Of a stretch of DNA of 64,000 nucleotides, positions 1-64,000 are shown piece after piece. Source of the DNA: Liolophura sinensis. Its lineage: Eukaryota > Mollusca > Polyplacophora > Chitonida > Chitonidae. The notes beneath the pieces were generated by a model. That model saw nothing but the letters and a program-made list of their open reading frames with translations, did not search any database and was not told where the DNA came from. The DNA lies in contig NC_088306.1 in the NCBI RefSeq assembly GCF_032854445.1, forward strand, positions 15,805,386 to 15,869,385, in the 5' to 3' direction. The translations under genes and the position numbers were made by a program. The first letter of the stretch is position 1, and each line of letters starts with the position of its first letter.

Positions 1-1089
1 GGCTGTTTTATGTGCCGACATATATATGTATATGCAACTCATTGATGTCTCTGAAGTCTGCACTCTACACGGTGGCTCTATACAACCGTGACGGCGTTTT
101 AGAATTTGGAAACGAACTTGAGTTCTTTCACTTATCATAAATTTATCACAGTTTCATGTTGGAGACAAAATTGTGCTGGAATATTTGACTTTATTGTGTG
201 ATGTGTGTCAGTCTGCGTGCTTATATATTCTTAAAAAACCTCTGTTGAAAATGTATATGTAATGAGTTATATCAGTACACCATCAAGACCTACAATTTAT
301 AAAAGTCGAACTGCTGATGCGTATAAACACCAGCAAGTTAATATTTTTCCCTTTAATCTTGAGTCCCTAAATTGAATCCCTGGTTTCATAATTGTCGATC
401 CTATCGTTTAATAATTTTATATGTACAAAAGCGTGTTTGTTATATGACAAACATAATCCTATGTAACCTTTATATACGCATGAAGACATGCGATGTAAAC
501 CCTAAGCCTGTATATATAGATGCACCCTAAATCTTGCATAAAATGAAGCTATAAAATGTATTACATATTTTGAGAATATTCCTCCACCATTCATACATTA
601 ATTATGAAAATACACCCAGGAAAGTAAAAGTCAAAACTGAAGATTTTTGGTACCGGTAAAAAAGAAATCTATTGGCACAGTTACAGTCCAGTTTTTTGCT
701 TTTTACTTAAGAATAGCCTAATTAAATTGCCTTTCATGAAATATCAGCCTCGTCTGTGCACACGTTATATTCAAAATCTGTAATAAAGTTGTAAAAATTT
801 ATAGGAAAAGTTAGGCGAATAATGCAAGGCCTACACTGCACATGTACATCTGATGTTGTTACATCAAACTCCAGCGAGTGAATAAATGACGTAATATGAT
901 ACACTAACCATGGTGCTACGATGTATGGACTGTCTGCAGACTGGGGCCGACCCTACGCCAATGGTAGGCAGAGGGTGATGGTGTGTTTGATCAGGGACCA
1001 GCCAGGGTTGGGGTATAGTGGGCATCTATACATGTACCGTCGGACCACAATGGGCATAGGATTGATGGTTAGGATCTGGCTGTACTGTA
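1..1089. other. Probable intron or upstream sequence of the photolyase gene
   Basis: A/T-rich sequence with no exon I could recognise and no tandem array. Because the downstream exon starts in splice phase 1 and encodes only the C-terminus of its protein, most of this stretch is presumably the last intron of that gene; the other exons would lie to the left of the window. Confidence 0.4.
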
Positions 1090-1260
1090 TTTGTGGTATT
1101 CGCATGGTATTTGTATTTTCATGCTATATGGGGTTTATTTGTGGTGTTCATGGTAGTTGTATATTCAGGTCATATGTGGTCTTGTTTGTGGTATTCACAC
1201 AGTATTTATATTTTCAGGTTGTATGTGGTCTATTTGTGGCATCCACGACCAGGGCTGGGC
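1090..1260 (+). repeat. Three-copy degenerate repeat spanning the photolyase splice acceptor
   Basis: A unit of about 46-49 bp occurs three times, each made of a T-rich tract, an AG or former AG, and a version of the first exon bases (GTTGTATGTGG in the real exon). The acceptor is at 1216-1217. The middle copy keeps a usable AG at 1167-1168; the first copy reads TTTTCATG at about 1123, so its AG is lost. The third copy runs into the genuine exon. Confidence 0.65.
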
Positions 1261-1366
1261 AGAGAGACCTGTCTTTGGAAAAATCAGATACATGAACTAC
1301 AATGGCTGTAAGAGGAAATTTGACGTCCCTGAATTTGTCCGTCAATACAAGGCAAAGAAAGCTTGA
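1218..1366 (+). CDS. phr: Class II CPD photolyase, terminal coding exon (partial gene)
   Basis: Photolyases repair UV-induced cyclobutane pyrimidine dimers in DNA using light and FAD. This exon encodes the extreme C-terminus. It contains [14 protein letters not shown], then [20 protein letters not shown], then a short basic tail and a TGA stop at 1364-1366. The run from the Trp-Ser-Ile block to the Cys-Lys-Arg-Lys-Phe block is, from memory, the characteristic C-terminal signature of animal class II photolyases. The exon starts after a TTTTCAG acceptor, in phase 1: the first codon, Gly, takes its G from the preceding exon. Earlier exons, with the FAD-binding core, lie left of the window. The acceptor sits in a small duplicated repeat. 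The family call is firm; whether the gene is intact cannot be judged from one exon. Confidence 0.85.
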
Positions 1367-1890
1367 GAATGGATGAATCGTGCACAAAACAGGCTATTCA
1401 GATCCTTGTTACCTCTCAGTCTGTGGAGAACTCCATATAAGCCTGCCCATTTCTATAGTCGGAAACACTACATCCAAATTTATGCTATGTTTAACAATCA
1501 CAGCTGTAAGTCAGTATCCAGTATATCATTTGTTTTGTGTACTTTAATACCTTAGTACAATCAGTGTATTACATGTTCCAGTATAAAATGTTTCATTTTG
1601 TCTGTTAGAAAATATAAAGTAAAATAATATTCATATTGAAAGATGTTACAGTTTGCTCCCTGTCATTTTGTCCACATCTTACGGAAAGTGGCCTTAAGTC
1701 TTTATCTATATGTGAAAGGACATCTTTTGATACATTTTATACACCTTTATTGTTTTTGTTTTGTTTTTGGATTTTAACCACATTGGTTATTTTGAGAGCA
1801 GTATTTCTCTTCTGGACATGATAATGTCCTCAGTCTGTTAGTATGTTATCATGTTAGCATGTTATGGAAGGAGATTTCAGAAGTCCTGAA
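1367..1890. other. 3' flank of the photolyase gene
   Basis: A/T-rich sequence following the stop codon, presumably 3' UTR and intergenic. I saw no perfect AATAAA close to the stop; the A-rich stretch near 1610-1630 is the nearest candidate for a 3' end. Short open frames here have no recognisable content. Confidence 0.35.
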
Positions 1891-2982
1891 ATATTCATAG
1901 ACAAACCTGGACATTAACAAACACCGGTGATCCTTAACGTTCACAGACACACCTGAACAATAACAAACACTGGCGATCCTTAATGTTCACAGACACACCT
2001 GAACATTAACAAACACTGGTGATCCATAATGTTCACAGATAAACCTGAACATTAACAAACACTGGTGATCCTTAACGTTCACGGACAAACCTGGACATTA
2101 ACAAACACCGGTGATCCTTAACATTCACAGACACACCTGAACATTAAAAAACACTGGTGATCCTTAATGTTCACAGATAAACCTGGACATTAACAAACAC
2201 CGGTGATCCTTAACGTTCACAAACACACTTGTACATTAACAAACACCGGTGATCCTTAACGTTCACAGACACACCTGAACATTAACAAACACTGGTGATC
2301 GTTAATGTTCACAGATACACCTGGACATTAACAAACACCGGTGATCCTTAACATTCACAGACACATCTGAACATTAACAAACACTGGTGATCCTTAATGT
2401 TCACAGATAAACCTGGACATTAACAAACACCGGTGATCCTTAACGTTCACAGACAAACCTGGACATTAACAAACACCGGTGATCTTTAACATTCACAGAC
2501 AAACCTGGACATTAACAAACACGGGTGATCCTTAACGTTCACAGGCAAACCTGGACATTAACAAACACTGGTGATCCTTAACGTTCACAGACAAACCTGG
2601 ACATTAACAAACACCGGTGATCCTTAACATTCACAGACAAACCTGGACATTAACAAACACTAGTGATCCTTAACGTTCACAGGCAAACCTGGACATTAAC
2701 AAACACCGGTGATCCTTAACGTTCACAGACAAACCTGGACATTAACAAACACCAGTGATCCTTAACATTCAAAGACAAACCTGGACATTAACAAACACCG
2801 GTGATCCTTAACGTTCACAGACAAACCTGGACATTAACAAACACCAGTGATCCTTAACATTCACAGACACACCTGAACATTAACCAGCACTGGTGATCCT
2901 TAACATTAAGAGATAAAGCTGGACATTAACAAACACCGGTGATCCTTAACATACTGAGATAAATCTGGACATTAACATTAAT
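1891..2982. repeat. 46-bp tandem array, about 23 copies
   Basis: The unit combines ACCTGGACATTAACAAACA, then CCGGTGATCC, then TTAACGTTCACAGACA. Copies differ mainly at CCGG/CTGG/CCAG, GTTC/ATTC and CTGGAC/CTGAAC. The last three units are decayed and the array stops near 2982. No reading frame is preserved. It lies about 0.5 kb downstream of the photolyase stop codon. Confidence 0.95.
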
Positions 2983-4105
2983 GAGGGCCACCTGTCAGTA
3001 CTCTCTGTTTTCGGTGCTGGTCTTGTTGAGAAAACCTCTACATGGGTGTACATGTGGTTACAAATATTCATCCATGACATGTTTGTACATTATTAATGTA
3101 TGTCTTGTAACTAGAATCGAGTGACTTTAGCTTCAAATTTGTCTGAAGGGATCTCTTTGTACTACATGTACGTGTAGAACTTTTATTGCATTTATTGCAC
3201 ATATACATGTAGGTCTATATCAATATGGATGTTAATTCCAATATTTAATCATACTCAATAGTCATATTTTTGTGGAAAATATTTTTGACTTGAAATATTA
3301 TACATGCTACCATACCTCACAAGTTTTCTATTTCAGTACACATACATCTTGTTCATTCACAAAAGAAGTATTTGTTCACATTTTTATTACCTCGTACACG
3401 GAACTTTCATTATCTGTCATGATAGCAGATTGTAAGTCCGCTCTACACTGACATGTCACTATCTGGATCTGAAGTAACACAGGTTTTTTGGACAGACCAC
3501 TTATTACAACAATCATTTTAATACATGATTAGCTGAAAGAGCAGAATTCACTTCCCCAATTTCACAGGCAAGAATTGAATTAGACCAGCTGTGGATGGAC
3601 AGAAAGTTACTTTTCACTCAGATCTGGTTCATGCAAAATCATTGTTGATACTAACTAGGGCCATCTTCAGTGGGATTATGCAGATTTTGGTGCAATAATT
3701 TTGCAAATCGCATTTGGTTGCACGGATTTTTTCTTGGCTTTGTAAGGTGTTGAGAAATGCAAGTATGCATTTAGTGTCTGGTTTCTCTTGCATTTTTGGG
3801 GCTTTACCTTTATATACATTGATTGTTGACTACATCTCTTTTGTATTACAGTAGATATGCTCATAAGGAATCAGATTATAATAGTGATACAAGTTCTGAT
3901 GTGTGCTGTTGTTCTTGTCATACATTACAAGTATTAGTTACGTAAATTTGACATTTTCTGTTCCTACATTTATCTCGTTGTTACTTTGCCAATAAATTCA
4001 AGATTTTCAGCTAAAGAATCCTGTTCAGTACTGTTTTAATCCTTGCTCAAAACATACGTTGAGACAATTTTCCTACACAGTGGATAGTTACATTAATTAG
4101 ATTTG
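2983..4105. other. Non-coding A/T-rich interval
   Basis: No exon, repeat array or mobile element recognised. The longest open frame, about 60 codons at 3676-3864 on the minus strand, has no recognisable content. Confidence 0.4.
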
Positions 4106-4107
4106 TT

Positions 4108-4350
4108 TTTTTATTCCGTACAGAAGAATATTTCACTTATATGATGGCAGCCAGCATTATGGTGGGAGGAAAACAGACAGTGCCCAGCTGAAGTCCGCAA
4201 TCATATGCTGGTTGCTGGCACATCTTCCCACAAATGGCCAGGTCTTCCCAAATACGGCCAGAGAGGAAACCAGCATGACCTGGACCTGAACTCACAACGA
4301 CCGCATTGGTGAGTCTCCTGTCACTGCGCCATTGCGCTGGGCAGAGAAGC
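4108..4350 (-). mobile_element. tRNA-derived SINE, near full length, reverse orientation
   Basis: Read on the minus strand this runs from a tRNA-like head (near 4350, with the B-box-like GAGTTCAGGTCC around 4290) through the conserved body to the tail core near 4120 (ATAAGTGAAATATTCTTC on the minus strand). The body has an extra internal segment around 4190-4250 compared with other copies in the window, so this copy is old or rearranged. Confidence 0.8.
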
Positions 4351-4877
4351 TAACCAGGATAGTTATAAATTTTGTGTAGATTTTAATATATTAGGCCGCT
4401 TTGGGGAGAAAGGAGTGGCAATATTTTGATACGGACACAATATAGATCTCATTTTGGACATTTTTTGGCCTGGAACAGCCAGACTTGCCCATATCAGGCA
4501 ACTGATTTTTTAAGCCAAAAATCATGTGGAGCTTATTTTGTAGTACATTTGTGCTCGCGCTGTCGCATTACACTGAAACAATAGCCACAGTTGTGCTACT
4601 GCCATGTGAAATCAACTGTGACCACTTACACAACATCACTTGAAATCAAACCAGACTGGATTTGCAAGTATTTCTTTGGGAAACTGTGCTGAATAGGTTA
4701 GATGCTCACTGATGTGCATAAATCAGGCAGGTTTTCATTATGAGGACCTGACTTTAAAATTGCGAGGTTTGTCAGATACCTGGTTAAGTGTAGTGATCTT
4801 CTCTAGTTTCCTTCTTTACTACTTTGTCATTGTATAAAGAAAAATATTCATTTATATGGCAGTAAATTTAAAAAGGT
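4351..4877. other. Non-coding interval
   Basis: Nothing recognisable beyond A/T-rich intergenic sequence. Confidence 0.35.
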
Positions 4878-5112
4878 GTACGACTAAAAGCTACCAAGTG
4901 TGACACAAGGAATCAGGTGTGACATTAGACATGACGCAAGACGTGACACCAAGTGTGACAAGGCAATACAGCCGGTGGAACACAAATCATGACACCAGAT
5001 TTAAAAGGACCTGGTACAAAACATGACACCAGGTGTAAGAAGGCATGACACCAAGTGTGACACCAGATGTGACTCAACAGCCAGATGTTACACAATACAG
5101 ATGTCACACTGA
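4878..5112. repeat. Degenerate tandem repeat with TGACACCA/TGTGACAC motifs
   Basis: Irregular units of roughly 18-20 bp built on AAGTGTGACACCAG and ACATGACACCAGG recur about ten times. The open frame across it on the minus strand is a by-product of the repeat. Confidence 0.6.
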
Positions 5113-5389
5113 ATCCATGCCTATTGCTGGTATGCAGAATAAAAGAAATCCTGACTCGTTTTAGAGCACTCTGTAGCGTACTCTCTCCACAATAGATTAT
5201 TCAAATCTACCTGTATCAACCTGGAGCTTTATTGCCAGACAGATTGACGAGTGAAAAGTGATGTAATCCGTGTTAGTCAATGAACACTCTGTAAAAGAAA
5301 AATACCCTGGCAAGTCAGTACAAATTTTCACTGATCGAAATGAGGTGTGTCTTCAGTAACATTCGCATAACGTTATATATATAGGCAGA

Positions 5390-5690
5390 TGGTCAACTAA
5401 AATAACACGTACTTCAGCAATACCTGGCGTCACTGATCACCCACAAATGACTATAAACAGTCTCAATACTTAAAACCCAATTTCTGTCAACAAATTTGGT
5501 AACATCTGACCCATATTCACCCTTCCGCTTCATTCATTTACAGTAACTTTACAACAACATGTTATGGATGGTATGCTAAGATGGTATGTCATTTCCATTA
5601 GGCATTCTGGATTATGCTGATTAGCCATCTGTACAAGGTTTGTGAGCTCTTTCAGCAGAGGCAGTCTTCACCACTCTATGGGCCTCTGTA
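5390..5690 (+). repeat. Dispersed repeat, diverged copy (copy A of three in the window)
   Basis: Shares ordered blocks with 42240-42680 and 53120-53540: CTTCAGCAATACCTGGC, a TTTGGTAACATCTGACCC block, CTTCCGCTTC, TTAGCCATCTGTA and TGTGAGCTCTTTCAG. All three copies have the same orientation and carry no ORF. The class is unknown. Confidence 0.55.
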
Positions 5691-5691
5691 T

Positions 5692-5905
5692 TACTTATTT
5701 GATTGGTGTCTTACGCCGTACTCAAGAATATTTCAGTGATACAATGTCCGCTAGCATTATGGTGAGAGGAAACCAGGCAGAGCATGAGGAAAACAAGGCA
5801 GAGCATGAGAGGAAACCAGGCAGAGCATGAGAGGAAACCAGGCAGAGCATGAGAGGAAACCAGGCAGAGCATGAGAGGAAACCAGTCACAACTTTAGGGA
5901 ATCCC
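5692..5905 (-). mobile_element. SINE fragment, internally expanded
   Basis: On the minus strand this is the 3' half of the window's common SINE: the tail core (ACGCCGTACTCAAGAATATT on the plus strand near 5711) and then the GAGAGGAAACC block. The GGAAACC..GCAGAGC segment of the SINE has been amplified into a 22-bp minisatellite inside the element, and the tRNA-like head is missing. Confidence 0.8.
5761..5892. repeat. 22-bp minisatellite born inside a SINE
   Basis: About five to six copies of AGAGGAAACCAGGCAGAGCA plus TG. The unit equals the internal GAGGAAACCGGGCAGAGC motif seen once in the other SINE copies, so the array arose by local amplification after insertion. Confidence 0.9.
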
Positions 5906-6505
5906 AGGACCATGCGCACGTTGCTCTACATGAGGAGAGTATATGTAGTATAACAGGATACCTGAAACAAAAATTGGATAACAAAACAATCTTCACCTTT
6001 CTGTAACACAAATTTCAAGGGATAATTTATTTGTAGAAATCATACATTTTTTACATGTACATAAAATACAGTTTGGCATTATTCCTATGTACAAAGTGAA
6101 CCAGCAGTTAACCATAAAATGTGATGTCTGGAACATTAATTGTTCAAGGCCTTTCACTGATATCACAAACTAAAATGTGCCCCTACACGAAATAAAACAT
6201 TTGTATATAATTATGTGATTCTATGCTTATACATGTAAACCATGATAAAAGCATGAAGACACATGTAGAATGTAGTATTTTTGTCGTCGCCAGCTGGCGT
6301 AAAAATTACAAACATGACTGGGGAATATGAAGTCAATAAAATGATAATTAATGTAAAAATACATGAATAAAACTATACCAATTTATACACATAACAGTAT
6401 ATATATGTAAGAAGAAGTCCAGGTTTCCCATAATACTGACCATGATGACCTCTGACATGACCAATGGGAAAATGTATCACAGACTATATATATACTGTGT
6501 ATACC
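5906..6505. other. Non-coding interval
   Basis: A/T-rich sequence without recognisable gene or repeat. Confidence 0.35.
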
Positions 6506-6668
6506 GGTTACAGGACTCCGGAGCTTACACGACTCCGGGGCTTACAGGACTCCGGGGCTTACAGGACGCCGGGACTTACAGGACTCCAGGGCTTACAGGA
6601 CTCCGGGGCTTACAGGACTCCGGGGCTTACAGGACTCCAGGGCTTACAGGACTCCGGGGCTTACAAGC
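6506..6668. repeat. 17-bp G/C-rich tandem array, about nine copies
   Basis: The unit is AGGACTCCGGGGCTTAC with few variants (ACGCC, TCCAG). Because 17 is not a multiple of three the array reads through all frames; the open frames across it are repeat artefacts. Confidence 0.95.
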
Positions 6669-6974
6669 CGGATTACTTCATCCATGACATTACACTAATG
6701 TATACTAAATAATTGTATGTCAGGTATAACATCTGTTTTCCATCTCTGTCAAGTTATTAATTATTACTATAAAACAAAAAAAAACAAAAAAAAATGTGCA
6801 CATACATGCTATACCAGTACTGGTACCTGTACATATATACATAAAAGTTATACGTGCAATTTCACAAAGAATAATTGCAAACCCAACAAGCATGACAAGG
6901 AAACAAATGGCAAAATCAAATGCAAGGTGGGATTACGTGTACCTAATGTGTATGAGTATAGTATACATTACGTA

Positions 6975-7140
6975 ATCGCACATGTCTATACCGTTACATA
7001 GTAGCCTATATGTCAATACTATTACATAGTGGCCTACATGTCTATACTATTACATACTAGCCTACATGTCTATACTATTACATACTAGCCCACATGTCTA
7101 TACTATTACATACTAGCCTACATGTCTATACTATTACACA
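6975..7140. repeat. 28-bp tandem array, about six copies
   Basis: The unit is GTCTATACTATTACATAC followed by TAGCCTACAT. The first two copies are more diverged (ATAGTAGCC, ATAGTGGCC). Confidence 0.9.
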
Positions 7141-8660
7141 TCCAATGTACATGTCAAATTGATATATATGACATGTATCTCATACAAGCATTCTCTAAAA
7201 TTGCACACAGAATTGGTGATGTTACAAAATTCAGACTTTCACCAAAAACCATTGTACATTTTTCCACTCGGTTTACTCAGTTCTCACTCCAGCATGAAAA
7301 AAAAATTCTCTACATTCTCCCAGTTAATACAAATATTAACCACGTTTAAAGAAGGAAAAAAGAAACACATCACAGCTTGTACATGTACAAAATCCAAAAA
7401 TAGATGTACATGTTTATCACAGCTTATGTTAAGAGGTATGGAAAAGCAGACAAATATAGCAATACACTGCCATCATCCTGAATATACATGCACGAGTCCA
7501 CATGTAAGACAAAATAATAAATTCTTGCCTTAGATCATAGAATACCTACTTGCATAATGAGACTAACTTACTAAACGATGCACAGCCTGCCTTCTGAAGT
7601 TCTACCCCATTCACCAATAGGGTCCTGGCATCTCTGATCTAATCTGACTGGCTTAATAATTATATTATATGCTTGATACAGATGATATTTTCTGTTCTTC
7701 ACATCAATGTTATATTGCAAACAGCATGATTCTAATATAAAGATAAAGACAACAACATTAGTATACAGGTTACATGTACATGCATGGGCTGGTTTTAAAA
7801 GCTGTCAGACACAATTCCACACATATTTACACTCCAAAGTAAACACCTATCAAAAGAGAAGAAAGCGGCCAAATTTTACGAGTTGGAAATTTCCGTAAAC
7901 TGTCATTGTTCGAGTTGTTCAAGAACAATATGATTACCACAAAACTCCTAGGCCTGATTTGGCTCCAGGTGGCCAGGGGAAAAAAGGGGACTCCAGCAGC
8001 CGAATCTGAACATTAGCTGTGACATGGCTGCACACTCCTTAACATGTATGCGTGTGCTAACAAATACAACTGGTGTGGAGGGCAAAGGGTCAAAACTGTT
8101 CTCTTTATATACAGATTTTATTTCTCATAAACAAACTGATATCAGTTGCAGGTTTAACACAGCAGTATCTGAGAAAATAAAACTTGAGAACTAGACTGAT
8201 ATGACTTTAGAATTAGGAATGTAAGCACTTTTAATATCATGAACTCCTACCATAATCTACTATATACTCCTGAACTGATATATACGGGCACATGAATATA
8301 ATCTGTTCATTCATATACAAAAAAACTATTTTGGCTTTCAGGAAACAAATATTCGAGTGACAAATGTGACGACGATCACTTCCATTCAATGCATTATAAA
8401 TGAAGATTTATATAAATACAAATATGGAGACAACCACTTCACAGCTTCATGTCAATTAGGGCAAGCACTTCATGTCAATTAAGGCAACCACTTCATATCA
8501 AAGCAACCATTTCGTGTCAAGGCACTGAAGTCAACGTTGTAGTTAAATAAGGGTTAATTTCTACAAAGGCACCATATTACCTGAATCACATGTCTGGCAT
8601 GGAAATGAAAAAAAAAAATGCTTAATTCTGTAACTAAAATCCAACAGATCTGGAAAGAAC
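7141..8660. other. Non-coding interval, possible distal 3' UTR of ANKMY1
   Basis: No exon seen. A small repeat of CACTTCATGTCAATTA occurs at 8440-8530. Read on the minus strand, the first poly(A)-signal-like hexamers downstream of the ANKMY1 stop that I found by eye are ATTAAA at 8229-8234 and AATAAA at 8117-8122, so the ANKMY1 transcript could extend this far. Confidence 0.3.
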
Positions 8661-8664
8661 AGAC

Positions 8665-10600
8665 AACTGTCATACACTAACATTTAGGTCCATGAACTGA
8701 CAACAACGACACAACTGTCATACATTAACATTTAGGTCCATGAACTGACAACAACGACACAACTGTCATACACTAACATTTAGGTCCATGAACTGACGAC
8801 AACGATACAACTGTCATACACTAACATTTAGGTCCATGAACTGACGACAACGATACAACTGTCATACACTAACATTTAGGTCCATGAACTGATGACAGCG
8901 ACACAACTGTCATACACTAACATTTAGGTCCATGAACTGATGACAACGACACAACTGTCATACACTAACATTTAGGTCCATGAACTGACGACAACGATAC
9001 AACTGTCATACATTAACATTTAGGTCCATGAACTGACGACAGCAACACAACTGTCACACATTAACATTTAGGTCCATGAACTGATGGCAACGACACAACT
9101 GTCATACACTAACATTTAGGTCCATGAACTGATGACAGCGACACAACTGTCACACATTAACATTTAGGTCCATGAACTGACGACAACGATACAACTGTCA
9201 TACACTAACATTTAGATCCATGAACTGATGGCAACGACACAACTGTCATACACTAACATTTAGGTCCATGAACTGACGACAATGACACAACTGTCACACA
9301 TTAACATTTAGGTCCATGAACTGACGACAATGACACAACTGTCACACATTAAAATTTAGGTCCATGAACTGACGACAATGACACAACTGTCAGACACTAA
9401 CATTTAGGTCCATGAACTGCCGACAACGACACAACTGTCACACATTAACATTTAGGTCCATGAACTGACGACAATGACACAACTGTCACACATTAACATT
9501 TAGGTCCATGAACTGACGACAACGATACAACTGCCATACACTAACATTTAGGTCCATGAACTGATGGCAACGACACAACTGTCATACACTAACATTTAGG
9601 TCCATGAACTGACGACAATGACACAACTGTCACACATTAACATTTAGGTCCATGAACTGACGACAACGATACAACTGCCATACACTAACATTTAGGTCCA
9701 TGAACTGATGGCAACGACACAACTGTCATACACTAACATTTAGGTCCATGAACTGACGACAGCGACACAACTGTCACACATTAACATTTAGGTCCATGAA
9801 CTGACGACAATGACACAACTGTCACACATTAACATTTAGGTCCATGAACTGACGACAACGATACAACTGCCATACACTAACATTTAGGTCCATGAACTGA
9901 TGGCAACGACACAACTGTCATACACTAACATTTAGGTCCATGAACTGATGACAGCGACACAACTGTCACACATTAACATTTAGGTCCATGAACTGACGAC
10001 AATGACACAACTGTCACACATTAACATTTAGGTCCATGAACTGACGACAACGATACAACTGCCATACACTAACATTTAGGTCCATGAACTGATGGCAACG
10101 ACACAACTGTCATACACTAACATTTAGGTCCATGAACTGACGACAGCAACACAACTGTCACACATTAACATTTAGGTCCATGAACTGACGACAATGACAC
10201 AACTGTCACACATTAACATTTAGGTCCATGAACTGACGACAACGATACAACTGCCATACACTAACATTTAGGTCCATGAACTGATGGCAACGACACAACT
10301 GTCATACACTAACATTTAGGTCCATGAACTGACGACAGCGACACAACTGTCACACATTAACATTTAGGTCCATGAACTGACGACAATGACACAACTGTCA
10401 CACATTAACATTTAGGTCCATGAACTGACGACGATACAACTGTCATACACTAACATTTAGGTCCATGAACTGACGACAACGATACAACTGTCATACACTA
10501 ACATTTAGATCCATGAACTGATGACAACGACACACCTGTCATACACTAACATTTAGGTCCATGAACTGACGGCAACGACACAACTGTCATTCACTAACAT
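8665..10600. repeat. 48-bp tandem array, about 40 copies, with a 192-bp higher-order period
   Basis: The unit combines ACAACTGTCATACACTAACA, TTTAGGTCCATGAACTGACG and ACAACGAC. Variants alternate in order: a CTGCCATACAC unit, a GATGGCAACG unit, then units with CACACATT and AATGAC or AGCGAC. The CTGCCATACAC marker recurs near 9533, 9677, 9869, 10061 and 10253, i.e. spaced 144 then three times 192 bp (four units). The array starts about 200 bp beyond the ANKMY1 stop codon on that gene's 3' side. Confidence 0.97.
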
Positions 10601-10798
10601 GTACATCTACAACCGTTTCCTTAGTGACAGGATCAAAATTTCAGGTCATAAACAAAATTGTAGCACAGTGTAATCCTATGACATAACACTAACTCAGCCT
10701 GGAAACCTACTAAAGTACTCATGCAGCATTCACAGCATTTCTTTCTACAGTCCATACCATTATCTGCTATTGGATTCTGCTTGCACCACTCATGAGCT

Positions 10799-10945
10799 TC
10801 ACACAAAGCTGTAGTTATCCATATAAATTTGCTTGGCATCTGGCATGTGAAGAGCTTCAACTGAGGTGATCACATGACCCAAGCTATCCACATACACCTT
10901 TCGACGCTCCACCTTGGCACTTTTACTCCTCCCCTTCCAAGGAAC
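10799..10945 (-). CDS. ANKMY1: ANKMY1 exon 16 (putative last exon)
   Basis: Encodes [40 protein letters not shown], and YMDNYSFV, then TGA at 10801-10799. The acceptor TTCCTGTTGTCTAG is preceded by a pyrimidine tract. Phase 0 matches the exon 15 donor exactly, and the composition looks coding. I cannot confirm homology from memory, so it rests on splice logic. Confidence 0.65.
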   Translation of the reverse strand, partial: VPWKGRSKSAKVERRKVYVDSLGHVITSVEALHMPDAKQIYMDNYSFV

Positions 10946-13900
10946 CTAGACAACAGGAAGAGGGGGAAATACAGTATGTAAATCCACAAGACAGTTGATA
11001 ACATAGACAGCATATCCACAAGGTAGATATTCCAGATCAAAAAAATGGTAAGTAAATCCACAGAACAGACAAAAACAGTCAGTAAATCCACAAAACAGAT
11101 GAGAACAGTCAGTAAATCCACAGAACAGACAAAAACAGTCAGTAAATCCACAAAACAGATAAAACCAAAATCAATAAATCAAAACCTACAGAGCAAAGAA
11201 GTCAAGGGATGGAGATGAGGGGTGGTGTGAATCTGAGGGCAGCTTTCCAGTACATGACAATTTACCCTCATAAATCTGCGGGCAACTGGTAGACAAGGTA
11301 GGAGGAAGGGGTGGATGGAGATCTGAGGACAACTTTTCAGTACATGTGACAATTCACCAAGATAACTGGTGGACACTATCATGACAGTGTCAGCTTGTGA
11401 AGTACTGAGATATGTCTGTCAGATGTTCTACATGTACAGGTATCACAGTGGACATAAACTTATCATCACTCACGGTAATCTTAAAGTCTTTGGGCTTGGT
11501 TTGTTTCGCCGGCACAGTTTTAGGGGTGGGGCTTGCACTGCGCCCCCTCCGAGGCGGACTCGTAGTTTTGCGCGACACCCCTGTGGTAAAGGTGCAGACA
11601 CATAATATACACATCGTGCACAGTGAACACAGCATTAAGACATACACACTCAATACTGGATTTTAATATGATACTGGTTATGATGTAAAACAATAACAAT
11701 TTATTATGTTAAATATAGGTGCAGTCATCAAAAAAAGAGAAAATGTTCACTTTAAAACCAAGAAATGCATGTAGTCTACACATAAACAACTGTGCAATTT
11801 ACAATGCCACTGTTACATCAGAAATAAAATAACAATCCCCCAATATACAGAACATGTGTATTTCACAGTACACAGTCAAGCACAAAGAATCACATCTTGG
11901 TTGATATTCGATGATAAATAGGGCTCTGATCTTCATTGAATTACAAGAGTTGTTTCCCCTGTTCAACCTACAGTTGGTAACCCCTAATACTTCTAGATGA
12001 GGCAATAACAACTGAGAACAATAATTATTAGAGAGAACAACACATTTGTTACACATCTAGAATTCATATATATTATTTGGACATTATTGAGTAAAAATGA
12101 CCGCAACAACTTTCTGACAAGCTAATTAAGCTAATGTGTGTTAGAGCGACAATTGGCCCCAACCTAAAAACTTAAAATTAAAAAAAATTAGCTTCAGCTG
12201 GTAAAATGAAAGTGTTTCTTTTTAATGGATGCAGTGCCTATTTTACATACCTGTAATACAGACACACTCCTGTTTGTGCCTGGCAGTCCAGGCCTTGAGT
12301 TTACAGGCTTTACTACAGTAGAACACCTCTTTACATCGTGTACATGGAGTCAGCCTGACACCCACAGAGCGGCCACACTCGTAACAATACTTAAACAGGG
12401 GCTTCCTGTCAAGACAGAAGATAAAACAGCATTTAATCAAGGGCTTTCTGTCAAGACAGAGAATAAAACAGCATTGATCAAGGGCTTCCTGTCAAGATAG
12501 AGGATAAAACAGCATTTGATCAAGGGCTTCCTGTCAAGACAGAGGATAAAACAGCATTGATCAAAGGCTTCCTGTCAAGACAGAGGATAAAACAGCATTT
12601 GATCAAGGGCTTCCTGTCAAGACAGAGGATAAAACAGCATTGATCAAAGGCTTCCTGTCAAGACAGAGGATAAAACAGCATTTGATCAAGGGCTTCCTGT
12701 CAAGACAGAGGATAAAACAGCATTGATCAAGGGCTTCCTGTCAAGACAGAGGATAAAACAGCATTTGATTAAGGGCTTCCAGTGAAGACAGAGGATAAAA
12801 CAGCATTTGATCAAGGGCTTCCTGTTAAGACAGAGGATAAAACAGCATTGATCAAGGGCTTCCTGTCAAGACAGAGGATAAAACAGCATTTGATCAAGGG
12901 CTTCTTCTCAAGACAGAGGATAAAACAGCATTGATCAAGGGCTTCCTGTCAAGACAGAGGATAAAACAGCGCTTGATTAAGGGCTTCCAGTCAAGACAGA
13001 GGATAAAACAGCATTTGATCAAGGGCTTCCTGTTAAGACAGAGGATAAAACAGCATTTGATCAAGGGCTTCCTGTCAAAGGATAAGCAATACTTAATCAA
13101 GGATATCCAGTCAAGACAGAGGATAAAACAGAACTTAATCAAGGGACTCCTGTCCAGACGAGAGAAGAAAACGGTACTTAATCAAGGTCTTCCTGTCAGA
13201 GTATAAAACAGCACTCAGTCAACATGATCAAAGATTCCCTGTCAAGAAAGAGCTAGGATAAAACAGTACTTCATGAAGGGCTTCCTGTCCACACAGAAAG
13301 GAAAACAGTAATTAATCACAGATTTCCTGTCCATACAGAGGAGAAAACAGAATGTAATCAAGGACATCTTGTCCACACAAAGGAGAAAACAGAATTTAAT
13401 CCAGCATGTCAAGGGTTCCTGTCAAGACAGAAGAGAAAAAAGTACTTAAGAGCTTCGTGTTAGATAGAGAGAACACTACTTATTTAAAGGGATTCGTGTC
13501 AGATAGAGAAAACAGTACACAATCAAGGCCTTTCTGTCAGATAAAGAAAACAGTACATGATCAAGTGCTTTCTGTCAAGACAGAGGAGAAAGCAGTGTTT
13601 ACTCTTTTCCTTTAAAATCTGGCAATCATTTACAACTAGGAAAAAAGGCTGAATCTAATTTGTTGAATAATTTAATTAGGCAGCTATGGAGAACTAGCAA
13701 TGGACATTTACTATTGCACAAATTTTCCAATACATGTAAAGACAAATACGAAAACCATACCGCATCAAGCATCCAAGTCAAGTTTAACTTAAGCTTCAGG
13801 CTTAAGAAAGTTAGTTCACACCTGGAAGACATTTTGATTGCTCCTACTGTACAAAGACTCACGTGTATGGCCATTGCCCTTATGGCTCTTAAAGCTATGT

Positions 13901-16900
13901 TAGATGTTGTGATTATAGCTTTACACACCTTTCAGCAAATGTTACTTGTGTGGTGAAAAATAAAAGCGTGTGCTTTTATATATAACCTTCACATCCAATG
14001 TTTGTTAAAACATTATTATAAAGGACAGTCGTGTAACGTAATGTCAAGGAAAAAAAAACTTTTTTTGGTTGTCTTTTGGTAACAACAAAAAAGAATGTTT
14101 TTGCCACCTTAAAACAACATATTAGCAACTGTTTCATTAAAACATGCAATTTTACCCGCACCCCCAATAAGATTCCTGCAGACGTATCAAAGCTCATCCA
14201 ATATCATTCAATTCATGCATAGAAGTATTTATATGTGACACACATTTACCTGTGTTAACGCATTGCAGATCATTCAATGTTATTTGCATACAAACATTTG
14301 TCACACATTTAAAGTATTAATGCACTGCAAGAAAGAAGAAAAAGACCAAAACAAAAGACACAACAGCCACTCTGTGATGCAATATCATAAGGAAAGTTGA
14401 CCAAACTGTCAAATCACTGCACAAAGCCGGAGCCAACCAATTCCCGCCCACCTGCTGAGCTGTGAGCTGAGATTACGCCTTACTGGCGCTGAGTAATAAG
14501 GTCGGGATGGGATATCTGCCACCACAGTGTCTTCTAGAAATCTTAACAGTAACAAAAAAGGAAATGTATAACTCTGCTGATTTACACAACAACTGTACAA
14601 TACTGGTGGATTTGGGGGAAATTAAAAAAAATACATTCGGAACGTTTCATATGGCAATAAAACACATATATGTTCATATAAAATACACACATGCATGCAT
14701 ACTGGTATAAAGTTGTCTACAAAGTCTGTTTATCCAAACGACTGATTTGCAAGTGACTAGCGCTTTCACAAGCAGTATCTCACTGTTACGAACCCCATCT
14801 TCAAACATTCTATTTAAGTTCTTTTATTTCTTCCCGAGTCATTGTCTGCCCTACATTTTCCCATCTGTTTACATTTATAGCCTGCACTGTAATTCAGTCC
14901 AATGTTCTCGAGGCCTCGGTGTTTGTGAGTTTAGTGGTATTGTACACAGAGTATACATTCTGGAAATATGTATCGGTGTTGTAAACATGTTTACGATCAA
15001 ACCATCCAGAATTTTCCCTTACATTAGCCTATAAATATGAGTGACAAAGTTGTGAAGCTCACAGTCATTCATTCAAGTCCACTTGTGAGCATTTATCTAC
15101 TTAACTCCATTTGAGAGCAGTCATATTTACTGTCATTCAATGTGACGGATTTTGCTTCGTTTAGATTCGACATTCATCATTTATTCTCCAATTTCTGTTC
15201 ATTTTCTGTACTTTGTGAGCATGTGTTTCACCACTTGCTATTTTTGGAGATGTTATTTTGGGGCTTGTATCGTTCATTGACTCTTTGTGCCATGAGGTAT
15301 ATTTCAACCCAGTTTCTCTGAAAGTGAATGTGTGCATAGTTAACAGGAAATATACATCGACAGCTCGACATCATGGATGCTACTGTCAACTTGTCCGCCC
15401 TGAGAAGTTACACATTTACGGGCAGTTGGGGAATAAACCACTTATCGGACTGTCATCCGTAGCATCTTAACTGTGGATTCTATATTTACATGGACTGACT
15501 CGCCTTTGGAAGCCAGAACATTCCATCTGGATTTGGACACTGTAACATACTATATATATATATATACAAATATATTTGTAATTATTTGTGTTGTTCTGTC
15601 TATTATTGTCAATTCTGTTAATATATATGTATCAAACTTATTCATGCGTCTTTGTTTGATCTTGTGTAAGGCCTATTGCTGATCTAAGAGTAAAACTGAC
15701 CGGTTGTCTTTTATCTTCACTCTCCGATAGTGGTACCCTGGTTAGTGGTTCATATTGTTTTGGGGTTAATACATACTTCCGAGCCTCTCACTACCCCACT
15801 GAGTCTATGATAAAATAACGCAGTTTCAGATGATGCCATGATCTAATGTCTTGAAAAAATAGTCACATCAACCTTAACTGCATGTGCCTCATGTATTACA
15901 TTCAGAATTTTTCATATCTAATACTTCAACCTGCAAACGTTGGTTTGCTTGCAGCTTGAAATCCCTGAAGTTTAGGACATTCATGTAAATAGGTGTGGGC
16001 TCGTCTCTCAACTTCAACTGCCCAGGCAGATGGCACTGCCCAGGCAGATGGCACTGCCCAGGCAGATGGCACTGCCCAGACAGATGGCACTGCCCAGGCA
16101 GATGGCACTGCCCATGCAGATGGCACTGCCCAGGCAGATGGCACTGCCCAGACAGATGGCACTGCCCAGGCTCTGCCTCTCATTAGACAAGGTCGTAATT
16201 TATAATGAAGTACTCACAAACATAAACTTGAGGCTGTCAAAGACAGAATTTGAAATCTATTTCTCTCAATTCAACCTATCAGCAGTAATTCACAAAATGA
16301 GGGTGGGTGGGGTGTTTGGGTAGGTGTATAATACTGACCTTTCTTGTATCACAGGTTTAATCTTATCCTGCCTCTTGTTACACTTGAAGGTCACCCTGCC
16401 ATCCCCATGACCTGACCGTCCACTCAGAGTTGGACTCTGGGCTGCAACAACAAGCAAACAGCGAGAATTTATTCATCTGATTGTTGCTTAATGCCATTTT
16501 TCACAAAAGTTTCACTTGCAACAAATGATGATGGCAAACATACTGTACGTCTTCAACCTTTTCAAGTGCTATAGCACTTTCTTTAGAGGACGTTATGCTT
16601 ACAATTATTATGAAAAAGATGCTAAAAACGCTTTGTTTGTGTCATCAAAGATGCAAGCATCATAAAACTGAGCAAATTATTTCTCTCAGAGTGTTTCAAA
16701 ATATTGGTTACAGAGGTAGTTGAGAAAGTTAGGGAAGAATTATGGAATGCAGAATTAGAAGGCAAAAGCTTTGCAGTAGGTAACAACAGTGTGATCACCC
16801 TCAACTGTATGAATAGGAGTTCTAACAAAGGGACAATGCACTATTACTAGACACTATTACAAGGTACATGTACAAGAAAAACATGCATTTATGTCTTATT

Positions 16901-19900
16901 TGGGAACTGCAATTAAATGATCGGATTCGGATCATCACCAAAACGTGTGCTATTGTGCACAAAATTTCATTCAAATCTGTGCATAACTTTTAAAAATAAT
17001 GTTGCCCCTCTCTCTCTCTCTCTTTGTAGATCTATGGCTTCAACTTTTTTTTACTCAATTGGGGTTTTAGGCCATCCTCAAGAATATTTCATTTCATATA
17101 CAACGGCAACCATAATATTAGTTGAAGGAAACCAGGCTCAAACTCATGACCACACACATGTACCGCAGTTTTGTCGTCAGCAGTGTTTTCTCTCTGTCTC
17201 TCTCAGAGTGGTCAAACACAAGCACAAACTGTGACTAATTTCTGTCGCAAGCACTATCTTCTTCGTGTCGTCACAACCTCAGTATGAACAAACACAAGCA
17301 CAAACTGTGACTTTGTCACCCACACTATCTTCTTCCTGTCGTCACAACCTCAGGGTGAACAAACACCAGCCCAAACTGTGACTTTGTCACCCACACTATC
17401 TTCTTCCTGTCGTCACAGCCTCAGTATGAACAAACACCAGCCCAAACTATGACTTTGTCACCCACACTATCTTCTTCCTGTCGTCTCGACCTCAGTATGA
17501 ACAAACACCAGCCCAATCTGTGACTTTGTCACCCACACTATCTTCTTCCTGTCGTCACAACCTCAGTATGAACAAACACAAGCACAAACTGTGACTTTGT
17601 CACCCACACTATCTTCTTCCTGTCGTCACAACCTCAGTATGAACAAACACCAGCCCAATCTGTGACTTTGTCACCCACACTATCTTCTTCCTGTCGTCAC
17701 AACCTCAGGGTGAACAAACACAAGCACAAACTGTGACTTTGTCACCCACACTATCTTCTTCCTGTCGTCACAACCTCAGTATGAACAAACACCAGCCCAA
17801 TCTGTGACTTTGTCACCCACACTATCTTCTTCGTGTCGTCACAACCTCAGGGTGAACAAACACAAGCACAAACTGTGACTTTGTCACCCACACTATCTTC
17901 TTCCTGTCGTCACAACCTCAGGGTCAACAAACACAAGCACAAACTGTGACTTTGTCACCCACACTATCTTCTTCCTGTCATCACAACCTCAGTATGAACA
18001 AACACCAGCCCAAACTGTGACTTACTTTTGCCATCAGCACTGTCTTCTCTCTGTCGTCTTTCTCTCTCAAGATCCATGGCTTTCTTCCTCAGTATGGCCC
18101 CAAGGTGCCCCAGCACTTTTTTCCTGCTGTTGAACCTGTCTCTCTCGGCGTAAGTAAGGGCGTGATACGGCATGTGAGCTATCACACGATCCTGTGAACA
18201 CAACACACAAACATAAACACAGTGGTACAGCATGTGGGCTATAACACGATTCTGTGAACACCAGACACAAACATAAACAGAGTGGTACAATGTGTGAGCT
18301 ATAACACGATCCTGTGAACACCAGACACAAACATAAACAGAGTGGTACAATGTGTGAGCTATAACACGATCCTGTGAACACCAGACACAAACATAAACAG
18401 AGTGGTACAATGTGTGAGCTATAACACGATCCTGTGAACACCAGACACAAACATAAACAGAGTGGTACAATGTGTGAGCTATAACACGATCCTGTGAACA
18501 CCAGACACAAACATAAACAGAGTGGTACAATGTGTGAGCTATTACACGATCCTGTGAACACCAGACACAACCATAAACACAGTGGTACAGCATGTAGGCT
18601 ATAACACGATTCTGTGAACACCAGACACAACCATGTCCTGTGAACACCAGACACAACCATAAACACAGTGGTACAATGTGTGAGCTATCACACGATCCTG
18701 TGAACACAAGACACACATATAAACAGAGTGGTACATCGTGTGAGCTATAACACGATCCTCTGGAACACAAACATAAACACAGTGGTACATTGTGTGAGCT
18801 ATAACATGATCCTCTGGAACACAAACATAAACACAGTGGTACAGCATGTGGGCTATAACAGGATCCTTTGGGACACCAGACACAAATATAAACAGAGTGG
18901 TACAGCATGTGGGCTATAACACAATCCTCTGGGTCACCACACACAAATATAAGCATGGTGGTATGGCTCGAACCAGACACAAACACTAACAGAGTGGTAC
19001 TATCCTAATACACACATGTACATGTAATGTGCCGCAAATGTTACAAACCTAACTATAAGCATGTCTCACCTGATAATCCTACCACATGCATGTAATGTGC
19101 CAAAAACATTGCAAATCTGACCTTCACCTGCTGAATGCATGTCTATCCTGATAATCCAAATAAATACACATAACATGCATTGCAAACCTGACCTTAACCT
19201 TCCTGCGGCATGTACGCCTCACCTGATTGAACACGTAAAATGCGTAATCCACGGCAGTTCCCTGTAACCTTTTGGGTCCAACTGGTATCGGATTCAAGAT
19301 GTTAGCACCAGCCTTTACTAACTTATCAATCTGAAGACAAAGAAATTTACTTCATGAATTCAAAGAGGAATACACAGCTGTTGAGGACATCAATTCCGGG
19401 CACCAATTCTTTACCCTCTGCATAAATTATACTGGTAATTAAAAGTAACAATAACTACGGAAAAAGGGAGAAAAACTGTGAAAAACATGAAAAAGAATGA
19501 ATGATCTAAACCTGAGATTGCAAGGTATCACATACAATGGGGCTAGTACTACATTAAAGTCAGCATAGAGATCAATATATGGATTTGATCTTCTGCTCAT
19601 GGCCGAGGACAAGAGGCAGTCTGCATACTGCGAAATGTTTTTCAGTGATTTCATGAAAACCACAACTTGAACAGGAATAATTCTTTAAAATTCATAATCC
19701 TGAGGTCAAGCAGGTCTCAGAAACGTTTTTGTTCGAGCAGTTTTTACAGCTTGCTTCCTTTGCCATTATTCTCACTTGCCAGCTCAAGCCCAATTTACCA
19801 GCCTACCACACCCATGTGTGCCAATTTGCAAAAAATCTTTCTGGTAGTTTTGGAGAAGATTCTTAAATGGTTATCACATAAATCCAATATGGCTGCCAGG

Positions 19901-22900
19901 TCATTTGACACAGGGCAACTCATTTTGATATGTACCACTTCAGACCATAGGCAAGCATCATGTAAAGTTTCAGTAGATTTGGTGTAGTGGTTTTCTCTGC
20001 AGCTTATAATTCATGGAACTACATGTATGTACATGTAAATATAGATTCACGCGACCAGGCCAGTAATGAAAACTACTGAAAGTTCATACCTGCTGTAATT
20101 TCAGGAATAATGACCATATAGATTCACGTGACTATTCAGATAAATTTCACTATAACAATACTTTGGGAATTATTACAACGCTATCAAAGGAATATTACTT
20201 TTTTTTAATTATTTACAACCTAAGCATGCTTATGCATGAACGTTCATGAAGTTCACAGATTAGACTCTTTATTTGAACATTTCTGTTCATCAGTGAACAA
20301 GCCCTGGCTATCGTATTGCATAGGTACAGATAGCTATACTTACCAGAGCTAGCTGCTGTGTGACAGTTCGTCTGTGTTCGTATTCAGTGGATGAAGCAAC
20401 ACAGAGAGCACTGCCGACTCCGTGAGTCAGCTGTAAACTTGGGTTGGCACCGTGGAACAATAACTCGTCAATTGCCTACAGTTAGGACAGATGGCAAATA
20501 TACTGATAATGGTTGTGTTTTGGAATGACACATGTTCAGAAACAAACTTCACCTGAACATATCTGATAGAAAATGTTCACAAATATTGGCAATAGATATA
20601 AAACAATGAATTCAGAAAGCATGAGACAATAAATGTGTATAGTTATAAAACAGAACAAGAATATGTGTACAACTTACTCTCTAATAAGTACTAAGAGCTC
20701 CTAGTTATATAGCTATAAAATTTGCAAATACGTACCAGGTCATTTCCACTGGTGATAGCCAGAGCAAGGGGAGAGAAGCCCTTACACAAGAGATCCGACT
20801 TGGCACCATACTCTAGCAACAGTCTGACCACTCTGCAGGCATTCTGTAAACATAAATAAAACAAAATATCACATTTCCTGTTCCAAAAAGAGCCTACCAG
20901 ATGCATGGCCCACCCAAGGGGAGATAACCCAACTGTGACAGTTATTCCCCCTGAACAGGAAAACAAAGGTTTCATGTTTACATTCCCCTATTGGGATAAT
21001 GGATGAATGAAAGCTTGGATTATAATGGGATAATGGTGACACAATGCATGACACAAATGGTATAAATTAAAATGTCTATGACATGGTAAATATAAATCTG
21101 GATAATAATTTTCACAGGTGTTAAAGACTGTAACTAACACAGGTTTCTGCAGACCCCACTCAAATAGTCTAAGAGTTATTTACTCTCCCAAATAAAAGTG
21201 TCCATAAAACCATAAACAACTCCATAAATTCATGTTTATTTTATACATGCTGATTATGGTGTGAATGCTGACCTTGTTATTATCATCTCTTGAACACGCA
21301 ATGTGAAGCGGAGTTCTCCCCCCTAGGAGAGCCTGCTGTTCTTCCTCTATCACATCTTTGGACCACTCTTCTGCCTATTGTGAGGTGGAAAAATAACATA
21401 CAAAATACATTTACAAGTACTCGGCACTTGGTCATGTACTACAAAATGTTTCAGATATAATCAATTTAGGTAAAAGATAAATGTACATACACATGTATTA
21501 AAATCTCTCAAGTTGTAAAGTCAAAGTCTGACAAATAAATTTTATTTTACGGTCAAATAATAACTGGCCAATAATTTTTTTTTTATATTGTACAAACAGA
21601 AATAGCTATTACATGAATAATGAGTGTTGAGATTGGCATCATATGTCGAAAGTTCAGGGAAAAAAAATAACATCTAACTATTGGAAATATAGAGTTGTCC
21701 ATATTATTTAGTGGTACACAGGCATATATATCACGAAGGTTCTATATGATATATGTCAGTGTTGTTATCTACTGCTCACACATTATGGTCGACAGTTGTC
21801 CACACTATTTTGCGGCACGCAAACAAACATACCAGGAAGGTACTATAAGGTAGGTGTTGTCATCTACTGCTCACACATTAGGGTCAACAGTTGTCCTTAC
21901 TACATGTATTTAGTGGTACACAGATATACATACCAGGAAGGTATTAAGGTAGGTATTGTCATCTATTGCCCGCACATTAGGGTCAACAGTTGTCCTTACT
22001 ACGTGTATTTAGTGGTATACAGATATACATACCAGGAAGGTATAAAGGTAGGTGTTGTCATCTACTGCTCACACATTAGGGTCAACAGTTGTCCTTACTA
22101 TTTAGTGGTACACATATATAGATACAAGGAAGGTATAAAGGTAGGTGTTGTCATCTACTGCTCACACATTAGGGTCAACAGTTGTCCATACTATTTAGTG
22201 GTACACATATATAGATACAAGGAAGGTATAAAGGTAGGTGTTGTCATCTACTGCTCACACATTAGGGTCAACAGTTGTCCATACTATTTAGTGGTACACA
22301 TATATAGATACAAGGAAGGTATAAAGGTAGGTGTTGTCATCTACTGCTCACACATTAGGGTCAACAGTTGTCCATACTATTTAGTGGTACACATATATAG
22401 ATACAAGGAAGGTATAAAGGTAGGTGTTGTCATCTACTGCTCACACATTAGGGTCAACAGTTGTCCATACTATTTAGTGGTACACAAATATACATACCAG
22501 GAAGGTACTATAAGGTAGGTGTTGTCATCTACTGCTCACACATTAGGGTCAACAGTTGTCCATACTATTTAGTGGTACACAAATATACATACCAGGAAGG
22601 TACTATAAGGTAGGTGTTGTCATCTATTGCCCGCACATTAGGGTCAACAGTTGTCTTTACTACATGTATTTAGTGGTACACAGATATACATGCCATGAAG
22701 GTATTAAGGTAGGTATTGTCATCTATTGCCTGCACATTAGGGTCAACAGTTGTCCTTACTACATGTATTTAGTGGTACACAGATATACATACCAGGAAGG
22801 TATTAAGGTAGGTATTGTCATCTATTGCCCGCACATTAGGGTCAACAGTTGTCCTTACTACATGTATTTAGTGGTACACAGATATACATACCAGGAAGGT

Positions 22901-24074
22901 ATTAAGGTAGGTATTGTCATCTATTGCCCGCACATTAGGGTCTGCCTGAGCCTCCAGCAGTAGCTCTGTAATCTGAACTCCTTCTATCCCCGGGATAGCC
23001 ACAGCAATGTGCAGGGGGGACAGGCCTCCTTTCTGTCAGGGGCACAAAGAAACAAAGCATATAAGAGATGCTGAGTGTATACTGTGAATTTTCTACAATT
23101 TTTTTCACCCTTTGTTGCCTTTACTATCAAAGCTTGGTCAGTTTGTGACGATACAAAGAGGGCAGTAATATGTTTAACACTATCAAAGAAACTAAACAAT
23201 AGACAATCATTTAGGCAGTCGTGTAGACAATCACTTAGAACAAACGTTTGTTCCCCACCAGTTTGTTTTTCAGCAATATGGTGGGCATATTTTTATGTCA
23301 CATGTGAGAAAGTTTGTCACTAGCTGCCAAAGCTTGGTGATGTACCCTAAAAACATTGGTTTTCTCCACCTATAAAAATGTTTAGCCATGGAAGTATCTC
23401 AGTGTCAGTGAGAGGCCCTGTTCGGACAAAAATTGGAAATGAGACAGCCTGATATCAAATTCTGGCTAAATCTATGCTGACAGTCATTGTAAAACTAAGT
23501 GAAAAATCCTTAAGTATTAAAAACTAATAGGCTCAGCCATCGTAAAAGTAAAAAATTCTTGAGTTTGGTGTTAAAACAAAGATAAAATTAAAACCCATGA
23601 GAAGATGAATTAGAATTATAACACTTCAGAGCAATTCTCCTGCTTCCTGTCTGTACAGTTCTTAATGGCTACTGGTGCTCCACACTTTGTCAAGAGGATT
23701 TATCAGATTTACACACTTTATTGACAGTTTTGTATGGTAACAAGTTATAGTTCACCAATCACCTTCTCAGCCTTTCTATTTAATAGCAACTAATCACTTA
23801 TGTATATGGGTAACCTTATTTACTGGATACTTTCATTTATCTATTTACTTGACTGGTGTTTTACGCCATACTCAAGAATACTTCACTTATACGACAGCAG
23901 CCAAAATTATGGTGGGAGGAAACCTACGACCATCCTCAAGTTGCTGCAGACATTACCACGTTCGGCCAGAGGGACGCTTTTAAATCTGTACTTCTAACAT
24001 AATCATTTTTACCTGCTTACAAGATGTCCTCTGTCCAGGATGAAAAATGTAACAGCTGTTTTTCTTTATACTGA

Positions 24075-24112
<38 letters not shown>

Positions 24113-27100
24113 GCTGATATTAACAGACATGATTGTGGTGAACCAAGAAAATAGCTGAAATTTACTATCATAGCCCAAAAAGGCCGGGGTCCAGGGGTAC
24201 GCGCATCAAAATCTTTATCTGATCGATCCACGATACTCCGAGACGTTGCCACCATTTTTGACCGGACTGGCTCTGCTTCTGCCTTCGAATAATGGTATCT
24301 TGTTCCCGATTGGTTGAAACAGTTCGGCTTAATAAAACACACGATCTGACTGGACAATAGACTCCATTCACATAACATAATAACCTCCGGCAATGCCAGA
24401 TTTCGGTAGCCATGCATCGGCAAATTGACAGAATCTTCGACTTTATTTTGAGGAAATAAATCGGAACTTTACAAAATGTTACTACACAGAAAAAAAAAAA
24501 ACGGAAAACAGGTAAATTAATCGAAACTGAACAAAGAAAAAGCGGAATTCCGCTACAAAGCGGAAAAAAACCATGTCTGTATTAATTAATAATCAGTTCT
24601 CACCTGTGGCGTCAGTTTGGCTGAGGTCCCTGCCCCCTTCTCTAACAACGTCCTTACCACCTCTACGTCAGCAGCCTTTATAGCAGAGAACAGGACAGGC
24701 ATTGGTACAGAGGCCACACTTGGGTCAGCACCACGTCGTAACAGAAGGTCCAATGTCTTCTTCATCAGTTCTCGTCTTAAAGGAAAACAGCCACATACAT
24801 GTAGGGGCATATCCTAGTTAGCTACAGTTTGTTATTTATGGTTAATGGACCGTGGTTAATGCTGTGCTTAGTCATAGTGTATCAAACAGGAACTGGAAAA
24901 GTTTGCGGACCCTGGTTTGGTCTTATACATGTAAATGTAACTTACGAGTGATTCTCATAGTTTTCCGGGCAACAGCTGACAGCTGCTCTGTATTTTAATA
25001 TAAAGTAAGCAAGAGCCATTAGAATATGGCGAATTCCCCTTCCTGCTCAATGGGCTGATTACCTAATGACATCATCACTTGCATCTATGTACATGTATCA
25101 TGGGCTGAAAATAGGGTCAGACCTATGTACAAGGCAGTGGAAAGTGTGGTTCATATGCACTAATTAGCTCACCCACCCAGAATATATGCCTTCAGTAAAT
25201 ATGAAGGCATGATGAAGTATGTTAAAAACAAATCTAAAAAAGCTCAGCACACATGATTTACCTGTGTAAACCAGACAGCAAAGATCAAGAAGTAGAAACC
25301 ATGAAATGGAAATGCTACATAAAAGCACTGAGATACCAGTATACATGTACAACTCAATCAAGTATTTTTTATCTATGAGTACCCACACTATGTTAAAAGT
25401 GTAACAACTGGATGCAGTAAGTTTTAGTTTTGTCATGGTCATAAAGCATACCACACATTAGATATCCCAGATTTCTTTTTGTTTAACTGTCAAGTTGGTC
25501 TACTGGTTGAGAAAATCAACAAGGACAGTTACAATGGAGCCCTTGTTAGTCCAGACTTACTCAGATATCTGTATGGCCAAGAAACGAGCTGTCCCCTCTG
25601 CTGCACTGTTCGCATCACGTGACCGCCGACCGCTCACCACCCGCTCATTTTGGCTCAAGTCTGTTGCGCATCTCTCCAGGATAGACTTCGGCACTTCTAT
25701 TGGATAATTTCGAACAATGTTACCTGATGCAAAATCCTCAGGGGACACCAAGGCACTAGAACTTGCCGTATATTCTTCTTCACTCTCTAAGGCTGAATCA
25801 CCATCTTCATCCTTCCGAATTGGGTGGAGCTTATTACTGTCAGCCGCTGTCACACTCTCTTTGATATTTGATTCACAGGATATTTCACTAGTGTCTTTTC
25901 CTGCTTGCTTAATTTCCGATGGCAGTTCACCTCTTAACGCTGAAGCTGGCAAGCCACTGTCCATGCTGATTTTGCTATCACATGTTGATTTGACCGCAAC
26001 AGGAGTATCTGCCTCCCTCAATTTAGCTAACTCCGCCTCCATGCCTGTGCTGGAGCAGGCCTTACTAGCATCTGCCTGTTCCTCTACAGTGTGCTCATCA
26101 ATGCAGATTTCCTTAGCACTGTTTTCACCTTTTTTTTCATCAGGTTTCCATGAGTAAGTTTCTGCCACATTAAACAGGAAGGACTCTACAGGGTAGAAAT
26201 ACACACAGAGGGCAGATAAGGCAGAGCAACCCTCATCATTCAGCCTGTTCACATCAGCCCCGTAGTCCAGCAAGGAGTTTACAATGGGTATGTGCACATT
26301 TACCTGAAACGTAGAAGAGTTCATGGAAAGTTTGGGTAATGAATGATGTCACTTAATAACTACTGGTGTTCTGAGGACATAATTTATTAAATGACTACAG
26401 ATATGCATGCATATACATCTAGAAACATAATTATGTACAAGTATGTAACGCTGAGTAGACTCATGTACGTGTTTACGCTGAGTAGACTTACCACTGCACC
26501 AATCAGTGGTACATGTCTATGTCATGTATATGTGTGTGTGCTGAGAAGACTTACCACTGCACCAATCAGTGGTGTGTGTCCATGTCATGTACATGTGTGT
26601 GTGCTGAGTAGACTTACCACTGCACCTATCAGTGGTACATGTCTATGTCATGTATATGTGTGTGTGCTGAGAAGACTTACCACTGCACCAATCAGTGGTG
26701 TGTGTCCATGTCATGTACATGTAAGTGTGCTGAGAAGACTTACCACTGCACCAATCAGCGGTGTGTGTCCATGTCATGTACATGTGTGTGTGCTGAGAAG
26801 ACTTACCACTGCACCAATCAGCGGTGTGTGTCCATGTCATGTACATGTGTGTGTGCTGAGAAGACTTACCACTGCACCAATCAGTGGTGTGTGTCCATGT
26901 CATGTACATGTGTGTGTGTTGAGAAGACTTACCACTGCACCAATCAGCGGTGTGTGTCCATGCTTATCACAAACATTCACATGGACATTCTCCTTATCCA
27001 GCAAATCCAGGACGGCTTTGTGGTTTCCTGACATAGAAGCCATCAACAGTCTCTCTGATGCTATTTCCAGGGGACCTTTTCCACGATGTTTACTGCGGTC

Positions 27101-30100
27101 ACCCGCCAGAATCCTGCCCACATCAAAGGACACAGACGCTTCTCTGAACTGGTGATTAAGAATATGCCTTTGCAAATCAATCATTGATGGACTCTTGTTC
27201 CAAACCACATGTTTCTCAGACTGAGTTTTCTGTGCATTTGATTCTCTGCCTTTGAAGAACTCTTTATCAAAGAGATCTCTGTTCACAGCAAAGCTTCGGG
27301 GATCCAAAGTGTCATTATAGAAATGTAGCATTTTCGCAGAGATGTCCGCTTCTCCGTCCTCTCCCAACCCGTTGTTCTGGGAGGCAGGTAATGACACCTC
27401 CTGGTCTTCCAGATACGCCACATGCTCGTCAAGGTTACAGCCAAACTCTGGATGGTGCGTGATGGAAAAGGCCCCAGTTACTGCTGTGCACATCTTGATT
27501 AACTTCTCCCCACGCCATATCCCAACATCTTGGTGTCCATCAGGGTAGGTCAGTACCCCTGGGCCCAGACGAGAATCGTCTTTGTACAAACCCTGGGGAA
27601 GACCAGATGAAAGAAGAATGCTTCAAGTAACAGTGAACATAACTGATCAGTGAGTCTGATTTGCTCAGGACATCTGAGAGTTCATGATATGTGTTCTTAC
27701 AGTACCTGTAAGCTGGACTCTATTGCTAATAACTGGACATTATAAATACTACATACAGGCACATTAAGAGAACAGTAGACATGTAATACAACACTGAAGA
27801 GGAAAATTATTGCAGGTTTTCATGCTACTGTCAAATTTAAAAACACTGTTGACCTTTTTGTATTTTGAAAGCAGTGCAGTGTTGGCAGGTGTGCATGGGC
27901 GACCTATACATTACATATCTGTGTTATACCTGAAACTTCAGACTGAGCTTGTTACTTAAATACCTTTACTTCAGGAGAACTCCATGTTAAAAATGAGCTT
28001 ACAACAACACTAAGCAATATTTTAAGAACTATGCCTGTCCAAAGCGTCTGCACTCACAAACAAGGTGTAAAGCAAAAGAAAACACTCAAAGGAAGTATAT
28101 CAGATGAAAGACAATTAGACACTGTCCAAAAAAATGTTTTGATTTATTTTGCATGATGAAATCTGGATGGCAGTCTTTGTGTGTTAGGTGGCAAAAACCT
28201 GATGTGATGTCACTGGTCCCAGAAAAGGCCACAGTAGCATCCAAACTTCCGAATGCATTTTACTACCTTGAAAAATTCTAAAAAAAAAATTAACTGAACT
28301 ATCTTTAAGGACCCTGTTTAATGGTCTTTCATCTGACACACACATCTTGTTAGTGTTTCTTCTGCCTTTAAACATATTTTGCTTGTCTTTGAAGACTGCA
28401 CCTAACCAAAATGTTTCTGACTCTTCCACCTTTGCCTGATGATACACAAGTTAAACAGTGTGGCAAATAAGACACACAAATGAGGCTGATGACATCATTC
28501 CAACTACATTACTGAACTTCACATTGTATATGCCTAATTCACCATCACATGAGCGCAGCAGGCAATATGTATGGCTAAATGTATTACTTAACATTATGTT
28601 TTTGAAAATACTTTTCAGCTATACCCATTAAATAAGGTTGTACATCTCTTTGAACAACAATGTCATTTCCGTCAACCAAGACATGCTTCACACTCTATGA
28701 ACAATTTCCTCTTAATTGTCTCTCCACAAGCTGAAGCAACTGCTATTACGCCTGCTGAGCTAGACGGGTTGAAGCACTGGGAGCCCAACTTTCTGCTATC
28801 AAAAGATTCCACCTCACCTCGAACATGTTTCCACTTGCAAACCTGAAGCTCCCATAACCCTCTCTCCTGTCCATGTGGAATGTACCAGTGTATGAGGAGT
28901 TGTTAGGCCAGGTGTATGTTCCGCTGCCATGCCGTCTGTCATGGAAGAACGTCCCCTGGTACGACTGAAACACAAGCAATGCACGTATACATGTACTCAG
29001 TATGGAGATAAGTTAAAGAGCTACTTTAGTGTTGAGACAAGTATGTCCTAAAGGCAAGGTTAAACGATAAGGATTGGGACGGTCCGAACTGCTTTCTTAA
29101 ACTGTAGAATAAATGCATTGTATTAAAGCCGTTGTTGTTAGTTCGTGAGGATAATATGGAAACAAAACTTTTCTGCCGTTCCTGACGTCATGCAAGAACA
29201 CTTGATTGTCAGCCATCACTGACGCATAGCTACAAATCACGTCATACTTTCAAATGTGCATGACGTCATTCCAGCATAACTACCTTGCTCGACGTCATAT
29301 CAGTCTGATTCATTGTCAAATATGAAATATTATTATTTCACATCAGGAAATTTTTTATGAAAATTGCTAAGGATTTTCATTTTCAGGACCCGTGACTTAT
29401 TGAAGTTAGATAGCGTTATTCAGCGTAAATTTTTTGAATCTTGCCGTTAGCTATATTCCATAGGGTATCCTTCATATCAGTTTAATATTTCAACCTGGCC
29501 TCTCTCAGAACTGAAGGAGCACTTTAAGCCATGGTGAATCTGGACTTCACAAGGATTAATTGGTGTTTTGAGTCATTGTTCAAATGATCTTGATTCACTT
29601 CTGTGATAGTTGGCAAGATTATGGGTGAAGGACACCACACTTGGCAGGATTATCATTTATAGGTGGAGGAAACCAGAATTGGCAGACTTATGGGTGGAAG
29701 AAACCATCTTCAGAATTTTATCCAAAAATCTAATGTATTGCTATCTGATTGCGCAACCTGAGCTGTGATATAGCCTTTACCCGTTCACTAGATGAAGTGG
29801 CATATGATAAGACAGAACTACAACATAAGACATCATTTTGCGATCGTTTACAACAATTCAGTTATGTGTAGACAAAGGGCCATTTCACTAAATGTTGGGG
29901 CAGGTCTGCATCATTCATGGACCACCACAAACAGTTGATTTACAAGCCATGTAATATTCAACAACGGTATCACAAATTATGTCAGACAGTAGCATACCGT
30001 TTTAGTCTAAACCACATTCATCTGCACAAATAAATTTTTTGTGATTCATTTTAGCATTTCGTCAGCAGTTCCTAAATGACAAATATCAGAGTCGATACAA

Positions 30101-32791
30101 AATTCAGTTATTATGCCAAAGATTTATGGGAATTAGACGATGGCATCTCACCCGATAAAGCTCAAAATTAATTAAATCCTAGGATATAATTTTTTTCTGA
30201 ATTTATCACAAATGAAGAATTTAAATTTTGCTCCTTCACCTTTCTCGCATACAAGGGATGTTTTTTCTGTTTTCTTTCATAAAATGCAATAAAACTACTG
30301 AAACAGTGTGATTAAGCCAAGGTGCTTGCTCGATTCTGTCTTGATAAGTAGGTCACCACTGCTTCATCTTAGAAGCCACCGCTACAAAACTGAAGCATAA
30401 ATTCCAGCGATAGTCAAATACCTAGATAAGTTTCAGTGGTGCTTAGATTTATTTCCATTTGTTTCAGAATTGAGCATGAATCTAGCTGTACAACAATCCT
30501 ATTGAAATTTTGTAAACATTTAATAGGGGGCAAAATCACCCACATAACCTGTTTGGAGGTTACGACCTGAAACAAGAATACACTGTGGGTGCATCTGCAG
30601 CTTGGCTATTTAGACAGGGTCACTGGAGTTCCTTGTAAATGATATAGTAGGCCTGCATCAACAGTTCAAGCAGTGGAAGAAATATTCTTCCAGTATATCC
30701 AATGGCTGAGAAAACAATAATAATCACTTGGGCCTTCATTGCCGAAGTCCACAATTTTTACTTGCCGTAGGCTATTGTTTAGACTGTTACACAGTAAATA
30801 CCTTCAACATTAGAGAGGTAGGGTAAATGTGACGCCACCTTGCTCTCGATAATGCAGACGTGCTGAAGTTGTGTCAAGATAAAGTTTCAGTAAACTTTTA
30901 CTTGGTTGAAAAAAAAAACTAAAAAAAACTATTTAATGACGTCTTAAGATCCTATAAATGGTAGTCGTTGAGTGGACATAAACATTGTCTTTCACTATCT
31001 TTCATAAATAATTATATTTACTGTCTCAGGCAAGCAGTTATATGAGTTTAATTGCAATGCAGTTCGAGAAAACATGGAAGAGTTACCTCCCCATTGGGCC
31101 AGGTGTGGTGACCTTCTCCATGGCGTAAATCATCAACAAAGTCTCCTTCATACCTGCTCCCGTCAGGCCAAACTTCCAGCCCTATGCAAACATCAGCAAA
31201 AATTGGTTTATCATGGACGATAAATACATGTTCAAGAAAGTATTAGCAGGGCGAAATCTAGAAAAACATTACAGGTTCTGATCCCACACCATAATGGTGA
31301 CATTATTGGTGTGCATTTAAAGAAATTTTAAAAAAGCAACTCAAAATGATGCTTTCAAAAAGTTTATATGTCTATGAAAGAAATTTACATGAAAACTTAA
31401 CTTTTCATTGGATACTTGGTAAGCCATAATAATTTTGTTTAATTTAGGCCTACTAGTTAGTTATATTACAGCTTATTTAGTTTGAGTGGCCAACAGTTTG
31501 GGAGCCCAAACGTTTTCCAGAACCAAAGTGACTTCTAGATATGGCCCTGATAAGACATAAAATAATAATGCTGAGCTCTATGCAAATAAAGATCAGTAAT
31601 TAGCTGGAAATTTATTTATTTATTTATTTATTTGACTTTTTTTTTTGTACGCAGTACTCAAGAATATTTCACTGATACGACTGGGACCAGCATTGTGGCG
31701 AGAGGAAATTAGCTGGAAACTGATTATTTCGCATCGACAATATATTCTTAATGGGTCATAATAGCGTTCAAATAAAAACGTAAGGAACAGTTCATCTCTT
31801 AATAATGAAACAGACCAGTTTTTGTTAAGATAAATATTAAAAAAACAAAGCTAACATTCCCTGACGAATGAGATTGATTGTTCTGTTATTAATTTTGTAT
31901 GCGTTGTATTAAATCATAGCTTTGGTGAGATGTAAATGTGCAAAAAAAAAAAACCCAACAACATCAGCATTCACAGAAGTCAAAATTTTACAAACCGAAA
32001 TTCAAAAATTGAGTTAGTGCTGTTTGTGTCTTCAAACAAGGCAAATAGAAGACCTCCTAATTTCAATACAACAATTACAATGTGAAGAGTTACAGCTACT
32101 ATTCATGGTCATCCTTTTAAATAAATTAATTTTGTCAAAGGCAAAGAGAGAAAATAGTTGCCGTGCTCTTTGCATTTTTATATTTCTGTTGCTGAAATTG
32201 GAGTTTTACTGAAAAAATTCAGTTTCCAACCACAAAATTTTGTCACGTGCATAGGTAATGACATCATTTAGCTAGCTCATTTATCAGTCGCTGACATCAC
32301 ACAAATAGTTACAGTTTATGAAACCTGAAAACAAGTTTATGTCCAATCAATACAGTAAGAATTCAATTAGCTCTGTAAAATAAAAAATGAAGAACAATTT
32401 CTGCCACCAAAGCAGACTTGTTAAATAGCAGCAGTAGGCAGTGGGTAATTAAAATGGTTCTGCACATTAAGGCCCTACATATCAACTTTTAAAGGAAGGA
32501 CTGCTGCCAGTGACATTATAATACATAAAGTTTAATGTTACCTTTCCCATTCCTTTTGTTCTCACAGTAATCTCCTTCATAACGAGCTCCGTTCGGCCAG
32601 GTGAAAATGCCACGCCCTGTTTTCTTATAATCTTTTACATGGCCTTCAAATGTTGCACCACTTCTGTACCAGTAATGTTCAGCTTGATTGCTGCAGTGAT
32701 TGCCAGTCTCATCTTGACAACCTGCACAACTGTCACTCCCCAGACATTCAAAACTACCAGAGGATAGACGCTGAACAGGTGTATTCACCAT
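10799..32791 (-). CDS. ANKMY1: ANKMY1: MORN, ankyrin and MYND zinc-finger protein (16 exons)
   Basis: The whole gene is on the minus strand. Exons by descending coordinate: 32791-32542, 31181-31087, 28964-28818, 27592-26933, 26303-25561, 24775-24604, 23032-22892, 21374-21273, 20843-20736, 20475-20344, 19330-19223, 18191-18026, 16441-16339, 12405-12251, 11580-11474, 10945-10799. All introns are GT-AG, every phase fits, and the joined frame gives 1111 aa. Domains: about seven MORN repeats (residues 45-205), ankyrin repeats (about 345-415 and 635-870) separated by an acidic Ser/Glu-rich linker (about 435-610), and a C-terminal MYND finger (983-1023). This order and content match vertebrate ANKMY1, which from memory is about 940 aa; its molecular role is not well established, and MORN/MYND proteins of this kind are often linked to cilia or flagella. 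Five splice junctions adjoin minisatellites made of copies of the junction itself. The start is the first ATG of exon 1. Confidence 0.92.
11050..11168. repeat. 30-bp array in ANKMY1 intron 15, about four copies
   Basis: The unit is AGTAAATCCACAGAACAGAC plus AAAAACAGTC. It lies about 100 bp upstream (in gene direction) of the exon 16 acceptor but does not include it. Confidence 0.85.
11390..11473 (-). CDS. ANKMY1: Alternative C-terminal extension of ANKMY1 exon 15
   Basis: If the GTGAGT donor at 11473 is not used, the frame stays open for another 27 codons and stops at 11390-11392, giving a 1090-aa protein instead of 1111 aa. The extension looks protein-like, so either end is possible. Confidence 0.4.
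   Translation of the reverse strand: MSDDKFMSTVIPVHVEHLTDISQYFTS
11474..11580 (-). CDS. ANKMY1: ANKMY1 exon 15 (basic proline/serine-rich tail)
   Basis: Encodes [20 protein letters not shown] and [12 protein letters not shown]. The acceptor is TTACCACAG. A consensus donor GTGAGT at 11473-11468 ends the exon in phase 0, matching exon 16. If that donor is skipped the frame continues to a stop at 11390-11392, adding [18 protein letters not shown] and a few more residues. Confidence 0.75.
12251..12405 (-). CDS. ANKMY1: ANKMY1 exon 14 (MYND zinc finger)
   Basis: Contains a complete MYND zinc-binding pattern: CYEC (983-986), CTRC (997-1000), YCSKAC (1005-1010) and HKQEC (1019-1023), i.e. all seven Cys and the His. 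MYND fingers are protein-interaction modules that often bind proline-rich motifs. 155 nt, phase 2 in, phase 1 out; acceptor TGTCTTGACAG, donor GTATGT. Confidence 0.95.
12406..13615 (-). repeat. 41/42-bp array carrying copies of the MYND exon acceptor
   Basis: About 16 well preserved units to about 13080 and roughly ten decayed ones beyond. On the minus strand each unit reads TGCTGTTTTATCCTCTGTC then TTGACAG then GAAGCCCTTGATCAA, i.e. a pyrimidine-rich tract, CAG, and the first bases of the MYND exon (GAAGCCCCTG). Unit length alternates 41/42 bp (CATTGATC versus CATTTGATC), so the frame is not kept through the array. Confidence 0.95.
13626..14780. other. ANKMY1 intron 13, unannotated part
   Basis: No exon or array recognised. 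Open frames on both strands near 13.6-13.9 kb and 14.4-14.6 kb have no recognisable protein content. Confidence 0.4.
14784..15773 (+). mobile_element. Possible solo LTR or LTR-like element in intron 13
   Basis: The segment starts TGTTACGAACCCC and ends GGGGTTAATACA. Its first and last bases form a TG..CA pair with short inverted ends, and its base composition differs from the surrounding intron. I found no convincing target-site duplication and no matching second LTR, so this is tentative. Confidence 0.25.
16018..16178. repeat. 18-bp tandem array in ANKMY1 intron 13, about nine copies
   Basis: The unit is CCCAGGCAGATGGCACTG with single-base variants. All frames stay open because 18 is a multiple of three. 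It lies about 160 bp from exon 13 but shows no similarity to an exon edge. Confidence 0.95.
16339..16441 (-). CDS. ANKMY1: ANKMY1 exon 13 (linker before the MYND finger)
   Basis: Encodes [18 protein letters not shown] and [15 protein letters not shown]. 103 nt; phase 1 in, phase 2 out; acceptor TTGTTGCAG, donor AAAG|GTCAGT. Low complexity, supported mainly by phase and splice sites. Confidence 0.8.
17050..17165 (-). mobile_element. SINE fragment in ANKMY1 intron 12
   Basis: Diverged 3' body of the common SINE: CCTCAAGAATATTTCATTT and then a GAAGGAAACCAGGCTC block. The tRNA-like head is missing. A (CT)n run precedes it at about 17008. Confidence 0.65.
17225..18025 (-). repeat. 71-bp array derived from the exon 12 donor region
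   Basis: About eleven units. On the minus strand each contains GACAGGAAGAAGATAGTGTG then GGTGACAAAGTCACAGTTTG, the counterpart of the exon 12 end (GACAGAGAGAAGACAGTGCT, GATGGCAAAA) and its donor GTAAGTCACAGTTTG. In the array the donor has changed to GTCACA, so these copies are probably not functional splice sites. Confidence 0.9.
18026..18191 (-). CDS. ANKMY1: ANKMY1 exon 12 (basic helical segment after the ankyrin repeats)
   Basis: Encodes [20 protein letters not shown] and a Lys/Arg-rich, probably helical segment ([16 protein letters not shown]). 166 nt; phase 0 in, phase 1 out; donor AAAA|GTAAGT. Both of its splice junctions have been amplified into tandem arrays, 60 bp on the acceptor side and 71 bp on the donor side. 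Confidence 0.9.
18192..18965 (-). repeat. 60-bp array carrying copies of the exon 12 acceptor
   Basis: About 13 units; five consecutive ones (about 18256-18555) are virtually identical. On the minus strand each is [GATCGTGTTATAGCTCACA plus the next exon-like bases] followed by a T-rich tract ending GGTGTTCACAG. The exon itself starts GATCGTGTGATAGCTCACA after the same tract. The period is exactly 20 codons and most of the array stays open in the frame of exon 12, giving repeated peptides like [20 protein letters not shown]. Confidence 0.95.
19223..19330 (-). CDS. ANKMY1: ANKMY1 exon 11 (ankyrin repeat)
   Basis: Encodes [20 protein letters not shown] and [16 protein letters not shown]. 108 nt, phase 0; acceptor TTGTCTTCAG, donor GTGAGG. 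Confidence 0.9.
19331..20343. other. ANKMY1 intron 10
   Basis: No repeat array or mobile element recognised; open frames near 19.4-20.0 kb have no recognisable content. Confidence 0.4.
20344..20475 (-). CDS. ANKMY1: ANKMY1 exon 10 (ankyrin repeat)
   Basis: Encodes [20 protein letters not shown] and [18 protein letters not shown]. 132 nt, phase 0; donor GTAAGT, acceptor ACTGTAG. Confidence 0.9.
20736..20843 (-). CDS. ANKMY1: ANKMY1 exon 9 (ankyrin repeat)
   Basis: Encodes [20 protein letters not shown] and [15 protein letters not shown], a complete ankyrin repeat in 108 nt, phase 0 both ends. Donor GTACGT, acceptor TGTTTACAG. Confidence 0.92.
21273..21374 (-). CDS. ANKMY1: ANKMY1 exon 8 (ankyrin repeat)
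   Basis: Encodes [18 protein letters not shown] and [16 protein letters not shown], a linker into an ankyrin helix. 102 nt, phase 0 both ends, donor GTCAGC. Confidence 0.9.
21735..22891 (-). repeat. 93-99-bp array carrying copies of the exon 7 3' end and donor
   Basis: About twelve units. On the minus strand each unit begins with an exon-like GACCCTAATGTG and runs through the equivalent of the exon end to a donor, followed by GTACCACTAAA and intron-type sequence. Units nearest and farthest from the exon keep CTG|GTATGTAT; five near-identical units in the middle read CTT|GTATCTAT, a weaker donor. In the exon frame a TAA follows within eight codons of the donor. The long plus-strand open frame across the array is an artefact. 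Confidence 0.92.
22892..23032 (-). CDS. ANKMY1: ANKMY1 exon 7 (ankyrin repeat)
   Basis: Encodes [20 protein letters not shown], then [20 protein letters not shown], then YLNTFL. 141 nt, phase 0 both ends; donor CTG|GTATGT. The last ~48 bases of this exon recur throughout the adjoining intron. Confidence 0.9.
23033..24603. other. ANKMY1 intron 6
   Basis: Holds a SINE fragment (23825-23985), a (TA)n run (about 24078-24110) and, at 24150-24430, a more G/C-rich block containing a CCAATC element and open frames on the minus strand that I could not assign. Confidence 0.45.
23825..23985 (-). mobile_element. SINE fragment in ANKMY1 intron 6
   Basis: Reverse copy: tail (TTTACTTGACTGGTGTTTTA), ATACTCAAGAATACTTCACT core, GGTGGGAGGAAACC block and part of the body up to GTTCGGCCAGAGGG. 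The head is missing. Confidence 0.8.
24604..24775 (-). CDS. ANKMY1: ANKMY1 exon 6 (ankyrin repeats)
   Basis: Encodes [20 protein letters not shown] and [18 protein letters not shown], two ankyrin helices-plus-loop units. 172 nt; the split codon with exon 5 gives Glu. Acceptor CCTTTAAG, donor GTGAGA. Confidence 0.9.
25561..26303 (-). CDS. ANKMY1: ANKMY1 exon 5 (ankyrin repeat plus acidic linker)
   Basis: Starts with an ankyrin motif ([20 protein letters not shown]) and continues into a long low-complexity linker rich in Ser, Glu, Asp and Lys, ending near a basic stretch (SGRRSRDAN). 743 nt; phase 0 in, phase 2 out, donor GTAAGT. The linker makes this protein longer than its vertebrate counterpart as I recall it. 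Confidence 0.88.
26455..26932 (-). repeat. 63-bp array carrying copies of the exon 4 donor site
   Basis: About seven intronic units. On the minus strand each reads: exon-like end (CTGATTGGTGCAGTG), donor GTAAGTCTTCTCAGC, then ACACACATGTACATGACATG and back to GGACACACACCGCTG. The donor hexamer GTAAGT is retained in the units proximal to the exon; the distal ones are more diverged. In the exon's own frame the first repeat unit reaches a TGA, so read-through would truncate the protein. Confidence 0.92.
26933..27592 (-). CDS. ANKMY1: ANKMY1 exon 4 (last MORN repeat to first ankyrin repeat)
   Basis: A 220-codon exon. It begins with the last MORN-like repeat ([18 protein letters not shown]), continues through a linker, and ends in the first ankyrin motif ([13 protein letters not shown]). 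The donor is GTG|GTAAGT. The last bases of the exon and the donor are repeated in the adjoining intron as a 63-bp array. Confidence 0.9.
27593..28817. other. ANKMY1 intron 3
   Basis: No array or mobile element recognised. An 87-codon minus-strand open frame at 28184-28447 has no recognisable content. Confidence 0.4.
28818..28964 (-). CDS. ANKMY1: ANKMY1 exon 3 (MORN repeats)
   Basis: Encodes [20 protein letters not shown] followed by [18 protein letters not shown], two further MORN repeats. 147 nt, phase 0 at both ends; donor GTGAGG, acceptor TGTTTCAG. Confidence 0.9.
28965..31086. other. ANKMY1 intron 2
   Basis: A 2.1-kb A/T-rich intron with no array, mobile element or exon that I could recognise. 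Several TGACGTCAT-like sequences occur at about 29185-29300. Confidence 0.4.
31087..31181 (-). CDS. ANKMY1: ANKMY1 exon 2 (MORN repeats)
   Basis: Encodes [20 protein letters not shown] and then [11 protein letters not shown], i.e. the junction of two MORN repeats. Acceptor TTTGCATAG, donor GTAACT; phase 1 in, phase 0 out. 95 nt. Confidence 0.88.
31605..31712 (-). mobile_element. SINE fragment in ANKMY1 intron 1
   Basis: A (TTTA)n tail, then GCAGTACTCAAGAATATTTC and the CCAGCATTGTGGCGAGAGG block, all in reverse orientation; head missing. Confidence 0.75.
32542..32791 (-). CDS. ANKMY1: ANKMY1 exon 1 (start codon, first MORN repeats)
   Basis: ATG at 32791-32789. After a 40-residue Cys/Ser-containing leader come MORN motifs such as [20 protein letters not shown] and [14 protein letters not shown]. 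The donor GTAACA follows AAAG, phase 1. A TTTGATCAG sequence about 25 bases upstream of the ATG could be the acceptor of an intron in the 5' UTR. Confidence 0.88.
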
Positions 32792-33700
32792 GATGATCTT
32801 TTCATCAAACGCTGATCAAAGCCCTCAGCCCTCAAAAGCAACTACAAAGATAACACGAAACATTCAGAATTCAATAAAAACATCCCTGATTTCTCATAAA
32901 AAAATCATTTGTTTTGATTATCTGACTTTGAACTTGTTCACTGATAAAAATATTATCTTTAAATTAAAATTTTAAGATTAAAATTTGACAAATCTAACAT
33001 GTACACAAAATAATTTATAAAAGTTTACCTACTAACCTATTATATAAATAATTAATAAAAATAGTTGCCATTTTATACAAATTATGGTAGGCAAGAACTG
33101 ATAGGCTTAAATCACTTTCTGGTATAGTACACAAGTTATATCAAACTGGTGAACAGTGTAGTTTATCCAGTCTTAAAATGCAAAATAATTAATTAAGCTA
33201 CATAATTGTGGGGTTTTTTTGTTGTTGTTGTTTTTTTTTTGTTTTTCGTCTTACTACAAGCATTAGGGCCCTGTCCTTGTTTATTCATGTCTTTTCATTT
33301 TCATTTTATTTATCTTCAAAATAACATTAATCAAGAAATTAATATTTATTTGGAGTAGTAATTGTCTTTTTACAGCCACAATGATCTGATTTGATTTATC
33401 ATTGTATGGTTTCTACCGCCCGATCATGCAAGTAGCTACAAATAACTAGCAGGTTAATGACTGAACTCATTTATTGATGATTTTTAAACCAATGTCCAAT
33501 GTCAATTGCGTACCAGTTAACTATTTGCCCAAGAAACTGGTTAAAACTAATCTAATTGGTAGATTAATATTTTAGAAGCAATTTTCTCGGCTGAGCAAGT
33601 CGTTTCATTCCGAGAAGGTTGTTGTTGTTAATGTTGTTTGGTTGCAAACAAAACTTACCAACACTTGTTATATTGTGCAAGCTTCGGGCCCTATCATACT
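32792..33700. other. ANKMY1 5' region, probable 5' UTR intron
   Basis: Strongly A/T-rich with no coding content; lies between the ANKMY1 start codon and the candidate promoter. Confidence 0.35.
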
Positions 33701-33866
33701 TGCCGACTAGAATATGAGTGATTCGCGTGTTTGGATCACTTATTCATCCCTTAACCACGTACATCCTAAACGGTTTTCATTTAATAATTCATTACTTAGC
33801 AAACACGACCAAACATTTCACAGCTCCTCTTGGCGCACTTGCGTTTCCGCGAAGTAGCGGTGTCTG

Positions 33867-33881
33867 GTAACCATGAGTAAC
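33867..33881 (-). promoter_or_regulatory. RFX-type X-box in the putative ANKMY1 promoter
   Basis: GTAACC-ATG-AGTAAC fits the X-box pattern GTNRCC-N(0-3)-RGYAAC bound by RFX transcription factors that drive cilia genes. It sits in a locally G/C-richer stretch (33820-33900) about 1.1 kb upstream of the ANKMY1 ATG. The motif is seen directly; its use is inferred. Confidence 0.5.
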
Positions 33882-34782
33882 AGGGGAAATAACTACCGCA
33901 GAGGTAAACAAGATTGCCTCCCTTGTTCCCTCTTTAAATACAAGGCCTACAGTACTTTGTCTCGCAAACCCAACTTGTTAAAACACGATTGAATTCATTG
34001 CTACTTGTGTGCCCTTTTTATTTTACAGCTTGTTTGATGTTACAAAACTCTAATTAACGCCTTCTTATATCTTTTCATACTTTGTATCTCCGAAGGCTGG
34101 GGATTAACTGCATGATTGTTTTACTATTCGTTATATGCCTATGTTTACATGCTTCTGTCTCTGCACCTTGAACTTGTTTACCAAACATATGCTTCATTAT
34201 CATTTACATCTGCTTTATGTGGCTGCCAAAATAACATCCAGGGTATAATTTGGGAAATGGTAGTCCCCTGTCTATTCCAATCTTTGATAAATCCTTGGCC
34301 CATTTGATACTTTAGTATGGATGCAAACTATACAAAGCAACGTAGTGACCGCCACATATATTTACTTGGCTTAAGTCCAGTTAAAATTATAAATTGCACT
34401 GATTTGCCATTGACAGAGGTCCTCCTCTATAACCACTTCGTCACTGCTATTCAGAATACAAAGAACATATCACAACGGCCAAAAACTCCACTTAGAGAAA
34501 AGGCATGGCAACGGCAGGCCTACAGATCTATTGACACAGTGTAGACCGTAGTGTAATATAATAGGCCTATATTATTCCATAATCACTACCGACATGTATA
34601 TCGCCTTGTGCAAATTGCATGAACCTAAACTATCGGCAAAAGTATCTTTTACACATTAAAAAGCAAATTTATTCATTCAAATTAGTAGGCCTTTATTATG
34701 CAAACCTATGTTAACTATTGGTTTTTGGGAGGAGTCAGATTTGGGTTTTCAGATTCAAAAGCCACCACCGACGGCACTAAAA

Positions 34783-34900
34783 GCACGTGCACTTTCTCAC
34801 CAGTCACGTGACATTTAATTGTCCAATGAGACAGTGGCCATGTTCACTTCCGGTTTTGTTTGTTATTTACTGGTTCGGGGTAGCGGAATATCCTCCGGTA
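34783..34900 (+). promoter_or_regulatory. Putative PCED1 core promoter cluster
   Basis: Within 75 bases there are two palindromic E-boxes (GCACGTGC at 34783-34790 and GTCACGTGAC at 34803-34812), a CCAAT box (34823-34827), a GGCCATGTT YY1-like site (34837-34844) and an ETS site (ACTTCCGGT, 34846-34854). Such clusters are typical of TATA-less promoters. The first coding exon of the PCED1 gene starts 0.6 kb downstream. Confidence 0.5.
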
Positions 34901-35457
34901 GACCAACACAGGAAAGGACAAACTGTATGTTTCCAGACTGAAGGTCACGTTTAAAGGTTGTGAAGATAGTGGTGACAGATTCAGAAAGCCCTGTCTGTTC
35001 GACTGGTATGAATTACGATTCGTAGCCTATGCTATAGCTATATTCATTATTCGCCAACATCACATTTAAAAAGTCGCATGTTCAAGTTCTGTCAATGACA
35101 CAATGGCTTCATGTCGTATTTTGAAATACAGTAATCTTCGGCTGAGCAAGTTAGTTTTAGTTAGGTAATTAAGCCGTTTTACGTCGTTTCACACATTTTT
35201 TGCCACTGATTAAGCTATATTCAGATATGTGTTCTAGCGACCGGTAGGCCTACACCCAGCCAACAGCCTACCGTTTAAACTGAGTTGGTGATATGTTGTG
35301 TTGTCTTACATGAAGTTCACAGGAGTGGAAACTACTTGTTTGTCACAAGTAATCATAATGATACATCATGATTTCACAATCCAAGAATGGCTCCAGTGTC
35401 CTCTTTGAGCAGTTTCATTTTAGATGTTGTTGACTAGGAGCAGATTCAGACGTGAAG

Positions 35458-35533
35458 ATGGCCGACTGTTTCCTTCCTGAAGATGCTACAAAGCTGCTGC
35501 GGAATAAATATGTGGTCTTTATTGGAAGTTCAG
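35458..35533 (+). CDS. PCED1: PCED1 exon 1 (start codon and block I)
   Basis: Encodes MADCFLPEDATKLLRNKYVV and then FIGSS, ending in phase 1 at GTAATT. The family's usual GDS is GSS here. Confidence 0.88.
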
Positions 35534-36864
35534 GTAATTATGATTAGCACTGTGAAAATCAAATCCAACTTCCGCGGATGTGTCATCTTATGACTGGGTT
35601 TCACTTTGAATCAGCAGGTATAGGGAGCCTCCATGGCCGAGGTGAGTACCATGCCAGCGCGACACAATGGTCCAGGAGCCTTTCACCAACGCCATCGCTG
35701 TGAGTTCAAGTCCACCTCATGATTGCTTCCTCTCAGGCCGTACAATGGTCGTGGTTCCTCCCCCCCCCCCTTTTCGGTTTCCTCCCACTATAATGCTGGC
35801 CGCCGTGGTATAAGTGAAATATTCTTGAGTACGGTGCAAATTACCATAGATAAATAAATAAATAAAACAGGTATGTCCGGTACTTCGTGCAAGGCGACAC
35901 GTGACACTAGCCACTTACCACTCCTCCAGCCATGCACTCTGCTTTCCTGCTTTCAAAAAAAGAACAAATAATATAACCTTAGTTATTTCAAAACACAAAC
36001 GGAAGCAGACTAACGGTTACAGCCATTTCATTTCAGACGTGCTTGGTGGCTCAATAAATGAGCTTTTAATCTGGAATTCTTAAGAGGTCATGGGTTACAT
36101 CGCCCTGTTTACGCACATATAGCAATCGGGGATTCCTGCGACGTCAGCGGAAACAGCTGCATTCGAGTTTATAGAAATAACTGGTGCTTTCGATTTTGTC
36201 AATATGCGCGATTTTGCTTACCTTGAACTGCGAGATCTCGGTTATGCAACATTGCAAACATAAAAAGGTATGCTTTCTAAACTTTATGTGGAATACTTTA
36301 TTGATGTATATATTATATTATATATATACATTTGATGTAGTGTTGTCTTTTCTCTTAAACGTGTTCCAAAGAAAGATATTTCAGTGGAGTGATAAAAACC
36401 AATCAAATAAAGAAATGAAAAAATAAATAAGTACAAACAGATAATACCCACTTCAGTTATGAATCTTGATTGACCGGTGATTGTAGTTTAGAGTAATTTT
36501 CCACAAATGCCCGAAGATGTATAAGTGAGTACGGAAGCCGAGAGCGTGCAAAGGCCATCTCGCTCTCTTGACCATGTCAAAATCCCATGGCGGTCTACGC
36601 GGGCAAATGTTTATACACGCGTATAGGCCTAAACGAACACAACCACGCGCGAACTTGTGCACGCACGACTCCTAACGTCATAATGTTCAAAAAATGGCAC
36701 ATCCACGTGACAAATTTTTATATGCACGTGGCAAATTTTCCACGTGCCATGAAATCTCGAGAGCAGGCGAGTAAACGAAATGTGTGAACATCACGCGTGC
36801 ACACGAGAAAAACATTTGCACGAGCTAGTGTTCCTCCGAGATATACGTCGAATATACATGGTAC

Positions 36865-36944
<80 letters not shown>

Positions 36945-39900
36945 CTTCCATTTCATCTCGTTAAGTCCTTTTTCCGTGACGCAATCAAAAGCTTAACTAA
37001 TAAGCCGTGTTTTCGTAGTATACACGCACAAGGACTTCGTGACGGCTGTTTAACATGTTTCAGTTATGCGTTCAATGTACAAAGATTGAACGCCACACTG
37101 GCGGTATTGCATGATGTTCAGTTATGCGCTCGATGCATTTACAGACTTTGCCACAGCTTAACACCACACATTACAATGTTATCGTGGCATGATTCAACCG
37201 CTGGAATTACGTCCTGTTTCATTTATGCGATCAATGTAGGTCTTCAAGGACTTCGTGAGGGTTTACTACTTGGCTCATTTACTGAGCTAACGACCTGTTT
37301 GAGTTATGTACTAAGACTATGCGTTTCCTGTTACAGTGATGAGATCTATGTACAAGGATTTTGTCAAGCTTCTTCAGAAGAACGTCTGGCTATCAGACTT
37401 CGAGTTGAGGAAAAAGGTATATGCATGTATATGCTATACAGTCACTTTGTATATTTCATCAGAATAACCGGTGGCGGGTTCAGGGAAAGGGAATTTCTTT
37501 TTTTTTTTTCGTCTCCCTTATTATTCGATGGGCCTTGGTGATATTAAACAATCTGTGTTGCACGAATGGGACGCTTTATGACATAAAGCGGTCGACATTG
37601 CACAAATGGGGCCCTTTGTGCTCATTGAAGACTAGGCCTACTCATCTTCCACCAATAAGGCTTGCAAGTCTGTACGCCACGCCTGGGAAAGTTCGCCAGT
37701 GACTTGCCAAAGCTAGGTTGTTTATTCCTGACACTCGTATTTCCTCCACCCATAAAACTGAGCGCAATCGTATAAGTGAAAAATTTTTGAAATGGCGTTT
37801 AACAACATTGAAATCAACTAATAACTTTGCAAAATCGCTGCGAATACCGATTCTAAGGGAAAATAGAAGAATAATACGTATGCTGTAAAAGAAAGCCGTG
37901 TCGACCTTTTGTATATCACTATCGACAACCGCACATGGATGACCGAGAGGTTAGAGCGTGTGCCTGGTAAGCCGCAGATCGGGGTTCAGTCTCGGTCTGG
38001 GTCATGTAAACAGAACTTTTGCCATTTCCGTGTTTCATATAGCCAACATTTTTACCAAAAAGAGCAAATCGTGTTGTGAATTATCCCGAAGGTTAGCCTA
38101 CGTGATTAAATTGTGTTGTGAATTATCCCGAAGGTTAGCCTACGTGATTAAATTGTGTTGTGAATTATCCCGAAGGTTAGCCTACGTGATTAAATCGTGA
38201 TGTGAATTATCCCGAAGGTTAGCCTACGTGATTAAATTGTGACATGAAGGTTATTAAAAATAAAGTTTTAAATACAGAAAAAGGACTCCTGAGTTTGGCA
38301 TGGAAACATTAAATAAATAGATTTTAAAAAGTCTATGCACACCGATAATTAGTATTTGATAACACCAATGTACTAACTTTCAGGGTGAGAACAGTTTCCA
38401 GGGCGACGAGTTGTTGGCGGGCGGTATAAAGATGAATATGTCAAATGGTATCCAGTACCGAGAAGTTCGCCAGTACCGCACAGATCACGTGCTCGTCAGG
38501 TTCTACTTCATCACGCGCTGCTACAACAACTACGTGGAAAGCGTATTCAAGGAACTACAAAACGAACCGAAACCCGATTTAATTCTCTTGAACTCCGGGT
38601 TGTGGGATTTGACAAGGTATTGTGTGTAAAAATATATCTTGTGGATTAAAATATTGCTTAATTACAGAAGAAAATTAATACTGAAGCCCTAGAACAAGTT
38701 TCACCTGTTATAGTTTTGAAATGTTTAGTGATCGATTTCAGTTTATAGCAGATATTCTATATTTGACTCCAGCCTTATCAGGTGTTTTCCTGGAACATGG
38801 CTTATCCTTGACTGATGATGTCGCAGGTGCGAATCCATATATTGCTAACTGTTGTGATTTTCAGTTAGCAGGCGAAGGGCTGTTTTTGAAGGAGGGCTCG
38901 AACGGATTTGCTCTTCTTATAAACTTGACCGCCTTCGTAGAAGTGAAATATTCTTGGAAGGTAGCTTCGTTAACACCAATAAACGAGTAAAAAAAATAAA
39001 ACTCATTAGGTTATTAAATAAATTGTTTTTTGGCAGGTATGGTGCAAACCCAGTCCCTGCCTTCAAGAAGAATCTGAACACAGCCTTTACCCGCCTGACA
39101 GAGGTGGTCCCCAACGACTGTCTTCTTCTGTGGATCACGTGCATGCCAATCTCTCAGACGGCAAAAGGAGGCGTGTTTGTCCCGGAAGTGGAACATCTGA
39201 AAAGCCTCGTGCCCTTAGAGCTGTTGCAGGCCAACGCCTTTTCGTCCGAGTTGGCGAGATCGTTTGGATTCGATGTTTTGGATTTATGTTTCTTCTTTAG
39301 AAACCAGCTTCACAGAATTGCAGATGACGGGATTCACTGGGATATGACGGCTCATCGTCGCTTCACAAATCTCATTCTTAGTCACGTGTCCGAGGCTTGG
39401 GAGATTCCTCTTCCGGGCCGTGCCGTGGAAATGGAAACCCCCAAAGACGTTAAGCGATTGTCTGCTCCGCTAACTTCTGAGAATGGTCAAATAGCCGGGA
39501 GGAAAATTAAAACTGTAGTGCGTCGACGTAAGCCCCAAAATCAGAAAAGCGAGAAAGATGAAGACGAAAGTGATGAAGGCGACAAAGATGATGAAAGCGG
39601 CAAACCTGAGAAAGCGGGTGACGCTGTTAAAGTTGGCAATACAGACAAACCACACAAATGTGACGAATCCGAAAAAGACAAATCCGATAAAGCCGATGCA
39701 GAGGAGAAATTCGAAAGAGTTGACCAAGCAAGCAAAGACGAGAAATCTCGCAAAGATGAGAATGCCAGCAAAGACGCGAAGGTGAAAAAAGCCAACAAAA
39801 CGGACAGATTTGGCAAAGTCGACAAAGCTTCATCCAGTATGACTCATGGCAGATCAAAAACAATGCAGAATAAAAGTCCAGTTCGGTTTTTCAGGTTTGA

Positions 39901-40300
39901 GTATCGGCCTGACCACAAGGATCGGCTGCTCACCTCAGAGCCAAGAAAGGCTAACCGGACGGAGCATGCGCACTTCGTGCAGAGTTGTAAGAAACTAGAC
40001 AAAGGTCCATACACAGGTAAGTCTATCGTTGACGATGTGTCAGAAGCCCTTCATACCGGAAGTGGGTTCGCTGTTCATTCAAGACAGCATAACCGCCGAC
40101 AAAGGCAGCACAGTGCCCATACCCCTCGTACAGGCGCATTTTCGGTAGTCGGCAAGGGCTCTAAGATTCCAACTGCGACAGACCTAAGAGGTCATATCCA
40201 CGGTCGCAGCAGTGGCTATATCCCGGATTTGACGATGGACAGTGAAGATGGTGAAGTACATAAAAATAGACTAGTATGGATCGAGGACTACAATCGGTGA
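35458..40300 (+). CDS. PCED1: PCED1-like PC-esterase domain protein (4 exons)
   Basis: Exons 35458-35533, 37337-37416, 38384-38616 and 39037-40300 join in frame to 550 aa. The N-terminal ~250 residues match the PC-esterase (SGNH/GDSL hydrolase-like) domain of vertebrate PCED1A/B (FAM113): VVFIGSS at 19-25 (block I, Ser25 in the nucleophile position), a RFYFITRCYNNYV block, NSGLWDLTRY (block III) and DGIHWD at 227-232 (the Asp and His of the catalytic site). Substrate is unknown for the family. The C-terminal half is mostly a charged Lys/Asp/Glu tract (about 290-400) and a basic, Ser/His-rich tail. The start is the ATG at 35458, which aligns with the family's short N-terminus. The last codon precedes a TGA that overlaps a GTGAGT, so the protein may continue through another exon. 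Confidence 0.9.
35622..35867 (+). mobile_element. SINE, near full length, in PCED1 intron 1
   Basis: Forward copy from the tRNA-like head (CCTCCATGGCCGAGGTGAG) through the B-box-like GAGTTCAAGTCC and the GGTTTCCTCCCACTATAATG block to the A/T-rich tail (TAAATAAATAAATAAA). A C-run replaces part of the body near 35760. CAGGTAT flanks both sides (35615-35621 and 35868-35874), a possible 7-bp target duplication. Confidence 0.88.
35875..37336. other. PCED1 intron 1, remaining part
   Basis: Contains a 24-bp E-box palindrome (36724-36747) and a long (TA)n run (about 36866-36942). No other exon recognised; the 253-codon frame across the (TA)n is an artefact. Confidence 0.5.
36866..36942. repeat. (TA)n microsatellite
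   Basis: An uninterrupted alternating TA run of more than 70 bases in PCED1 intron 1. Confidence 0.97.
37337..37416 (+). CDS. PCED1: PCED1 exon 2
   Basis: Encodes VMRSMYKDFVKLLQKNVWLS and DFELRKK, matching the helix after block I in the family (human proteins have a similar YKDLVxLLQKD stretch as I recall). 80 nt; acceptor TGTTACAG, donor GTATAT; phase 1 to 0. Confidence 0.85.
37690..37830 (+). mobile_element. Second-type SINE tail in PCED1 intron 2
   Basis: Forward fragment: TCCTCCACCCATAAAACTGA then CGCAATCGTATAAGTGAAAA and ATGGCGTTTAACAACATTG. It resembles 50440-50632 and differs from the common SINE in the CCACCCATAAAAC and GGCGTTTAACAAC blocks. Confidence 0.6.
37936..38010 (+). mobile_element. 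tRNA-like SINE head fragment
   Basis: GACCGAGAGGTTAGAGCGT resembles an RNA polymerase III A-box and GGGGTTCAGTCTC a B-box, spaced as in tRNA. The rest of the element is absent. Confidence 0.5.
38067..38240. repeat. 42-bp tandem array in PCED1 intron 2, four copies
   Basis: Nearly identical units of TGTTGTGAATTATCCCGAAG followed by GTTAGCCTACGTGATTAAAT. It begins just after the tRNA-like head fragment and ends 145 bp before exon 3; unlike the ANKMY1 arrays it contains no exon edge. Confidence 0.93.
38384..38616 (+). CDS. PCED1: PCED1 exon 3
   Basis: Encodes GENSFQGDELLAGG, NGIQYREVRQYRTDHVLVRF and PDLILLNSGLWDLTR, i.e. the conserved middle of the PC-esterase domain including the block III Asn. 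233 nt; acceptor AACTTTCAG, donor GTATTG; phase 0 to 2. Confidence 0.92.
39037..40300 (+). CDS. PCED1: PCED1 exon 4 (catalytic Asp-His and C-terminal tail)
   Basis: Begins RYGANPVPAFKKNLNTAF, contains FDVLDLCFFFRNQLH and DGIHWDMTAHRRFTNLIL with the catalytic Asp227/His230, then a Lys/Asp/Glu-rich tract (39540-39840) and a basic tail ending LVWIEDYNR. The TGA at 40298-40300 overlaps a GTGAGT donor-like site at 40297, so an additional exon cannot be excluded. Confidence 0.9.
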
Positions 40301-42240
40301 GTTATGGCATAACCTTTGACTTGAGTTATGGCATAATACTGTGACCCGTGTTGGCGTCAGTGCCATACAAGGAATTACCGATATCGACAAAGTGACGTCG
40401 TGCTAGATTACGCTTATATAGACAGTTTAAATTCCACATAGTTAATTATAGTTAACTAAGACTATCTACATGCACATTTAGATACAGATGGCTCCAAACC
40501 AACGTCAGAGCGCGCTCCATTTAAAAATCAGTATGCATTTGCTCTTGCAGTTTGTCAAAGCAAATGAGACAAAAAAATATCCGTCATATAGGTCTCCATG
40601 GCAATAAGTTTATGTTCCTTATCTTTATATCAGTCGATTTACCGCAAGTACAATGTCAAGCGGTTATTTAAACCAAAACAAAAAACAAAAAAAACTGTGG
40701 ACCCGAGATATTTTGCTAGATTATTTTGTAATGCACAGAGCGTCCCGTCCGTCTGCTTGCCTCGACATATGTGACAAGGGCGGGTAACTGGAGCAGGTTT
40801 TTAACAGGTGCACGTTCTGACGTTGGTATAGGGTCATTTCTGGTCCAGACCTAACGTCAAAGCAATCCCTGTATCTGTCAGAAGGAAGACAGTATGGAGC
40901 AAGAGTGTGATAATTGATGTTAGGAAAATCGGGGAGACAATCACGCATAGTGAGCATTTGGGTCGTTGTGATGCAGTTTGGACCCCAGGACAAAAATATT
41001 GAATACCATAATGGCCCAAAGAGGTATAAATGGCATGTTTTCAGAAAGGTTAATTTAATTGTATTTTACTTTATTAAATTAATATATTGTCCTTTTGAAT
41101 TGAAATTTCCTACAATGACGAAGTTTGAGAAACACTTGCAAAGAAGCTCTTTCGCAATACGATTTCTTCGCAATACGATTTCTTCGCAATACAAATCTTT
41201 AACCATTTAGCTTCGTAAAACAGGATTAAGAATAAGGCGTATAACCTTCCTGAAAATACTTTTGTCAAACAAAATTAGTTTTTGGACTTATAACATATTG
41301 TCAAAATGTGTATTCCAATATTTTTTTATTTTATTTATGTTTTTTATTTTTATATTGGTTTTAAATGGTATAGTTTTCATGCACAGCACGTATGCGTTTT
41401 GTATCAAACTATTATTAACATGAAAATACTCTAAAGTTGCAAAAAAAAAAACAGGTACCGATTTATTCTGATATTAGTGCTACTGTAACATTGTGCGGAT
41501 TAATTGCTAATTAAAAAACTCATTTGGTATGTGGTCGTTTGTTTATCAAATGACATACCCCCCAAATGGCATACCGCAAAATGGCATACACCTCCCCCCC
41601 TCAAATGATATACTCCCGAAATGGCATAGCCCCAATTTTATTCAGTCTTCATACTTAAGGGAACAATACTGTGAAAAGTGTCAATTATTAAAGAGTACCT
41701 AAAGATCATGTATGCATTGCAATATAGCTGTGATTCAAAAATGTTTTATTAATTCTGTGATCTGTTTTATCCTCTGCAGCTCTTAAGAGTAAGCTAATGA
41801 GAATTGAGGCTGTTCTGTGATAATTTAAATGCTTTATTCAATAAACATGACTAAACGTGAATAGAAAGATCTTGATACTTTTTGTGGCAATATTTTATGT
41901 TATGATACAAATATCGATTTACGACAAGTTCGCAAGGTACCGCAACAAATGTACCATGTACATTGGTTAAAATAGGCAGACCACGTGACCGAAAAATTAG
42001 AAGAATTAGGAAATCTTGCTGTCAGAAACAGAGATATGACGATAGACCTCAAGACCATCAAAGGACAGCACACTGGAAAAGACTGAGTTCAAGGATAGTG
42101 AATGATAGACTACAGATCTGAAAACTTGGCTGGGAAGAATAAAACAGTTATCCGGTCTCAACAGAAACCTACTCTCCACGTCAAACGATTCGAATCTATC
42201 GATTCTATAATCTGTCAAGAGCCATCTTGTTTAACGATAC
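40301..42240. other. PCED1 3' flank and intergenic
   Basis: Probable 3' UTR and intergenic sequence; an AATAAA at 41840-41845 is one candidate poly(A) signal. A short iterated motif occurs at 41530-41640. No coding exon recognised. Confidence 0.4.
41530..41642. repeat. Degenerate ~15-bp iterated motif AAATGGCATACCCC
   Basis: About six imperfect repeats of AAATGGCATA followed by C-rich bases; a partial inverted copy (CATTTGGTATG) lies just upstream near 41521. It may be the end of a small transposable element. Confidence 0.5.
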
Positions 42241-42680
42241 GAAAAAAGTGACGTAACCAGTGTTATAGCCACTTGACTCTCTCTTCTGCGAACAAAACAC
42301 CCTTTCACTGGTCGAAGAGGAGGTATAGCGTCGATTTTTAATAACGTAACTTACACAGAGGCAGGGTGTCGGCTACCAAGTCTCGCATTTCCAAGGAATA
42401 AAATAACTTCAGCAATGCCTGACATCATTGATGGCCAAAAGGTATTCTTAATATCTGATCTAGATCAATGAATTTGGTAGAATTTGGTCCGTATTCAGCT
42501 TCCCGCTTCGTTTAGAGCAGCGGCCCTCCCAAGTTGGCACAATAACCTTACAACAACAGCAGGTTACAGCTAACGATGGTTCGGTTGAGTGCACTGGTCA
42601 TTCTCGGCGATGTTAATTAGCTTTCTGTATCAGATTTGTGAGCTTTCAGAAGAGGTAGTAGATGGAAGGCTGTAGTCGAA
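42240..42680 (+). repeat. Dispersed repeat, copy B
   Basis: Shares with 53120-53540 GCAGGGTGTCGGCTACC, CGCATTTCCAAGGAA, GAGCAGCGGC and CAGCAGGTTACAGCTAACGA, in the same order and orientation. No ORF and no clear terminal inverted repeats. Confidence 0.75.
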
Positions 42681-43221
42681 CAAATGTCGTGTCAGAATAC
42701 CAAGATCATACTTTTATTTGTGATGGGTTCGGTCCGGTTCTGATCAAACTTAGCTGATGGCTCAGACGCCTTGAGTTTCGTAGACTGCTTGTCCACATCA
42801 AAAAGTGTTAATTTATGAGGGCTTCATGGAAGTCTTGAATTTGTTGTCGTGTTACATGCTGAACTACCGTACGTGTCTGACAAAGTCAGCAACTGCATGC
42901 CTTGTACTAAATGATGCCTCTATTCAATAAATTGAGATTATTCCTCACGTTACTGCATGACCTAAGAAGTGTCATTGGAAACTGGTCCATATGCAACATA
43001 AAAACACTCGTGGGCAAACAAATATCGCCTTTCGATCTTGGTTAGACACGTTGTAAGTAGTGACATAACTATAGATCTTGGAGCTAAAACCGCTTACCAG
43101 GTTCAAAACTGCGATTAACCACTTCAAGTTGAGGCGATAACCTTTTTTAGTCTGTGTTTGTGTGCAGAGCGAAGCTGCTTTACGAGCAAACTGAAGACTC
43201 GGAAAATTTTGAAAATTTATT
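42681..43221. other. Non-coding interval
   Basis: No gene or repeat recognised. Confidence 0.35.
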
Positions 43222-43345
43222 TCATTTATGCTTTTTTCATTTATAAGTCATGCACTTATACGACGGCGGCCAGCATTATGATGAGAGGAAACCGGGCAGA
43301 GCCCATGGAGGAACCCACGACCATCCTTCAAGATGGTCAAGAATT
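43222..43345 (-). mobile_element. SINE fragment
   Basis: Reverse copy: TGCACTTATACGACGGCGGC, then GATGAGAGGAAACCGGGCAG and a short body; the tail core before it is disrupted. Confidence 0.75.
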
Positions 43346-46300
43346 CCTCGTTTTACATACTGACTACACGAATATGACGGCCATATTGTTATTTGATATC
43401 CTCAGTAAGAATAAGCTGCATATATACCTTTAGTGCGACTGCATACGATTTCGGATGTCCTCGTGTGTCATCAAGGAGTGTGCGAACGGCGCCTTTTTTT
43501 CTCTCGAAATTTCGAAATTTTTCGACTCGTTTGCAACATGTGAACTTACTGTTGGGTCAGATCTAATAAGGTGATAATACAAAAACTAAAAATTTTGGCA
43601 GCCACGTAGCAAAAATTAATTTGCTACCAGCAGGCTTTATCCGCCTGCTTTGAGTGGGAAGGTTGTATTTCCAAGACGCGCGCGCAGTTCTTGAAAGAGG
43701 ACAAGTGGCGGAGGGGATCAAACTTGTTTATATTGGGTTACATTGGCTCACTTTTTGTGTTTAATAAATATGAAGCTTAAAGAATAGAACAAAATAGAAA
43801 TAATATTATAATAATAGTTCTAAACTTTCTTTCACATATACTGTATTAATATGAACAACAAAGACTGGCAAAACATGATTACTCATTTTACCAATCATCT
43901 TCAATATATCAACCGGATATCCCTCACATTGTTCAGTCCTTCTGTGACGCCATGACTATCATTGACAATGACAGAAGGATGGTGACACACAAAACTTGTG
44001 ACATCCTACCATCTATAGTGACGCAACAGTCGTTGGCAAGAGCCCGGTACATAGAAACCATTTCTGTGAACCCTCGCGTTCAAGAAAGATGAAGGTTTTT
44101 TTTTTGTTGCTTCAAATGGATCACAATCGTGTCTCTGGATAGTCTGAAGGAAGAGTAAGTATTGCTTTACCCTTTTATAGTTCTTTTAATGGCCACAATG
44201 ACAATAAACTGTTAAAAAGGGTGTTGTCTAGAGGAGTAACATTCTGTACTGGGTCCCGTCTCACATCCATTTTGGGCTATATTCCAAAGCTTTAATCTCT
44301 TTTGAAAAAAAACGTATTTGAAGCAACATGTAAAAACTTGTTTGAAATTGTTCCTTCAGGGCACACAATCAACAATCGAAGGATTTTCTGTGTACATTTA
44401 GGAGTTTAATATGGACTACAAGTTTAGGCTAAAAACCAGAATGCGATATTTTAGGTGTCTCTATATCAAAACCGATATCCATTTATCAAAACTGTGAATT
44501 CTATAAAATCAGTTAATGAATTCATAGGCAATTAGAAATATAATAATCAACTATATAGGCCTATGCCCTTGTGACTCCTTCTGCAGCATTAGGCTGAACT
44601 ACAAATGCATCTGAAATCTGTTTCGCTCTTCCCAGCTTAGCTTTCAGAAATACAGCTCTGTACTCTTCCATTCACAAACCGGGTGTTCGATCCCTTCCAG
44701 TGTGTTGTCCTCAACATGTCAATGCCGTACGCTACAAATACGTGTACGGGTGTGTGTACCTTCATCCTAAAATCATTCTGACTTCATTTCATGTAGAACT
44801 ACTAATGTGAATAACTTCACAACTGACATACGTGTTCGTGCCGCATCGAAAGCAAGCGAAACTTTTTCGATACGAGTCCGTCGCACCCTCGTTTGTGGTA
44901 GGTTTGGATTGAAAAGAAAGAATTTCACAGTGAAAAGGGTGATAGGCAACTTGTTTGCGAGTCTTAACATTAATTTTGGATTAAATAATGAATAGAAGAA
45001 ACTCTAAGTGCCTATTGTTAAAAAAAGGACGGGACTATGCTACAACTAAATTTTCGACAGAAGAGGAGAGTTCACCTTAGCAATGCAGACACGTGATTCG
45101 AAATTGGCGGTTTGCAAAGTTCGAATGCATCTGTCTGTTTGGTATTAATTTCGTTGGTATAATCGGCATTATTCCCGCATAATAATATGATACGAGCTGA
45201 AAATTACTTTAAGGTTACACAGAACCTGATTTTGTTCCGTACCGCTTTGAGGACAGCACTTGCAACATCGCTGAGTTACAGGTTTATGAAGGTAGCGATT
45301 CACAGCTGAGCTTAGAATATGATCAACTAATCTCAGAACTAAACTGCAAGCTGAACACGTCTGTTTTGTTGTGTCTAGGTGTAGAGAAGAAGCAACCCTT
45401 GAAAATGTTGTAAGAAGTGTTGGAGTATTTTGGGGGCTTCCAAGTCCCGAAGCACCCCGGTGGAAGACCCTTGTATGTGACTGGGGAAATCTGAAACCTC
45501 CGGATATGTGTTTTTAACATTGTACTTCACCTTCATTTGTCATTCGCTGAATTCTTCTGTGTTACTCAAAGAATTCATACGCTAACGGCAAAGAGCGAGC
45601 ATAGGTGAGGACACCCAGCCACCGTCAGTCGCTTCTGAAATATCAACTGTTAAGCAGACTAGCATTCACTTACTGTGTTCACAACAGGCATTAACGGGGT
45701 ATAGTGATATGGATGTGTCATTTAGAGTTATTATTTATACTTTTCTTATGAATTTGTAAGTTTTTGTAAGAGTATCTTTGTACTTGCGCTTAGGCCTACA
45801 AACTTTTGAATATGGTATGTATTTGAGTTATTTCCCTTTGCGCGAAAGCGCCCCCACCCCCCACTGCGCACTGATCAATATTGCAGACTGCACGCACTGT
45901 TGCACTGTAAGAAACTTGTAAGTTTTGTACAGTAAATGCTAAGAGAATCACTCTTCAGGTAATTTAGATCTTCATTTTATCTTATTTAATGTAAAGCCAA
46001 TGCATTATACGCATATTTTTCACTCAGTAAATTTGCTACTTTATTATATTTTCACAGCAGCGTTCGCTGTTGTTTTAAACAGGATAATGAGTAGGCCTAC
46101 ATTGTGTTTTCTAGAGTTAAGTGTTTGTCTAGATATGTTTTGTATCATAAATAGGAGATATTTTCATTGAGTGAGAAGTTCACAGAATGTGGTAATGCAT
46201 TTATTTTCTTGTAATTCTTTAACTTGGATAAGCATATTCCTTAGATGACTGGGGTAGTGCAGTGATTTAAATGATATATAGCGCTGTTGTAGCATAATGT

Positions 46301-46768
46301 TGAGTAACGTGTTTTGATTATATCGTGTAAGAGTTGTTCCCCACGAACTGATATTTTATTGGATTGATCGAATTTGATTAGGTCTACACGTATTTTGTTA
46401 CTTTCCTATGTATACTATAAAGTTTGAATGGCTGTTTTAGTGGACGATCTTCATGATACGTACCTTCACAAGATTTGGGTGATAATGACAGTATTTTTTG
46501 TGCGTGTGTCTGTTTATTTACGTACACAAGTAATCGTGGTCTCATTGACCATAATTACATAGTACAGGTGCGTGCGATGTACATTTGATTTAATTCCGTA
46601 TCACTATTCTGATATATTGTATAATTTCTGCATTTTACAGAACTGATAACCAGCTGCCGAACTGATTAACAAACTCTCTGTCACGTCGTGCACGCTGAAT
46701 GAACTGTTCCTGAAATATTCTCTCCTACTGGGCATTTTATATCAGTCAGGATTACACGCCTCAACCAG
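43346..46768. other. Long interval without recognised genes
   Basis: About 3.4 kb with no exon I could support. Open frames at 44.8-45.0 kb and 45.3-45.5 kb are open on one or both strands but carry no recognisable motif or convincing splice sites. Confidence 0.4.
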
Positions 46769-46952
46769 TATGCTTAAGAAATAAAACGTGGTTTACCATG
46801 CTCAAATCACAAAGATAATGCACAGCAGACGGGAGTTGCCCACTGTTTGAGAACTCGGGGCCGCTCTCGAGGTCTCAAGCTATGGATACCTCCCGCCTAT
46901 TGTCTTGGTGATTTGAGCATGGCAAGCTACGTTTCAATTCTATTCCAACATA
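46769..46952. mobile_element. Long imperfect fold-back (palindromic) element
   Basis: The left arm (with ACCATGCTCAAATCACAAAG at about 46796) and right arm (CTTGGTGATTTGAGCATGGC at about 46903) are reverse complements over some 80-85 bases with scattered mismatches. The centre lies near 46860, around GGGGCCGCTCTCGAGG. There is no ORF; it is consistent with a fold-back MITE or a transcribed hairpin. Confidence 0.7.
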
Positions 46953-47389
46953 CCATTATGAAATAATGGAGCTATTAGTGGGGGAAAATAACGCCGAAAA
47001 CAATCGATTTCTCCCTTTTGTTAATATTTAACGGTCTAGGTTGTGTTGATTCTCGGCAAGTCCATGCCAATGATTGGGAAATAAATCATCCAATCAGCGC
47101 GAGGCACGTGACAGTTATTGACGAATAAATCAATACACATTTCCCACTAGCAGCTCTCGATGTCAGTTTGAGATCTCACTTCGAACATAACAGTTTTGCG
47201 ACGACAGAGGGATGATGATTTTAAGTCGAACTAATAAGAAAAAACTGTTGGAAGTGAACGATTTATTTCGTGGAGAAATTTGTGAACTCAGTTGAAGGTT
47301 AAATAGAAGGTGCTTCCTGAGATGGTAGCGTTGCCAAGAATTTGATGACTATGTGGAGCGGATTTCGCGAAGCACTCTTAACGTTATGT
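46953..47389. promoter_or_regulatory. Possible promoter-like region (CCAAT and E-box cluster)
   Basis: Between 47065 and 47115 are CCAATGATTGG, ATCCAATCAGCG and GCACGTGAC. No downstream gene could be identified, so this is only a motif cluster. Confidence 0.2.
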
Positions 47390-47871
47390 TCACTTAACCA
47401 CCAGGGCGACCAATACTGTAGGCATTATGTCGTCATGGTAGTTGAGAGCTCGTAACGTTAAGGGAGCCAGGCCTACTTCTTCAACTCTGGTCACACTCCG
47501 TGTCTGTCTGACGGGTATGGAGCCAGGCGCGCTGATATAAGTCACACGGGCATCCGACGACTGGGAACAAATAACGGTTGAGTGTAAAACACTGCTCAAA
47601 GAACGGCGTTTGTTTTTCAGACGGCCTTTATGCAACTTCCTAGACTCGAATCGTCCCGGTGGCCATTTGCCGACATTATCCCATGTATTCCAACAAAGGC
47701 TTGGCTCAGAACAGTTGGTGCAGTGGCTCGAAGACAGTGGTTTGTGTACCGCTGACTGAGTCCTGCATTACGGGAGATGTCGGCCATCAAGCTGTTTTCT
47801 CCCATCGCTTGCTTGTAATACCAGCAATCCGCCGCTTTTGGAGAACGTTGAAAAAAGGCATCGTTACCCAT
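47390..47871 (-). pseudogene. Crypton-type tyrosine recombinase remnant (DUF3504-like)
   Basis: On the minus strand 47871-47617 encodes a fragment with AFFQRSPKAADCWYYKQAMG and YTNHCLRATAPTVLSQAF, then SANGHRDDSSLGSC. The YTNHCxRAT and GHR blocks are the signature of the C-terminal catalytic domain of Crypton recombinases and of the domesticated DUF3504 proteins (ZMYM, QRICH1, KIAA1958). The His and Arg of the first box and the GHR are present, but the position expected for the nucleophilic Tyr is Cys. The frame then breaks; the continuing similarity (KNKRRSLSSVLH) is in the next frame (47635-47390). No start, upstream part or element ends seen. A dead transposon fragment is the best reading. 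Confidence 0.7.
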
Positions 47872-48199
47872 GCGCTTTTCCAGATATAGTACCTAGATGC
47901 TTGTTGTTTGATGTCACCTCTTTATATCTCACACACGGGATAAGTGCGTATTGCCCACATGATGTCAGTGATGGTAAATATTTCACCTTTAGACTTAACT
48001 GCCTGACGAATTATGTGTAAATTCATTTTGCCTTTGTCCTCGAAAAATGTGAGGGGTCAAAGTTTAAAGAAAACAGACGTTTTGACAGTGTAGTGTTTAG
48101 TACATGTGTACATGTAATATGTTAGTGCACGTAACCTTTGACGTGTAACGCATTGTATTATGGGGCATCTGAGCCGAGCGACATGCCATGACATGCCAA

Positions 48200-49371
48200 A
48201 TTAAATAAGATTTCCACACCAGTGGACGAATTATGAGGTAGCATCACAGCTAGACAGGGAGACATCTCATTACAGATGTTCAGTGTTGTTAGCGTGTATC
48301 GGGGAGGATGCCATGCAAGTTTACGACGGTCTTCCATTTTTGAGCCAGGAAGATCAAAGTGACCTTGACACTGTTCTTAAGAAATTCGAGGATTTTTTCG
48401 TGCGACGCGTACATTGCCACTCTGAGAAAACTGGCAAAAACCTGCAATTTTGGCCAGATGGAAGATAGAATGCTATGTAATCGTATAGTTGTTGTTGTGA
48501 GAGAAGACCCGATTCGTGAAAAGCTTCTAGAACATAGAAAAACTCACACTAGCTCGACGCGTAGAAATCTGCAGAGCTTACGACGCGACACCGGAGGCGT
48601 CGCTGACCTTAGCCGACTGAATAGCAATCAACCTAAAGTACAGCGACGATCCAGGAAGCAAAATTACAAGCTAGGGAAGAAAACTTGTCAACGATGTGGA
48701 AGGTAACCACATAGTTATGACAAATGCTCCCGCAGTTAAAGACGCCCAGTGTGATAAATGGTGCAAATGGGGACATTTCGCAGCCCGGTGCCCTACACCA
48801 CCTTCAGTCAGTGCAGTTCAGGATGACGAGGATTTAGCATTCCTGGGACCTGTAAGTGTCGGGACCACTACTCCGTGGAATGTTGAACTGAAAGTACATG
48901 TAGGTGACTGTGTCGATCAAGTTATTTTGAGAGTCGACACTGGTGCATACGTGACAGTTATTCCGTCAAACCTTTCTCCCCGTCTGAAGGTGAAGCTTAA
49001 TAATTCGCAGAAGAAGTTGTTTGGTTTTGGTGGAAAGGAGCTTTCCGAACTAGGACATTTCACTGCAGTGCTCCAAACGTCAAAGCATTCACCTACGCAG
49101 ACTTTGTATGTAGTTCAAGGTCTTATAGAGCCTTTGTTCGGCCGGCCACCAATTACCGAGCTTGAATTACTTCTGCGTGTGAATGCGGTCGACAGTGAAA
49201 ACTCAGGTCACAAATATAGAGACCGTTACCCAAAGTTATTTTCTGGGTTTAGGAAGCTGAAAGAGACTTATAAGATTTGGCTTGCGAAAGACGTGGTTCC
49301 TTTTGCCATAACGTCACCGACACGTCTTGCATTACCATTGATGACAAAGGTCAAGGAGGCGTTACAGCTCA
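48200..49371 (+). mobile_element. Ty3/gypsy retrotransposon remnant: broken gag, protease, start of RT
   Basis: Gag-like sequence (48200-48470, then another frame to 48706) with a capsid-like segment and a zinc-knuckle region whose first Cys pair (CQRCG) and second knuckle (GHFAARC) lie in different frames; in the second knuckle one Cys is displaced. From 48696 a 257-codon frame holds an aspartic protease (VDTGAYVTVIP) and the N-terminal approach to reverse transcriptase (YPKLFSGFRKLKETYKIWLA). The frame ends at 49470 after running into a SINE. There are frame changes near 48400 and 48700, no RT core, RNase H or integrase, and no LTRs found. It is inactive. Confidence 0.8.
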
Positions 49372-49542
49372 TTCTGGCCTCCTCTTCTGTCGTGGGTGGG
49401 AAGTTTTGCAGCAACCCACGGATGGTTGCAGGTTACCCCCGGGCTCTGCCCGGTTTCATCCCACCATAAAGCCGGCCACCATCATATAAGTGAAATGTTC
49501 TTGAGTACAGCGTAAAAATCCAATCAAATAAATATACAAAGC
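49372..49542 (+). mobile_element. SINE 3' half abutting the gypsy remnant
   Basis: Forward fragment: GGGCTCTGCCCGGTTTCATC, CCACCATAAAGCCGGCCACC, CATATAAGTGAAATGTTCTT and tail CAATCAAATAAATA. The end of the retroelement frame reads into it. Confidence 0.85.
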
Positions 49543-50439
49543 CACACAATGCTTTCAGATCACAGTATATCAACTGGATAGCCTAAACATTTCTATCTCT
49601 TGTGTATAATCATTTTAAACGAAAGTGTCTAGAATGAATAGTTCCCGTCGTAGACGTATACCTGTCTGTGTTGAAAATGAAAGCCCAATATTTTATTTTC
49701 TTAAAATACCGTTATCTAGAGCAATGAAACAGACCATTTAGAAGACCTATTGCCTGTAGAAGTTATACGGTAGCCACATGGTGCCAGCTAGGTATATTTT
49801 GATGAGAATGGCCTCGAAGCGGAAAAAAAACGACGTGAAAGTTATGTTCATGTGCGTACACAAAATAGTTTATAAATCATGTCAATAGAATTATTGTTCC
49901 AGTATTCCACTAACCAGATTTTAAGATTTCTGTAATGAAAGAAGAAATAAGAGTAACTTTTAAAGTGTATAACTTTGCACAGAAAAGCGAAATACGTGTT
50001 TTTCTGTTGTTGTGGGTTTCTGGCTTACATTTCATACTCACATTCACAATTTCGTGTTGAATTTTAAATCCTCACATTACAAATGTAATTGTTCAATAGG
50101 GAAATTGTCAAGACGGAAACTTCGAAGAGTAATCCAGAAAAGGGCAATTCACCGAGGTAAGCTACATAGATATAGGAAACTGTTACAAATAATGAACATA
50201 TAATTCTTAGCCTCGGTTTGTGAGGCCATTAGATATTCTATCCTGTGAATGCGGCCCTTAAAGGCTTCCAGGGAGGATAAACAATCAGCCGTATTTCAGT
50301 CTGTGAAAAAGTCTAAAAACAAAAAAAAATATACACAGATGAGTGTTTTCTGGTAAGATTTGCACTCATCTGTCTGATAATGATCATGATAACTTCAAGT
50401 TGCCTTTGATCAGTTGAGGTTCAATTCCGGCCTTGGACA
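49543..50439. other. Non-coding interval
   Basis: No gene, array or mobile element recognised. Confidence 0.35.
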
Positions 50440-50632
50440 CGGAATCCACAAATTCTTCCACTCCCATTCTTTGTGGAGCCTTGATGACAAGTCTATCGTT
50501 CGTCTGTAAGTTACCAAAGGTCAGTGGTTTAACCCGAGGAAACCCATCTCTTCCACCCTTATATGATCGCCATCGTAGATAAATGATACACTCAGCATGG
50601 CGTTAAACGACGATCATATAGATAAACCAAGT
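50440..50632 (+). mobile_element. Second-type SINE tail fragment
   Basis: Forward: AACCCGAGGAAACCCATCTC, TTCCACCCTTATATGATCGC and CATGGCGTTAAACGACGATC; related to 37690-37830. Confidence 0.55.
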
Positions 50633-52249
50633 TCTCTTTACCAATACAATTTACATATTATTTAAGACATACACAAAGGCCTTCGCGGAAGACGTTATTT
50701 CTGTAGTTTACATGCCGCTGTTCTGCAGTATATATCTCTGATGACATGCACAGATTTTGTTATGCACAAGGCGTAGTAAGTTTAGCTCATACAGGTTTTC
50801 TTTCAATCAAAGAAAGAAAGTTGGTGCCTATCAGCCTGCCCCCAATGTTGCCAGCCCCCTCCAATGCAAACTGAAAGTTTGGTCCTTTCAATAATCCTTT
50901 CTGTATATTTGTGTTAATTATATTTTTAAACTATATTTTGTCAAAGAGCTTTGTATGATAGATTTCATTTCTGCAGTTAAGAAAATGGCCTTATCAGAAG
51001 TGAATATTATACAAAATATCAGTGTATAGAGACTTCATACGAAATATTTTATTTTGTCGTGTTGACCCCCGTCTTACATGTGATCGCCAAGATGGAAAGA
51101 TACATATAAAGCACATGAGTTTATAAGTGCCTGAATATCCACATATGTCTCTCTGCTGATTTATTGTCATTTCACTGCTGCCTCACTAACGCTTACTTAA
51201 AGAATAAATCATCCGATCAGAATACGCAATCACCCAAAAGTTATCTACTCATGTGATTTTTTCTTGAGTTAAACCCTTGTTGTTTAAAACAAGACTACTT
51301 ACAGTCTGATGCACTGCTCTTTTACTTCTTTATTTCCAGTTTACACCAAAGGGCTAAAAAAAAGGTTCCAGGAACTTTTGCTCGGACCGGTAGAAACAAA
51401 ATTTATGGCTATGCGCCGTATATTTGGGACAGACTTCAAAATGCTCAATGTCCCTGAATCAGCTGTCAAGTGGACTTTTGCAGCATACCCATGTGTAACC
51501 CCCAAATTTTTAGGGGTCTGCACTTTGGGGGTCAGATTTTCCGTGGTCCTGGCCCCGGCCCCAAAAGAGGGCATAAACGTACAGGTACAGCGTCTGGGAC
51601 CGGTAAAAGGTTTGGTACGGGAGGTGACGTATCAGACCTACCATGATACGTATGAAGGGTTTGGCCTCAGAGGTGAGAGTTCAGCGGTCTTATATAGTTC
51701 CAAGTAGGTATGGTATCTCACCAGTTCTTCAGCAGGGAGTTTTTCACCGATGGCCTTCCTTTGTTAACCCTACCTGCTGAACAGCAGTCAGGTATACAAG
51801 TTTGTCACCCTCGTGTATAAATTTCAGTTTTTAATTCACTCAAGTTTGAGAGATACTGCTTAGGCAATACAACAGTACTAAAAATAAAATGTAAATCTTT
51901 TATTTGTCGTGCCAGTTTCTAACGACCTTGTACAGTTGGTTTCCGGCCTTGACCTTAATACCCCTTATGTGGCTCCCTCTAGTGTCGACCCCTAGAAACT
52001 CTGCCACCATGAACCTATTATTCATCCCTTCCTGTATATTGTATCATAAATAATACATCTGTTTATTACTATCTTTTTCTTTCACTTTGAGTTGAATGGT
52101 TCGTATAAAAGTTATCATACCGGTTTAAAACAAGGATGGTTTCTCTTTGGTCTCTGTATATATTCGAAGACGCTAGAGTCTGTTATGATTTAAAGACAAG
52201 ATGGAATTCGAAAAAGTTGATAAGGTTATGTTATGTTCTTTAATTCAGT
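50633..52249. other. Interval with one unassigned ORF
   Basis: A 132-codon plus-strand frame at 51309-51707 follows an acceptor-like TTTATTTCCAG. Its protein has no motif I recognise and the minus strand is open too. Nothing else supported. Confidence 0.3.
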
Positions 52250-52385
52250 TTTGCTTTTTTAACTGATGTTTAACGCCGAATACTCCAGAATTTATATGAC
52301 AGGGTCAGGTTAAGTTTAAGACTGAAGGAAACCGGTGGGCCTGTAGAAAACCAGATATCTGACAAACCTTCTAACGTAAATCCGC
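52250..52385 (-). mobile_element. Diverged SINE tail, reverse
   Basis: AACTGATGTTTAACGCCGAA, TACTCCAGAATTTATATGAC and a GAAGGAAACCGG block. Followed by a G-run and poly(T) (52430-52500). Confidence 0.5.
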
Positions 52386-52427
52386 CGCCAAAGCAGCGAA
52401 ATCCTTTCGAAAGGTATGATGCGTTGT

Positions 52428-52500
52428 TTTTTTTTTTGGGTGGGGGTGGGGGGGAGGGGTGAGAGCGTGGGGGATCTTTTTTTTTTTTTTTTTTTTTATC
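52428..52500. repeat. Poly(T) and G-rich low-complexity run
   Basis: T-run, then GGGTGGGGGTGGGGGGGAGG, which can form a G-quadruplex on the plus strand, then a T-run of about 20. Confidence 0.9.
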
Positions 52501-52675
52501 CATAAATCTGATCTAATGTCTCTATCCGGTTTTCTTCAATTCATAAAGCAGACCTGATGTCTCTATTCAGTTTCCTCCAGCCGATGCTTATGCTTGGCTT
52601 AATGTCTATATCCAGTTTCCTCCCTCCATGTTTGGACTTCACCTAATGTCTCTATTCATTTTCCTCCCTCTATGA

Positions 52676-52795
52676 TTTATTTATTTATTTATTTGATTGA
52701 TGTTTTACGCCGTACTCAATAATATTTTTCACTTATACGACGGCGGCCAGCATTGTGGTGGGAGGAAACCGGGCAGAGCCCGGCGGAAACCCATG
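52676..52795 (-). mobile_element. SINE fragment, reverse
   Basis: (TTTA)n tail, GATGTTTTACGCCGTACTC, ACTTATACGACGGCGGCCAG and GGAGGAAACCGGGCAGAGCC. It is cut at CCATCCGCAG, where a different SINE begins. Confidence 0.85.
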
Positions 52796-52990
52796 ACCAT
52801 CCGCAGCCTGATGGTTGGTAGAGCGTCCGCTTCGGGGGCTGTAGATCCAAGGCCAATCCTGGGTCAGGTCACACCTTAGACTTTAAAAGAGGAAGTTGTA
52901 GCTTCCTCGCTTAGCGTTCAGCATTAAAAGCATAGTGCAACGAATGGTTGATCCGAATCAGTATAATGGCTCGGGCGGGGCACTAGTTAA
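52796..52990 (+). mobile_element. A different tRNA-related SINE, forward
   Basis: Starts with a tRNA-like A-box (TGATGGTTGGTAGAGCGTCC) and carries a body with GCTTAGCGTTCAGCATTAAA and CAGTATAATGGCTCGGGCGG, blocks I associate with another molluscan SINE. The body is unlike that of the common SINE. Confidence 0.6.
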
Positions 52991-53119
52991 AAGAGCAGTG
53001 GAAATCCGTCCAGCAACAAGGAGGCACATTGAACGTAGATGCACTCAAAGGACTCTTTCGTCGTCATATGACTGAAAAATTGTTAAGTAAGAGATTAAAC
53101 CCTAACGTACCCTAACATC

Positions 53120-53540
53120 TCCGTACGAGCAAAATGTCTTTTTATTGCATGGTCGAAGTGGAGGTGTAGCGTCAAAAATAACATAATTTACACAGAGGCA
53201 GGGTGTCGGCTACCCAGTCCCGCATTTCCAAGGAAAAAAAACTGATTCAGCACACCTTGGCATCACTGATCGCACAAAGGTGAACAATAAGTATAGTCTT
53301 CATTTTTGATACTCTCTCTCCATCATTCACGGATTTGATAAATTTGGCCCCTGTCCACCTTCTCGCTGCGTTTGGAGCAGCGGCTTTCCCTTGTTGGCAC
53401 AGTGACTTTGCACTACAGCAGCAGGTAACAGCTAACGACAGTGCAGTCGAGTCACTTATCTTTGTGGGTTATGTGAATTAGCCATCTATATCAGATCTGT
53501 GTGCTCTTTCAAGAGGCAGTAGATAGATGGAGGGCAAGTT
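53120..53540 (+). repeat. Dispersed repeat, copy C
   Basis: Closest to copy B (42240-42680): GGTCGAAGTGGAGGTGTAGC, CACAGAGGCAGGGTGTCGGC, GCAGGTAACAGCTAACGACA and TCTTTCAAGAGGCAGTAGAT. No ORF. Confidence 0.75.
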
Positions 53541-53556
53541 TTTATTTCCTACGTTT

Positions 53557-53705
53557 ATTTGAATGGTGTTTTACATGATGCTTAGAATTTTCCAGTATAG
53601 TACAACCGCTGGATGCAAGCATTGGTGTGTTCGTGTGGATGGAGGAAATCGTTGAAAGTTTCGAGAAAACCAACCAGCGATACCCAGGTGCATTGCAATT
53701 GCACC
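53557..53705 (-). mobile_element. Diverged SINE, reverse
   Basis: TTATTTGAATGGTGTTTTAC tail and a GGATGGAGGAAATCG block; the middle is poorly conserved. Confidence 0.5.
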
Positions 53706-53769
53706 GTCTTTAGTCATCGACATCTTGGTTTGAGATATAGCATAGGCTGACCTACTTGTCAGGTGATGA

Positions 53770-53945
53770 ATGAATTTATTTATTTATTAATTTGATTGGT
53801 GTTTTACGAATGTTTTTCAAGAGTATTTCACTTACACGATGGCGGCCAGCATTATGGGTGAGGAAACCGGGTAGAGACCGCGGGAAAACCACGACCACCT
53901 GTCGGTTGCTAACAAACCTTCCCACGTACTGCCGGAGAGGGCTGG
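53770..53945 (-). mobile_element. SINE, reverse, head missing
   Basis: TTATTAATTTGATTGGTGTT, TCACTTACACGATGGCGGCC, GAGGAAACCGGGTAGAG and CCTTCCCACGTACTGCCGGA in order. Confidence 0.85.
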
Positions 53946-53994
53946 TGTTTGTAATGTACTGACAGCTGTACGAACGAGAAATAGCTCTCGATAT

Positions 53995-54130
53995 TTATTT
54001 ACATGATTGGCCCTTACAGCGTTGCACTCATGAATATTTTTTATACATCACTTTAATAATGGTGTGATGGAAGTTGGAGTGCTTAGAGTAAACCACTGAC
54101 CCCCGCTAGATACCGGGTAACCTCCTGACT
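53995..54130 (-). mobile_element. Diverged SINE fragment, reverse
   Basis: TTTATTTACATGATTGGCCC, TTGCACTCATGAATATTTTT and a short diverged body. Confidence 0.45.
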
Positions 54131-54216
54131 TAAAGCCACAGCATGCGGTAGCAGCCATATAACAGGCTGGTTCGATTCTGCAACATGTACTTCGTCTCAC
54201 AGGAACGGGTAATCAT

Positions 54217-54512
54217 TTATTTACTTATTTGATTGGTGTTTTACGCCGTACTCAAGAATATTTCACTTATACATTTTTTCACTTATACATTATTGGTTCT
54301 TCGACGGCGGCCAGCATTATGGTGGGAGGAAATCGGGCAGAGCCCGGGGAAACCCACAACCATCCGCAGGATGGTGGCAGACCTTCCCACGTACGACCGG
54401 AGAGGAAGCCAGCATGAGCTGGACTTGAACTCACAGCGACCGCATTCGGTGAGAGACTCCTGGGTCATTACGCTACGTTAGCGCGCTAGCCGACTGAGCC
54501 ATGGAGGCCCCT
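54217..54512 (-). mobile_element. Full-length SINE with an 11-bp target-site duplication
   Basis: A complete reverse copy from tail to tRNA-like head (GGCCTCCATGGCTCAGTCGG on the minus strand, a good A-box context). CGGGTAATCAT is present on both sides (54206-54216 and 54513-54523). A short internal duplication of TTCACTTATACATT occurs near 54265. This is the reference copy for the family in this window. Confidence 0.93.
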
Positions 54513-54523
54513 CGGGTAATCAT

Positions 54524-55337
54524 AAGTGAAACTGTGACAGTAATTATGCCAAGGAGGCTGATATAAATGAAAAAATAATTGTGCGGATTTCCGCCGATAC
54601 ATTTCCGGACGGAAAACAGAAAATAAGCCAACTACTTTTAGGATAAATAATGTTTTATGGATCAACACATATTAGTAAAACACATAGAAATACATTTTAT
54701 ACAGGTTAGGCATTTTATTATCATATTGCAATGTATCAATTTGGGCCTAATTTTTAAAATATATGGTTGGTTTTCCAGGAGCACAGAAAACGCCACTTTG
54801 ACATTTTTACAACTTTTGGTCCGAAAAAATCATTTAATAGGCTTCGAAGGCTATGGAGTTTAATTCCTACTTTGAATGAGCCTTCGGGAGATGTCAGTAG
54901 TGGTGACATATAATACCGGATCAATAAATCACTGAAAATGTTGTCCTCAAAAACAAAAGATAAACATAGTTCTGAGATATAGATAAGCCTACATCAAAGT
55001 GAATTATTGGTAACAGTATTATCGTTATTAAGGATTGTACTTTCGGGTGTTAATGAGATAGGTGTCTCAATTTTCAATAATAAAACTGCAAGCTCCGCCC
55101 AAATAACGACCATATTGTTACTAGACGCCAGTTGTTAAGTGACATTCACTAATTCACAATCTGAATTATTAATCTACATGAGCTGTACGTCCATTTAACT
55201 TTGATCAAGGAAAATGTAACGTCTATAACCTAGCATCTCCTATAAGCACGGTCAGCCAATCAGAAACAATTTCGTATGCCTTCAAACAATATATCGCAGA
55301 TATATCATCGGTGAAGGGACACTGGGTACACCCAATA
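54524..55337. other. Non-coding interval
   Basis: No gene or repeat recognised; a CCAATCAG sequence at about 55257 stands alone. Confidence 0.35.
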
Positions 55338-55637
55338 AACACTTGTGTTCTTCCAACAAAAGTCTTGTGTCATTTGAACAACTTTATATATTGTCTTGAA
55401 TTAAAACAAGGTCTTGTGAAATGAATACAAGATGTGTTGGATGTTCTACACAATACACAAATTTTTTGTTGTATTGCATAAATTACTTCATTTTGGCTCA
55501 ACACAAGTTTGTGTTTTATTATTTTGATATACAAACATGTTCACATTTATTAACACAAGATAATGTGTTGAGGTAACACATTTCTGTATTGAATGAAAAC
55601 AACACAAGTTATTATGTTAGATTTCATCACAAGTGTT
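55338..55637. mobile_element. Candidate MITE with ACACTTGTG ends
   Basis: Begins AACACTTGTG and ends CACAAGTGTT, and is filled with many degenerate copies of CAACACAAG and its complement. About 300 bp, no ORF. A SINE tail lies directly beyond it. Confidence 0.4.
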
Positions 55638-55654
55638 TTTTGTGTGTATAAAAT

Positions 55655-55762
55655 TTATTTCTTTATCTGATTGGTGTTTTACGCCGCATTCAAGAATATT
55701 TCACTTATACATTATGGTGGGAGGAAACAGGAGCCCGGTGAAAACCCACGACACAGATAAAA
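55655..55762 (-). mobile_element. SINE fragment, reverse
   Basis: TTATCTGATTGGTGTTTTAC, GCATTCAAGAATATTTCACT and GGTGGGAGGAAACAGG; the CGACGGCGGCC segment is deleted. Confidence 0.75.
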
Positions 55763-56732
55763 TGTATCACGGTAAATTCGGTGAGAGACTTAATATTGGT
55801 CATATGAAATATATAGCCCTAACAAAGCATGGTTAGTACGTGGATGTACGTGTATAGAACAGCTCTTGAAGGATCAAAATTCGACATGCGAGAGCTTACG
55901 GATATCGCTGCCCATTTAGACTTGAGTGTGGATACTCTGCCAACGATAGGCATTACCAAGCAGTGTTAGGCCGCCGTTAAAGCTAGAAATATCTACAACG
56001 AAAACCAGTTCTGCAATAAAGACTACTATGAAAAGAATACATGGTTGAAAAATAGAATTTGGGAAAGAAACTTTTATCGATATATTACAGCGTGTATAAT
56101 ACACAGGTGAAAAAATATTTGCCCCTCTACTTGATTTTAGGACCATATGAAAAAACATCACAAATTTAGGAAAGCAATTCTCCAAGTTTACTGCAGCCAA
56201 TGGTAATCAAAACCAGATGCCTTACATCACCGAACAGAATTTGGTAAAACTATACTAGTATTTGAAGATGGCTGTATAAAACTGCTGACGACTGAATGTT
56301 GTTTGGCGTTTTCCATCCATCATGTAAAAATGAACAATTTATCTCAATAAAATACAAATGACTTTTGAGATATGAAGCCAAAGAAAAGCAAAGAACAGTG
56401 AGTTTGAAAGACGAAAGTTCATTTACGTACACAAGGCGTTTCGATAATAATATCGTTTATTAAGATTTTGCCAACAAGTTCCATGATGAAATTTATTTGC
56501 ATATTCATGGCAGACTAAACCGGGCAAAGTAATGTAGGACTTGCCAAATTCCACTTTCTGTGCAAACTATAAAACATAACTTTACATTGAAAAGTAAAGT
56601 CATTATTTGTTCATCATTCTACTCTAAACTTAATGGTCACCAACTCTTAAAAGAAAACAGTTATCAAACATCATGTTTACCAACACAGGTTCAATATGAA
56701 GAAGTTTGATTTGACTTATTCACTGAATACAC
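55763..56732. other. Non-coding interval
   Basis: Open frames on the minus strand (55916-56200 and 56250-56432) have no recognisable content. Confidence 0.35.
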
Positions 56733-57178
56733 GTTGCAAATTACCCCATGGGAAACGTTGCAACTTACTCCATGGGAAACGCTGCAACTTACCCCATGGG
56801 AAACGCTGCAACTTACCCCATGGGAAACGTTGCGACTTACTCCATGGGAAACGCTGCAACTTACCCCATAGGGAACGTTGCAACTTACCCCATGGGAAAC
56901 GCTGCAACTTACCCCATGGGGAACGTTGCAACTTACTCCATGGGAAACGCTGCAACTTAGCCAATAGGGAACGTTGCAACTTACCCCATGGGAAACGCTG
57001 CAACTTAGCCCATGGGGAACGTTGCAACTTACTCCATGGGAAACGCTGCAACTTAGCCCATGGGGAACGTTGCAACTTACTCCATGGGAAACGCTGCAAC
57101 TTACTCCATGGGAAAGGCTGCAACTTACTCCATGGGAAACGCTGGAACTTAACCCATGGGGAACGTTGTAACTTACCT
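56733..57178. repeat. 24-bp tandem array, about 18 copies
   Basis: The unit is CCATGGGAAACGCTGCAACT plus TACC. Two variants, GGGAAACGCTG and GGGGAACGTTG, tend to alternate, suggesting a 48-bp dimer. Almost every unit contains CCATGG. Open frames across it on both strands are artefacts of the period of 24. Confidence 0.95.
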
Positions 57179-58620
57179 CAAGCGGCGTGCTTTAAATGTT
57201 ACCAATTCTATGGTTATCAACAAATTTGGTGGTTTCATAAAAGTACCAGGTACTGTCGATTTGTACACACTCAACGTCTGCATGTAAAAAGCTTGGGGTA
57301 AAACACCAAAAGTAATGTTCTTTAACATTTACTGAGGCCCTCTGAAAAATCTAAATTCTTTGCTAAAGGCATTGTAACCAACAACGATTCTATGACATAA
57401 TGGAAAATAAGGTATACGGTCTCATGAGAGCGATGAAGGCGATTCTTTCCGGGAAGACAGAAATATTCTCACTGCTGTAATTTGCCCCTGTATGCCCTGG
57501 TATTCCTTCAGGAAATGGGGAAAGATAGCACTTCTCTATATCCTTTTCCTTCTGGCAGCTGACCAGCTTTAATCTCTGCTCAGTACGGATTCCACCGGAC
57601 TATCAAAGCAGATTCGCTTCATCACAACTATATACATATATTAATGTAGGTGAATGCACGTGCAGGTTTGGAGCATACTTAAAACTGTGTGAATAGTAAA
57701 ACCTGGGACAATGGTATAGCCGTTCGCTGTGATGCCATTTAAGGTTTTGCATAGGGCATGCGCCTTTAGAGTAAAGACGAATTCTTCAAGGTTTTAAGCA
57801 GAAGTTCTTCAGGAGACTTAGATGATCTTTCTGGAGTTTGAATAGGAAATACATCTGGAGACAGAATAGAGAATCCAGCGAGGGAACTAAACCTTTGGGT
57901 GTTTAGGATAAAAATCAGCTTAAGAGATAATCTCACTGAGAATTGAATAGAAACGTCATCAGGATAGGCATTATATAATCCTTCGGAGAATATAAAATTT
58001 AAATTGAGACACTTAACAGGGCATTCATCATGACACCTAAGCAGACACCCAAACAGACACTTAACAAGAAATCCGCCAAGGCTCAAACAGGCTATTTGAC
58101 AAGATACTTACTTGGATACAATATAGGTTATCCATCAGGACACCTAATTATGCCCAGTTAAGTTCCCGTAACACCAAGTGCACAATAGACATTGTGACTA
58201 TAGCGATTTCGTGTCTCGCGTTATCTGTTATGAGTAGTGAAACGACCTCAGCTTTAGTTTGCACTCTCTCTCTTTCAGCTTGTTATCTGATGGAGTGCCG
58301 GTTCCTCACATACCTGTACATGACAGCGCATGCGCAAGCGTCTTCAGCATACATGTACACCGGTTAGACTCACAGCAGAGGTCGTAGTCTTATAACCGAT
58401 GAAACTAGTTAGAGGTTAGATCTAACATGATATCAAGAGTTAAACTTGTACACCTATACCAGAGAATCGCTTTAACCAGGTTTAAAAAACTAACGTTTTG
58501 TTGTCCAACCGGATGCCCTGCAAACATCATATAAATATTCAGTTTTTCCTATGACGTCACATCACCAGTGCTGTCGCGGAGTATCAGACATAAGATATAG
58601 TATGAGAGTACGAAGCAGAA
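57179..58620. other. Intergenic, downstream of the STEAP gene
   Basis: No gene recognised. A 106-codon minus-strand frame at 57766-58086 is low in complexity (CLFGCLLRCHDECPVKCL) and unassigned. Confidence 0.35.
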
Positions 58621-58631
58621 CGCAGGATTCG

Positions 58632-58637
58632 TTTATT
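58632..58637 (-). terminator. Candidate poly(A) signal of the STEAP gene
   Basis: AATAAA on the minus strand, about 160 bases downstream of the STEAP stop codon. Confidence 0.5.
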
Positions 58638-58795
58638 ACACCCATTACATTGCAGATTCGGTACTTTCAATTCATGAAAAAATCTATTTCTTAGTTCCAC
58701 ATTCTATTAAAAGTCAGAATTTTCTTTCACTAAGAAACACCACCACAACACCAAGAAGTTGGTAAATTTGACTCTACACGAAATCTGTCGCCCCG

Positions 58796-60271
58796 TTATG
58801 GTATATCTTGTAGATCAGCGACAGGCGGGTGAGTAAATACGTCTCTTTCCTTAGACTTTTTTTTGCGTCGGAACTTCTTGCGATCGTGTGACTTTGATGT
58901 TGACTCCTCTTTACTGTCCATCGAATCCTCTCGGTCGAATCCCTGTCGGATTTTATGAAGGTGGTTAGCAATACATGGCATGATCATAAAGAGCTTGAAC
59001 AACAGCGTTAGAACAGGGATGATGACGGCCAGAAAGGCCAGAGAGTCTAGCACGTGCACTTTCTTCGTAGCTTTCGCCCAGTTAGGCAAACCTCGGAAGA
59101 TCGCATGCGCAATGCAGAAGAAGAGAGCCACGTGACCACATCCGGACTGGACGAAGCGCCATTCGCGCCAGTTGAGAGTATGGGCCACAGAAGGGATTGC
59201 AGTTAATCCGAGGATTAGCAGAAGCATCAGGGCTATGATTCCCAGAAACATGGCCGTCTCGGCCTGCCAGAGCATCCAACCAGGCTGATACAAAAATAGC
59301 TCGGACTTGTTAGTGGACAGCAGAATTGACTTGAACACGTAGAAGTCGGGGTAGTAGGTCGGTCCCATGGTCAAAGTGGACATCATCACATGAATGAAGA
59401 TTAAGAAAAGCGCAATGATACCAAGACTCTTTCTCGCCTTCAACCACTTATCCAACCAGCGAGGGAACCTCTTGTGACGAGTGCCGTAGTAAATCTGCGT
59501 CATCCCAGCCACCGAACTCGGCAGGTACGTGATAGCTAACAGGGTGATAGCCGTCATACAGATCGGCTTGTTCAGCACTTTGAGAGGGAACTGGGCCCCG
59601 TCGTAAATCTTCATTCTCACGTAGAACTTAAACACGGCGTATATGAACCAGACGACAAAGATGAGCAAGGTTATCAGAAAAGAACCTCCCCACCCGGAGA
59701 AAAGGCGGATGGGCATTTTCTCTATTCCTCTTGACATGCGCAGTCTCCCCATGTCGACTGGCACGAATCCTAACAGTTTCACCATTTCGCAGATCACGTG
59801 ACGTACTTCGGGATTGTCACTGGCCACGTAGACTCGCTTCTCCTCCGTGCAATAGCCTATATTCTCCATGTTGTAGGCGGACACCACGTTAAAAGCCTTC
59901 ACGAAGCACGTCTGTGGGAACATGGACGCCAAGTACTCGGCATTAGACTCGTTACGATCTCGTTTGTCCTGATTAGACACATCAATGACGACTTTACCGG
60001 ACAAAATATCTTGGAACTCGAGCAGGGAGTTGAAATGTTTCTTGTGAATAGCAAAGACGAGCATGGTGGCCGTCTTTATGCATTCTTCGATTGAGACTAC
60101 ATCCACGCCCGCAAAAATCTGGTCTCGCTTCGCCAAGTCTCGCTCCTCAGGAAATCTGCTTCCGATGATGACGTTGTACCCAGCACGAAGCAACCGCTTT
60201 GATATGGCTAACCCGAAATCCCCTGTACCAATCACACCCAATACCCGCAGATCAACAATTGCGTTCGCCAT
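58796..60271 (-). CDS. STEAP: STEAP family metalloreductase (STEAP2/3/4-like)
   Basis: STEAP proteins reduce Fe3+ and Cu2+ at membranes, passing electrons from NADPH through FAD and one heme. This 491-aa frame has both halves. Residues 9-180 are an F420H2:NADP+ oxidoreductase-like Rossmann domain, with GTGDFG (15-20) and GSRFPEER (37-44, where the NADPH phosphate would bind). Residues about 195-435 hold six hydrophobic segments of the ferric-reductase type, with likely heme-ligand histidines His294 (IFIHVMM) and His389 (FCIAHAIF), similarly spaced to human STEAPs. The tail (about 440-480) is very Lys/Arg/Ser-rich. Length fits STEAP2/3 (about 490). Chosen start: MANAIVDL at 60271; a longer frame begins at 60313, but TATTAACAG just upstream of the ATG looks like a splice acceptor, placing the extra codons in an intron. 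The coding part is one exon. Confidence 0.93.
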   Translation of the reverse strand: MANAIVDLRVLGVIGTGDFGLAISKRLLRAGYNVIIGSRFPEERDLAKRDQIFAGVDVVSIEECIKTATMLVFAIHKKHFNSLLEFQDILSGKVVIDVSNQDKRDRNESNAEYLASMFPQTCFVKAFNVVSAYNMENIGYCTEEKRVYVASDNPEVRHVICEMVKLLGFVPVDMGRLRMSRGIEKMPIRLFSGWGGSFLITLLIFVVWFIYAVFKFYVRMKIYDGAQFPLKVLNKPICMTAITLLAITYLPSSVAGMTQIYYGTRHKRFPRWLDKWLKARKSLGIIALFLIFIHVMMSTLTMGPTYYPDFYVFKSILLSTNKSELFLYQPGWMLWQAETAMFLGIIALMLLLILGLTAIPSVAHTLNWREWRFVQSGCGHVALFFCIAHAIFRGLPNWAKATKKVHVLDSLAFLAVIIPVLTLLFKLFMIMPCIANHLHKIRQGFDREDSMDSKEESTSKSHDRKKFRRKKKSKERDVFTHPPVADLQDIP

Positions 60272-60470
60272 CTTGGAATCTTCTTCACCTGTTAATACAA
60301 TGACAAAATACAATTAAGCTAAAGCTAAAACATAAGTAAGGTTCACCATACAGACAACTGAAAACTATGCGTAAGAATACTTTCATTTAGTTTTTCAGAT
60401 TTTTGAGGAGAGTGTTGAAAGGCATTCAAATATTTGAATACTGTGGTGGGCTTTAAGAGCCCTATTGACG
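60272..60470 (-). other. STEAP 5' flank with a probable 5' UTR splice acceptor
   Basis: On the minus strand TTGTATTAACAG|GTGAAGAAG lies 17 bases before the ATG and looks like a splice acceptor, implying a non-coding first exon further upstream. A perfect 16-base palindrome ATTCAAATATTTGAAT is at 60424-60439. Confidence 0.4.
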
Positions 60471-60472
60471 GT

Positions 60473-60635
60473 ATCTAGGAACTCTGACGTCACATCAACC
60501 GTCATCCCTGATGTTCACGAGAAAGACGGTTTTTTTGGAACATTATTTCAATAATCTTTTATTCATGGGTAAAAAGAGATATTCAAACTTTCAGTGTCGT
60601 GCTTAAACTTCCTGTGACACCAGAGTTCCTAATCT
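60473..60635. mobile_element. Small inverted-repeat element (MITE-like) upstream of STEAP
   Basis: The ends are ATCTAGGAACTCTGACGTCA at 60473 and TGTGACACCAGAGTTCCTAA at 60613; they are inverted copies over about 22 bases with two or three mismatches. The left end contains a perfect CRE (TGACGTCA, 60485-60492). About 160 bp, no ORF. Confidence 0.6.
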
Positions 60636-60660
60636 CTGAGAGTATGGTTCATAAGAGGGA

Positions 60661-60753
60661 CGGACAAAAGCCCCGGCGGACAAACACCCTGCGGACAAAA
60701 CCCCAGCGGGCTAAACCCCAGTCGGACAAAACCCCCCGGCAAACATAAGCCCC
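60661..60753 (+). repeat. Iterated ~18-bp motif GCGGACAAAAGCCCCAG (left cluster)
   Basis: About five imperfect copies of CGGACAAAAGCCCCGG. A cluster of the same motif in reverse complement is found at 61685-61750. Confidence 0.8.
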
Positions 60754-61684
60754 TCGATCAGTTATTCAGATTTCAATAAATGTTTGCAATCAATAGAACC
60801 CCTTCTTGCTCGTTCAATCGCCATGTATTCTAACCGTTTTTGACGACATCTTTCAGCTGTGTACGGACTGCTCGATCGCCATTCAAGGCTTATCTTAAAG
60901 TCTACAAGTATGGTAAACAATTGCTGTTTTGCAGTTTGTGTTTTCAGCAGAAGAATTTTTTTCCCTATTCTATGAACACAAATATTATATGCATATATGT
61001 TAATTGTTCCTATCCGTGAAATATACTTTACATGCTATAGCCCAACACCTCTAAAGAAAATGGTTGATTCCAAATACTTGTAACAGTGAGGGTTTAAACC
61101 TCAGAAAACTAAAGAAACAAAACGTGCCTGTTTCAATCTTTCAGAGTGCAGATGTTCAAAAACATTCATTTTTCCTGATTATCCTGTTCTTTTTAAGCGT
61201 ATTCAAAAAAAATATTTTTCTTGTGAACTACAATATTATTTGGTTTCCGAAATTTATAAATAATCAAAATTTTTAAATACATCTGTTAAAGTGAACATAT
61301 AAAATTACATAAGATGCCTGTAAAGCGACTCAAAATGAATACCTTAGAGCAGGCGCGAGGTGATACTGTGTTAAGTATCCTGTATGCCATGGCGAAATAC
61401 TTCAGCCAAACAAACTGAGTATAGCGTTAGAATAAACATATATTTGCCCGACGAAAAGCATTCAATGATAATATTAGAGACATCAGAGACAGTCATTTTT
61501 GGCGACATCGTTGTGAAAACTTATGAGAGGAAATCTGTTGAACACGAGTGACAGACTGAGACAGATTTTGATGACAAGTTTTTAGATGGAAAACAAAGTC
61601 ACACTGTTTGAATATCCGTCAACAAATACTTAGCATCATTTTGTTAGACTGTCGAATATGATTTCTAGGTTAATCAAGACGACT
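60754..61684. other. A/T-rich interval between inverted iteron clusters
   Basis: No ORF of interest (the longest, 70 codons at 61064-61276, is low complexity). If the two clusters are ends of one element, this would be its non-coding interior. Confidence 0.4.
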
Positions 61685-61750
61685 GGGCTTTTGTCTGCTG
61701 GGGCTTTTGTCCGCCTTGGCTTTTGTCCGCGGGGCTGCTGACCTCTTGGC
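61685..61750 (-). repeat. Iterated ~18-bp motif (right cluster, inverted)
   Basis: Copies of GGGCTTTTGTCCGCCTTGG-type sequence, the reverse complement of the left cluster. Together they bracket about 0.93 kb of A/T-rich DNA and may be subterminal repeats of one element. Confidence 0.75.
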
Positions 61751-64000
61751 TTTTTTTTTCTGGATTCCGTCCATGAAGTCCACCTTAGAATTCAAAGTTT
61801 GAACGCTTTTAACTCTTTGCACAAAAATGTAAAAAATAAATGAAAGTATATTTATGCATAGTTTTAAGTGGTCTATTTAGCCATGTCTACCTCGATTTTT
61901 AGAGGTGTTTTCCTTTAATACTACAAGGCTAAAAAGACTATTAATGCTTAGATGACTTAATTGTTCACTTGAAATTTATGTTGGATTACAAGCACTACCA
62001 TTAATACGTCTTTATTTAAAGGGCGGTTTGGTTTTCTTCACCATATACGTTGAGTAAATCATATTTTATTTGAATTGATTTATTTGACTGGTGTTTTTAC
62101 GACGTACCCCAAAATATTAATCATGTTTATTAACGACGTAAAAGACAAGTCAAATAAATAAGTAACTGATTAAGTCACCGATTTAGTGCATGCTTGCTGG
62201 TTATGTGTTGTATCAATACGCATGTTTGATCTAATCCAGTTCTGTCTGGGTTGGGAGCGACTTGATTTGGATCAATACACGTAGGCCTACGCCCAAGCCC
62301 AAACCGAACCATCGTCATAGAACAACATATACTTCTCCTTAATCAAAAAATGAAAGAGACAAGAAAAGGTAAATTCAAGGCGAGAAAGAAACATTTAGCA
62401 CTCGATATTTGAAAAAATATGTTGATAAAATATTATGCTTTAAAGTTTTTCAGAAGCGCGCCTAACATGGTCTTGTGTACACAGTCAAAAATAAGCAAAA
62501 AAAAAAAAAAATACATGTATTAAGCCTTGGATGAAGATTCAGTTACACATCCCAGACAGAGAGACGTGCCCATGCGCTAAAGCTTCAATAAAATATCACT
62601 TCGCAAAAATATTCCAGGACCAGAGGAGTAAAGTTGACCTTAACATCACAATAAAGGGTTTTCTCTTAGATATAATTCGTGTACACACAAATGCTTAATA
62701 CCTATTTATTATTTTCATTCAAAATAACATAGGCTGTTATCTTTTATTTCACAGACTGTAAACTGACCTATCACATTGTGAAATATTAGCTCAGTTGACG
62801 CATGACCTGGACATATAGGCTCACATCCAAAGTCCCATTTCCTGTTGGAGTTTAAGGGCGAACGAGGGAACCTGAGCGCTTTTGGGATGTTACTGATTCA
62901 AAGACCACAAACCGTTTGATGTTGTTGTTGTAACCATATCCTGGTGGTTGCCAATTTATACGGCTTAACCTCTGTCTGTTAGGTTAGGTAAATGTTAGGT
63001 TACAGCAATGTGTATCGTGTTAACGCGAAGTGTTTTCTTAACTCTCACAGGGAAAAGTCTCATCCAAAACTGTGATGGAGGCTTCCAGATGCACGTGGAC
63101 TCTCACTAGGCATGTCTGCTTCCAGAGTAGACTCTGATGCTAAGGTCCGCCATTGGTAAATGTCCGCCATTGGTGATACTCCCTTCGGCGCGAAGCAAAC
63201 GTTATATACAGCTTAACGTTTGCCGATATAGTATGGCAACCATTTGTGTGATAGACGATATATTAACTCAGGAATCTGGCGTAGAAAATCCGAACGGGTA
63301 ATGAAATTATATGCTCTGAGACTGAGGGGTTGGGGAGCGGGATTGAGAATTCAGACTATGAGAAGAGGCTATGAGGGGGCAGTTTGTTCCAGAATATTCA
63401 GGATAAACAACCAAAGATGTCTGTATCTACAGGTTAGCTTGTCTCATATGACGGCACGGCGAAATTCCATGCCTGTAGTATCGGTTCACGTTCGTGAGTT
63501 TTTTTTTTTTTTTTGGGGGGGGGGGGGGCGTGAGTGAGGAGGGTGGGTGGGTGTGAGTAGGGCTGGTGGTGGGAGTATACCCATATAGATGACCGTGAAA
63601 CGGCAACCACAATCCCACACAAACAGTATCGTGTGTACAAGCGTAACTTTTCTGCAATTCTTTGTATGATCACCAGAACCACACGATTGCGGGCCGAGTC
63701 AGTCGACCTTATGGTGGAGGCGCCTGAACGAGGTAGAAGGTCGCTCGTGACAGTGAGAGGCCCTCTTGGCACAGAACGATTTGGCTGATTCTAACATAGG
63801 ATATGAAGGCTGCTCTTATGACGTAAGATGCGTCCAAAAATGCCGTGTTTTCTATACAACTGGTCCTATACACTCCAAAAAATTAATCTGTTAAGTTTAA
63901 CAGGAAGCCTGTCGTCTTAGCCATACTAGATATGCATTTTGTAATCACAACACAATATTGTGTCGTAATCGAGATAATGTTCTGTTAGAATCGTTACATT
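61751..64000. other. Right-end interval without recognised gene
   Basis: Contains a SINE tail remnant at about 62075-62115 (TTTATTTGACTGGTGTTTTT, ACGACGTACC) and a T-run plus G-run at 63501-63530. Open frames around 63.2-63.8 kb straddle these runs and are not credible genes. Confidence 0.4.
63501..63560. repeat. Poly(T)/poly(G) low-complexity run
   Basis: A T-run followed by a G-run of about 14, then GAGGAGGGTGGGTGGGTGTG; able to form a G-quadruplex. Confidence 0.9.

Follow-up and report, generated by a model that had tools for sequence, protein, structure and literature searches.

Minisatellites across exon–intron junctions in a chiton, and their likeness to the mirage repeats of amphioxus

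In sampled genes of the chiton Liolophura sinensis, tandem arrays lie across splice junctions more often than would be expected of arrays placed at random; in a survey of three gene families, 16 of 65 arrays spanned a junction where 4.8 were expected, and a count of 16 was reached in none of 3000 shuffles. A single ANKMY1-like gene carries five such arrays. We consider it probable that the chiton arrays are molluscan "mirage" minisatellites, in which duplications of a junction are tolerated while the exon-proximal copy is spliced, and the array then expands into the intron. Mirages are known from amphioxus and boundary repeats from human genes; the new elements are the occurrence in a mollusc and the frequency.

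Five arrays in the ANKMY1-like gene

The ANKMY1-like gene lies at 10799..32791 on the minus strand of the window, by which we mean the whole 64,000-nucleotide stretch of DNA that was analysed. It was modelled as 16 coding exons, numbered here as in the earlier note, that encode 1111 amino acids. The exon models are based on homology and frame; all introns are GT-AG, the reading frame is open over the 1111 residues, and MORN, Ank and zf-MYND domains are found in the product by Pfam. In this model coding parts of the gene are separated by introns 4, 7, 11, 12 and 13.

The earlier note had described arrays at five junctions of the gene, each with units containing exon edge, splice site and intron. 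All five do straddle exon edges, at exons 4, 7, 12 (both sides) and 14, and exon and intron sequence occur together in the units of every one; the splice site, however, is copied in only four of the five, the donor array of exon 12 being the exception. Array limits and the number of exon bases inside each array were obtained by aligning units to the TRF consensus, and the units are 86-95% identical to their own consensus. All exons and junction arrays that follow are on the minus strand.

The donor of exon 4 (26933..27592) adjoins eight units of 63 bp (26461..26962) which take in 30 exon bases, and GT is kept in all 7 decoy donors. At the donor of exon 7 (22892..23032) there are 13.4 units of 93-99 bp (21693..22942, 51 exon bases inside), with GT kept in 10 of 12 decoys. 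Decoy units at both of these exons would add stops. Exon 12 (18026..18191) is flanked on both sides. Its acceptor array (18173..18963; 60 bp, 13.2 copies) includes 19 exon bases, and AG is present in all 12 acceptor copies found, of which one, at -2955, falls beyond the array limits. Any of the seven nearest copies, if used, would extend the protein in frame and free of stops. In its donor array (17202..18058; 71 bp, 12.1 copies, 33 exon bases inside), 10 units still contain exon-edge and intron sequence while the GTAA of the donor is gone, and the single GTAAGT in this stretch is the real site. It is here that the earlier claim of introns flooded with copies of the splice site fails, while it stands for the other four arrays. 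The acceptor of exon 14 (12251..12405), the exon to which Pfam assigns the MYND finger, adjoins 28.9 copies of a 41/42 bp unit (12383..13595) that include 23 exon bases, or 7 by the TRF limits. The regularity of this array drops away from the exon, and AG is kept in 20 of 25 acceptor copies.

A systematic scan of all 32 exon ends of the gene detected extra copies at those five junctions and none at any other; at the exon 12 donor it detected one copy, 786 bases away. Two further TRF arrays lie away from junctions, one of 18 bp inside intron 13 (16017..16171) and one of 30 bp in intron 15 (11051..11164), some 100 bp short of exon 16. Five of the seven intronic arrays of the gene with a period of at least 12 span a junction, where 0.64 would be expected (P = 7e-5). 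This P value is biased by selection, as the gene was noticed for its five arrays, and the unbiased test is therefore a survey of other genes.

A survey of myosin, CCT and dynein genes

The published annotation of the L. sinensis assembly has 28,010 protein-coding genes (PMC11068029). The survey took in myosin, CCT and dynein genes, 241 kb in all, chosen without regard to repeat content: 10 of about 20 myosin clusters, 7 of 9 multi-exon CCT clusters (intronless copies were left out) and 11 of about 18 dynein clusters. TRF rows with a period of at least 12, at least 2.5 copies and at least 60 bases were kept, and arrays were assigned to junctions by eye. Random placement of whole arrays in the present introns was rejected as a null because it would overstate exon contact, since the arrays themselves lengthen introns; single units were instead placed in array-free sequence around 168 exons. 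Of these, 3 CCT exons and as many as 5 from myosin genes were entered by hand, as were some end positions. In a parallel tally, hand-set values were used for the "known exon" counts (85 and 42) and for the upper numbers. If exons are counted generously, 8.1 junction arrays are expected (P = 0.003).

Junction-spanning arrays were found in all three families (9 of 47 in myosin, 4 of 13 in CCT and 3 of 5 in dynein genes), and as these were picked regardless of repeats, the excess is not peculiar to ANKMY1. The suspicion that such arrays exceed chance was borne out. The suggestion that duplication is tolerated only at splice junctions was not, as 47 of the 65 arrays lie off junctions. Two more (L039 1989, a donor, and L040 1, an acceptor) are doubtful and stand outside the count of 16. 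The near-exon arrays L010 576 and 1339, L015 5019 and 9558, L016 5259, L040 358, L042 7394, L043 6898, and L051 995 and 4405 were inspected and excluded.

The systematic scan recovers 13 of the 16 arrays assigned by eye; it misses L007, L008 and L039 2922, where the exon is absent from the scan list or the copies have decayed. Several rows flagged by the scan were dropped: those of L012 (4 acceptors and 5 donors), where array repeats had been listed as exons, an acceptor at 4281 in L003 that was judged to belong to a repeat rather than an exon, and a wrongly called acceptor inside the doubtful L040 array. At L001 the scan took a copy for the junction.

Some junctions would be hit by chance in a genome rich in minisatellites, and a lucky gene would then be noticed. 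Arrays do occupy 12-23% of the gene sequence surveyed, ANKMY1 was indeed noticed for its five arrays, and the motif test described below is near background. However, the shuffles and the result with the generous exon count speak against this explanation, which is already disfavoured and which we regard as improbable. An assembly or annotation artefact is hardly credible. Assemblies can misstate tandem copy number and the exon models depend on homology and frame, but the mean HiFi read of 8,347 bp, as given in an excerpt of PMC11068029, exceeds the arrays listed (up to 3.4 kb), the divergence of the ANKMY1-like units from their consensus is not that of single-read clones, and the same design recurs in independent genes.

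Decoy sites and the origin of the arrays

Across arrays the decoy sites are mostly intact, with GT in 130 of 161 donor copies (17 arrays) and AG in 82 of 91 acceptor copies (4 arrays). Upstream of one myosin exon there are 50 acceptor copies, of which 47 have AG, and a unit of 31/32 bp ahead of a myosin exon is an example of decoys that would shift the frame if used. It could be supposed that such copies are functional cassettes whose alternative use varies the protein or tunes expression, and the open exon 12 acceptor array, together with the general intactness of the decoys, would suit this. Against it, decoys at exons 4 and 7 would bring in stops, the copies beside the exon 12 donor are defunct, and the periods of only 6 or 7 of 17 donor arrays are divisible by three, giving no clear bias to multiples of three. 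As a general explanation it appears very improbable, although a protein role is conceivable for the exon 12 acceptor array, whose seven nearest copies would give stop-free extensions in frame.

The explanation that we prefer, tolerated mirage duplication, would proceed in three steps. A short local tandem duplication, from slippage or repair, would straddle a junction by chance and copy exon edge, splice site and intron together; a single extra acceptor copy 102 bp upstream in L051 is possibly this first stage of array birth. Splicing would then stay with the copy that touches the exon, which, to judge from reading frame and homology, is probably the one spliced. This copy should remain in use through definition of the site across the exon and, at donors, also through being transcribed first; furthermore it should dominate because many decoys would shift the frame or meet a stop in genes whose protein is needed. 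A junction duplication would thus be nearly neutral and merely lengthen the intron. Finally, as unit similarity suggests, slippage or unequal exchange would expand and homogenise the array into the intron, while purifying selection would hold the exon-touching copy. The arrays need have no function.

Neutral tolerance alone does not predict an excess over random placement, and it has therefore to be combined with either survival bias or directed birth. Since the exon-touching copy is protected from loss and cannot change freely, junction arrays may outlive purely intronic ones, and this longer survival could account for some of the excess beside exons. The survey junction arrays comprise 14 at donors and 2 at acceptors (P = 0.004), a bias that fits extra acceptors, transcribed ahead of the real one, being less tolerated.

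Alternatively, exon edges, mostly donors, may be hot spots of tandem duplication, for example through polymerase pausing, R-loops or splicing-coupled damage. The donor bias would agree with such directed birth, as would the excess at junctions and the gradient beside them: 12 arrays against 5.7 expected in the 50 intron bases adjoining the exon, and 18 against 31.7 at more than 400 bp from it. A like gradient would arise, however, if exon-anchored arrays survive longer or if long intron interiors are recent transposon insertions. A genome-wide test for AGGTAAGT occurring three times, with 25-55 bases between copies, shows little excess, with 661 matches against 547 for the reversed motif, and 16 clusters against 15, among the matches listed, on the first 67 Mb of C1. 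This counts against a strong genome-wide effect; we consider the test underpowered if arrays are mostly outside genes. We rate directed birth as doubtful. Duplication may initiate at junctions, as the earlier note proposed, or may not: the excess reaches into the adjoining intron and the motif adds little. A wider possibility, which we offer tentatively, is that chiton exon edges, donors above all, are true hot spots of minisatellite birth through mutation tied to transcription or splicing, by a process that is independent or kept in lancelets and molluscs and that lengthens introns genome-wide with dozens of intact decoys.

Open frames upstream of the donor motif were extracted from 20 of the 22 C1 clusters among the matches listed, and Pfam was run on the frames from half of these 20 loci; two matched, Branch (PF02485) and GH31 (PF01055). 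The GH31 peptide was cut at the first donor before the search, and its match (E 6e-13) reaches that donor, inside the first unit, so that coding sequence is part of the array unit. A third locus is DeoC-like (NCBIfam E 0.002, far under the cut-off, and without a Pfam match), and a fourth had no NCBIfam match.

Comparison with known systems

The earlier note knew of no named mechanism for this pattern. It is that of the amphioxus "mirage" minisatellites of Adh3, the globins Gb6 and Gb9, TnC and PGBD5 (PMC3087553, PMC3902484), although the mechanism that generates them is called unclear in PMC3087553 too. In both animals the repeats span the exon-intron boundary at donors and acceptors, AG or GT is often kept, the units are of 10 to about 160 bp and edge units escape the homogenisation of the interior; in the ANKMY1-like gene, units cross the boundary in all five arrays and hold the splice dinucleotide in four, at both types of junction. 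In these two papers mirages are described gene by gene, in cephalochordates and with RNA evidence, whereas the chiton arrays are known from genome sequence alone and come from a mollusc, where their frequency was estimated, tested against random placement and found to be biased to donors. Their frequency in chiton genes implies that the mirage process is not limited to one lineage. Excerpts of papers on earthworm metallothionein (PMC12783039) and gastropod hemocyanin (PMC7931591) report no such arrays.

These genes amount to nature's own experiments in splice-site choice, with about 50 near-identical acceptors before an exon or a dozen identical donors after exons, in conserved genes whose correct splicing is still required. 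They also warn gene predictors that such introns hold many perfect-looking sites, and provide material from which introns could grow or new ones be gained.

Human internal tandem repeats in segmental duplications (PMC2812944) are likewise minisatellite-sized and overlap exon-intron boundaries. They modify young paralogs, can form novel introns and are supported by transcripts, whereas the chiton arrays are in conserved genes whose introns have apparently just been lengthened. In the Rogers model, for which there are reportedly Drosophila cases, introns are gained by tandem duplication; there too the duplicated stretch holds a splice or proto-splice site. The outcome in that model is a new intron, while in the chiton existing introns grow, and none new was seen within the chiton genes themselves. 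Ordinary intronic minisatellites have similar unit lengths, copy numbers and homogenisation; the chiton arrays differ from them in containing a coding exon edge and mostly a splice site, and in having one end fixed on the exon.

Tandem arrays at the exon ends of the ANKMY1-like gene

The genome analysed comprises 609,464,459 bases in 632 contigs, with the window at C12:15805386-15869385; the species of this chiton (Mollusca) assembly, first given as L. japonica, has since been amended to L. sinensis (PMC12441733). In the gene model, sixteen minus-strand exons at window 10799-32791 join in frame to give 1111 residues, and the introns are of the GT-AG type. The encoded protein carries MORN repeats, ankyrin repeats and a MYND finger (Pfam); from this domain order we take the gene to be ANKMY1.

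Tandem arrays with 86-95% identity to their consensus straddle five junctions of this gene: the donors of exons 4 and 7, the acceptor and donor of exon 12 and the acceptor of exon 14. The 30 bases around each of the 32 exon ends were also sought again in the neighbouring 3 kb; recurrence was seen at just these five junctions, at the exon 12 donor as a single, distant copy. The arrays described at these positions in the earlier note are real. The units do contain exon edge and intron as had been claimed, but not always the splice site itself: GTAA has been lost from the donor copies of the exon 12 donor array (10 units counted), and GTAAGT occurs there once. Two more arrays sit within introns 13 and 15. 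Further, a 48-bp array of 40 copies (window 8663-10600) ends some 200 bp past the ANKMY1 stop codon, which may place it in the 3' UTR or shortly after it.

Elsewhere in the window, an open frame at 48675-49466 has stretches that we take to be zinc-knuckle-like and aspartic-protease-like, probably a retroelement fragment, and a single 505-aa minus-strand frame at 58799-60313 presumably resembles a STEAP-type metalloreductase. A 24-bp array at 56731-57177, with a 96-bp higher-order period and several frames open, has the word GGTAAGT in its unit on the minus strand.

Junction arrays in other genes

Three families were chosen by Pfam, blind to repeats: myosin heads (16 stretches from 10 genes, 139 kb), CCT chaperonins (7 stretches, 61 kb) and dynein AAA_6 (11 stretches, 40.5 kb). 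TRF arrays numbered 47, 13 and 5 respectively, the myosin figure being 46 rows with one merged row split in two. Each array was read against the adjoining exon, and 9, 4 and 3 were judged to span a junction and to have exon bases within their units, two doubtful CCT arrays being left out; when all listed exons were scanned in a uniform way, 13 of these 16 were found again. Junction arrays are not peculiar to ANKMY1. Donors predominate over acceptors by 14 to 2 (P = 0.004), or 15 to 3 if the doubtful arrays are included. The exon scan also shows, in the dynein gene stretch L051 (~5785-5910), an acceptor with one extra copy that lies 102 bp further upstream and shares around 50 similar bases, which is possibly the first stage of a junction array. 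By eye, the unit of a 74-bp array in the sampled stretch L012 (2867-3705) looks like a dispersed repeat (cf. window 5763-5885); this minisatellite may thus derive from a piece of a transposon.

Arrays occupy 12-23% of the surveyed gene sequence and therefore some overlap with junctions is to be expected by chance. One unit per array was placed randomly in array-free sequence 3000 times, against 168 exons; 16 junction-spanning arrays were observed where 4.8 were expected and the simulated maximum was 12, bearing out the earlier view that chance is a poor explanation. An analytic calculation puts the expectation at 5.6 (P = 4e-5), rising to 8.1 (P = 0.003) once exons that went unseen are generously allowed for. 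The 50 intron bases adjoining exons held 12 arrays, both doubtful ones included, against 5.7 expected (P = 0.011); intermediate distances (50 to 400 bases) held 6 against 9.0 and 13 against 13.7, and beyond 400 bases there were 18 against 31.7. Junction arrays are thus frequent in the sampled genes and exceed random expectation around two- to three-fold, an excess that barely shows in a crude motif count over the whole genome, where tandem AGGTAAGT, a donor motif, occurs 661 times and its reversed control 547 times. Directed birth of arrays at junctions may account for the excess, and so may longer survival of arrays anchored to an exon; these data are compatible with either.

Twenty donor-motif arrays were taken from contig C1, and ten of these loci were scanned for homology. 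A GH31 exon runs into its first array unit, and its peptide, cut at the first donor by the analyst's choice, matches Pfam to the last residue (E 6e-13). A Branch-family exon is open up to its array, and its Pfam match stops 13 residues before the donor. Pfam matches were absent for the other 8 peptides scanned.

Copied splice sites and their possible use

GT is kept in 130 of 161 donor copies (17 arrays), and 86 of the 161 score at least as well as the real donor by a simple consensus score. Among acceptor copies AG is kept in 82 of 91 (4 arrays), one of the 91, a match at -2955 from the exon 12 acceptor, probably being due to chance. In one myosin gene, 50 acceptor copies, 47 of them retaining AG, lie ahead of the exon that encodes FERNQSIIVSGESGAGKT near its start; given the 31/32-bp register of these copies, most would shift the frame. 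In the myosin gene stretch L003 (1646-3006), TRF counts around 43 copies of a 32-bp unit with an acceptor ahead of an exon of the conserved motor; over 26 bases the majority match the real acceptor exactly, making this array a natural test of acceptor choice. In ANKMY1, use of a decoy copy at exon 4 or exon 7 would add a stop; at the exon 12 acceptor the nearest seven decoys are open and in frame. As the array-bearing genes are conserved, splicing would be expected to use, as a rule, the copy that touches the exon.

In the most likely mechanism, local duplication across a junction would leave the exon-side copy in place; splicing would recognise the exon from that copy, and the extra copies would sit in the intron, free to multiply. 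The real site is moreover transcribed first for donors and last for acceptors, which may be why acceptor arrays are rarer.

Relation to known minisatellites

The earlier note knew of no named mechanism for this pattern, but the pattern itself has a name and structures of this kind have been reported before. Minisatellites spanning exon-intron boundaries are called mirages in amphioxus (PMC3087553, PMC3902484); PMC3902484 adds PGBD5 to the genes with mirages and cites TnC, and human minisatellites at exon-intron boundaries are reported in PMC2812944. Among the matches listed from titles and abstracts of the open literature, none reported the pattern in a mollusc or chiton. As far as the literature searched shows, the arrays extend a known kind of structure to a further phylum.
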